Below, piece after piece: positions 1 through 64,000 of a stretch of 64,000 nucleotides of DNA. The position numbers were made by a program, and so were the translations under genes. Position 1 is the stretch's first letter, and each line of letters opens with the position of its first letter. This stretch comes from Pegea sp. RAD2-039 (Eukaryota; Chordata; Thaliacea; Salpida; Salpidae), in NCBI GenBank assembly GCA_034620365.1, contig JAQGEQ010000071.1, forward strand, positions 186,001 to 250,000, in the 5' to 3' direction. The notes beneath the pieces are model-generated. The model had not been told where the DNA came from. It made no database searches and saw nothing but the letters and a program-made list of their open reading frames with translations.

Positions 1-1177
1 CGCTGATCTATTCATTTTTTAGATTCTTTTTGATTTGAACTTTTTTTTAATTCTATTTGCAATCTGGCAAATGAAAGTATTAAATCACTCTAGATGTAGC
101 TTGATTTTTAATAACCTTATTTCTAACATAAACTTGTTGTATGTTAAACACTTCTATCAGATTTTGTAACTGGCATAATTGAACTGAGTGAGTTTTCTAA
201 TTGTCATTATTGTATTTGACCTGCTTTCGACCATTTAACAATTTTGAAACTTGATGCATTCGTGATATTTAAGCGTTTACATAAAATTTATATTTGTTGT
301 TTATCTAAATTTTGGATCAAATTTGCTTAAAAATATAGGCCAAAATTGAATTTAGTCCAGAATAGTTCAGCTGCTAATCACTGCGCACTTTGATCAGTTC
401 AAGCTTTAACAACTCAAGAGCAGCACATTTTTTACTTGAACCACGTGATCTAAAATACTGTCTATGATTTCATAATTGATGTTTAACCCATATTTGTTTA
501 TTCATTATGCTTCGTTTGATATTGACGTAAGTTGATATCCGGTAGAAAGCGGAAGCTACGTGTAACCGTCAAGACAACAATAATTAAATGCTATCAATGC
601 TTCTAATTACATTATAAAACATTTTTTACTCAAGAATATTTTGTTTAATTTTCAAATATTTCAAGTATGGATGATTTAAATCAATATGAGATCAATTCTT
701 GTTGAGTGCTTATATTTTTGGTCCAATCAAAATTTTAAATTTTTAGTTTAATCTATATTTGATACAATCTTTAACTTACTCAGTGTATTTTCAAATTGGT
801 TTTACTAGCCCTAAAATATTTTGTTAAAATAAAACTTACTTTTATAGGATTAAGTATTTGCAGTAAAATTATTGGGTAACCTAAGGAAACTGACCTAATT
901 TATTTTGCCCTGGTAAAAGTGATTTCCTACATTATTAATTAAAAAATATTTTTAGGTTAGGTTTAAAATTATGCAACAGAAAGTAAAAGTCACAAATATC
1001 CACTTTAAATTAGAAAACATTTCATAATATCAGAATCGTTTTCCATTTCTGGGGGTAATTGAGGAACAAGTGTGACGTGAAAGAGGTAAACTCCACATTT
1101 TTCATGTTCATTATATCATGATTCTAACTTAACTATCAGATATTAATTAAATAATTTGATTTTTAAACAATTAGAGA

Positions 1178-1213
1178 ATGAATTTGGCTCCTGTAGTTAA
1201 AACTAGCAATAAG
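1178..1213 (+). CDS. Candidate short first coding exon of the RhoGAP gene (speculative)
   Basis: An ATG with A at -3 and an in-frame TAG two codons upstream opens 12 codons (MNLAPVVKTSNK) that end exactly at a donor-like GTAGGT, in phase 0. The exon at 7097-7962 is open from its acceptor at 7096 and starts in phase 0, so the two could join in frame and give a longer N terminus than the ATG at 7163. A 12-codon open stretch next to a GT is easily found by chance in 7 kb, so this is only a candidate. Confidence 0.2.
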
Positions 1214-2615
1214 GTAGGTTCAACTTTACTAGAAGATATTAAAACGAAATATTAAAACACCTTTATAAGAATGGCTTAGTAGTATAAATGGATAATGTAT
1301 CCGTGAATTATTTATGCATAATCTGGTGAAATGATCTCGTATTTAAAAAGAGGCCCAAACCTTTTTATAAAAGGCTAGATCAGCTCTATACCTATTCAAC
1401 TTAGAATTTTATCAAAACCAGAACAATAATGTATATAAATGCATTCAAGATACACGTTTTCTTGTTTTTAACTTTTTCATAAAAAAATTGAATGTATGAA
1501 AGATTGAGAGATACTTTGAAAGTACAAAAACTATTAAATAGGTTTCTGATCGTTTTAGACCATTTTTAGAAATAATCTCAAATAATAATTTCAGATAGAC
1601 ATTACAAATAAACAACTTTACTTGTTGAGATAAATTAGATGAAATACTTGCAAAATTTTATTCGTATTAAAATTTACAAAATAGCGTAGACTTATTTAGA
1701 TACTTTATAGTTTTTATAAAAACTTTTTAATAAGTTTTTAAACCATTCTAGTTTTAAAGTTTACTTAAAAATTACTTTTTCACAAATTCTACCGTCCGTG
1801 TTTGTAATATAACTATATCCAATTAGATTTGAACGTTTTTAATTTTTTTTTCAGCAAGAATGAATAAAATATAAAGTTAAACAAAAGAATAAACATGCGA
1901 AATCAAGAACAGATTAGCCAAAAATATATTTTATAACTAAGCATGGCGATTTTTGTTAACATATTTTAATTATATAGCGACACTAAAAGTAAATTTAAAA
2001 TCAATAACTAGTTATAAATATTTTTCTTAAATTAGCAATTTTATGCTAAATAACCAAAAATCTAAATTGCTTTTCAAAACTCTTTTGCCAAAAATATATT
2101 TTTCTTTATTAGTAAATTCTTCAAGCAAAATTATTTCAACTTTAAGTGCTACTTAAGTTGTGTGATTACAATAATGTAATCAGAAGCCTAAAATAAATAC
2201 ATACAATATTTTCCAAGAATTTTTAATAAAATTCTTTTATAGATAGAAATTAAACTTGTTTACATACAATAGGAAATAGTTTATATTTAGCTTAATCCCA
2301 TATTAACAGTAAACAGCTATGTGTACAATTCTTTAGAATATTATTAAAAAATCATTTTTTAAACATAAATTTTTGAAGAGACTTAATATTTTCAACAACA
2401 AAAATCGATTTTTTACAGCATTGAATGCTGTTAAATTGTAAAACCGTTTATAGATATTTCAGTGAAATTTAATCTGGTAGATATTCGAAAAACGAGATGA
2501 AGAAATGAAGCTTAAAGATTAGCCTTAAAATATTTAAAGTAAAATAATCAACATACATAGAATGGAAAACCAAGTTTCATACGAATCATTTCTATTTATA
2601 CACAGATGGTATATG

Positions 2616-2735
2616 GCAGCATGCTGCTAGCGATAGCTTTTCTTTACTTAATAAATAAATAGCCTGCTGTCGGATGGGCTGCTGTTTAGTTTGCTGACTG
2701 TTGTTGGCTGCTGGTATGCTGAGCTGCATGTTAAA
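2616..2735 (+). repeat. GCTG-rich patch with a 12-bp palindrome
   Basis: In an otherwise AT-rich region, about 120 bp hold eight or more GCTG/CTGCTG motifs in the same orientation. The patch opens with the perfect palindrome GCAGCATGCTGC (2616-2627). It is not a regular tandem array. No function can be assigned from sequence alone. Confidence 0.45.
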
Positions 2736-5700
2736 ATAAACTATGACTACAGGAAATGCTTGCTCAAAAAGTAACTACTGCAGTGAGATAAAATATTAAG
2801 TGCTTTACTAAGTGTATCTTAATTATTTTCATCTTTAAAAGCAATCTTATAATAAAACTTTAAAATAAGTTGATTTATTTTTCAATTAGATTAAAAGTTT
2901 TTAATTTAAAAGAATTATAAAGCTTTTAATACTGCAGTATATATTTAAAAAGATAGAAAAGCTTCAAGTTCATCAATTCAATAGTTATTTTGATTTTATA
3001 GACTTTTTACAAGTATATAGACCATTATAAAAATGTGTTTATTTTTTAGATAGAAGAAAAAAAAATATAAAGATTTTTAGTTTGCAATTTAAATTTAATT
3101 TTTGTAGCATATTAAAGTAAAAACATCTGAAAAAGAAAAGACTACTTTCTTTGAGTTGAAAAAAAAAATATTTTTTTTGTTTTTGAGAATTTTGGGTAGA
3201 TTTTTAGTTGTTTTTATTTTAATGTTAACCATCAAACCTGCTTCAAATAACTGATCGATAAAACTAACTGAAATTTGTCACACTTTCAGATGATAGCTAA
3301 CATACCAAATTTTCTATCTTACATTAAGGCTGTTTTTTTTTATAGAATTACAAAAGTAAGAATTTCTATAAAAAGCAAAGTTTTTCAAAAATTTAAAACA
3401 TTCAAATAAATAAATTTAGAGTGCAGTTTAAAGACTAAAAAAAAATTCATTTTAAACAATAGAAAAACAAAACAATTTTTTCATCTGTTATATTTTCATT
3501 GAGTCCATTTCAATGATAGCAATCAAAATGCGAGATGTTGTGCAGTGGTTTGTACTATTTCAAAATTATATTGTTTATATTTAGTAAAGCAACTTGCAAA
3601 ATACTCTTTTGATTACTCTATTAAGGTTAAAGTTGCCAGATTAGAAAGCAAATTGTTGTGCTTTAATTCTAGTTATTTGAGAAAGAAAAAATTTGGTTAC
3701 TAGAAGTGAGAAGTTTATGAAACAATATTTGAAAAACATTTCCTATCTAAAAATATATGAGGAAAAAGATTTTATAGATTAGCTGCTTATGAAATAAGTT
3801 TGACAATTCAAAAAAATATTGTTTTCACCAAGTTTTTCATACAACTTTAGTTATTGGTGACTTATTTTAAAAATTTTAACAAGATGACATTTTTTTTTTC
3901 TCTGATCACCAGTTTTATTTAAAAGCTCCGTACACCATGTCAGTTTTTAATCACTAATTGTCTTTAGCAGTTGTTTAGCTCACAGAAATCTAACCGTAAA
4001 AGGAAATTATTTAGCCATGAGTAAATTGAATTGCTGGTATTGATAGCTTCGTTCCATAGAATTTATTAAAAAGAGTTATTTCACAAAAATTCTTTTCCTT
4101 GAATATAGAACTTTAACAATAACTTTTAATTTATATAAAATAAGAAATAATGGAAAGTAGCTTTTCAAAAGATTTATTTAATTTAGTTTTTATCAGCAGT
4201 TCTATTTTTAAAAAGTAATTATAAAAAGTGTGCTCAGCTACAGCATATCTAAATTATATTAAGATTGTTCATTTATGTAATAAACTTTGATATTATTTGA
4301 ATAATTTTACGTCTTTTTTACATTAAATCTTTATTAAATTAATATGTTTGAAAATGCTTTACTTAGTTCTCTAGTTTTAAACAAAAGATTAGCTTTTCTA
4401 TATATAATTTATTTCCATCTTGTTAATTTGACTTAAATGTTAGAGAATTTTGTAAATTTTTGTCATTTAAGGAATGAGCTTCTAATATTTTATACTATTT
4501 ACATTATCAAAGTTTCGTTTATAATCAGCACTACAATTACTACTTACAACCAATAATGAAATTTCAACAGCTCAAATAATCGAAAATTTTTACTAAAAGT
4601 TTAATATTTGTAAACTAATGTTGCATTGTTTATTAAATCATGACTGAAATTTTACAATATTCAAAATATTTAGAAAGTGTTTAACAAAAAACTAATTTTC
4701 TAGTTTTAGTCTAAATAGGTTTAGTTATATTTCAGTTTGAAGTTGTTGATTTTTACTAGTAAAGTAGCATTTGACTGTGAATTGGATTATCAGAGAAATA
4801 TACTTTGTTTTTAGAAAAACAGGAAACTTCGAGCACAGTCAAATACTTATAGTTGTTTCTAATTCGATTAAAGTTCATATTTACTGCAGATGTTTGACTT
4901 GTGTTTTATTGATTCAGTAAAGATTTTTTTGATTAAGATTACATAATGTATACAACAGTTTTCCATATTTTGGTTTTGTACGAAAAAGCATTCACATTTG
5001 CCAAATAAGGTGTATTTTTAAAGTTACTTTTTCTGAAATACTAAGGTTTGTAAGTAGTATAACTTAATTGGAGCTTATATTTATCTAAATTACCTTATTA
5101 AAGCACAAATATTCTGCTATCGTCGTTACCTTATAACTTTAAAGGAAACTTGATTTTAACACAAACTGATAACCTACTTAAACTGTAAGATTTCTAGTTA
5201 GATGGCACAAAATCAGCAAACAGCTAAAATATAATTTACTTCCTAATCTCGTAAATAATTGAAAGAAAAAAAGTTGATTCAGCCGTTGCTGAAAAAAGTT
5301 GTTCTTTTAAAATTAGTTTATCGTTTTTTTGTTGTCGATTTTTTAGTAAAAAATACTGCAAAGTTAGTAATAGACATTGTTAGTATATATTCAAGTTTAT
5401 ATTTAAGGAGGTATTAGTTATTAAAAAATCATTACAGAGCAGAGATCAAACTTAAAGAAAGTAGTTTTTCTTTATAAACTCATGTATGTAATAAATCTAG
5501 TAAAATTATAAGCTCGAATAACTTTAAAATGTTTTAAAGTTTTTTACACCCTGAAATATCATTTCAAAAAATATATTGAAAATCTTCTTTTTGACTAGAG
5601 ATTTTCACTGAGCATTTATTAAAGTTTTTATTATGAAACTTTATTAAAGATTTGATTACAAATCTGGTAGTTATATTCTTTGATGGTTCATATAAACCAT

Positions 5701-7096
5701 ATAATATAATGATTCAGAAAGACAACTCAAAAAAGTGCTAAAATGTGAGCTTGTTAAAGTTATATCGTGAAAAGTTGAATAAGTTTTCAACTTTGAAGTA
5801 TTATAACCAACTTTCCTATATAAACCTCCTGTGTAGTTGGATTTTATAATTTAGAGAATGGCCTTTTGTGTTTTTGTATTTCCCATGGCATTCGAGATGC
5901 ACTGGGACATTAGTAGTGTTCTTATAGTACGTTACCTTTGGTTATAGGCAATCAATATTGCATTACTGTAGTGTAGCGTTTCCTTTCTCATTAAAACCAA
6001 TTTGGCAGGCTATAAGAAAACTGTCGTTTATGATGAAGCTCGACAGGAAGTAACAATGAGTTGAATATAACCTAGTAAGCTCAAAAAGAATAAAAAAAAA
6101 ACTCAAAAGTAAACTGAAAGCTACTTATTTGATAAGACATAGTTTAATTTTGTTTAGACTGCTGATAATACTATGAAAGCTTCAAGTTTTTTTTTGATAA
6201 TGCCACAAGCATTTGAATTTAGCTGTAGACCTTAGACAAGCCTTTTTTTTAGACCATGCAGATTTGTTATGCTATTTCCAAAATTACTTGTTGTTTAGCA
6301 GTCACATATGTTGCAAGTATTTATGCATTTGGAAGGTATTGATAAAAACAAATATTTCTAAGAAGTATTGATATAAAGTTAGTTACAGTTCTGAGCTTTG
6401 CTAATTGTGCGTACAAACAACTTGGCTTTGAATCTTTAACATATTGGTAAACTACTGAGAAAGTCATTTTGTATTTTAATGTAAAAGTTGCTTAAAATTT
6501 AATTCTATGCAAAATATTCATTTATAAATATTCTAAAATTAGATTCTAAAGAATTTTTTCATGAGGAAAACCATTACGTAATAAGAAAAACAAAAGAAAA
6601 ATTTTTTATTACCTTATTCTTTTTTTAATTAAAAAACTCTTTATAGTATGGTGTTATTATTATTGTATGGTTTAGTATATTATTAACAAGCAGTTTTTAG
6701 TTATTTTTTAATCGCTTAAAAATGGTTTTTGATTTTAGATTTGGTTACTACTGCATTAAAAAATTGTTATCTTATTTTTAATAATACTTGGAAAGTAACC
6801 TATATAAAAATCCGATTAAGCAAAATGTTGCTGGTTATTAAAAGTTAAAATCTGAATTTTTTCTCATAAAATAATTGAGTATGACGAAAAAAAGTTTTTA
6901 AATAGTCAATTGACAAGATTTTATTTAAAGCTTTATTACAATACAGCATTTAACTTTGAAAATATTAATAATCTTTTTCAATGAAGAATATCTTCCTATT
7001 TTCTTTTTATTTATGATTGAATCTTCGTTTTTTGATAAAAACTTACAATAAACTTAAATAATTCAAAGGTTTACTTTAAAGATTTTTCTTTAACAG

Positions 7097-7962
7097 ACTT
7101 TAGTAATTAATCAAACAGCTGAAAGTGATTCTCGTGAGGCTCGGTGTTTACATCAAGTAATTATGTCAGTACAAGATGATGAAGTTGTTCTGATGAAGAA
7201 TTCCAGTTCAGGTAACTTATGGGAAAGTGTGATGAAAGAGATTGAGAATCGAGCTCAGGGAGAACCTACTCTTCTTTCAAGGCCAGCATCTGTTATGGAA
7301 GACAATACTTTAAAACCAAATTTAGAAATTCGAAACTCTTCAGCACCAACTCCAAAGCGACCTCCTCGTAAAAAGCGCCTTGCCCCTCTTGCCCCTCAAA
7401 TGAACGTAGTGAAAGTAGAATCCCCAAAATCTGATGAGAATGTCCGCGAAGAGCTTGTACAGATCATCCGGACTGCTTTTCCATCTGGTCCTAATGACCA
7501 AGAGAGTGAATTGAAAAGTGGACAAGCTCCAAAGATAAAAAGCTTGAAAGATTCTCCGGTTGCAGCCAAAAAAGAAACAGCAAAAGATTCGTATGAAAAT
7601 AGTCGAATCATTGACAAGGAACTGAGTCTGAGCTGCCTCAGTGTAAATGACTTAGACTCTATCAGCTTATATACTGATTACTCTTTGGAGGATAGTGCGG
7701 ATGATCAGTTAGCGATTGAAACACGACGCACGTCAACTACTAGTCATCTCGGAACTTCAATCCGAAGAGCTGACTCCTCTGGAAACTCGGAAAAGAAGCA
7801 AATGAAGGTTCGGGGTAAATTCAAGTTGAAAGCAGTAGCAGGAAAGGAACGTATGGGGGCGCTGCTAGACGCGGCTACTAATAACGCGACAGGAAAATTC
7901 CGAAGAATCCGATCAATAAGAAGCAAGAATAGTCTAGGGGGAGCTCCTCCTACTTTGAAGAA
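7097..7962 (+). CDS. ARHGAP24-like: First coding exon of RhoGAP isoform A (long N terminus)
   Basis: An 866-nt exon follows the acceptor TTTCTTTAACAG and ends before GTGAGT in phase 2. Coding from ATG 7163 (A at -3) gives 266 residues. The frame is also open for 22 codons back to the acceptor, so an upstream coding exon is possible. The peptide is Ser/Lys-rich and low in hydrophobic residues. It holds a basic proline-rich segment (PKRPPRKKRLAPLAP) and an acidic stretch around SLYTDYSLEDSADD. No known domain was recognised. It joins the PH exon at 10991 through a split AAA codon. Confidence 0.8.
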
Positions 7963-10900
7963 GTGAGTAATGTTTTACTTATATATATAAATATTCCTTA
8001 AGATTTCAAACTAGTTCACATATTTTGTTTGTGTGTCTGACTGCTAATCGTCAGCTGGCATTTGGTAGCAACGTTTAATTAGTTTTGGGAATACAGAAAA
8101 CCTCAAATCTCAGAAAGCATCAAGAGATTTTTAAGATTTAGATTTGGAATTTTAAATTTGAGTTCATAAATAGTTACTTGTATTATAAAATCTTTGCATA
8201 GAAATTTAAATTTAAAAATTCAACTTTTAAAAATCACGTCAAAATCATTTAATAGCTAAATATGAAATGATTTAATTAATCAAATCTAGTTTAGATTTTA
8301 GTATCAGCTCAACTATTATACTCAAGGTTCCATCATCATCAACATCAACTTCAAAACTTTATATACATTAGCTTACGTATTTTTTGATTGATGCAATCGA
8401 AGTATTATAACTTAAATGAAAAACGATACAAAGAAACTAATTGTATTTAGGTTTTTCATATATTTAAAGAGCTATTACTTGAGGTAAAAACTTCAATTGA
8501 ATGACAATATTTTGAAATTTAGAAAAGAAACCTGTTTTGAATACTTTTTTAATTAAAGTTTAGCGTTATTTAGTATTGTATAAATTAAAATTATCTAAAA
8601 ATGCCTATAATTAATAGCTTGCTTTTTTTAGAACATTTTAAGCTTGATGAATGAGTTATAATTAAATTAAAAATAATAAATGTTCAAAGATTAAATTAAA
8701 CCTTTGTTGTAAACACAAACTGTCTTAAAATAAACTAAATTAAAAATCTTCTTTTAACAACAATTTCTCTCAAAACGTTTAATGTTCTTTGTAGTAATGC
8801 TTCAAAACTCATAGGGTCTGTAAGAATGTACTTATCATAATTGTGTTATCTAGTCATTTTTCTTGTGGTTTTGATATCAAGTGTAAACGTGGTTTTATAA
8901 AAATTTCTAAATCAATTTCCGAGTATAATTCCTTTACATTCGTATTTAACATGTTGGTAGTATTACCAAAGCAAGGTTTTAGAATTCTTAGCATGTCGTT
9001 TATAATTTGCTGAAAAATATTTTTTTTGAAAAAAAAACTATTTCTGAGTTATACAAATTATCTTTGAAAATGAGGCTGTAATGACATTTATAGTCTTAAA
9101 TAATAGTTTGATAGATCTTTGGTTCATGACATATTGCTGGTTAGTCATATAATTAAGACGTATATCTGAAACTGCTAACTTGTGTAACAAGTAAAGATTA
9201 ACTACGTTAATAAAACGATCATAAGTAGGATGACGTGACTTAAATCAACAATTATTTTATATTGAGTCTAATGAAGGTTTCTTCAATTAATTGAAGATAT
9301 TGCTTTGAAGAAATAGCTTATAAACCTAGTCTAATGAAGAATAGTTCATAAAGCAACATATGTTTTAGTACTTAGTGTTAGAAATTTATAAAACTAATTA
9401 TTTTGATCAGTTTAAGTTTAGAGAAATCTTGAAAGTTGTAATAAAAATATGCTTTTGAGAGATTTGTTGTTGATATTCGATAACAAACTAGTTTTTACAA
9501 TTTTAAATGATATCTATTTAAGAGAAGATGTTTAAAAAGAAGATTATAAACAACGGTTGATATTTGTAACTCATCAAGTTTGATTATTAATCATTAAACT
9601 GTTCATTTCAACAGTAATACACTTTCTAACGAAACATAAATAAACTTTCTTTTAATAAGAACATAAAGTAAATATTAAATACTTTGATATTAAATTATCT
9701 TTTTCAATTTTGAAACTGACAGTCGGTATGGTTATTAACTTCCGGATAATGAATCATACCTGTGTAAGCCACACATCTCAAATGTAAGCCTTTAATGAAT
9801 TTGGAATAATAATTCAAAAACACATTGCTTTAAATGAATAGTGAGTATCACACCTTAAGTTAAATTGATTTTCTTAAGTCTACTTGAGACTTCCTTTATT
9901 GTGGAGCTTATAATTATACAAGCTTAGTTTAAAAGTGTTTTAAAAGCTTTGCTGGTGTTAACTGGTTATTGCGTTTGTATCTATCGTTTATTTTTTGTAA
10001 AGATAGTTTTTACAAGTTTGCTGTGATACAAAGATTTATGAAGAGGTTTCTGTGTGAAAAAAGTTTAATAAAAATTGAGTTTAAAATACGTGCTACTACC
10101 ATAAAGACTTTTAATGTCTAGGTTAGCTGTTTTATTAATATCAAACAACTACTAATGTTACTTTAACGGATGTTTTCATTCTATTATTAAAACTTTAAAT
10201 CGCCAAATTCGTACACTGAAAGATTTTCTCGTTGGGCTATACAATTTTGCTTTAATATATATTATTGTACTTAAATCTTTTTTCTTAGTTACAGTTTTCC
10301 ATTCATCTTCGATGAATAGTTTACGAACTAATAATGGTTTGTCTAAATCATTTTCAGCGTTCTAATTGTTCCATATAGTTTGAAAAGTAAATAATTATTT
10401 CTGAAGATACAGATATAAGCAAGGCTATTCTGATAAACTTACTTTTATAATTTTCGATTAGTAAAAGCTCTTCAATTTCACCAGAGATTCCAGAAAAGCC
10501 TTGAAGAGCGCTTAATTAAGATATCTAAGTTTTTGTGATTCATTTAATTACTCATTATAAAAACTTTGAGAGTAATGATTCGAAAGTAATTACCAAGAAA
10601 CATACTTTGGTAGTAAATGTTGGTAGATTAAAATAATGATTGTTGTGAAGATATGACAAGCTCTAGGGGTACTGATATAAGTAAATCACCAATTAAACAG
10701 TTGTTAAAAAGTCCTTCGCTAAAAATGAAGGTGAAAAAGACTCTTAGCACAGCGATTAATTCTTTCAACAAGCTTCCTGATGTTACGAATCAGGAAAATA
10801 TTTTCAAACGAAATCCTGCTTCTAAACATTCTAAGTCACCGAAATTTTTGAGGAACAAAACAATCTTAAGTAGGTAAGATGCATAAGTGATCAGGATTTC

Positions 10901-13900
10901 AAACAAAAGTTTACCAAAGTAGAAAGATAAGAGAGATACATTTTAATTATTATTTAATATTAAGATAACAAAAAATTTAATTATCTTTAGAGGACTTATC
11001 GGAAACTCACATATAGACGACTTCTCAATTACCAGTGCTTTGCAAAAGGGAAGACGAAGTATAAAAGACTTAGGGTCTTCTGGAAGTAATGAGATTATTG
11101 ATCCTAATGATGAGAAACATGTTGTGGTTAGAAAAGGAAATCTTAAGAAGCAAGGAGGAAAATATAAGAATTGGAACTTGCGGTGGTTTGTTTTAAGACT
11201 GGATGGCCTTCATTACTTTTACAAAGAAAATGGAAAATATATTGTGAGTAATTTTCAATAATCTTTTAAAATAGTTTTGAAATCAATTTTCAAGAAGAAA
11301 ATGATTTTTAAATATAACCTCAATTTTAAAGTCTGTATGCAAAGTTGTACAAGTGCAGAAAAATGTTCTAAAAATCCTCATTATTTCATTGTTATTTATT
11401 TTATCAGGAAAAAATTCATTTTTCTATTAATGTTTAAACGTAACAAAATCTTTATTAAAACATGGAGTTTCCTTTTTTTACATTTGCAAAGAAAATATTT
11501 AGTTAAATCAAATTGAAAATTATGAGATGTATGATTCTACTTTAGATAAAGTATTTTTAGGAATATAGTTTTCTCGGTAAGTACATAAATATATTTCTTT
11601 GACTGATAATTTTTTCCACCAAAAAAGTACTTATTTTCTGTGGAGATCACGGAGAAAAGTTAGAAAAACGCTTTTATAAAATGTTCATAATTAACAGAAG
11701 CTTTGAAAATTAAGTTAATTACAGATTTTTACATAACTTAATAAAACATAAGAAGTTAGTTTAAAACACAAATCATTTGAACTTCAAATATTACCTAATT
11801 TGTATAAATCTAAAAGTTTGTACCTAAAATAAATTCAAAGTATGTTTTTATCTTTTCCTATTATTATCTTATCTAAATTTATCTGAAACTGTATAAGCTA
11901 GTTTACAAGTTTTATATATTTGTTAATCTTAAGATTTAGAGTTAATTGTCAAAATAACAACTATTTTTTAAAAAATTTACTATTTTTATAAAATTCTTTT
12001 CGTTAAAATGTTTGATGATATGAAATTGTTCACAAAAATATTTTACTCAAAAATTGTAACCTTGTTGTGAATTTAATGTAATCTAGTGACAGATTTTGCG
12101 TTGAGTACAATTTATAAGCTTTCATCTTGTAAACCTTTAACAAGGTCTTCACAAGTTTTGAAAGTTGTTCTCTTTGTTTTGGTAGTATTTTATCCAAATT
12201 TTTAAAGATAAAGCAAAAATAAATAGAATAATCGATCTCCAATGTCAAAACCACATACAACAGAAGCTCATTTAAAATACTGATATCAGTTTCCGGGTGA
12301 TAGAATATCATTGAAGCATTAATACAGAATTAAGAACTTATATTTTACATTAAAAGAATTTCTTTACTTCAATCTTTAAACATAATTTGATGAGACTATT
12401 TCAACAAACTGAATTTATTGAGAATGAAAATAGGGTAATAATTAAACAAAAAAGTAATAGAAAATGGTTAATAAATCACGTGTGAAAATGGTATTATAAA
12501 ACAACATCAAAATATAGGTTTTTTAGATTTGGTAACACGATTTAATAACCTCACCGCTACATGGTGCTATAGATGTTTTGTAATCATTTTTTATTCAAGT
12601 ACTTTCAATTTTGATTTATCTTTCATTTTATAGTTACACCAAGTTTAACCGCACACTTTCATCTTTTACTGGCCCTATCTACAGTTCTTCTTTTAAGTTG
12701 CTTTTCAATAACAAATCTTCAATAGACAATCTTCTATCACTATGTCAATAAATGAAACAAATAGTTTATTATAAGTTATTTTTCTTTAAATTTCAGGCAA
12801 CTATACCACTAAGTGGTAATCATGTCAAAAAACTTGGGAGTTCTCCACATGAAACTCAACAGAAACATTTTCTTTTCGAAATCTATCCAGGTGACGACTA
12901 GTTATTCTGCAAATACAACCTTAATTTGTTTAGCTGGTTTTGTATGTACAGTGTAAATAACTTTATGTCAGATATGATTTCAAAAAGCAAGCAAAGTAGA
13001 CAGCTAAAGTGAAGAAGTTGGAATACTAGGAAAGATAAGTTCAAATATCTAAACAATTTTCTTTCTGGTATTTATGACAAAAATGAACTGATTTAACTCA
13101 CGTGCAAACTGAAAAAACCATATTTTACATCAAATTTGTTTTACTGATATAAAAATTAAACCTTAGTTATCTTTATAAATTAAAGCTTAGTGGTTATTCT
13201 TTCTTAATCCTAGCCATGTTGGTGGTCACCAATAGAGTCGTGAAAGACACAATGGATCTTAATTTTGGGTGGCGCCGTGCTTTGTTCTGTTAAAAAACGT
13301 TAAAATGTTTATTGCGAGTGGCTATAGCAGAGTTAAACCATGCATATAGAAATAATCTTACACAAATTATTTGTCAATTGCTTATTTGAACTGTAATGAC
13401 ACAAAAAACAGTATCAATATACTTTTGACGATTTTGAATATTTCAAGCAGTTATGGTAAAATTATTTGCTTTTTACTTCCAAACAAGGTTAGCTGAAAAT
13501 TAAGACCACAATTTTTACCACAGAGCTTTACAGTTTGTATTTCGCAATTTAATCTCAACCAAGGCTGGATAAATGTCACTTTTAAAGACTTTTGATTTAT
13601 TGTTATACTTAAATTGCTTGTACTTAAATCCTAAAATCGTATAAGTAGATGAATTATATATCCCTAAGGAGAGATTATAATATTGAGTAATGTTAAATCG
13701 TGACTTTTTAGTAAATAATTTTACTTCTTTAATTCAACGTATCAAAATTTCTGAAGAACTAAGCTTTGATTGCAGCTTATTTTGCTTTGATAAACAAATG
13801 ATTTTTATTAAGGATATAGTGTACATTAGGATGCAAATTTATCTTAAAATCTTATCTTAATTAATTTTTATTTCGTTTTCTCAGTGGTTTACCTAAATAA

Positions 13901-16900
13901 ATTTGCTCATTGATGATGTGAGCGAAAGAGATGTTGATGAAGAGACAAATATGTTATTTATAACAATTCAATCAACATAGAATCATTTTTTTAGCCACAT
14001 TTTTAGTCTTAAAAATGAATGAGATTAAATATTAAATTTATTATAAACGCTAATCTTAATGAGTATTCTATCACAGGTGTTCACTAACAATAAAAAGTAG
14101 AATGTGTTAAACTTGCTTTCATTTTCACAACAGCTAAGCTACATTTTCTGCTTGTATAGATTATTAAGAGATTTCATACGGCAGCAGACGGAAGCCACAG
14201 TGCAAATAAAGCTTATAAAAAACACCTGCTGTACCAAGCAGACGCGTTTAAACCAAGAAACCGACACCTCTGACCTTGAAATTACGACATCTTTGTCGTT
14301 TAGCTTGCAAATGCATTTTTGTCAACTAGTAAATATTAACTTTGTGTCTATTGTTTAATTACTATTTGGAATTTCAGAATATATCTTTTAAACTCTATCT
14401 TCGTGAGTGCTTTGCATAAAAGAAAGATATTCACAGATATATTCATTACTGAAGAATCAAATTGCAAGGCGTTTGAAGTATTTGGAGAAAGCAAAATTAA
14501 CTATTTTATTTGTAAGAATAGATTTAATTTGTCAGATTTAAATATTTAACAAAAGTTTTTAGGTTTTTATTATGTTTGATTAAAATTTCTCTATAAAAAC
14601 TTAAACAAACTCACTTGTCTTTGATTGAAGCAGTTTTTTACATTTAAAGGAAGTTTATTTTATCTAGAAATTTTGCGAGCAGAAGATAATAAAAAATAGA
14701 ATTGAGAATCGTGAAAACCAAGATATTTTTTCTATAATCAATAAACAGACAATGCTTAGGTGTTTAAAGCTGAAATACGAATTGAGTTTCTTTGAAACAC
14801 TTCATTTAGTGTCAATATAATTTGCCAACCTAATCCAATAACAGTAGCTACAATGAGCTCTTTTACTTTAATAAATCTTTTGATTAAGAACATTGAACTG
14901 TGTTTCAATAAATATTCATTATTTTGAAAGTCATGTTCTGTAAGGAATATTAAGTGTAGAGAGAAAACATTTTTTTCTTCATCAACTAATTTGATTTTTG
15001 TGAGAGTATATTTTCAATAGAATTTAGAAATTTGTTACAGTCGATATATTTTATGCAAAGGTTAACAGTCCTTAAGAAACAAATCAAGTTTTTGTCTGAT
15101 AGTATTTATGTTATGGTCATAACTATTACCATTCTTACAAATTAAAAAAGTTCAGATTGTTCACGATATGACCTTAAAATTATTTGAATAATTTAAACTT
15201 AATGATTGAAAACTTGTGGTCACAGTCCTATTTAGAAATGTTTTAATCACATGTTACCATAATTTATATGTAAAAACAATTGTTAGACTCCCGTCTAACT
15301 TATTTTGTTTTTTCTAACAAATGTTTAAAAACGCTGTAAACTTTTTGAGAGCTGTAAGCCTTTCGCTTAAATCGTCACATGAAAGAATAGACTTAACGAT
15401 AAAACAAACATATCAATGTTTACTATCTATTCAGAGATCTATAGAACTGGAAAAAGTCTCTGCTTATTGTCTTTTACTTCAATAAATTTTTTCGGAGACG
15501 TTCTTGAAGAATTAAACCTGAGTTTATAAGCAGCGAATTAAAACATTTACATTTTTCATATTGGTCTTAAAGTTTTTGACAAATATATTTTCCACCTATT
15601 TCAAATAAGAACTTTATTTCAGCTGAATTTCTTCTTAAGTCAAATTTTTCTTTAGCTTTCTAATTGCTCTCAAAGTTAATCTAGTGTTCATAAAACATTT
15701 TTGTAGGTAAGTAGTATTTTTGCAAAAGCTACAAATAGTAATGAGACTCAATTGGATTTTAAATAAATATTCTTCGTTATTGAATATAATCTATTAAAGA
15801 TTTATAAACTGAAAAATGTTAAAATACTTTAATAACTACTATTTATACCGATTGAAAAATAAAGACGAAGAATTTTTTAATAATTCTTAAAATTTTAATC
15901 TTTTAAGACTGTTATTTAACAAGAACATGCAAAAAAAAAACATTTCTATCGATAAAATCAACTGAATTTTATTAAATATAAAGATCTTTTTCAGGATTAT
16001 AAGATTATATAAAGTTATACTTTGGAGGCATGTAATTACAGCTTAAAGACTTTGTGGTACGTTGCTATTAAACATTAAATAAGTCCTTAGCATCTTTGAC
16101 CACCAAGAGTAAAGCTTGTTTATGTTGGTTAAAGAGGTTTTATGAGTCAAGGTGTTAATTTGATCTTTCAAATATTTTTTATTGTGGTACGGACCTCAGT
16201 AAAACATTAGCCGGAGATTGTTGAGAAGATAACTACAAAAGTTAAAAAGATACTATTTCTTGCAACAGCAAAAAGAACATTAGAAAATGATTTGACCAAA
16301 TTTGTTTTTTCTATAAGATTAAAGGTTAAGCAGGCAACAAATTAGGTCCTACCTTGGCATTTTTGAAACATTAAATTGATTTTGTCAAACGTATGTAATA
16401 ACAGAACAACAAATATATGTTAGAAAACTAGATCAAAATATGTGGATGTCTTTTTATTGAAATAATTTAGTTAAATTTGATATCATATATTCTTAAATAT
16501 TGTACGATAAAATTATTTAAACTATCACAAGCTTTAAATAGCTCTTTTCTTACTAAAATTGTTGGAAATTTTTGAAGAAATATAAACTCTTCTATACTAA
16601 GAAATAAACCTTGATTGATCGCTGTTACTGTACAAAACTAACATGATTTAGTCATAGCTAATCATTTGTATAATCAACTTTACATCTTTGAAATAAAATA
16701 AAAGTGAAGAAATTTCAAACCATTTAGTTGCTATCACTTCTACCTTGATCTGAAAATAATAATAAAGAGATAGATAAGTAAAAGTAGCAACAGCACGTAC
16801 ATGATGACTATTGTATAAACGGCCAATTTTAAACAAAACTCGATTTTTGTAAAAAGTTTAACGACACGTCACACAGTAAGCACATTTATTTATAGAAGAT

Positions 16901-19900
16901 TAGCTTTTATATTTATTCTTTCAGAGTACAAAGCATAGATACTTGCATAGAAAATTATATAATCAAACCATCACTTTGTGAAGTATATAAAACATTTATT
17001 TGCACAATATCATAGAATGAGGTTTCAAGAGTGCTTCTAAAAGAGTTTGTTACTCAAGTTGAATAAACATCTTTTATGTTTTCTTTTTTTAATAAATTTT
17101 GGGTTAAATGAATTATGTCTATAGTATTTAGATAAAATATATTTTTAATTGTTTTAACTTAAATCATTATATTCTGCACAAAACTATGAAATACAAAAAA
17201 ATAATTTATGCTAAAAGTTGATTTTTGAATGACGAATTCAATAACAACCTTTCATTTGTTACACACTTCTGTAGAAATTAACTTATGTTTCCTCTTTAAA
17301 ATTTAAGTTTTTATCATCTATCATTTAATAATTTACGATCATTTTTGTTCAAACAAACATTTGATTCATTATGAATCTAAGTTTGTGCTTTCTCAAATAT
17401 TTGGAAAAAGAACTTGTGATACTAAAAGAACTCAACCACTTTTATCCTTTTAGGTTCTTTGTGTCTGTAAGCTAAATAAGTTTGATAGATTTTGTTGGCA
17501 ATCGTTAACATAAGTTTAAATAAGTTTGTGTTTAATAATAAAGCTATTGTATAGTATTAAATGATTTAGCTTGTTCTATATTTATACAAGACACAACATA
17601 AGTTTAGTTTTTTATCATCTTTTTCTTTTCAATGATTTTTAACCAAAATGAAAAGTATGTTATACAAGTTACCAGTAGTTCTTTTCAATACAGATAACAT
17701 CGAATATAAATATAGTGACAAATGTTTATTTTAAGATCAAAACTAGTACAGTATGATAACATTTGTAGATAAATATTAATAAATATTCTCTCTTTTTTCT
17801 TGATAAAATCAAACAAGTGAGAAAAGTTTTGTAATATTGACATAAGCTTTATGTCCTTATAAGCACAAATTTAGCTAATTGTGGCCAAAAGATGTCAGTC
17901 AATTTATAAACTGCCGAAAATTGTGTACATACTTGGGTCCTTAACCTCTTGAAATGTTTTCTGTACAACTTCAGAGACCACAAATTTTTAATTCCAATCT
18001 TTAAACTAGTTACAGTGAATCGCATTACATGTGTTTCTGATCTTTTGTTCCTTGGTGGTTTATCAGATTAATTAGCTTGATTAAATTTCTAACAAATTAC
18101 ATGAAGACACAGTTATGTAAAATATTTCAAATCATTAAAACTTTTTTTTTACAAATAACTTTATTTAAAAACGTCGCATTTACCTCTACAAATATTTAAT
18201 TTAAACATATTTAGGTTTCAAGAAATATAAGAGAAAGCCTTATTGTAACTTAAACAGATAATTACAGCTGTTAGTGCTGTTATAATACAAGGCTAATAAC
18301 AATACATCACACTTAATTGAGTTTTTTTTTCAAAAACTTGTAATAAAACAGCTTATTTTTTAAGGATACTCTGAAAATTTCATTTCAGAAATAACTTGAG
18401 ACAGCTGTAAAAATACTTCATTTTTTGTTACTTGAGTAAATCTCTACATTCAATATTTAACTGATAAATTTTGGAGAAAAGTCAGAATGTGTCTGATGCT
18501 TTCATTTCATCAGCCTGATAAAAGTAAATGAAACTTCTTATCCATTCAATCTTTGATACCACCATACCACCAAGGCAACAAAACGCCGACATAGACAAGC
18601 AGAAGCGTAAAAACTTTTTTTCTTTTTTTCTTCATACTCGCTTAGGGGGTGGTACACGGAATCATTTGCGATTAGTAAGGCTTCAGTCAAGAACTGAACA
18701 AACAATAAAGTATTTTTGATTCTCTCTTTTCACTTGGCAGATGAAACGATGAAGAAACGACTTGTTGAATGATGATGTTTTGAGAGTACTGACTGCTTAG
18801 CTTACCTGTTTTTAGTATGTGTTTATCAGTATTTAGCTATCAATAGATAGACTAATTCTATAAAAAACATAGAAATATATATTTCAAAATATGAGTTTGT
18901 AGTTCTTTTTTGGCAGTAGAAAGCTTATTTAAAGTATTTTAGCGTAGACAAAAGGTGATGTTGAAAGTTAAATTCAAAATGATGCTATACCGAAATATTT
19001 TATATCTAGTAAAAATGATTTTTGACAACAACATTTTATAAAAATAGTTGCACAAATATTACACAATCGAACAGTCAAAATTATTTTCCGACGCATTCTA
19101 ATGTTTACATTTTATATATATTCTGCAAAATATCAATTGTCCTTAGTCAAATGCATTAGTTTCTGTATTACAATTTATCTTCATCAGTCAACATAAATCA
19201 GTTTTTTATATATCCTTAATAAATAAAATGTTAAATAGAAAACTTATAAGTATGCAAAGAATTTATATTTGCTCAACAAACTGAGGGATTTTGGTATCAT
19301 AGTTATACAAGCTTGTGTATTAATTGATAGTTAACAATTTACAGATAATCGCTCACTAAAAGGCTTAATCTATAATCCTTTTTATGATAAAAATTAGTTA
19401 TCTGCTTCAGTTGATAGTTATTTATTAGAATAATTAATTGACTTTTAAAATACCCTATTTTGATTTATTTAGGTTTATTTTATAGATATAATATATTACA
19501 AATTTGTTTGAAATAAAAAAGATTTTTTAAATTATCTATATAAAATTGTTATGAAAATAACGTTTAAGTTTGTGAGTCTTTTAAATTTAACCATTTCAAC
19601 TTTTAATACTTAAATAACATAAGAAATAAAGTTAACTGAAAATATTTCACAAGAAAATGTTGTTGTTAAAAAAGAAAACCAAGTAATTAAAGATTGCAAT
19701 TAGAAAAAAAAATTATAATTGAAAAAAACCTCTTGTATGTAGAAAATAGATGATATTTTTTTTGGTTTTTACTAAACAACAACACATAATTCAAAATATT
19801 TTATTGAACTTTAAAATAGCGTGGTTTATACTATAGCTGAAAAGCCATAAATATCAACCGTAAATTACATTTAAGATTAAAGTGGAAAAATTCTTGAAAT

Positions 19901-22900
19901 GAAGTATAATTGTAATGATGTAAAGTTGAAGAGATTGTTTTGTTTAAATACACTTAATTATTACTGATGTTATTTCAATATTCACATAAGTGATGTTATA
20001 TAAAATATTTTTTTAATTTTCTAAAAGTACAAATAAATAAGAGCTTATTGTCAAATATTTTAAGATTCATTATATGAACTATTTTTATCAAGTAACTTTA
20101 TCATTTTCAGTGTATTTTAACTTTCGTAAATTGAGTTTCACATCGTATCTATTAAATCAAAATAACTTGTTCAAAATAATTTAAGATTTAGGTTGAATTT
20201 TAACTCTAATTTTTCTAGACTAATTTTCTGCAAGTATTTTATGACGGGTAGCTTGCATATTTAATTAGGTTTAGTGATTTTAAAGGTTCTTAAATTAAAA
20301 AAAGTCAGAGTATTTTGTAATGACTTTTCTAGCTTATTGACTTTTTAAATTTATTTATGTAAAATGGATTTATTGAAAACAGTTATCATCGTTAGATTTT
20401 ATCCAACAAACTTTGAAGATTTGAGTTATATTTCTTTCTCTTTTTTTGTTAACATAAGTAGCTTAGTGGTTACTAAAATAGATGACACTTTAAAATTTCT
20501 ATTGCTGTGATAAATCAAAATTTTTGTTGTGGGTTACTTTACTGTTCAAATTATACTTATATCGCTGTCTAAGCTAACATTTGCAACACAAATTCTTTAA
20601 ATATATTTTACTACATTTACAAAGAAAAAGTTTATGCAAATTTTCAAATTAATTATCTACTTTACAAAGGAAATTATTTTCAAATATCCTTTAAAAGTGT
20701 TGCTTAAAAAGTAAAGAGAAATTTGGAAAATTGAGGAACTAACTCCTACTTAATTTCATAATAAGTTTTAAATTCATTTTCTATTGTTTGTATTAAGGTG
20801 AAAGATTAGCTATTAAAGTGTATAATACTTTAGTTCAAAGTAAATAAAATAGCTTAGGGTTGTATTTGAGTTTGAAAATAAGCTCATAATAAATTCTTTA
20901 TAGAAGTTGTAAACATTAAAGACATGTGTTAACTATCAAATAAAATATCTCGAAATTAATTAACTAGATGATATTTACCTAAACCTAAATTTATAACCAA
21001 AAGATATTTTAACTAAACATTGATCAAATAAAAACTACTGTTTTTTTCAGCAGTTTAGTATGCTGTTCAAATCAATTAAAACATTTACTTACCAAAAGTC
21101 TAGCAAAAAAACTTGGTAAAATTCGATGCTATACTTTGCTTACTCATGCGTATAGTAATGAACCGAGCAATGAACGCAAACGACACTTAAATCCTTTTTT
21201 CTTACCTTTTCCTTTCTCGTTTAATAAGGAGATTTCATGTTAGTCTAGTCTGATGTATATAACGTGGTTAATAAATTCAGTGATAAAGTTTTCTAGTTGA
21301 ATATTTCCTTACTAACAAGCTTAAACATTTTGTATATGAATATTGAAAGCTTTTTTAGAACTTATGTCAGTTATTAAGCTACATTTTTGAATTTCAGCCA
21401 AGCCTGATGGTTCAGTTTCTTAAGTTGAATAAAGTTTGCTGAGTTTTATTATAATTATGAAAAGTTTGAAAAAAAATTATTCTTTTTTGAGTAAAAATAT
21501 GTTTGAAAGATACTTGCGATTGAGATATTTGAACTAAAGCGTTTCTTTCTTGCTTTTTTTAGACATTTCTGACTGTAAATGTTTTAAATAAAGGCAGCTT
21601 CACTATACACAATGTTTTGAAACTTAATGCTGTAGGTCGAAGTTTGCTTGTTATTTCGTTGCATAGGCAGATCTTCAAATGATGGGAGGGGAAAATAGTA
21701 AACTTTGTAGTTGCAAATACTGTCATAAATCACTATCCGAGCGATCAAAGAAACATAAGGTACACCAACGACGTGACAATTCAGCTTTAGCTCGGCTTAC
21801 TCAAGATTTATCGCAAGATCGGGCTCGTGGTAACATTAGTCGCTGTAATTCCACCGCAACAAGTAACTACATCACATCTGTATCACCTCGTTTAGTAACA
21901 CCAAATAAGCGGGACAATCAGCGTGTGGATGAAATCATCGAAAGTAAGCATTTGAAAAAGGGTCAAAGCTTCGAACAAGATAATCAAACAGAGTGTATGA
22001 AAAGTGGTAGTCCTTCTACTACAGTTTCTGTTGCATCAGTAAATTGGTCAAAGCTACGTCGGGGTAATCCACCGCCCTTTCCAACTGAAGAGGTTCTAGC
22101 ACTTCTTCCAAATAAAAACGTATACGAGGAAAGTGGATTGAATCTGCAAAGTAGTCCACAGAAGACAGATCACTTAGTTAAAAGCCTTTCTTCGATTCAT
22201 TCTCAAAGTATTAGTTCTAACCTTTCTTCATCTAATTGTTGTTTATCAAAATTGTTTGGAATCTGTTACAAAAGTTCAAGAAAACAAGATAATAAGGCTG
22301 AATGCAAAAAAAGTAAGTAGAAAAAGGTTAACATATTTTTTTTCTCATATGCGAAAGAGTTTACTAATTACTTTTTTTAAGTACCTTAGGATGCTTGTTT
22401 GTTTTTGGAGAATACTAGAACTACTTTGTAATTGTGTTTTTTAGTAACTTGAAAACAAAATCTTTGCTTTGAATCTGGCTCGTATGAAGAGTTATTTTTG
22501 TTATAGCTGATGATTTTCTTTTGTGTACATAGATTAAACAAAATTCTTTATTTAGTGGTTTCAGTCTTTATTATATAAAGCTTGGATTGAAGTGAAAACG
22601 TTCTGAATTTATTCTTTTTCTTATAAATTTCAGTATTTAAAACGACAATAATGTTTTTCCCTTGAGTGAGGTTTAATATATTTGTTGTATTGGAAGTAGA
22701 AACTCCTAATCATAAGAGTTTTTATACTTTGAATTCATGAATGTTCGTGAATTTAATTAAACTTTAATTGTCTTTTTAACATTGTTCTAAAAATCAACTG
22801 CTCAAACTAAGCACTTGATTGTATAATCCCAGAAAATGTTCATGTTTGCAACTTATCAACGAATAGTTTTACTACTCACGTTCACACATAGATTGTTTTT

Positions 22901-25900
22901 AAGAGATTTTGATAATATTTATTGCTTAATTCTCCTAAGGGTAGCTGTTAGTTGTTTTCTACCTGCAATTAAAGTGGTTGATATTTTCTCCTTAATTGTG
23001 CAAGTTGAAATAGCAAGTAAAGTTAGCAGAACAATATTGTTTAGTTGAGATAAACTTGCTTAGATGATAAACTTTAGTTTTTTCAGTTTTATTGCTAACG
23101 TACAAAGTCACTCTTAAACCAAAATTATTTTGTTGATTCTGAGAAGTAATGAAAAAAAAACTTATCTAACTGGCTTGAGTATAATTTCCTGATAGACTCT
23201 TATGTACACCTTAAATAAGCTTTAAGAAAGCCACGGTTTTTTTAAGGGACATATTAGCTCAAGGGTGCTCTACTTTAACCGGCGTTCTGTGTACTTTGAA
23301 TGGATTAAATATTGAGATGAGAGGAATGTAAACATTTGAAATGGATTAGTAGACGGGTTTAAGTCAAGCGGGGAAATTATCGGAACTAAGAAAGGTCATT
23401 TGATACTGTTTCAAATCCAACATAAGAACAATCAGATTGCAAAAGTATTTTAAATTCCTTAATGAATGAGCCTCTATAAAATTAGTTTCAATACTTCCAC
23501 TTCTAAATGATTTTTTTTTCTTTGAATTGTGAGTTAATTGCAACAACAGTTTTTTTTATGCTTTTACAAGCTGTTTGTCAAGCTATGATAATTTATTTGT
23601 AGTATATCTACTTTTTCAAACATTAAAAAATCATTCAAGTTTAATTGATTTAAATTGATTTCAAACAATTCAATGCTATTGGTAGAATAAATGTAGACTG
23701 CAGAGTATTTTATTGTATAAAAATTTGTTTTAAAGCTTTTTTTAACATTTTGAAAACGAACTTTGTCACTTTCAATTTGTTTTGCGCAGTATATAAACTG
23801 TCTAGTCACTTTGATATGATTAATAGTATAATCCTAAATAACATCTTTTATTTGTATATTTTAAAGTTTAGCTTTACTAAAGAGCTTTCAGAATATTTAT
23901 TCGTTTTGATCAAGTGAGCTTGAATAATCAATTGAATAATCAAGTTTTATGTTTAGGTTTCGACAAATAATTACTAATTTTAAAAACGTTTGACTCACCT
24001 GTTTGAGTTTAGGTATGATAAAATGATATAAATGATTTTTTAAATTTGAGACCTAATTCCGCGTGATTTGTTAGATTGAAGCTTGATCTTAATCTTTCTG
24101 TAACGCGTATATCTCACACGACTATTTATAACATCAAAATTATAATAAACATTTTGAATAATTTTCTAAAATTGTTCAAAAGTCTGCCTAGAATAGATTT
24201 TTACTTTCTGTTTATACGATAAAATCAAGTATCCTTTTATTTGACAAATATTATTAACAAGGTTAGCTATCAAAGCTTTTCATTGTTTTCATAAAAATCT
24301 CACAAACATAATCCATTGAATGACTCACTATTGAATTAAAGCTTGATAAATCACTAGACTTATACGGAGAACACTTTTTTAACTTAGCAGCGCCTTAAGG
24401 ATTCATATCCACTGGTAAAAATCTCACTAATTGTTTTTCTTTCAAAGTTTTATTTATGAAAAAGTTGCTTATAATTTCCCAAAAGTCAACTCAGTAATTA
24501 TCTAAAAAGCTGTATCTTCCCAAGTAACTACATTTATAAAAATAACATCTACTAGTTAGATTTTTATTTTGTGAAAAGAGTCTTTATTTTAGGTTGTTTA
24601 TTGTCAGTATTCTGAATCTGATTTTTATCTAAAGCCAACAAAAAATTATGTTTATTTTGACTACATATAGCAGAAAGTAAAGAGTTTTCAAGGGACTTCC
24701 TTGTACCATGAAACATGTTTTAAAAGAAAACGTGATATTCAATTTAATCACAGAAAGCAAAACTGCTGTTTTTACTACACAAGATTATCGAAGACTCGCT
24801 CCGTGACTTTAAATAGGAAACGATATACAATAACTGGAGAATTTTATGCATACTGACAACTTAATTACTAAAAGGCTAAATTATATTGATTGAAAGTTGT
24901 GCAGCCAAAGGTAAATATCGTAGATGAATGTACTTCATCGTTAAGATGAGGGAGTATACGAAAAACAGCAAACAGTCTGCGCTATCAAATTCTTGATATT
25001 TTAGATGTTGAGTTTGTGTTACTACTGTTAAGCTCTTCAGAAATTCTGCACAAAGTACAGCTGTATTTACAGAAAGTAAACGAGAAAACTAAAATTGTTT
25101 AACCGCTGTTTGACTGAAACTACTTCTTCAAAATACTAACAAAATAGCTTTGTAGCTGTTGAGTGTTTGTTCTGCTTTATATGTGAAGTCTATGACCGTT
25201 TGTAATAATGAGCAGTTAAATAGTAACTAGCAGTATTGACATATCTAATTGAGAGAATGTGTATTTTCTACAAGTAACTTTTATTGCATTTGAAAATAAC
25301 AGACTGGAAAAGTTGGTCATCTAACGTTATTATCACTTAAATTGATATTGGGTTTGATAAAATTTTAAGCGTGAATCTAGCATTGAAAGTAATTTTGTTC
25401 GATGAAACTTGATAGCATGTTCTACAAATCTAAAAAAATGTTTGATTGTATTTGATTAGGCAGCTATAAGTTAATGTAAATGTTTATTGAGTGTTCTTTC
25501 TTTTTCAACACAAACAATGAAAAGAGCTCTTAGAAGATTGGATAGTAGAAAGAAAACACAAGGTTAGTTGTGCTGCCGATCTTATAACACAGTTTTACTC
25601 ATTCATAAGATTACGGTCATCGACTCATTCTTATAAGTAAAATAAACTTCGATTAGTATGTTTTTTATCTTCACGCTTTTTCATTTAGTAATCTGTTTAC
25701 TGCTGTTTAATTCATGAAAAACTATATTTAAAATTCAAAAAAAAAAACTAATGGAGTGTAGAAAGCTGTAAAACAAAAACGAGTCTAAATTGGAGTTTTT
25801 GTGTTTTAATGAGCTTGATGCTTCACAGTCAAAGCACGAAAAATGAAGTAGCTGTAATTACTTGAACTTTATCATGTATTATGAACAGATTTCAATATAC

Positions 25901-28900
25901 TACCTTCATTAATTTTTGAAAAGTTCAAATGGTTGTTTGTTTCATTTTATAGTTAAATGTGACAAATTGTTTGAACTTTTCAATTTCTATAAGCTTACAG
26001 GCCTGTATCAATACTTACTAGGCTTAACCTGAAAGCTTAACAACTCAGTAAGAACTACTGTCGCCGATGTAGCTACTACTTAGTTAATCACTTATGAACA
26101 ATTTAGTGGTTTACGCTGCAGATACTAGAACACATAAGCATCACCAGGCATAAATCGATTCAACTGAAATTGATTTAATCACAAATGAATGTTTAAATTA
26201 TATTAGATTTAGAATAAGTTATGGTAATAAAAGAAATTGTATACAAAGCAAATTTTAACATTTGGAAAGTTACCACAAATGCCTTACAGCTACAAAGAGC
26301 TGACTGCAATTATATTGTAAAATTGATCAAATCTAGTTTTAGTTTCATACTTTTGTTATACGGATATCAACTCAATTCTTTTTTTTAAAGATTTTTTTTG
26401 AATATTTTTGTAAATATTAACAATAAACTTCTCAAGTCTTCAGCTGAAATATTTTAGAAAATTTAACTTAATTAACGTGTTAATTTACTTATGAATTACT
26501 GTCGTGTGAAAATTTTTATAATTAAGATCAAATAATCATTTGAAATTATACGTAAAAACGCTACACTACATGAACCATAATTTCTTATAATGGTTTTAAT
26601 GATCTTTAAAACAAATATCAATCTATAATTTGGTAACAATAAAAAACGTGATTGTTTAAGCTTATAACTTACTAAGAGTTAATCTGTTAGACTTATTTAG
26701 ATACAAGCTTTGGACTTTTTTCTAACAATTTTAAATTTATAAATTTATACTTTATTTGAAAAATGTTTGATTTAAAATTTCTTTTAGATCAAGCTAACAT
26801 ACATATTTAAGGGTGTGATATCATACAAAGAGCTGTCAAACCTAAACAGTGATACACTATAATTGTAGTCAAGCTTTGATTAAACTTTAATCCATAAATG
26901 AGAAATTCAAGCACACTAAGAACCACGCAAACTAGTATCCAAACAAGCTTAATAATTGATGAAGCTGTAAAGCTGCTACGACAGTAATAAAATAGACAAG
27001 GAGAACAGAAATAGAAAACTGCTAAGCTCTCTAATTTCAAACGAGAGATTAATCTTAAAGTTATGTTTAAAAGAAGTCTTGCAGGTGTGTATTAGACGAA
27101 GTTTAAGAATACTTCTCGTGTATATGTGTGTATCAGTGCATATAGGCATATAGAAAAACGTTTTTTACCGAGACCTTGCTTTGTTTGACTCTCCGTCCTT
27201 ACCTAGGTAAAAACAAGGAACGAATGACAGTCAACCATGAGTCATACCTGTTGTCAACTAACGATCACGAAGATATGGAAGAATGGGTACAAGCTATACA
27301 CCGCATCATCTTATCACCATTTGGTGGAGGTAAAACTTTCAAATCGGTCTGCTCATCAAAATCGTTCTTATTTAGTTTTTCTTTCGTGTTTACCTCACCT
27401 GCAAATGCAAAACTATTTTCAGCTAATTCAGATCAGGTTTCACTTTTGCCAACTTCTTGGACTCTGCTAAACTTAACTTTAAGTTTTTTATCATCGCAGT
27501 TTCATTTAGGCGGTTGTTATTGCTTAGTCTATATAGTGAAGAGCCTTGCACATATTTTAAAGAGTTACAACTTGATGATTGATGTATTGATGCATCTTAG
27601 GAATCCTTTCAACACTTGGATTATTTCTGGGATTATTTAACTAATGAATTTAAACTCATCACTTGTGACTTTTTTCAATTTTTTGAGCACGTTACATATC
27701 CTGTGATCTCTGGTTTTATACTCAAATCTTAAATGAAAAAATAATTAATTTCAACAAATTTGCTACATTAAGTTGTTTTACGAGTCAAGTTATTTTATTT
27801 TTAAATCTATGTCATTCTCAAAAAAGAAGATTTTTGTAAATTTTTGATTAACTATTAATGGGCGTTTCTTTATTTTGAAACTTTTAGTTTTTATTTGTTA
27901 TTGATGTTGTGTGCCACATTTAGCAGCTGTCTAATTTGAACAGCCGATCTGGTATGTCTGTTCAAGAATTGAACGAATTTGTAATCCCTTTAATGAAATC
28001 ATCTTTTCATTTTCAGCCAGTTGTTTTTTTGTAAATTTTTAAAATCGAATTTTTATTAGTTTTACATCTTTCATTACCATTAAACAAAAGATTATTTCTA
28101 CTGAGTAGTTTTTACAGTTTAGAAATTAACCTAATTTGTTTTTTAACAATTTAGACATTTGATAAAATTATTGTTTTTTGCCCTTGTTCAATAAACAGAT
28201 TGGATTTTGTCATTCAAAAGTTCTTTTAAAAGCTTTGTTGTATTGAATCATACCCTTTTAAATTTTTCATAAATTTGAAAAAATCATTAAATCTTTTGAT
28301 AAATTTCTAACTATCATACAATTTTCAACAAAACTAAACATAAGCAATATTTTAAATTATCTTTGAAAAATAATTCTTGATTAAATAAAGTTTATCATTA
28401 CTCAGTAAATTTATCATTTTTCTAACCCAACTCCTTTTATACTACATAGGAATATTTGGTCAAAAGCTGGAAGAAACGTTAAGATATGATAAAAGATTGG
28501 AAGAGAGAAGTACAAACACACCTAGCTCGAGACAAGTACCAATTATTGTTGATAATTGCGCAAACTTTATTCGTGAAAATAATGGATTAGAAGAAGAAGG
28601 ACTTTTTCGTTTATCTGGTAACGTTATTGAAGTTGAAGCATTACAAGAAGCATATGATCGAGGAGACCGCCCTACCTTCGCAAAGTAAGAGTTATTTTGC
28701 TGTAATTCTAGTCCTATCAAAAGTAAGCTTATAGCTTTAAGTTGAAATAATTCTGAAGCTTTTGCTGAGCTTAAGTTGAGTGCTGGCTCTACCTCAGCTT
28801 ATATATCGCGTATTAATCATTATTTTTCTCACTGGAATAATTGGGTTTTATGCAATTATCTACTTCCCACCAAGCAGTTAGTTTCACGGATTTTACTTTT

Positions 28901-31900
28901 AAACGCAAAAGTTTGCCTTTAAGCACCTAATAATAAGTTTTAGTCGTATGATTTAGAATGGTCGTATTTGAAAATAGTATTAAAGAAGAAAATACTATTT
29001 CAGTCATTATTTGATAAAAATATTTTAAACTTTGTTTTATAAATGTTTGTGTCTTCTACGGGAAATTAGTTGCATGAAAGATGTTGGCCAAATTATTTTC
29101 TTAAGTTAACTAAACCTTAAGAGTAACGTGTCTTAAGTCTTTGTCAATTGATGTTTGCGTACTCATAAGCTGCTTGCTTATAATCAGGTAGCAAAAGAAA
29201 CATAAAAAACTGCGGTTAACAGCAACTCTACAAATTTTTCTGATATTTTGTGATATTCTTATCAGGTTATTACTGATAATATTATTAGTTTAAAGCGCAA
29301 GCGGTTATGTCATTAGAATAAAAGCCAACTTGTTTGTTTTGTAGTCAACTTAATTTACTCTCTGAGTTCTCAAGTGAATACGATTACCTTTAAAAAAGTT
29401 CTCATAGAAATTTGTAAGGTCTTACCTTAATGAAAATAAATTATGAAGGTTTATCTGGTTTTTCAATCTTTTAAATTCAGCAAAATCTCTATGTTATGTA
29501 TCATAAAAGAGGATTATAACCGACCAAACTTGAATCAATCTGTTTCTAAGTTAAGGGGAAAAAGGAGGGTTATTTTCCATCAGTTGTTTATTTATGGTTT
29601 TTGAAATTTGAAATAACGTTTTTTCTGTCTACTAGTAAACCATCTCTAAAAGAAAGTAAAAGTTTTGATTTTGTCTGAAACTGTGACCATAATTCCTTGA
29701 GTAGACATTTGCTTATTCTATAAACTAATTTATCAGGTTAGTATTTAATGGCTCATTAGACTTAAGTACACACCCTACACAAGACTTGGTATCATACAAT
29801 CTAAAAAACAAAATAAATTTAATCTAGATATAGTCAACTTTTATAGCTCTATAAGCTTGATGATATTTTTACAGTGGAACTGATGTGCATACGGTTGCAT
29901 CTCTATTCAAGAAATATTTGAGAGAACTACCTGAACCAGTGATTCCATTCAGTCAATATGATGCTCTTATCGATGCTGCCAAATTTGCTGTAACAGGGAA
30001 TGAAACAAACAATCAAAACGGGAACACTGAATATAATGAGAAGATTTTGCTTAAAATCATGAACCAACTAAAACTTCTGCCAATTGCACATTATAATCTT
30101 TTGAAGTAAGTATATAATTAGCTTTTATAAAAAATTGTTAAGTTTATAAGATTAAAATACGTGCAGACTTTTTTATGTAAGTCGTGACTAAAGTAATATA
30201 ATTAGTTTGCATCAATTTGTATAAAAAAAATTTTGTAGCTTAGTGTTTTCAACTTTTGTATCTTTCTCAAAAATATATCTACATTCGAAAAAAATATTTG
30301 AAAGGAAAATGAACATTAAATGCGGCAACCTTTTATTAGCTACTCAAAATATATTTTATCAAAAATTGAAAATCAAACAAATATCTACTTTGATAAAACG
30401 ATATAAAAGTTGAAAGAATATCTGCTGCTTGAGGTGTTCAACTGTCTGAAGTAGATTTTACAAAAATCATGATTGTTGTGATAACTAGAAATAACATTAT
30501 ATATATTGCAGCATGTTAAAAATCATTGTGTAATTAGTGACAATGCAGAGTATTTTAATTATCGTTGCTTGAGTTTAAAATGAATGGAATGTGAAGAGCT
30601 ACACGGATAACTGAATTACTTTTATGAAGTACTATATAAGTCCTAAATCAGTTGAAAGTGTAGAGTGCTGCAATTAAAAAATATCATTTCAAAAGCTCAG
30701 ATACTAACTAAAAGATAAAGAATTTCTATTTTGAGCTTAATGAGCATATGACGCTTGTTTTTTTCTGAGAATTCGATAATTTCATTTGTAAGATCTTTAA
30801 AATTGATTTAATCATTTTTAGGTATCTCGTTCGTTTTCTCGACGAAGTTCAAATGTCGTCAAAGTTTAATAAGATGGATACTTCTAATCTTTCTTCAGTT
30901 ATTGGACCCAACTGTATTCGCACCAAAGAAAATTGTGGAAACCAAATGATAGATGACAACAGTCATGTTCAATTTTTGATGTCACAATTTGTGTCAAATC
31001 ACAAGTAGGGATTTGTTTCATTGTATTGATGAGTCATTATTCTTCACCTGCAAATAATTACTCTGCTCTTCCATCAACATTAAGTAGTCAATTACAAATA
31101 ACTTAGAATATTTTCTGATTAGTATAAGTCCTTACTTTTATATAAACAAGCAACTTTAGTTTGTTTTTTGATACTAAGAATACTTATTACCTGTTACCTA
31201 CCCACATCTTGCCATCTTCTTGAATAAGTTTTAAAAACATTTTCTTTTATTAGTTATGTCTCTTAAGTATTCTTCGAATGTTTTTTATTTATTTATTGGA
31301 AAATGAAATTTGTTTGCATCTAAAAGATCATTTAAAAAACCATTTTTAATCTAAGCTCGCAAATTATTCATGAGACAAATTTTAGATAAATTAAATTTCA
31401 ATCAGAAATTCTTATTTTCAATAAAATAAAAGATTTTTAAATAAAAATGAATTTGGATTTTGCAGATTTTTCTTCCCAGAAGAACCTCTTCCAGACGTTG
31501 CTGCCGGTACTAATTTACATGGCTCCACAGTTATAACCCAAAGTCCATCTGTCAACACTCATGACCCAGGAATCGGTACCTTAGACAGCATAATATCGCC
31601 TCAAAGCACAGTAAGCTATCCCCCATTACAACGACATCCTCAAGCTGGTGAAGACAGCGGAACAGGCTCTTTAGGACCAACACCAGATAACACATATCGA
31701 CCGCACCCTACTTCTCATAGCATAACATCTGGCTCAACCACATCTGGTAAATTACGACCAGTTAAGCCACCGAGACGAAAGCTTGCTGGTGACAGTGAAT
31801 CTGATGGACGTAGATCAACATATGATAACATCAAGCAGTCAGGTAAAACCACCGAAGCTGATAATTTCAGTGATACTAGGTCAGTTTCATCCTACTCAAC

Positions 31901-34462
31901 AATATCGAGAAATGCTGCAGCAACTCCAATACAATCATCTGTTGATTTTGATGACAAAGTATCAATGAAAGCCAACCACGGTAGCTCGAGTGAACAAGAA
32001 TCATTGACAGCAGATTATTGTGATCATGTCAGCTCGTCGTCTGTTAGAATAGGAAGTATTACACAAGAAGCTACAGATGATGAATCGAACACAGAGTCAA
32101 TTATCGAGCGTAGTTCACAATCAATCGGATCTATTAGTGATCTTCAACGGCTTGGATCACTTACTAGCTTGAAACCGGTCATCAAAACTGTACCATTAAA
32201 CCTGAATCAAGATGATAAGATACCTGCTTTTACAAAACAGGTTAGTATTTGGATATTAAATTTCATATTATTGAATTAATTGAACATACGTTTGTTGAAT
32301 GATAGAAAGAAATCGAAGAATTGATCTCTAAAAGTGATTCAGATGCCGCCCTGACTACAGTGACTTCACTTAATAGATTTGGATCTGCAAATCCTCCCAG
32401 CTTGACTTTAAGTAAGCTCGAATCGTCGTCAGTTTCAACCTGTCATCAACCAACATACAAAGAACTTCAACAAACTGTGAACTTTCTGAAGGTACACACC
32501 TGTGCATTGTAGATGACTCAAACGTTTTTTGGTGTTTATTCATGCGAGATAATATAAAGTCAAGTTTTGAAACTTCTTGCGCCAATTACATGTGATAGTC
32601 TTGTCACTAGATCTTAAGCTATCTGTGGTAATTTATTTGAACTAGACGTATATTTTGTTTATATTTACTTTTCATGAAACCTAATAAAGGTTTTAAACCT
32701 ACTAAATCACAAAAAAAACTATTTAAAAATTAACTATAATTTACTATGATGCAGTTAATGCCTGCATTTTTATTTATTAGCTGAGCTCTAAGCTATACAA
32801 AAGCTGTTTGTTTATCTGCTTCGTAATGTTTGCAAAAACATAGAAATAAGATTTCATCAATTTTGAAGGTTTTTGTTAAAGCTATTATACTTCTAGATAC
32901 TACCTGATAAAAACCTTTTGCTAAAATGATACTGATCTATTTTTATTAGCAGCAAAAATAATACTTTAATCAATCTAGTTTAGCAAACACTATGTTAGTT
33001 TTTTTCTACTTTTGACTTTTTAATGCAGGCTGAACTAAAAAGAACAAATGGTCAAGCTAAAAAACGACTTCAACTGATTGAAGATCATGTTGTTGGAAAG
33101 ATGATGGGAGCAGGCTATCGCTCTGCGCCCTACACTTCATCAAACACTGCTTTCAATTACCCATCAGTTTCAGAAACTTTGAGCGATCCATGCAGTCTAA
33201 CTGGATATGGTAACAACGCATCAACTGAAAGTAAATATCATTATCTTGATCTTGAATTTCAGAAAAATCATTATTAAGCTAGTAAGCTAGATAACTGATA
33301 AACGTAACTCGAGATAGAATCTCAGATGCTGTTATTGCAGTTAGTTGTAATTAAATACAAACAGATAAACAGAAGATAAGGATCGTTTTTTTTTAGATTC
33401 TGATATTGATTTTTCACTTTCTGGAGTATCTGTTTCTCGTTCAAAGCCACAAAGTAATCAAAATAATATCAACTATAAAAGAAAGTATGTCAAATAAAAA
33501 GTTTAATTGAATAATTTTTGTATTATATATATATCTTCTGGATTTCTGATAAAAAACCTTGCTGCTTGTCAATCTTTTAAATACTTTTTTGCAGCTATTG
33601 ATTAGTTTTACTTTAAAAATATCAAGATCCTGTGGCTGTGTTGTTCTGAAAACTCCCTCAAAAATGCTTTCATATATTCTAGTTTATGGTTATAAATATA
33701 ATATTTCAAGCCTCTAGAAAGAGATATCAATTGAATTGATGAATACATCTGCGAAACAAGTTTAACAAAATTTTGCAACGTCTCATTGAACATTTTTTGT
33801 AATTTTTAGATATCTCGAAGAAATTGAAAGACATGAATTTACTAAGATTCAACTGAAGAATGCTAAACAAGGTTTAAAACAGGAGCGAGATAGAAATATA
33901 ACCTTACAAAAGGATATGAAAGAATTTTTCAGCAAATTGACAAAGTAAGTATGCTTACTATATGTTGAATTCACTTGTATTGCTTATATTTATTAATAAC
34001 AACCTTGGTGAAACAGCTAATAGTTTAAGAAATGAAATAGTTTAGCATTTTGTTATTATTTTAAGCACTTTAAGACTTTGACAAAGAGGAACTATATCCT
34101 ATAATGTATTTGTATATGATCATACATATATTTTTATTGTAAATAAATTCTATGACCAAACGCTAAGACCAACAGCCTAGACAATTGTTTGAAATGTTGA
34201 TTTTATACCTTTGATGGTTACTGACGTTTGTTTTCAATCATACTAAAGTATTATGTTTTTTTTATTTATTAAAAAAATCCATCAGTAGGTTTCTTGTATG
34301 CAAGACTAATACACATCATTTAAATGCAAACTTATTTTCGTAGGCCTTAGGCTTTTGTTTACACTCTTAAAAAATATAATGAAATGATATATATATGACA
34401 ACAATTATTTGTTTTTCAGTCTTACACATGATGATATCATTCCAAGAACTTCAACTACTTGA
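7097..34462 (+). CDS. ARHGAP24-like: PH-RhoGAP protein, ARHGAP22/24/25 (FilGAP) family
   Basis: Predicted GTPase-activating protein for Rho-family GTPases, acting at membranes and the actin cytoskeleton. Exons of the longest form: 7097-7962 (ATG at 7163), 10991-11243, 12797-12890, 27207-27329, 28450-28684, 29875-30105, 30822-31004, 31466-32240, 32306-32491, 33029-33230, 33397-33484, 33810-33944, 34420-34462 (TGA). All junctions are GT-AG and in phase, giving 1115 residues. Order of parts: unrecognised N-terminal region (1-283), PH domain (about 314-417), RhoGAP domain (about 425-625) with arginine finger GLFRLSG, YLRELPEPVIP and the GPN of VIGPNCIR, a Ser/Thr-rich linker, and a C-terminal coiled coil ending LQKDMKEFFSKLTNLT, which is diagnostic for this family. 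The linker has a basic-proline motif (RPVKPPRRK) and a YDNI motif, possible SH3 and SH2 ligands. Human members are shorter, about 640-750 residues. It could equally be orthologous to the whole ARHGAP22/24/25 group, so the exact symbol is uncertain. Confidence 0.93.
7963..10652 (+). other. RhoGAP intron between first exons A and B
   Basis: AT-rich intronic DNA. It must contain or adjoin the promoter for isoform B if the 10653 exon is a true first exon. No conserved coding segment, RNA gene or transposon was seen. Confidence 0.6.
10653..10873 (+). CDS. ARHGAP24-like: Alternative first coding exon of RhoGAP isoform B
   Basis: The ATG at 10653 has an in-frame TAA 24 nt upstream and is followed by 73 codons plus 2 nt, then the donor GTAAGA. 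The phase is 2, the same as the exon at 7097-7962, so it splices in frame to 10991 through a split AGA codon. The peptide is short and very basic (SPIKQLLKSPSLKMKVKKT, later SKHSKSPKFLRNK), with several SP sites that could be phosphorylated. The resulting protein is 922 residues with an intact PH domain. Only 117 bp separate this exon from the next, so a promoter just upstream of 10653 is likely. A cassette-exon role is excluded only if the upstream stop is in the transcript. Confidence 0.7.
10991..27329 (+). CDS. ARHGAP24-like: PH domain of the RhoGAP protein, three exons split by a 14.3-kb intron
   Basis: Exons 10991-11243, 12797-12890 and 27207-27329 together encode the pleckstrin homology fold. 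The first supplies the opening strands (VRKGNLKKQGG, KNWNLRWFVLR, LHYFYKENG). The second supplies IPLSGNHVKKLGSSP and KHFLFEIYPG. The third supplies SYLLSTNDHEDMEEW plus the C-terminal helix VQAIHRIILS with its conserved tryptophan. The order and the IPL.GN and LFEI.PG motifs match ARHGAP22/24/25. In the family this domain binds phosphoinositides. The last exon is shared with isoform C, so that isoform keeps only the end of the PH fold. Confidence 0.9.
12891..27206 (+). other. 14.3-kb RhoGAP intron holding a nested alternative first exon
   Basis: This intron separates the second and third PH exons. Its only supported coding content is the isoform C first exon at 21679-22312. Two GC-richer islands, about 14150-14320 and 18530-18710, and a short inverted repeat (TTGGTG, 2-nt spacer, CACCAA; 13219-13232) stand out from the AT-rich background and could be regulatory. 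No transposon with recognisable protein remains was seen. Confidence 0.6.
21679..22312 (+). CDS. ARHGAP24-like: Alternative first coding exon of RhoGAP isoform C, acylation-type N terminus, no complete PH domain
   Basis: Two ATGs in tandem (21679 and 21682) open a 211-codon exon ending in phase 1 at the donor GTAAGT. The next gene exon (27207) also starts in phase 1, so a split AGT codon joins it in frame and gives about 944 residues. The first ATG has weak context (C at -3, A at +4). The second is optimal (A at -3, G at +4) and yields MGGENSKLCSCKYC. This fits the N-myristoylation rule (Gly2, Ser6, Lys7) with nearby cysteines that could be palmitoylated. A possible acceptor at 21562 and in-frame stops upstream mark the preceding bases as 5' UTR. 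The rest is Ser/Thr-rich, with a second cysteine group near the end (SSNCCLSKLFGICY). The full PH domain is lost in this form. Confidence 0.75.
28450..31004 (+). CDS. ARHGAP24-like: RhoGAP catalytic domain, three exons
   Basis: Exons 28450-28684, 29875-30105 and 30822-31004 encode the catalytic domain. It opens with GIFGQKLEETLRYD, contains VPIIVDNCANFIREN and EEEGLFRLSGN (catalytic arginine), then VHTVASLFKKYLRELPEP, and ends with LSSVIGPNCIR and a helix QFLMSQFVSNHK. Phases are 1, 2, 2 and 2 along the chain. A 15-20 residue Asn/Gly/Thr-rich insertion (around NETNNQNGNTEYNE) lies in the middle of the domain, in a loop of variable length. The key residues look intact, so an active GAP is expected. 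By family knowledge the likely substrates are Rac or Cdc42, but this cannot be decided from the sequence. Confidence 0.92.
31466..34462 (+). CDS. ARHGAP24-like: RhoGAP C-terminal linker and coiled coil, six exons
   Basis: The 775-nt exon 31466-32240 encodes a Ser/Thr/Pro-rich linker with a KPPRRK motif. The exons 32306-32491 (after a 65-nt intron), 33029-33230, 33397-33484, 33810-33944 and 34420-34462 follow. The last long exon is a heptad-like Glu/Lys/Gln-rich helix (YLEEIERHEFTKIQLKNAKQ) and matches the C-terminal coiled coil of ARHGAP24, which in vertebrates takes part in dimerisation and filamin binding. At 33231 the exon can be read through for 15 more codons to a TAA at 33277, which would give a form without the coiled coil if the intron is retained. 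Confidence 0.85.
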
Positions 34463-35416
34463 AACAATTAACCATAAAAATACCACTGAAAACAAATGAA
34501 ATGGAAATAAGATTAAACCTGTATAGGTCATTAGTGAGATGCTGCTGGCAAAATTCCACAACATCTTCATCTATTTCATTTATCGACATTTGAGTTTTTG
34601 TGATGAAAGTGATTTTATATAACCGTTTCATCAATTTGCTTTTGAGCTGTGCTTTCACAACAATTGCATGTGTTTAAACTTTCCCCGTTCGAGCTGTAAA
34701 TGTTTTTCTCTTTGTGTATATGACAAAGTCATACCAATTTGCATAACTTTTTTTTCTGTGGTAAAGCTGATGCTTTACAGATTGAATTAGTTCAGAGCTA
34801 AGAGTTGTAAACCATTTAGTATAATTGAACTTATTTGATTTTTGATACACTGTTTCACTAGCCAAAACTCAACGTAAAGTTTTTAATGCAGGTTTTGTTT
34901 ATACTTCTAACATAAACAGACTATTTACTAAAACTGTATTAACTGTGGATTCTCTGAAGCAAGATTATGCTTTTGTTACTTTCATTGTTTTTGTTATACT
35001 TAAAATTTCATTGATAAAACTTTTGAATTGCATTTGCTGAAGCTAAAATTATAAATTGAAACAAAAACTAAAACAAAAAACCGTTTTTAAAAAGGTTGAA
35101 AAATGAAGCAGTATAAATTAACTTCATTTTTACTACAAGCATTGGACTTCTGTGTTTTAAGACTTTGTATTAATATCTTTCATCAATTTTTTCTAAAACC
35201 TTCTTTTTTGTCTCTTATCGTTGTTTGGTGATTCATTTGTGCTTACATTTCGTATTAGTTGGTTTGGTACTAATAAATCCAACCAGACAGACAGCCTAAA
35301 AAGATTGAACATTCTCTCTTTTCTGTCTGATTCTACAATAAAAATAATTTTCCAAGAAGAGTTCCAATATCTTCATCTTATATCACTTTACTTTGATTCT
35401 TAAGCTGTTACACAAT

Positions 35417-35494
35417 GAGACGGCAGTCTCCTTACACTAAATTGAATGTCCACTGTTCTTCATGTTAATGCAAACAATGGTTGGTTGCCGTCTC
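35417..35494. repeat. 9-bp inverted repeat, possible hairpin
   Basis: GAGACGGCA (35417-35425) is repeated as its exact reverse complement TGCCGTCTC (35486-35494), 60 nt apart. It could be a structured element in the RhoGAP 3' UTR or the ends of a very short transposon-like element. No target-site duplication was found by eye. Confidence 0.4.
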
Positions 35495-35607
35495 GGCATT
35501 TATTTGCAATGTTGGCTACGTGCCAAAAAAACTTTTAAATACCACTGCAAAAATCATATACCGGCCTGTCAACCACCACTACTTTCATCTAACATCACTT
35601 TAAACGA

Positions 35608-35615
35608 TGACGTCA
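35608..35615. promoter_or_regulatory. Palindromic CRE-like site TGACGTCA
   Basis: A perfect TGACGTCA octamer, the consensus for CREB/ATF factors, sits in the GC-richer island downstream of the RhoGAP gene. A single 8-mer is weak evidence of function. Confidence 0.3.
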
Positions 35616-35990
35616 CTAAATCTTTTACAATCATGTGACGGGCTAACAGTTGCTGCTTTACAGACGATGAAAAATTGGTGTTTCACAAAAAAGATGTTTG
35701 CCAGTCTGTCCTTTTAATTCAAATGCTTGTTTTTTATGATTGATGAAAACTTGATTTTGCATTAGGAACCCTTTTTTATACCAGGAATTCAGAAAAAACT
35801 GCAAATGACTAGTGTGTCTGTTGTCACAAATGATTCTTTTTATTTTCTAGATTTGTTATAAGGAATTTGTTATTATATTTTTACTTTTCCAAAACAAAGA
35901 ATCCAATTTTTTATTGTAGTCACCATAGCGGCGTTCACAAATTGCAATATTAAGAGTTTGGAAATGTCTTGTTACACAAGATACATAATT

Positions 35991-38900
35991 ATATATTAGT
36001 TTTGATCAATATATATATGATTGATCAAGATCATGAAAATGTTTATTAAATATTATTGTTACATTTTGGGTTATGTTTACTCATTTAGTAAAATTGTCAG
36101 ATTAGTTAACAAATTAAAAAATTATTATTAATTGATCGTTTGATTGGTGAGTGTTTAGGTTGGTCCAAAAATAACGTTTCAACTATTTTGTGCAACCATA
36201 ATAGTTACAACTTACACTTTTATGTTTGTATGTACTTTTAATACAAGCTTTGTTGAGTAAACACTTTTATGTTTGTTATTTAAATTAATTAAGTTAAGAT
36301 TAAAAATCTCGAATTCATTCATTACGTCAACTTCAAATATTAATTATGGCTTTGTGTTGCATATTGAACTGAAGGTAAATATTTGTTTTAGAGTCTATCA
36401 CAGGCCAGATAATAGCCTACATAAAGTAATAAAAAAGAGTTTTATTGTAACTTTACAAATGTAAAAAATTAATGAAAAACTTATAAATAGTTTTATAAAT
36501 ATTTAGTTGCTATTGAGTACAGCAGTCACTTAACAAAATACAATTAAATTCAATCAATAGGACTTTAAAACTAATGATTATAAGAATTATTTTTTATGTA
36601 GGAATCATTTTGTAAGAATTAATATGTAATAATATATTTAAAAATCACTAAAATAAATAAATTTCTAGAAATGTGGTTTAAAGTAAAATATAAAATGATA
36701 ATTAAAAAAAGGTTTTGAAGTCAATGAAACTTTTTTGTAAATTATGAAGCCAAAATGGAAATTACTCTCATTAAAATTACACACATTACTTTAAACTCTA
36801 AATAATTGCTTTAATTACATAACTATTTTCTTTTAATGTTATCGATTTCAATTTTAAGAATATTATGTACAATCCATTTTCATCATGAACATAATTAATT
36901 TGTTATGAGAAGCATTAACACCTCTATACGTCTTCTTTATTTTAATTAATTGTACGTATCCTAAGCTCCTCCGACCATCAAGGCAAGATGTTTTTTTTTT
37001 ATAAGTTTTTTGGGCCTGTTACTGCTTTATTATTTTTATTGTGAATTTTATTACAAATCACAGTGTATTTTAATTGCCACCAGATATGCACACAAAATTG
37101 AATACAGTGAATAACTACCTACGAGTCTTCAATTCCGGCTTTAAATTCGAAGTTTTGCTTTTCTTAGAGATGTTGTCATAAGATAAACTAAGAAAACCTT
37201 TCTACCCGGGTTTTTCTGGACTGTTCCATGTCACAAAGCCTTATAAAGTTATTGAAAATTAAACTCTAAAACTTACAAGTTATTTAAAAAATGTACATTC
37301 TCATAAACTGTAATTTAATAAAACTAATTATTATTTTTGAGTTAAGTTGTTTTTAATAATATAATTAAAATAGTAAATTACTTAATAGCAAAAGGGGATT
37401 AAATTATCACCGAAGAGTTTGTAGAATTTACATTTTTATAAATATAATTAATCTGCTATTTCGATGTATATCAACTTTCGATATTTCTAGAAATAAAAAA
37501 AAAAGATTTTTACAACTAATACAGTTATTCTTGAGAAAAAAACAAATCTTTAAGAATTAAAGAATTTATTGTTAGTCGATAATACTATAATAAATATGAA
37601 TGAAAATGCAATATAAAAAGTGCGTGGTAATTACATCAGTTTAATTAATCTATAATTTATCATGTTTTTTATTCAAGCTTGGCATTTAATATCTAATCCT
37701 AGTCTTGTATATTTAAAAGAATAGTTTGATTAAAAAAATAATTCAATTAAATGAAATTTTTAAAGAAAAAGTCAAACAAGGTTTGCATCATAATAACCAA
37801 ACAATAGTTCAATCTTCATCATTTCAAAAGTCTTCAGGCTCGGTATTTGATTTTCTCCAAGTGTATCAGTTCTTAAGTAGAATCAAACATTACATCATGT
37901 AGTACACAAAAACTTGTATTTAATTGACTTCTGATTGTTGCTTCAGGTTTAAAGAAGTCATTTGTGTGAGCAGCTGTTAAAAGAACAATAACTGGTATAA
38001 GTATTTTAACACGTGGCTCTTATTTGCTACATGTGAGTGGCAAAGAGGTAAAAGTCACATGTTTAAACAAAACTTAAGGAGCCTAATTCATTTTATTTTT
38101 TAATTTTTGGAAACTTTTTGTGAACTTACAAATAAATATTGCATACATCGGTTTGACTATACCTAACCTTAGTTTTTTCATAAAATGATTATCTTTTTAT
38201 AACTTTTTCTCTATACATTTGTTAACATTTTTAAAAATTAAAAAAAAATAAGTTGATGATTAATTCAAATGATTTTATATATTTTTTTACAGTTTCAGGA
38301 ATACTTATGAACATCAATCTTTAACTTCTAACAAATTTACTTTTTTTATTTTTGAGCAATTTTTTTTGTACAGCGTTTCTACATTTTTGTGTAACTTTAT
38401 CTTTTTTAAGTTTAAATAAATTATTCTAAAAAAACAAATTTAAATGAGTTGATGTATTCTAGAATAATCAGCCCGAAATCTTTTTTTTCAGATTTGTAAC
38501 TTTAAGTTATACTATTTGCATAAAACTTTTCATTTTAAATTATAAAAAGATCTTAAATACAGAATTAAAGTATTTACTGTTTTACTAATTAAAAGGAATA
38601 CAAAATCAATTTAATTTAAACCAGTTATTACCGTATCGTAACTGAAAAAAGTTGTCTGTCGCCTGTCATTGTTACAAATAAAAGTTATTTAGTTTTCAAA
38701 ACAAGTCTAAATCGATTATATAAGAACGAGAGTCTACTTTAACAAACATACTGTACTGTTGTTAGAAACATTTTGAGTCTCATGAAAAATGCTGCTTTCA
38801 ATCTAATATTGTTGGTTTTCAGATAATCTTATTGTAAAAAGCTTATGATGATTATTTAGAAATATTTTAGATTTTTACAAAATTTTTTATCAAAAAACAT

Positions 38901-41900
38901 AACAGGTTAGATGAAAAAACGGTATAAATAATACGATAACAAATAATATCGTTGGAGTCTTTCTTAGAAATAAAAAGATTAAAAAAACAATGGAACTAGT
39001 TATAAGAACACAGCAGTTTTATGGAAAAAGTTCAGTTTTAATGAGTGTTGAAGTCAACAAAAGAATTAACCCAACTTTATGTAATTAGTATATACATATC
39101 AAATTTTGTATGATTATGCGGGTGATAAACTGAACTGACTGTTTTAAACAACATTTTCATCCTAACCACAAATTGTTAATTACATATATTTTGGTACAAG
39201 TGATTGATTTTAATTTCAAAAAATTCAGATCACTAATTTAATGAATTTTGTTGTAATTACTTACAATTATATAAGCTTACATCAGATTTTAGATTTAAAA
39301 CTTGAGATAAATAATTTCAATTTCAGCATCATATAGTTCTTTTTAAACTCGAATTGATGACTAACTTAAGATTATAAGTTTTAAATCTGAATAAAATGAT
39401 AGAAACAACCTTTGGCATAAGACACCAAATAAACATAAATACTTAAATAGGATTAAAACTATATATTACTTTAATTGACTAATAAAACCAGTGGTGACGT
39501 TACAAAAGAAGTATTGACTACACCAAATTTAATTTTAGTCAATATCGTGATAGGCGGGATCATAAGTTTGAAAAAACTAATTTTCTATCTGGCAGTTTTC
39601 TTAGATTGGTGAGTCATACAACCGTGTGAGTTTGAATGACACAACAGTGTCTGGAGCACTGACCTATTGACTATTTCGTAATATATGCTCTTTTAAAAAC
39701 AAATTTAAAGCAAATATGATAATTGAATAGGAGACAAATATATTTACATAAGGCTTCTAAAATATATTTAATGGAAGCTCCGTAATAGTTGATAAAATGT
39801 ATAACGTATTTTGTACATTATATTTAAATAAAATCGCAGTTTTATAGACTTTGGTCAAAAGCTTTTTATTGTTACAGCAAAGTAAACTTACTTTAAAAGT
39901 TTGTTCAACTTATTTCCCCAACGGATTTATCCTTATTAAATTTAAATAATTTTAATAATAATTCAAAAACAATCTAATGTTAAAAATTGAAAGCAGCTTA
40001 CTATTATATTTTGCAATGTAGAACTCTTTTATTTGATCTCTCCCGCTTGTGTCAAATCTTCAAAATTGTTTTGAAATTATAAAGTAACAGTTTTCTTGAG
40101 TGATGGAAGTTTTAGAAATTGTAATTTCATAAACTAGTGATATTGCATGAGACATGCTAACAATTTTTTAAACATTTGTCCGACAGCACCAAACAAATAT
40201 GTCTGCTAGACAATTTTTTTCTTTATAAAATATTAAAATGTTTTAAGTACTTCTTATTAATCTTACTTTTCGTTACTTTAGGTTGACGTTTAAAAATAAA
40301 CTTTGGTAAACCAATTTTAAACAAGCCGTGCTACGTGTTTAGTAAAACAATAAACCAAAACATTTGAAAAATTAATTTGAATACAAAAATCGTGTTTGAA
40401 ATTCTTAATACTTTGAATTCGATTTTCCAAACATTTTGAAATTGTGTTTTTAATTAATTATATGAATTATGGTTTTCATTGATTACAGCCAGGTTGGAAT
40501 TACAAGCTATAGTGAATATTCTATAAAGAATTGAAAATTATACTTGGCTGACTATTTTGTATTACTTTTACGTCTCTTTATTACATTCAATTAAAAAAAC
40601 AGTAATTAACGAAAACTATGTCTATAAGTATAATAAATGACATAGTAAATAATAAAGTATTTTGTAATTAATAATTACAGTTATCTAAACAAAATACTTT
40701 TTGTTTGCACTGATAATAATGAAATTTACAACTAATCATACTTAACCAAAAGTGTTTAGTATAAAACTTTGCAATAATAAAACTAGTTTTAACTAATTAG
40801 TTAAATATTGTGAATTTCTATAATTTAATGATAAATTATTTTTACAAAACAAGGTTGATGCACCAAATTTATTTTTCAGAATTTAATTTATATGAAAATA
40901 TTCTAAAGTGTTATCTTACAATATTAAACTTTTTACGAATAGTCTTATAATGTAACTAGATATCATGAAAAATTAATTATTTGAAATTTGGTCGAGTAAT
41001 CTAATAAAAAAACTAAAATATCAATATTAACTTTCTTCTGTATTTTTGTAAGAACCCTTTTTAAATTTTAAATATTGAATCAAATTGAGTATCATTATTT
41101 TTTTTCATGCATATACCAAATATAAAAGTTTATTTAATATAATAATAACTTCATAAGAAAATCATTGCTGAGAAATTAATTTATTTTTCAATAACTTATA
41201 TTTGCAATACTTTTTAAATTACAATTACTATTTAGTATGAATACCATGAAAACAAAAATCACTAACAATGATTATAATGGTTTAACGAATTAACACAGAT
41301 AATGCTAATAATAAGAGTTAAAACTTGTCTAATAAGCTTCAGTATACCTTTAAAATATATTTTAACCATTTCAAAATATTTAATCGTTTAATGTTACCTT
41401 GTACAGCAAGACTTTAAAGAATTAGGCTGAAAATGGAGCAGAAAATCTAGATTAAAGTTGCCATGCTTTTTAATTTTCATCAAAAGTTTTTTTTATTTGT
41501 ACAACAAATTTTTTAGGTTAGAAATAACTCAAATTTGTTAATAAAAAGTTTCAACAATTTATTCAAATATATCTTTGATCATTATTAAGTATTAAATTTA
41601 TTAGATTTCAATCAAAACCAATTAAATCAATCTTTTAAGTGAAATTGTTTGTGAGTTCTCATTTGAATGCTTAAATTCATCAGCTTTAAGACATGCTACG
41701 TATATATGATTCAAATTTATCTCATACTAGCCATTTGAAAGTAGATTGAGTTTATTATTTTGAATTTATGTTCTTGTTTTTTAAATGTTTTGAGTAAGGT
41801 GTTCAAAATCTTTCACAAGAACAATTAGTTTCAACTTTGATTTTTCATTTTGAAGTTAAGTGAGATACCTTGATAAGACTTTAGCGAATGCTTTATTATT

Positions 41901-44494
41901 TCAACAATTTATAGCAGTATTTAAAGATATTATTTTATCACTGATAAAAAGAATCATAGAGAATAGAACATGTGCTATAAAACTTTGAAATAGTTTGAAG
42001 TTATTTTTTGGCCCAGTCTATTAATAGATGATTACCGCCAGCTATCTAGACATCAAAAACATTTTAATTCACACTTGAAAAATTGTTATTTGGATAAGGT
42101 TTAAATACTTAATTACTCTAGTGCTTCAGACAATTTACAATATACATTTTAGTAAAAGTGTTTCAACTGTTTGTATTTCTGATTTTGAAAATAATTTTCA
42201 CTTTTTAATATATTTCGATATTTTTATTGTGATTGTTCATTAGAATTCTATATAAAAGGAAATCAAGAAAAAAATTTATCATCTTTGAGAAAAATTCTAA
42301 AATTAACTTATTAAAGTATCTAAAATAAGTAACTGATATCGTTTACATATCTTTTAAAGATTACATCTGATTCTTTTAATTAACATGTATAATAGGTTTA
42401 AACAAAACAAAAGCAATACACTAAAAAGAATTGAAGTAAAGAAACTTATCAAAATTAATCATTTACATGTAAAGAGTTCTAAACTACAAAACACCAATGA
42501 ATCTTAATTTCTAGAATTAAACAAACTTTGCTTTATCACATTAAAGTTAATATTTTATAGGTATACCAATAAAAAATTTAAAGAGAAGTCACTTCAACAA
42601 CTTAATTCTAAAATAAATATAAATTAAAAACATTGTAAAACATTAAATATTGATGTAGAAATATTATATAATCTTCTAGTTAACATTTCATAGCTATTTC
42701 TAAAAAAATTATATCGTTTTATGACGGCAAATTACTAGCAATTGTTAAAGTTTGCAGTCGCAGTGCTAATATGTACTAAGACAAAACAAACTATCAATTT
42801 ATAGTTAACGTCTAATAAGTTAAACAAAATTGAATTTTATTACTGAACTGTTTGAATAACAATGAATACACAAAAAATGTTAGACTAATCAAATCATTAA
42901 AACTAAAAAAATGATTTAACTGTAAAAATTATATAACAAATTATGTGTATTATCTTTAAACTCCATAGAGTTTAATGTTTGACGTAAAGAAAATAGTTTT
43001 TTTTCTATTTAAACCAATTGAGTAATATGGTAGCATTAAAATTTGTTGAGAAAACTTATTGTATTTTTATTCTATCACTTAACAAGCTTTCTTCAATTAA
43101 GAAGAAACAACTGATTTGTGAAAAAAGTTAATCTTGTTAAGAAAATAAGAGAGTGTATTGAGAAATGATTAGGCTAATAAAAGCTGATTCAATAAAATAA
43201 ATAAAAGAATATTTAGTCATTTGGTTTTTTAAGTCTCTTAACAAAAGCAAAAGTGTGACATCAACGACAATGATAATTAAAATGTTAAAATTGTAGCTTA
43301 TATAGTTGAGAACACAAAGTATACTTTCAGCAAAAGTTAATGGTTCAAAACTAAATTTGATAAATCTAACAAAAAGTTGAATAAGTTTATCTAATTTATT
43401 TAAGCTATAGTTAAAGCGTTCTTAGTTGTAATAAAATAGTTTGATGTAAAAACAGATTAATATTAATCAATCACAAAAATTCTTATCAGAAAAAGTCTTT
43501 TTATACATCTTTTTAAATTTTAAAGACATATACAAATTTACAATTCATTTCTGATGATGCGATTCATAAAAACTGTTAATGCTCTTCTAAAAATGATTGG
43601 CGCCAACGATAGTGGAATAATACTTAGAAGAATCGAATGGTTAAATGAATCAAAGTTAAAGTTTTTTTTTTAATAAATCTAATGAATAAATTTTTTATGT
43701 CCTTGCTATCAGTCTTATCGCATTTATCAGATACAATATTAGTCCTCCTACTCTTTTATTAAAAAAATGTTTGCTCAATTTCTCAGTTAGCTATGACTTA
43801 TGATGATATGATCAAAATGTCTATACTGTGATTTTAATTGGGCTTTAAATTGAAGCTTGTAACTTAGTTGGCAATTTTTTTAAATTTGGTTTGCTCAAAT
43901 AGAAAAGTTATAACATCAAAATCAATAAGTGTTTCTAAAATATTATAAAAAGTGTTATTATAATTACTTACTTGTTGAAATACAAGATGAATTAAACTAC
44001 AAAATCTAAACAAAGCCATCCTACTTGTAATTATAGGTCAAATATCACCTTTAAAAAAAGAAGAGTTGGTCAGTGATAAAATATGCAAGTAAATATTTAA
44101 TAAGAAGTTATAAAAAACAGTTTCTGTTCAAAACATAAATATTTTTTGTATAAATATTTACTTCAATTGAAAATAGATGAGATTGATAATGATAAAACTC
44201 TTCTCTAGTGACTTATGAATGTCGATCTGAGAACAAGCTGTTACAAAAAGAGCAACCGACATTTTCAATTATTAGGTTTTAAGGAGGTGTTTAAGGGGAT
44301 TTTTACACAACTGCATTGCAATGATAATAACTGTTTAAGAGAGCATCAAAAGCAGTATAAATGACAACGGTACGCAACGCTGAGTAAACGACGATAGACT
44401 AAACTAGTATTGTGGATGGTACTATAATAACTTGACGACACATTTACTTAATTAGTAAAACTTTTTTCTAATGTTTAATGCAAATATTTATTTG
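35991..44494. other. AT-rich intergenic DNA, nothing recognised
   Basis: About 8.5 kb of AT-rich DNA. No exon with coding-like composition, RNA gene, tandem array or transposon protein was seen on either strand. Small GC-richer spots occur near 37080-37260 (with CCCGGG) and 39490-39670, without a readable product. Confidence 0.6.
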
Positions 44495-46860
44495 TAACAA
44501 TAAATGCGAAGGAGGGTGCTCAAAGAGAGCACCTCTCGCTAACACACATTCTCACAATTTAGACCTATTATACATAATTAAGTTGGAAATATAAAAAGAA
44601 AAAGATGCAACACATGACATTTCAGTCACCCTATACAATATAACATTAAATAATTACATAGAATGTTAATAATATAAAAGTAAAAAAGAATCACAGTTTA
44701 GAAATGACAATGTTGGCAATATTAGAACGGTCCAACTTATGCTTGAATAACACGAGTAATTCTCAGATGACAATGTCTGATGGCAGCTGGTCCCATGTAC
44801 TAATTGTGCGGTATGAGAAAAATTCGCTCTGATTAATGTACCAGGTGATGTGGGCTTATTAAGATTTAATGTGTGTCACCTGAGTTGATATAACTTGAGG
44901 GAATGACTAATGGATAAAAAAGTATCGAATTAAAGGTTAACTAATTTGTAGCTAATTTAAAAAATAAGAATTAAGTCGTATTTAATCCGTCGAATTGGCA
45001 AAATATCTAAATTTAAGAAGCTGAGACGATGTTCATAACTATTGGATTTAATAGAAAGTTTCCTGCATACCAATCTTGTAAATTTTGTATGAACGCATTC
45101 AATTTTTTCTATATCGTCGACTTGATTTAGATTCATGCACTGACGCTGTATTTCAGAATTGGACGTACGTACGATAGTTAAAAAAGTATGGATTCTTGGA
45201 ATTAAAGGTCTTTATTATAAGGTAAACGAGGTTGATTGATTTTTCAAAGATTTTGGAAACATAATTGTGCCATTTAAAGTCAGACGATAGGGTAATGTCT
45301 GAGTCTAAGACCGAAGTTATTCGTGGAATAATGAATCCATTGATGAAATATTGGTTTAAAGAGCTTGCAGCTGGTTAACTAGAAAAAGGTATAAGTCACA
45401 AGGAGTAATTGTGAGCTAAGTAAGCTCATTAAAAAGGTGAAATGTTGAGTCAAGGAAGAGCTTTGTTTCACAAAGCCATGCTGGACATAAGATATTAGAT
45501 AGTGCGCAATTATATAACTGGCCATACGATTATAAGTGACATGTTCTTTAGTTCTACAGATAACTGAAGTCAGTAAAACTGTTCAATGAATAGGAGTAAT
45601 GATAGCTTTCTTCTGAATTTGTAAAACTCTTCCTTGCCTCAGAGTTATGTTAAAAAGTAGCGATAAAGGTAGTGATAAAGAGGAAGTAGTTTTTATTATA
45701 ATCAAAGCAGGGATCTGATCAGGGGTGTTAAGAACTGATGATTTTAAAGAAGAAATAGCCTTAGCTACCATATCTACTACGTCAAGATCTATAATTTAAG
45801 AGGAATTTGTAAGAAAGAGAAAGAGTATTGCCATCATCGGTTATAATACGCAATTAAATTGATTGTTTAGCAATTCAGCTTTATTCTTCGTTTCAATCAC
45901 AAGCTGGTTGCTGTTATCAAACAAGAAAGGTATTTGAGATCTCGCCTTAAGCGTGTTACTTATGAAGTCAAAAAAAGATTTCTTGTTAAGTAAAGGTAAG
46001 ACTGTATTTTATCTTCCTAAGTAGAAGTTAAAAATAGATTTCTTATAAGCTATACAAAAATTTTCGTACAGAGATTCGATGGAAGAGTCTGCTTTAGTTT
46101 GTTTGCATAGGAGGTATTTTAAATGTCGTAGATTCCTCAAATATTTGGGAAAATGTAGCTTTTTGTTGATTCTCTAAAAAGGTATCATTTTCTCTATTAA
46201 CTCTTTAATGATGTTTGTAAACCTTGATTAAATAGTATTTATGTCCCAATTTCGACGATAAAAATTCCATTTACTTGGAGTTTATCGTTCATAGAAAAAG
46301 TTTGATGAAGCTTGAATTCAATCATGTTTTGATCGTACGTTAAAGTAAAAGGTTCTTTTTGATCAATGTAGATAATGTTCTAAGGGTTTGATGTGATATA
46401 AAGATCCAAAGTATTACCACTAACTTGGGTTGAATAAGCAATTATCTGAGATAGGTTATTGGCGCCAAGGAAGCTTATAAAGGTATGACTTAAAATGGTT
46501 GAATTAGGATTGTCGTTATCTAATTCAAAAGATTTTCCCCATTAATACTGAATTCGGGTTATTTCAATCAATTTTACTAAAGTTAAAATCCCCTAAAATA
46601 TATAACTCAGGACGCACAACACTCTTAAAAACCTTCAATAAGGCCTTAATGGTAACCCTGTCATTAATTTTAAATGGTGGTAGGTAGGTACATATAGAAC
46701 GAGAAAATTTGGACTTTAAGTAATGAAAATTGAAAGCGACAATCTCAAATCCTGGACAATTAATAGGATCTATCTGAATTATGACAATTTTAGCTGCTAG
46801 CAATCTTCTGTAAACTACACAAACGCCGCCACTTGTATCATACATATTATACAATGAGTT
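44495..46860 (-). mobile_element. Degenerate non-LTR retrotransposon (CR1/L2/jockey-type LINE), 5'-truncated
   Basis: Read on the - strand, three blocks appear in LINE order. 46854-46564: endonuclease/exonuclease/phosphatase domain with GGVCVVYRR, YLPPFKIND and LYILGDFNFSKID. 45771-45583: start of reverse transcriptase (PDQIPALII, SLPLSLLFN, LRQGRV, KKAIITPIH), running on to LISYVQHGFVKQSS at about 45500-45460. 45180-44740: C-terminal tail with VRPILKYS, IEKIECVHTKFTRLV, YEHRLSFLNLDILPIRR and FFSYRTISTWDQLPSDIV. The frame is broken by stops and shifts, and the catalytic part of the RT (YxDD region) is missing or unreadable, so this is a dead copy. Its GC content is higher than the flanks. The 3' end carries the hairpin at 44515-44533. 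Clade assignment between CR1, L2 and jockey is not settled. Confidence 0.85.
44515..44533 (-). repeat. 3'-end hairpin of the LINE
   Basis: GGTGCTC, a 5-nt loop and GAGCACC form a perfect 7-bp stem at the 3' end of the LINE on the - strand, after the ORF2 tail. LINEs commonly have a 3' structure read by their own reverse transcriptase during target-primed reverse transcription, and this stem is a good candidate. Confidence 0.6.
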
Positions 46861-47687
46861 ATAAAATTTTTAAGTTTAATTACCAAATTAGTTCGCTTAT
46901 TTTTTCATTATCTGTCTACTCGGCGCAGGGTTCTAGCAACGAAATTTAAACAAATTAATATAAAAAGATAATTTGGATTGAATCTGAGTTCTATCAATTT
47001 TTACCAAACATTAAACTTTTGTTCAAAATTCTCAGCTGTAGTTGTAAACTAAAAGATAACGTGACTAAACGTGACTGATCAATAATGACATATCTTACAA
47101 ACTGTAAGAAAGCCATTTTAGTGATTATTTATGAAAGTTTTTGCTATTAAGTCATGTGCTGCCGACACTTCAGTTTGAAAACTATATTTTTATTGTAAAA
47201 TGATCAGTAAATATTTGATTTTAATGATTGATAGTTGTTTATTATTATTATTGATATTATTATTATATATCTAGTCCTGAAAATAGCATTATTATTTCCT
47301 TAAAATATTAATTTTTGAAATTATGTTTATTTAAGTTTCATATAATTTGTTATACTTTATAAAATATTTAGGAAATATTTCTATAAATTGCATATATTGT
47401 CATATATCACCTTATAATTTTATTACCTTATATATTTAAGAGTTTTTCTTTTAATAATAGTTTCTAGATTAGCAAATTTTAAAATAATAAATATACTTCT
47501 TATAAATGGTTAATGAAACAATATTAGAATAATTTTTAATAAAATGAAATAATTAAAATGTTTCTCAAATAATTTACCCCTTTTTATAATCTTGAAAAAA
47601 GTTGAAAAAAATATTTGAATCTCTATAAATTGAAAATATATGAAACTATTTCTTTTTTCAATGCTCTTCTTTTAATGATCTTCGTTT
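46861..47687. other. Intergenic stretch between LINE and GEN1
   Basis: AT-rich DNA with no gene. It should contain the GEN1 promoter. No clear TATA box or other promoter element can be singled out in such a background. Confidence 0.5.
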
Positions 47688-47699
47688 AGTTTATAAAAA
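47688..47699 (+). promoter_or_regulatory. Splice-acceptor-like site 10 nt before the GEN1 start
   Basis: A pyrimidine-rich run (from about 47650, ending TTCGTTTAG at 47689) looks like a 3' splice site and leaves only 10 nt before the ATG. It could be the acceptor of a 5'-UTR intron or a spliced-leader trans-splicing site. TTTAG is frequent in AT-rich DNA, so this is tentative. Confidence 0.3.
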
Positions 47700-50600
47700 A
47701 TGGGTGTCAAGCACTTATGGAGCATCTTAGATTCAATTAAAGAAGAAGTTGAAGTTTTAAATAATGTTGAAATCAATAAAAGATTGGCAGTAGATCTAGC
47801 TGGGTGGATATGTGAAGGTGAAAGTGTGAAACTGATGGAAAATACTGTTGTTAATCCATATTTACGGTTTGTTTCTTACTTAACTAACTTCTTTTTGATT
47901 AATTTATGATTTTATCTTTTTTATAAATCAGTTGAGTTATTTTTAAGCCAAACAAGTTTTTGACATCTATAAGTTGTTTTATAACCAAAAAACTAATTAT
48001 GAAACTTAATTATGAAATATTCTAAAAGATGTATTTAATTAGTTTATGTATTTTATTTTTGATGAATATAAAAAGTAGAACTGCTCATATAAGATTATGT
48101 CATTTTTAAATAGATTGTTGAATTATTAAATGTTTGTATAATTTTGATAATATATTTTTTAAAGCAAAGTCTTGTTATGAAGCTGAACTAAATGTACTTA
48201 ATTATGTGGTTTAATCTTGATGTAATGTTTTAATATACTCAACACTATGAGCATCAGTTTCTTGAATAGTCTAATGTTTATATTTAATAGAAGTTACTTT
48301 AATAACCAGGCTAGCAATAACTAGAATTAATATCACTTAATTAATTGGCCTAAAGTTAATTTATCTATTTATATTCTCTTCACTGATCTATAACATCTAA
48401 AAACCTCTAAAAAATCATTTATGATCTATGATTCATGATATAAGATGAATCATTTATGATATGATGTAAGTTTAACTTTAAACAATTTTCTCTTTAACTG
48501 ATGTTTGAAATTAAGTTTAAGAATTTCTTAAACTAACTATTATTTTAAACTTTTTTTAAACTACATATAACTACATTATTTATTCTAATGATGATCTTGT
48601 GATTATTTTTACTGCGCATTTGAAGATAGATAATTGGTAATATCATTTTATTTGACAGGAATTTGTTTTTTCGTATCAAAGTGTTGATGAAACAAGGCAT
48701 TGAGTTGATATTTGTGTTAGATGGTCAGATCCCAGATATAAAAATTAAAACTGTAGTGAAGCGCTTGGGCGGGTAAGCTTATCAAAATTACTAAGTGATC
48801 TTCACTTTCATTTATATAATCTTTTATTTGTTGAATTTAATGTTTATCATTTATTGGTGATTTTATTGGCTGTTTGTATGTAGTTTGTAAGAGAGATATT
48901 TTTACAAGTTCTCTAAACTGTTTTTCCATATTTTCTCTGCTTTTTAGATTGTGTAGAAAATAGTAAACATAAAATGAAAATTTCATAAACAAAAAAAAAG
49001 CTATCAAATTTGTTTCCAGAGATTTCAACTTTGTAGATGAACAACTGAAGTCTTATTAGTTGTATTATGTAAAGACCACAGCTAATGAATCCTATAATAA
49101 TCATGTTTTACTGCTAATAAAAGTTTACTAAAAGTTTTTAAAACTTTTCTATCTACTAAAGACCTGAAATGAAATTTTATTTTATAGCTGTTAGATTGCA
49201 AAGAGTTAAAATATTTTCATTTTGTTTTTGCTAATTAATATAAAATTATGCATATATTCCATCAATATATGTTTTAAATGATTTTAGGAATGAAAGAAAA
49301 AATACAAACTTACAAAGAAGACAGTTGAATTCAAAGTTCATAAAAGTAAATTGATTTTTAATTTATTAAATTAAGTCGGTTGTTGTCGAATGTTTAGTTG
49401 CATGTGTCTCATAGATATCATTTTTGATAATTTGTGTCTTCAAAAACGAGACTATAAATATTTAGAGAAGCATAAGCATCTGAAATCTTTATTTGAAATT
49501 TAGATTTATGAGTGTTTAAGAATCAATCTTTTATGAATTTTTAGTATACAAAACAATTAAACCATAAATTCTTGTAATAGTGCAGCAAACTTTTTGATCA
49601 CTTGAATATACCTTGGGTAAAAGCAAGTGGTGAAGCTGAAGCTATTTGTGCAGCTTTAAATCAATTCAATGTAGTTGATGCCTGTATCACTAATGACAGC
49701 GATATTTTTTTATACGGAGCTAAGACTGTTTACAAAAACTTCAAAGCGTCCCAAAAGGTAATTTTTATCTGTATTATAGTGATGTTCTTTGTTGTAGTCA
49801 ATGCACGAAGTTTTTGGTTGTAGATTGCAAGAATTAAAACAGGAAAATTGAAATGTTTCAAGTTATACAAGCGTAATTAGTCAAATAAAATCTCATTTGA
49901 AATCATTTAAGATTTTTAAAAAGTTTTTTACGAAATTAATTTTTCAAACAGAAAGTTACATACACATCGTATAGTATGAAACATGTAGAAGAATTTCTTG
50001 GAATGAATAGAGACTCTCTGATTGCTCTGGGACTTTTACTCGGATGCGATTATGATGAACATGGTATCAGTGGAATCGGAAAAGTTTGTTTTGTTGTCAG
50101 TTCGAAATTATTTAATAATTTTTCCCTCAGATTCAAGGTGTGAAGTTGATTGAAAGTTGGAAAGGTTGCAACGCGTTGGATAAGATGAAGAGTTGGAAAT
50201 GTCAAAAAAGCAAGTTGTGAAATTTGTTTAAAAAAATGGAACAATAATGTTACAAAATATTTGCAAATAATAAAAGTTTTTGTTGAATATTTAATCAATT
50301 TTCTACTAAAGGTTCAATTGATTCTACAAGCAGTAAGTTGGAAGAGAAAATACGAAATTTGGCGATGAAGGTTGTAATTTTACATAAATCTTATTTATTT
50401 TATAAAATTCTTTTTATATTTTTCAACTTAATTGTTTAAAGGTTGATGGGTTTCCTGATGCTGCTCTAATCAATGAATTTCAAAGAAGTCGTCGTGACTT
50501 TGTGGAAGATTTTAAACAAACAGATGCAAACTTTGAACTTATGCGCTGACGATGTTTGGAAAGTTGTATCATTTCTAGTGAACAATTTAAGTTGGGTTGA

Positions 50601-51499
50601 CGAATATGCTTTAAACACGGTCTTTCCAGTTTTAACTGATAGATTTCTGCGTAAAATAGACGGAAAATTAAGAAATATTTCCTTAGAAAAGTGAGAAGAA
50701 ATCTAATTTGTAGCAGAAGCGAGTTTTTTGATAACTTTACTTTGCAGAATTGTTGCTGAACGCACAAGAGATAAACAGCAGGTATTTGAATGTATTTGGA
50801 AAATTAATAAAGAAAATAGTGAACAAGCAGAAGTGGTAACATTGGAGTCACGTGATCGTCTTCAAACTTCTTTCCCAGAAGTTGTTAGCAGTTACTGGAA
50901 AGAAAAAACCACCAAAAAAACTAAAAAGAAAAGTTAGTTTATACTTTTGATAAAAATATAATTATTGAATAAGATCATTTACCAATAAATATTATAAAAT
51001 AAGCTCAATATAAAACGAGGTAAAAAAGTAAAAATTGTTTTATAAAAATTCAAATTATAACGACTTAATAATATTTGAATTTAATTTGATGTATATAAAG
51101 ATTATTGTAGAAATATTTACAATTTTGTTACTTCTTGATATCCCTGTAGAAACCAAATCTAAAGTTGATGAACTTTTGGACTCCTTGCAAGAAATGAATT
51201 TATCTGATCCTCCTAAACAGACTTCTTCAGTCACTAAATCTCATAAAAAAGTTGAAGAAGATAAAAAAAGAGTATTTTTTGAAGAAAGCGAATCTGATGA
51301 TAATCTTGATGATAAACTTGTTTCAAGTCAAGATTTCAATCAAGATACATCTTCAGATCTTCTGGATAATTTCAATTCTCCCATAAAGTTAAATAACAAT
51401 TTAAAATTAGATACAGATGAATCTGATGAATGTCAGAGCCCTGTATTTATGACATTAGCTGAAAGGCTAGCTAAGAAAAGATTTTCTAAACTTCATTAA
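47700..51499 (+). CDS. GEN1: GEN1, XPG-family Holliday-junction resolvase, frame broken at a UGA
   Basis: Structure-specific nuclease that cuts four-way DNA junctions in recombination repair. Exons: 47700-47866, 48659-48772, 49288-49345, 49581-49757, 49952-50083, 50131-about 50213, about 50331-50370, 50442-50690, 50748-50932, 51150-51499 (TAA). The ATG has ideal context (A at -3, G at +4) and begins MGVKHLWSIL as in GEN1. The XPG-N part has Asp32 (AVDLAGW) and Asp77 (FVLDG). XPG-I has Glu131/Glu133 (GEAEAICA) and Asp152/Asp154 (TNDSDIFLYGA). Asp205 (GCDY) and the helix-hairpin-helix GISGIGK follow, so the metal-binding set is complete. Exon 6 to exon 7 has two possible splice solutions (50200/50312 or 50213/50331). 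In exon 8 the frame giving GFPDAALINEF ends at TGA 50547-50549. The family homology (VWKVVSFLVNNLSW, FPVLTDRFL) continues in the +1 frame. With the shift the protein is about 518 residues, without it about 293. The introns include one of only 47 nt. Confidence 0.92.
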
Positions 51500-51913
51500 A
51501 TCGTATTTTTATCAAACTTTTAATTTGTGTTTTACAAATACTCGCAGATTTTAAAATCCTTTTTTGTCTACTAATCTGTATTTAGATTGAAATCTGCATC
51601 ATGAATTACTTTTTAAGTCTTTTTACTCTTTTGAATCATTGATAACATTCTAATGATTCTAGATTCTTTAGCTGCTAATCTATGTTAACACATTTTACCA
51701 TCTACAACTCTTTACTTGACAATTCTTTACTCGAACCTTTAACTTTTTATATTTAAGAAAAATTATATGTTAACAGCTAACCAATTATTTAGAAATGTCG
51801 AGGAATTTAGCTTAATAACACAGTGAGCACATTTATGTAAAAACATTCTTTACAATCTATGACATTTGATATTTAAACAATTTTTAAGTTTCTACAATTT
51901 CTCAAAGCGTTTT
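51500..51913. other. Short tail-to-tail spacer between GEN1 and STPG2
   Basis: Only 414 bp separate the GEN1 stop and the STPG2 stop, which converge, so their 3' UTRs are short or overlap. ATTAAA at 51495-51500 overlaps the GEN1 stop codon and is a possible GEN1 poly(A) signal. TTTAAT at 51519-51524 is the same hexamer on the - strand. Confidence 0.6.
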
Positions 51914-54900
51914 CTACACAGCTACAAGCATGGAGTCTTTAGATTTGTTTCTCTCTCGTATATCATCCAAGTTGTCTAGTAATGGATTATTTAATGTCGC
52001 ATTAAATGTTCCTTTTAAAATTGAATTTGCAAACGACGAACTTAGATGATAATCGGCAGGCCCCGGAACATCGTTTTTGATCTGTAGAATCATATTAAGT
52101 AGTAAGTGAAATCTCCCAAAACTGATGAATAGGGTTACCTCTTTAAATCTTTTGTCTTTACTCACAATAAGAGACAGTTTAACATTATTATGTTGAGTGT
52201 TGTAGTCATAAGTTCCTACAAATGAATAATAATTAAGCTGATAAAAAATTAAAATTAGTCAGATAACGATAACTTCAATTAAATATTAAACGAACAAGTT
52301 ATTTAAATCTCCAAGACTTGATCAAAAGTCACAAACCTGGTCCTGGGTTGTCAGGAACTTTTAAAGAAGTCATCCGTTTAGATGAAGTTATGAAGGAACT
52401 ATTTCTTATCATTGCTTCTTTATTACGAGGAACTACTGAAGGTCTTTTGATTTGTGAACTTTTGTAAGAAGAAGCAACTTCATAAGAACCTGGCGGAGGA
52501 TTAGATTCAATCGCCTGTAGGAAAGACCTTTTTAATTTAAAGATGAAGATTTTTTAATCTTACCTTAGGTTGAAGATCAGCCACTCGTTGACTTTTTGAA
52601 ATGAAATTAGAAGTTGGCTGCTTCTTATAACCCTCTTCCTTACGATCAGGCTACAATTGAACAAAATTACAAAAAGTCGAGCTAAAGTGTCCACGACCTG
52701 GTAATGGGACGGTCCAGGTAATAATGATTCATGTCGTTTGACAAGCGACATGCTTCTTGATGAGCTTACACCAAACGCTCCTTGCCTAGTACTTTCCAAA
52801 AAAGCTTTTTTAATACTTTCATTTGCCATGCTATAGTTGAAAACATTGTACTGTCCAGGACCTAACAGAAGTCAAATGATGAGTAAAAATGTGATCTTTA
52901 GAAGTTGATCTTTCTTCACCAGGAGTCTGCTTCTTTTCGGGAATAAATCTCACTGATGTTTGACCAAAAGGACTTCTCTTCATCCCAGTTATTCTATTTA
53001 ACGATTCCAATGCGTGTCTCGGATCATTATAAGTCCCAGGAGGAGGAGCTGGAGTCTTTGTTTGAGAAAATCTAATATGCAAATAGTAAAGTAATCTTAA
53101 AGAGTTTAATTGAATGCTGACCTCTCAGTGTTGGTGAAAAACGGAGGATGTTGGACTTCCAATCCTTGTACGTTGATAAGCGGAGATTTAAAAGTGAATT
53201 GACCAGGAATGTCGTATCTTCCTGGTCCTGGAAATGACTTCTTTAACTCTGTCTTCTCAATTATTTCGTGATATCTGCCCCAGAAAAATACATTAAATTT
53301 ACAAAAGAAAATTGTCTGATTCTGTTTGAAACCTTGGGATTTGAGATTCAGGTTTTTTCGTTTCATATGGAAGCAAAAGTTCTCGATTTTCAACCAAGCA
53401 AGTGTAAGGATCATACTGGCCAGGACCAGGAATATTTGTTTCTTTCCCGAAGTTTGTTCTACTGCTTGTCATATGACTGAAGTGAACACCTTTGTATTTC
53501 TTTGCTGCTTCAGTTTCTACAATTCCTAAATTGCTATTAAATATTTTTTGATAAGAAAATAACTTAGAAATTGATTAGTTTCAAAAAGCAACAAGCATAC
53601 TTATAAAATGCTGGACCAATTGTGGAGTCTTTATCAGGTGGAGACTAAAAATATAATTTTTTAAGTTTATTCACATCTAAAAAATTTCTAAAGATTTAAA
53701 AACATTAATTTAATTTTAGAAACTGATTAGTTTTGATTGACTTTCGACCATTAGACACAAAAATAAAGTTTAATAGAAGTTTATCTTGGCTTGGCAATAA
53801 ACTCTTTGAAGAGTCTTACATATTAAGCTGATAAATCAACCAAGCTAATTAACAAACTTTTTTGTTCTATTCGAATTAAATCATTAGTTTACAAATATAT
53901 ATCGTTCTACCAAACTAGTTTACAAAAGCTCGTTATACTTGAGTTATGAGCAAACTACTATAATTATTATTGAAGATTACTATTTTACTTAAAACAAATA
54001 TAACTTTCATGTTATGAAGCTTTGAACTGAAATTGTATATCACCTGCTTTTTTATCCCCCCTCCTGCAATTTCCTCATATCCATAAGCTTGTCCGGGGCT
54101 AGGGATAGAAGGGGGATCAATCTGGCGTTTGTATTTGATCTTTGAAGTTGATTTCTAAAAATCATAGATTTTGATTATCTTGATGAATATTTACAGAATT
54201 AATTTCTAATTATTCTAATAAATTAATTATCACAATGTTTCTAAAATCAAATTAGGACTAGATTAACTTCCGTTACTTCGATCAGTTAGTCCAAATTTGT
54301 TTGTAATCAAAAAGTTAGCTTTAAACGGTAAAAGTGAAATTAGAAAAAAGGATTAAGCTACTTCTAAATGCAGATCACAAAATTCTGAAGAACATTGTAA
54401 GAGAGATCGATTATAAAATACATTATTATAAAAATCAAAGAAATTTTTGATTAAAACTCTTTTTAAGGAATTATTAAAATGTTAGCTTACTGCTTTAGTA
54501 TTTATTTTATTATTTGCGCATGGTTGAGTAACAGATTTTGTTTTGATCCAATCAGAACTTTTACTGATGTTATATTCACCAGGCCCAGGAATTAGCTTCT
54601 TAATTTGATTTCCTTTTCCAAACCGATTACTTTTATTTGCAAGTGAAGCTCCACCTGGAGGCTTGTAATGGACAAATCTGTGAAAAGTAATTAGTTTATA
54701 TAAAATGGTTTATACAATCAGGTAATCATAGTTAAAACTTTATTGATGTTTTGACTGAGATGTTTGTACAATACTAACATTCAACTATTATTATCTAAAA
54801 TTTAATCATAATATTAAGTTGTGAAAATCAACAAATTTAATCAAATTATTTTAGAGTTGTTTTATAGTTTTATCATTTGAGTTGAAAGTGAATGAATTAG

Positions 54901-55455
54901 TGATATGTTTTTAGACCAAGTTTCTCTTTTTTATGAATTTTATATTAAACTCTTTTAATTATAGATAAACTTTAAAGTAAACATTAAGTTGTATTTATAA
55001 CTTAGTCTTGTAAATACTACCAGTTTTAAGGAAAGTAATAAAAGTTTTATAAAGATTAAAAATACCTTTTTAGTAACTTTCTACTAATCTTTATTTTAAA
55101 TCAATACCTTATTTTGAATCGTGACAAAAATATGAAACAAATCAATAAGCAAAGTTGACAACCTTAAATCATATGCACCAGGACCTGGTGCTGACATAAG
55201 TGAACTATTGGCATCAAAGATTGATTCCCTTTCTGCCATAGATTGAAAGGGAGCGTAGGAATCAATTTTGATCCACCTGTGGCTGTAAACAAATAGATTT
55301 TTAGTTAATTAGATTAGTGGAATTTTATCAATACTATTTTAATAGAAAATTAACAACATTTTGTACCTAGGAAGTGGAACATTGTATGTAGTTGGTCCAA
55401 CATTTGGTAACACACTACCAAGATTATTAAATGTTCTTTCGGCACGATCATACAT
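51914..55455 (-). CDS. STPG2: STPG2, sperm-tail PG-rich repeat protein 2
   Basis: Predicted structural protein of the sperm tail or other cilia. PG-rich (SHIPPO) repeat proteins associate with axonemal microtubules. Thirteen coding exons in transcript order: 55455-55367, 55282-55163, 54677-54491, 54154-54044, 53644-53601, 53533-53333, 53274-53122, 53071-52920, 52861-52698, 52650-52564, 52514-52337, 52215-52139, 52081-51914. All are GT-AG and in phase, giving 576 residues (human STPG2 is 459). The N terminus MYDRAERTF matches the MYDRA start of the family. About 13 repeats are visible, among them VGPTTYNV, APGPGAYDL, IPGPGEYNI, IPSPGQAYGY, IPGPGQYDP, FPGPGRYDI, PPPGTYND, TPGPGQYNV, LPGPSHYQ, PPPGSYEV, NPGPGTYDY and VPGPADYH. 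Between repeats come family-specific stretches such as KYKGVHFSH and, near the end, LKGTFNATLNNPLL. Two introns cut the PGPG motif itself. One is just 58 nt (52862-52919). Confidence 0.93.
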
Positions 55456-56640
55456 TTTTAGTCAAGAATTATAGATTATTTTCTAAATGAAAACTTCAAA
55501 TCATATTTTACACAAACTCTTTGCTACCTTAACAAAATTGTTAAGGCTAAATAACTTTATCTACAAACAAAATGCTTTAAATTGATAGCAAAAATAGTTT
55601 AATGAATTGCTTCATAGGATAAGTTTTGTATCAAAATAAACTCTTTAATAACTTATAAATGTTATACAAAGGCAGACCATCAAAAGTAAGTTAATGGCAA
55701 GAAAACATTTTTTATAGTTTATATATTATAGCTTAGTATAATAACTAAATTACATACCAAGATTTTTGATTTAAAAGAATTAAAAAATACATTTTATCAT
55801 TATTTTCTAATTGTGATTTGTAAAACTTTAAAAATTAACATTAAAAATAAATAATTAAAAATTAATTGAAAAACTTAACTAAGTTTTTATGGGCTTTATT
55901 TTGTTGGTTGAGATATGTAAAATAAATGAATAACTAGTAAACTTCTTAAAATATTTTTAAATCCAATATAATGAATTTAGAATTATTATACTAACGTATA
56001 AATGTAAAATCTTACAAAACCAGTAAAAACAAACGTTTATTTAGTGCAAAACCATGAGCGGCTAATCTTCCTTCGCAGACTAAATAAAGCTTACATTTGT
56101 ATCTATGGAAACCCTGGTATCCCGTCTTAGCAAAAAATATTTCTAGTACAATATAGTCTGAATGGCTAATGTTACTTAAATGCACATAAAAACAAAAATG
56201 CACATTTATATATCATATTTACAATTTCAATTTTGCCATTTAAAGTTGAAATATATTTGTGATTAAAATACTATTTTCTACGGCTGATGACTTCTAATGA
56301 GCAGTTACTTAAAAGCAAGTATTTGAATAGTAAATAAATTTTATTATACCTCATTTTAGTACAAATTCTAGCAAAAGTCAAATTTATTTATTTATTCATC
56401 TTGTTTAAATAATGGCTGCAGATGACAAATTATACGGCTCTTATAGCGAAAAAAAAACATTATGATTACAGAAAGATAGTGAAATTTCTTAAGTATCATA
56501 GTTAAACATAATTAATGTAAAAAAAGCAATGCTGAAGAGACATAATTAAATATAATTTACTAGTTAAAAGTAAAAAATAATTTGAGAAAATGAAGAAACT
56601 GATAACATTGTACATCGATTTTTTTTATTAAATTACTTAA
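55456..56640. other. Upstream region of STPG2
   Basis: AT-rich DNA with no gene. An acceptor-like TTTCATTTAG on the - strand (AG at 55484-55483) lies 27 nt before the STPG2 ATG and could end a 5'-UTR intron or be a trans-splice site. The STPG2 promoter is expected here or further upstream. Confidence 0.45.
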
Positions 56641-56960
56641 ATCATTTTTTTTAATGCATTTTTAAAAGAAGTGATCAATTTTGACGAAGTGGTGTACTCG
56701 GAAAGCAGGTTCCAAATTGTGGTTACCTTATTGAACAAGCTATTAGTCCACATGGTGTTATTTAAGTTGTTAAGTGGCTTAATTTTTATCAGCAAACGGT
56801 TGAGAGTTGCGCCCTGAAAGATTGTAATCTCTACAGAGACCTAAAAAGTTAAGATAAGAGAAACTTTAAAGAATTTTGATAGTAGTACGAAGAAGAAGAA
56901 AAAGGAGATTTAATATTAGGCTTAAAGAGATGGTCTGTATGTGAAGAGAAGGGTATATCA
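56641..56960 (-). mobile_element. LINE ORF2 C-terminal fragment
   Basis: On the - strand the sequence reads FLGLCRDYNLSGRNSQPF and then, after a frame shift, TLNRLLIKIKPLNN, TNSLFNKVTTIWNLLSEY and SKLITSFKNA. This is the usual tail of CR1/L2/jockey-type ORF2 proteins (NLRG, then FF..R....WN.LP, then FK..L). Only the 3' part is readable. A weakly similar stretch may reach to about 57400, but it could not be read in one frame. It is a second, older or different copy from the one at 44.5-46.9 kb. Confidence 0.65.
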
Positions 56961-59225
56961 CATTCAAAGAAGGCTTTCCTAGTAAATGATCTTTGAAAGA
57001 GTTCAACTTCCATAATAGCGTTTTTCAAAAAGTAAACTTAATAGTGAGTAGTAGAACTCTAACTTAGAACAGATGTATGAGATAAAAAGTTTTAACAGTG
57101 TCCAAATACTTTTGGTCTTAACATGTTTCAGAATTTAGTATGAAATAGATGAACTAGTTCTAAACAAATAATTTAAATACATTTTAAGTTATGGGAGATG
57201 AAAATACTAAGGTATCTATTAGAAAACGGTTATTGCTTCTGAGACAGAAATTAGATGATATTGTGTCAAATTTGAAGGTTCATTTAAGGAGGAGAGGAAA
57301 GATTTGTCGATACCTAGCTTAAGTTATCTAAATTGAAGTCATAAGTCGGTAGACTCGAAAAAGACTGAAAAGTAAATGATTTAAAGCTATTTTAGCATCG
57401 TCATACACTATAAGTCAAATTTAGAATAAAAAATTTCTTTTGTCATTGTGTATTTGAAATGGCTGCATACTTCACAGTGCATTCACTATACTTCTGATAA
57501 ACATTTTACCACTGATACCACAGGTGGGAGCCAGTGTATTGGCTCATCTATTTAATGAGTTCATGTTGCCAAGAAAATTGACATATTCACGCTAATTAAT
57601 ATTTAGATACTTAAAAGCCTTGTTCAAATCAAATTTAATGTCTAGTTTTAAAACTATTAATTATAAATGTTAATTTTCTTTTTTTAATCAAAATTTTAAC
57701 TCTTATTGGACATTAATGACTAACTCTTATCTAATAAACCATTATTTTAATTTATAATCAAATAGCGCTTATATACTTCATAGATAATACTTGAATATAT
57801 TTATATTATATTGTAGACTTTGGTTATACTAAGTAATTACGATGAGAACAGATTTGATTAATAGAAAGGATAGAAAATTATTAAAAACGTTTTACTTATG
57901 AATGATATCTTAAGTGCATAATTGTTAATATTTCTATTTATAGAACAATTGACAAATTAAATTTCATCAAACTAATTTTTTTAAATATACAACCCACTTA
58001 AAAATTGTTTCCGTTTTAGCTTTTATAGATTATATTTAGAAAAATTCCTGAAACAAGTCAAAAATCATCGAATTAAAAAGATTTAGAGAATTTAATTCAG
58101 TCGCAAAAATACTAAAATATAAACTATTCGTTATTGCATAATTTTTTGACATAGAGATGGATAAAGCTAACTTGCATCACTAGTAACACAAGCTCCATGA
58201 AGAATATGAGGATCAAGGAAAAGTAGATTCAGTATTTGGACATCCTTAAATAACTAAATAAACTAGTCTTGCAGAAAAAAGTATTGTGCTTGGTCGTCAA
58301 AAGTGTTAACAAGATATGTAAGTACAGCAAGTATCAAGTTTTTTTCCTAAAACATAACTTAATATTCGTGGCTCTAATTACTACCGTCTACCTAGCAGTT
58401 ACTAGTATGATGATTCAACTCTTGTGTACAAAGTCATGATTGAAAAGAATTATCGAAATTTTTAATTTCGTTTTGTGTTTACTTTCTGAAACCAAACTTG
58501 AAATGAATTCAAACTGTGTTTTGAAAGAGCAGAAACAATTTTTTTTATCTTTCTATATTTGTGTATCTAAATTTGAGTTCAAGTAAACACTTTTAGTAAA
58601 TATTAAAACGAAAAGTTTCAACTAGAAAACTGTTCAAGCTTTTTGATTTTCCTTTATTAATCATAGCTTCCTTTCAGTTTTCTGCAATTTTGCAAATTAT
58701 GTGTACAGTATTTATTCTGTTTTATTTAGCTATATAAAGATATTTCAAATGTATTTAGTATTTTTGAAAAATATTTTTACTTACAGTTTTATCTATATCG
58801 TATTAGGCTCACTTTTTTATTCACCTTGCCAATATTGAATAATTGAAACAAATTTGCAAAATGATAATAGCAGAAATTCAAACTTTGACAGCTATGACCT
58901 TATCTACTATTCATTTTAAACTCAACTTATAGTAAAACTATTATGCTCTTAATTAACCATTTTTTCAGCTGTTTTACTCCAATAATAACTTGCAAGAAAT
59001 TGATTTTTAAAATATTTTAATAAATTTCGCCAAAAATCACTGTAAGCTTTGCTGTAAAAAATCGACAGCGTTTACATCGTCCATAATTGTTTAAAAACTA
59101 GTTACTTCACAGAATTGCACGGTAACAGGAAAAAAGATGTATAAAAGGCATAAAAGTCGGTTAAAGTTGTTTGTATTTGTAGATTTGTAAGTTCATCGAC
59201 TAGAATGTTGAAAGTCAGATTCAAG
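56961..59225. other. Intergenic region between STPG2 upstream DNA and the receptor gene
   Basis: Mostly AT-rich DNA. Up to about 57420 it may be further LINE remnant (slightly higher GC). The rest holds the 3' UTR of the receptor on the - strand near 59000-59225. No exon or RNA gene was seen. Confidence 0.5.
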
Positions 59226-62200
59226 TCATACTTTTGGGGTATCTTCTTCTAAGACTTCTTCTAATACTGCTGAGTTATCATCACTTTGTCTTTTCACTAA
59301 ATTTATTTCAGCATCGACAGCTTTATTGACATCACTTGAAAACACATCATCATCCTTATAGGAGCAACTTGGTACTTCTTTTAAGGGACTCAATAACACT
59401 GATGTCTTTGTAAACTTTCGGTACTTTTCAGCGGGTTCTTTAAAATCCTGATGTGTCTTCAAAGTAACATTTTGGTTAGATTCTGTAATTGATGAAGTCT
59501 TGGGACTGTTGCTTTCTTTTTGTTTAAATCCAATTGCCTTATTAAATGACATCCGATCTAGTAAATGTAGATTATAAATTTTAATAAATATGTAATCATG
59601 CAATTTTATTGATTTACAGTTTAAAGTTTTTTTGAGTTTTAGGAAAAAGTTAGAAAATAAAACAAAAGTAATATTAGTTATCTTAAAAATGTTTAAGTTC
59701 TGACTCTGTTGTTACTGTTGATTTCATGAGTTTCTAAAAGAGGCTAATATAAATAAAATATGTAAAAAATATTGAAATAACTTGTTTTTAGTTTTCTTCT
59801 AAAGTCATTCAATAAAACACGAGCATTTGTCGTACCACTATCACTACTACTTTCCATTTCACCAGCTCCAATCTTTTTCATTACAACCTTAATTAAGACA
59901 AAATAATTACTAATCTTGAAAAGCTTTAAACGATTGTCTCATTGAGTGACTATTTTCACAACATTTGAAATTGGAACATACAAGTAGTTCTTTTCGATAT
60001 CTTGCATTACCTCCTACACACACTAGAGGATTAATTAACGGTTGTAAGAATGCTAAAGCAAACGTGACATATGTAACAATTTTGGAAGACTTTTCACCAG
60101 TGGAAGCTTCTTTTAAAACACGAATCTGAAAACAAAACGGTGTTCGACAAAATCAAACAAAATTTAAAGCACTAACTATATATGGAGAGTAGCAAAATAT
60201 GAAAATTAAGCAAATAGCCATCGTTGTCATTGTTGCATTACGTGTCCTTCTACTGGAAGTTTTACGTCGTTTATTCTGCAAAATTATAAAAAGTAGTTGT
60301 TATTAAATAGTAATCTAAGTTACGTTAGTTGATAGTGTTGTAATTTAGTTGATGGTGTTGTAATTTAGTTGATGGTGTTGTATGATGAGTCATTACGGTT
60401 ATGTTGTCAGCAATTACAAAGTAGTCATTTGTAATAAATATTTTCGCTTGAACGTTTTTTCTTTAATACTAAACATGAAAAAGTTTTTCTTTTATAAAAA
60501 TACTACTATATTTAAAAGATAAAAAATGGAAAACAGCTTTCACCTTTTTACCATCTTCTAATAGTATTAATTTGAATTGAAAAGAAAACGTACACGCTAG
60601 CAATAAACACAGTGCAATAACGAATATTGAATGAACAGTAATCACATACACGTAATCCACGATATCATCTGTATTAAAATAAATTGTAGATTGCAAGTTA
60701 TAATGCAGTTAAAATAGTCTTTTTGGAACTTGAGAAAGTCATCTCAACCAATATTTATCAAAATCAAATACCAAAAACCACATGTAACATGGCTTGCAGA
60801 TAATTGTATGATTTCAACGAAAAAATTTAGTTCTAGTGTAAAGGTAGTGAGAATGCAATCTATTAGTAAAAATTGGCGTTGAAATTCTACAGAATTTATT
60901 CATATGCTTATTATTGTTTTTATTTTAACTTAAGTTGCTATTAACCTTGTGATCAACTTGAATAAAAATAGTAGTAATAACATAAACAATAAATGAAAAT
61001 ATTATTTTTGATAAACTAATTTTTAATGTTTTTAAACTTTACCAATCAAATATGACTGTAATTATAAATTTGAATTTGATTTAAGAATTTGAAAAATAAT
61101 TGATAGTTTTACTTGTTAGTAAAATATTTAAACTTTGCTCATAAGTTTCTACGCAGTTTTCATCTGTAGTAATTCTCTATTTTATATCTTATGTTGCAAC
61201 CTAAGGTGCTATATATATACTTTCTATAAAACGTTTTAATAAAATGAAGATAAAGTAATCAAGTAAAGTAATTAGATGCAAAAATTAAAAATTATTCTTA
61301 AATTTTTGTTGAGTTGTTTTTCATTTTACAACATATATTCTATCATCAAAGTTCATTCATAAAAAAATAGAAACTATTTCACCTGTAATAGTATCAATCA
61401 AGCAAACTCTTCTTCCTCTAACCACATGGTATTCCCCAACACCAAAAATTGGTAGTAGCGCAATTACAAAAACAAATAAAATACTAACTTGTAACGCATT
61501 TTTAAGAACCTAGGAAAATTTGATGATTTTAGTTATGTATCAATTCGTGTTAATCCAATATAAAACATATTTAAAAGGTTAATTCTAATCAAACTGGACT
61601 TTTAGACAGGTTTATTTAGAAAGAAACAAATACTCTTAAAACACACCTTCATTCCAACATTACTTCGGTAGATAAAAGGCTTGTACAGTGCAAAAACTCG
61701 ATCAAAAGCCATTAATATTGTGATTAATGGAGATATTAAAAGTAGAAATAGGGCCAAAAAAGCCATAAAGTTGCAAAACACATGGTCACCAATGAATGAA
61801 CAGTCTTCTCTGGTGAAAAGTGGCATGGTTAACATGATAAAGGCCTGCAAAAAATTTTGATTCTTTTTTAAATGATAATTGGGAGAAATAACAAAATTGT
61901 TTTATAGAGAACAAAACGTTAATTAAGGAAGTAGCTACCATCAGCGCCATCATTATTTAGACAAATATTTGAATAAATTTCGAAAAAATAGATTTCTTCA
62001 ATTTTTTAAGGCAAATGTTACGCAAATTTAAGCACTTTTATTTTTAAATCGCCTAAAACAAACTCAAGTAGATATTAAATGTTTCTACTAATTAATGGTA
62101 AAAGTATTACCTATGGATAGGTATTTAATGGTAGCTTTACCAAATAAAGTGCAAATGTTAATAATAATTTTGAAGAATGGTATGAAAACCTTTAAATTCT

Positions 62201-63749
62201 GAAATTGGTAAAAAAATAGTCTAAGAAAACTCTTCTATTAAAATCTGTTCAAATACAAATAGCAGAAGATTTCGTTATGATTGATCCCATAAGTATTTCT
62301 TATTGAGACGTTTAAAGTATGGAGTTGGTAAAAATGAGTAACTTACTGTGTAAGCTACAGCAAAGGTTATTAGTTTCAACGGATGTTGCATTAATTTATT
62401 GTTCATTTATGAGTGGGCTGGTAAGCATTGTTCAATTGCACTTGCTAATTTACGAATAAAAAAATAATTTAATCTTGATTTAAGATAAAAAAATTTTTAA
62501 GTGATGATATAGTAATACACCAAAAGTGTAAAAAAAGTAAAGGATTTTTTCTTGAGACCTTTTGCTTCTATTAAGAAACCTATATGATCAGCCATTTTTA
62601 TATTTGAATTTTTCAACTTTTCTTAGGTATAAAACTTATAGTTCAATAATAATAGTAAATTTTTTTTGGCAATTTTAAGTTGAATTTGATTTTATTTTCT
62701 TGGAACAATTAAAATAGAAAAATAATTCATATTTAAGCTTAATTCTCGTTAAATGCATAAACAAAGTTTATTAAAATAGTTGATTCTATTCTTTTCTGTA
62801 ATTAAACTTTTGGTTATTAACTTTTCAATCGCTTACTATGTAGATATTAAGAAGATATGTTATATTTTATAATATCAATAATAATTTCAACTTAATATAA
62901 AACTTATGACTTGTTTCATTTTTTTATTAATACAAACTAAAAGAAAAACTTTTTTTGATTTATTATTCTTGAATCCTTTTTCTTAGTTTTGTGAACCACT
63001 AACAACTCCAAAGCATTTTTTAATATCTGAAGACTTACTAGAAGCAACTATGTTTTACAATAAAAGTATCATAAAGATAATACTAAATACTTGCACAGTG
63101 ATGAACGGTGGCTTTTGCTATTTAACAAATAATTTAATATTTTGATTAGTTATGAAATCAGCAAACTAAAAATAAATTATTTTAAAAGTTTTTAATGAAA
63201 GTAAATAATTAAATAGTTTATTGATTCAAGAAACTTACTTGACAAATATCACAAATGTTCATAGAACGAATACAAAGGTATACAGGGTTACTTCTGCCTC
63301 GAATATTGACAAGAGGTACACGAAATAAAACTACTGATGCCAGCAAGTTAAGCAAAAGAGTTAGAGCACAACCAATGGCCAGTGCAGTATTGATTATTGA
63401 CCATTCGCATGGCTTGTCATTTGTTGTTGTTACATTATTAGCCTGTTAAAAAATTTCAAATATTTTAAACTTTCAATGAATTTTATTTTTTCGCAGCATT
63501 TGAAAAATATCTAAAATATGAACGAATTTCAAAATGTTTTGCAAAATCATTATTTTCTATAATTTAGACTACACATGGTTTGATAAAAAAATTAGAACAA
63601 ATAATATACATTCTGAACCATTGTCACAAAAGCAAGCTTACTGCTTCATTTGAAAAACTTATAAAATATAAAAAAATACTCACCTCAGTTACCGTGGCAA
63701 ATATTGTAGATGAAAAATTATTATAATATGTGGTCATTACAGATGACAT
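59226..63749 (-). CDS. Class A GPCR, prostanoid-receptor-like orphan
   Basis: Predicted seven-helix plasma-membrane receptor. Coding exons in transcript order: 63749-63684, 63442-63239, 61844-61647, 61509-61383, 60668-60544, 60275-60177, 60125-59982, 59887-59782, 59557-59226. All are GT-AG and in phase, giving 466 residues. The N terminus is short with two sequons (N11-F-S, N25-V-T). TM1 is about 38-63, and TM2 75-100 holds the conserved Asp of NICDIC. Cys114 precedes TM3, which ends in DRV (138-140) instead of DRY. TM4 (about 160-183) ends LLPIFGVGEY, with Cys192 in loop 2. TM5 is about 203-229. TM6 is about 254-276 with FCYSPYI. TM7 is about 290-313 with NPLVC (305-309) instead of NPxxY. 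The tail is about 145 residues, Ser/Thr- and acid-rich. TM3-TM4 resemble prostanoid receptors, but the loop-2 PGTWCF motif and the TM7 arginine are absent, so the ligand is unknown. Family placement is moderate; the GPCR call is firm. Confidence 0.9.
60325..60384. repeat. Three-copy 20-bp tandem repeat in a receptor intron
   Basis: The unit TTAGTTGATGGTGTTGTAAT is present in three adjacent copies (60325-60344, 60345-60364, 60365-60384). The first differs by one base and the third at its last two bases. It lies in the intron between the TM5 and TM6 exons. A short minisatellite, likely variable in copy number, with no evident function. Confidence 0.85.
62347..62406 (-). CDS. Candidate alternative first exon of the receptor (speculative)
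   Basis: On the - strand, an ATG at 62406 opens 20 codons (MNNKLMQHPLKLITFAVAYT) that end at a strong donor GTAAGT in phase 0. The following receptor exon (61844) starts in phase 0, so the two can join. Their junction would form a hydrophobic helix in place of the normal TM2, giving a receptor without TM1. No usable in-frame acceptor lies upstream, so it cannot be an internal cassette exon. It may be chance. Confidence 0.3.
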
Positions 63750-64000
63750 TATTCATAAATATTGCATCAAGGCCTAAACTTTGAAATATACCTTAGTTTC
63801 AGGAGAAATTTTATTCAGAAATGTATCTGTAGAGATAAAGTTACGAAATAAAATGTTTAAAAAGTGGTGGAAATAATTTCTCTTTTCTATCAAAATTACT
63901 AAAATTAACAATAACATGTTTACTGAATAGTTTGATAAAATTTATTTGCAGTCAATATTAAGAAAATTAAGTTACTTTGTACTACAACTAAAACATATCT
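63750..64000 (-). other. 5' flank of the receptor gene
   Basis: AT-rich DNA upstream of the receptor start. Two further ATGs lie within 25 nt before the chosen start on the - strand and open very short reading frames (one of 4 codons, one overlapping the start in another frame). These could lower translation if they are in the mRNA. No promoter element could be identified. Confidence 0.4.

Follow-up and report, generated by a model that had tools for sequence, protein, structure and literature searches.

A candidate alternative first coding exon with a predicted N-myristoylation signal in a FilGAP-like RhoGAP gene of the salp Pegea

The closest described systems are short isoforms of the human FilGAP family, for which we draw on portions of the papers cited. 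FilGAP isoform 3, which comprises residues 96–748, lacks Arg39 and for this reason is considered not to bind PIP3. The isoform 2-specific primer starts with ATG, an indication that this isoform has its own coding first exon (PMC10709582). The FilGAP variants v2 and v3, which do not have the PH domain, were RT-PCR-positive in all tissues of that study (PMC4472203). The preliminary description of the present locus had stated that human ARHGAP24 has isoforms without the PH domain, and these two papers agree with it. Similarly, the short isoform of ARHGAP22, named p68RacGAP, is a RhoGAP without PH domain that was reported to bind Vezf1 and to be nuclear together with it (PMC4059726). The exchange of membrane-targeting N termini is known from the KChIPs, where different N-terminal variants are cytosolic, myristoylated, palmitoylated or transmembrane (PMC3973911).

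The locus compared here lies in a window of 64,000 nucleotides, the whole stretch of Pegea sp. DNA that was analysed, which contains a gene for a PH-RhoGAP protein and, inside one of its introns, an open exon named X. The predicted product starting in this exon (X form) is like the FilGAP/ARHGAP24 short isoforms (isoform 3; p73RhoGAP/RC-GAP72) in that the PH domain is partly or wholly gone and the RhoGAP domain is kept (PMC10709582, PMC4472203), but isoform 3, as expressed in PMC10709582, starts in shared sequence, whereas the X form would have a stretch of about 210 residues of its own, beginning with a myristoylation-type sequence. The p68RacGAP belongs to the same family and has no PH domain; it is reported to be nuclear with Vezf1, and a lipid anchor is not described in the covered portion of PMC4059726. 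The KChIPs resemble what is proposed for the X form in exchanging acylated and non-acylated N termini, although they are a calcium-sensor family and not GAPs, and no PH domain is exchanged in them (PMC3973911). The covered portions of PMC10709582 and PMC4472203 make no mention of acylation of the human FilGAP short isoforms, no acylated RhoGAP isoform is announced in the titles and abstract openings of the papers found on RhoGAP and myristoylation, and in the covered passages of FilGAP papers containing “myristoyl” the word applies to other proteins. PH-truncated short forms are thus already known in this family, and what is unusual in the Pegea gene is the myristoylation-type N terminus.

The host gene and the exon nested in its PH-splitting intron

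When A2 and the exons E1–E6 were joined, the product gave a PH domain at residues 119–224 (62.7 bits) directly preceding a RhoGAP domain at 261–421 (140.7 bits) with Pfam profiles, as in the FilGAP family. The best solved match of the PH part was 1v89 of KIAA0053 (E 3.9e-14), with pleckstrin-2 behind at 2e-8. Because this closest PH domain is that of KIAA0053, which we take to be ARHGAP25, the gene was filed under the FilGAP family (ARHGAP22/24/25). The sequence EEGLFRLSGN is read in E4, and the arginine of its GLFR is presumably the catalytic arginine finger of the GAP. The C-terminal piece at 31470–32234 had no Pfam match at E 0.01, and a search of the genome with the PH-RhoGAP sequence at E up to 0.01 returned only four exons of this gene itself. 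At the 5′ side, exon A1 has a strong acceptor at 7096, ahead of its first ATG, which would extend the exon to 7097–7962. Both A1 and A2 share the acceptor at 10990, so that, counting exon X, the gene may encode three or more alternative N termini. The coordinates are given in Table 1.

Table 1. Exons, splice signals and N-terminal features of the FilGAP-like gene (positions in the window).
Feature	Position	Strand	Remark
Exon A1, upstream 5′ exon	7163..7962	+	from first ATG; phase-2 donor; open frame extends 5′ of ATG
Exon A2, second upstream 5′ exon	10653..10873	+	phase-2 donor; joins E1
Exon E1, linker and first PH strands	10991..11243	+	
Exon E2, PH middle strands (b4–b6, our numbering)	12797..12890	+	donor phase 1
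PH-splitting intron, between last two PH strands	12891..27206	+	14,316 bp
Strong possible acceptor (TAG)	21541..21562	+	score 7.08
Possible acceptor (TAG)	21645..21666	+	score 4.78; phase 0, frame fits donor 11243, not 12890
Weaker possible acceptor (CAG)	21649..21670	+	score 0.63; exon 21671–22312 (642 nt) would be an in-frame cassette
First ATG of X	21679..21681	+	C at −3 and A at +4 (weak context); a start here would not place Gly at residue 2
Candidate alternative coding exon X	21682..22312	+	second ATG (strong context) to donor; 210 codons + 1 nt, phase 1
Predicted N-myristoylation signal and three cysteines (MGGENSKLCSCKYCH)	21682..21726	+	
Second cysteine cluster near exon end, basic	22237..22311	+	Cys 186, 187, 195, 208
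Splice donor of X, GTAAGT	22313..22318	+	score 9.08
Exon E3, last PH strand and C-terminal helix	27207..27329	+	123 nt, phase 1 at both ends
Exon E4, RhoGAP start with GLFR arginine	28450..28684	+	starts phase 1
Exon E5, RhoGAP domain	29875..30105	+	
Exon E6, RhoGAP domain	30822..31003	+	3′ boundary approximate

The PH domain is divided by an intron of 14,316 bp, which falls between the strands aligned with FVFEI and SYVLM of KIAA0053 (b6 and b7 in our numbering); E2 ends in ...FLFEIYP-G, and E3 starts with KNKERMTVNHESYLL. The four other introns between E1 and E6 are far shorter (about 0.7 to 1.6 kb), and those solved by script in other genes measured about 49 to 529 bp, being short by selection as they came from neighbouring matches. 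Exon X was found inside the PH-splitting intron, as had been described, in an open frame of 217 codons (21667–22317). In the same intron, the region 23125–23499 has a G+C content of up to 0.34 without a long open frame and is possibly a further, non-coding exon or a regulatory stretch.

The coding character of exon X was evaluated against 200 simulated introns of equal length and dinucleotide content read in six frames, where the longest stop-free run was 180 codons and the mean of the maxima was 96. The codon log-ratio of exon X was +0.217 per codon, while 350 intron windows gave a mean of −0.379 (sd 0.092, maximum −0.118) and the nine exon pieces of the FilGAP-like gene, when left out, ranged from −0.078 to +0.391. 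Synonymous codon use alone separated poorly (exons −0.08 to +0.043; intron mean −0.069, maximum 0.004), and frame +2 of exon X was nearly as coding-like, at 0.183 with its 26 stops ignored. The exon is single-copy in the genome, the next match having an E value of 0.15, which speaks against a repeat or retrocopy; direct repeats of at least 30 nt were not found in the intron, and with the PH-RhoGAP query matching only itself, an origin from a paralogue was rejected as well. A copy of the other 5′ exons was also rejected, as no similarity to A1 or A2 was detected (best E 1.8 and 36). Two matches to solved structures (PDB) were obtained, neither convincing (best E 0.19), and a search with short patterns matched 41 stretches in prokaryote genomes and nine in viral contigs, collections unsuited to animal genes, none of which encodes a relative of X. 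The observation as a whole, comprising the exon, its frame, the donor and the ATGs, was confirmed, and as a rough estimate for this step exon X is almost certainly a real coding sequence.

Other features were noted in the window. On the + strand, 49581–51496 holds a gene with an XPG I-region (XPG_I at 49581–49820, E 4.6e-18). On the − strand, 51917–54709 contains open frames with repeated PGPGxY motifs, of which one scanned piece had no Pfam match at E 0.01 and which we take to resemble sperm-tail PG-rich repeat proteins. Further on the − strand, 59229–63445 contains GPCR-like open frames, prostanoid-receptor-like by eye; the piece 61605–61901 matched Srx (E 1.1e-4) and 7tm_1 (E 2.1e-4), both below curated cut-offs, and the piece 59913–60152 had no Pfam match. 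In the genome, the loci L012 (C1:6130341–6133370) and L011 are divergent ribosomal DNA copies, and that of L012, which is near the end of the window's own contig, begins in mid-18S beside a short tandem repeat and stops within 28S.

Start codon and predicted lipid anchor

Two ATGs are present in adjacent codons of the X frame, at 21679 and 21682. The context of the second had been described as optimal, and it was found to be strong, with A at −3 and G at +4 as against C and A for the first. The protein from the second ATG reads MGGENSKLCSCKYCHKSLSERSKKHKVHQRRD; it begins with MGGENSKLCSCKYC and has cysteines at positions 9, 11 and 14, and residues 1–35 of the X product carry a net charge of +6. 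The earlier claim that Gly2 and Ser6 fit the N-myristoyltransferase rule and that three cysteines follow within 15 residues held for a start at 21682, where the sequence matched a PROSITE-style N-myristoylation pattern. A start at 21679 gave no match, and Met-Met-Gly at the start of a protein blocks N-myristoylation.

The rarity of this N terminus was estimated with tests that were chosen post hoc, the motif having already been seen. On the two strands of the window, 432 ATGs have 20 or more open codons behind them; six of these ATGs have Gly at position 2 and one, the second ATG of X, has the N-myristoylation pattern. When the residues of X were permuted, the pattern appeared in 948 of 100,000 permutations, the pattern with three cysteines within the first 15 residues in 14 of 100,000, and both together with a charge of residues 1–35 as high as that of X in 1 of 100,000. 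A gene for the N-myristoyltransferase is present in the genome, as NMT_C gave three matches at one place, the best with 71.5 bits (C44:417829–418143). In Src-type SH4 domains and in MARCKS (for the latter PMC7930189, in the portion covered), myristate together with cysteines and/or basic residues holds the protein on membranes. The likeness of X to both is one of motif alone, and homology was neither found nor is it claimed. The prediction of a lipid anchor is specific and well formed, and as a rough estimate for this step the balance tips slightly towards a myristoylated X protein.

The strongest of the other explanations, which we nevertheless consider unlikely, is that X is an alternative first exon of a non-acylated protein, with translation starting at 21679 and giving a cytosolic, PH-truncated short form like the human ones, the cysteines having a different role, for example in binding metal or contacting proteins. 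The ATG at 21679 indeed comes first in the RNA, 3 nt upstream of the second, and human short forms are mentioned without a lipid anchor in the covered portions of PMC10709582, PMC4472203 and PMC4059726. This explanation has, however, to prefer the weak context to the strong one and to leave the rare combination of pattern and cysteines to chance. Metal binding is also opposed by the Pfam search, in which exon X matched no family at E up to 10, zinc finger included, and a zinc finger in the CKYCHKSLSERSKKHKVH stretch, which is finger-like by eye, was rejected on this result.

Splice sites of exon X and its place in the transcript

Candidate acceptors were scored with a matrix of 19 sites of the same genome, six from this gene and 13 from other RhoGAP/PH genes. 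For the latter, 16 introns were attempted and 14 had a candidate, of which L017 was dropped for its low score; at the locus L018 the second of two tied choices was taken, and L026 and L028 were left out of the matrices. The 19 known acceptors, each left out in turn, scored from −3.4 to 9.1, so that the scores discriminate weakly; both splice-site matrices are built from few sites. An in-frame stop at 21664 lies 5′ of the start codons of X and, like the start motif, fits an exon with its own 5′ end, and acceptor-like AGs at 21562, 21666 and 21670 would allow splicing from upstream. The TAG at 21562 could be used by a non-coding leader only, because in-frame stops come after it. The score of the TAG at 21666 was reached by 70 of the 784 intronic AGs, its own site included. 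Three two-codon upstream frames in 21563–21678 would matter only if the RNA starts 5′ of them. The better-scoring AGs would fit a non-coding or trans-spliced leader ahead of the start codon, and the splice-site scores lean against X as an internal exon. A search for a rotifer spliced-leader sequence, allowing up to 1 mismatch, gave no match. Exon X is most likely first in coding terms; our rough estimate for this step is that a first coding exon is quite probable.

The alternative of a cassette, which the preliminary description had not raised and in which X (21671–22312) is inserted between 12890 and 27207 and adds 214 residues within a loop of a PH domain that is otherwise complete, is improbable. 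It would have phase 1 at both ends and a frame open throughout the insertion, and its CAG acceptor scores higher than four of the 19 known acceptors when these are left out. The CAG is, however, the lowest of the three candidates, 320 of the 784 intronic AGs score as high, and it stands 4 nt 3′ of the better-scoring TAG, the use of which breaks the frame with E2. Where several AGs and two upstream donors are available, we estimate that chance would often produce some in-frame combination. The rare start motif would be a coincidence in the cassette reading.

At the 3′ side of X, the donor AAA/GTAAGT was scored with a matrix of 20 sites (seven from the FilGAP-like gene itself, 13 from the other RhoGAP/PH genes), and its score was reached by 6 of the 731 intronic GTs, its own site included. 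The preliminary description had argued that X ends in the one phase that lets it join E3; the join to 27207 is in frame as claimed, but the phase is not exclusive, as E4 starts in the same phase and its join is also in frame. The PH match, which has 62.7 bits and spans the full profile in the long form, was reduced in the X-E3 product to 22.6 bits over profile positions 62–104, below the cut-off of 25.1, and the remnant consists of the last strand and the helix; the RhoGAP domain stayed whole (140.9 bits). Most of the PH domain would thus be swapped out on joining 27207, as had been proposed. Of that earlier interpretation, the coding exon, the strong donor, the PH truncation at 27207 and the rare myristoylation-type start stood, and the single-phase argument did not. 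We take residue 96 of human FilGAP to be the Met equivalent to ERMTVNHESYLL in the Pegea gene. The PH remnants agree in length, with 35 residues (96–130) in FilGAP isoform 3 and 36 in the X-E3 form, which makes a PH-truncated short form of this sort a known kind, as far as the covered portion of the isoform 3 paper goes.

A join of X to 28450, with the same N terminus and a RhoGAP domain without any PH remnant, is distinctly improbable. E3, with 123 nt and the same phase at both ends, could be skipped, and the left-out acceptor scores were alike (5.5 for 27206 and 6.3 for 28449), so that nearness alone favours E3; in addition, human FilGAP isoform 3 keeps a PH remnant (PMC10709582, in the portion covered). 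As rough estimates for these steps, exon X very probably belongs to the FilGAP-like gene, and its joining to E3 is probable. It is very improbable that X is instead a gene by itself, nested in the intron and ending with the TAG at 22318: its frame does close 6 nt past the donor and poly(A)-like signals lie downstream, but composition leads one to expect 4.45 such hexamers per kb, a donor of such rare quality stands at the end of the frame, and no homologue was found for X in Pfam, convincingly in PDB or elsewhere in the genome, as given above. Replacement of E2 by X (11243 to 21667 and 22312 to 27207), for which the phases fit with the TAG acceptor, is extremely improbable, as it requires skipping of E2, gives a broken PH domain without evident use behind the upstream N terminus and leaves the start motif unexplained.

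Proposed product and its meaning for the family

Exon X is best read as an alternative first coding exon whose use truncates the PH domain, which would parallel the human isoforms. In the proposed mechanism, the RNA would start, or a non-coding leader would be spliced in, within the PH-splitting intron, and the FilGAP-like gene would have an alternative transcript in which X comes first among the coding exons, is spliced to 27207 and is translated from the second ATG. The product would keep only the last PH strand and the helix, so losing phosphoinositide recognition, along with the whole RhoGAP domain, behind about 210 new N-terminal residues without a recognised domain. With Gly2 myristoylated, the nearby cysteines and basic residues would hold this product on membranes, where the GAP would act without PIP3, and membrane attachment of the X form would be constitutive. 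We infer the transcription, the start codon, the lipidation, the localisation and the effect on Rac, and the full reading of X as a first exon joined to 27207 and encoding an acylated, PIP3-independent RhoGAP is offered tentatively, its overall probability falling somewhat short of even.

A wider possibility, which is doubtful, is that the choice of first exon selects between two forms of the protein: one with the PH domain, which awaits a phosphoinositide or Arf signal, and one that is SH4-like and dually acylated and whose PH domain no longer works. If this were true, the acylated form would keep Rac GAP activity on membranes at all times, and it would depend on promoter choice whether the inactivation of Rac is conditional or constitutive. 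Exon choice would then be a means to test the PIP3-dependence of a Rac GAP. It would also offer one route by which a short, PH-truncated protein of the FilGAP type reaches the membrane, in an animal gene that, through the use of another first exon, gives up a domain for regulated membrane binding in return for a permanent lipid anchor.
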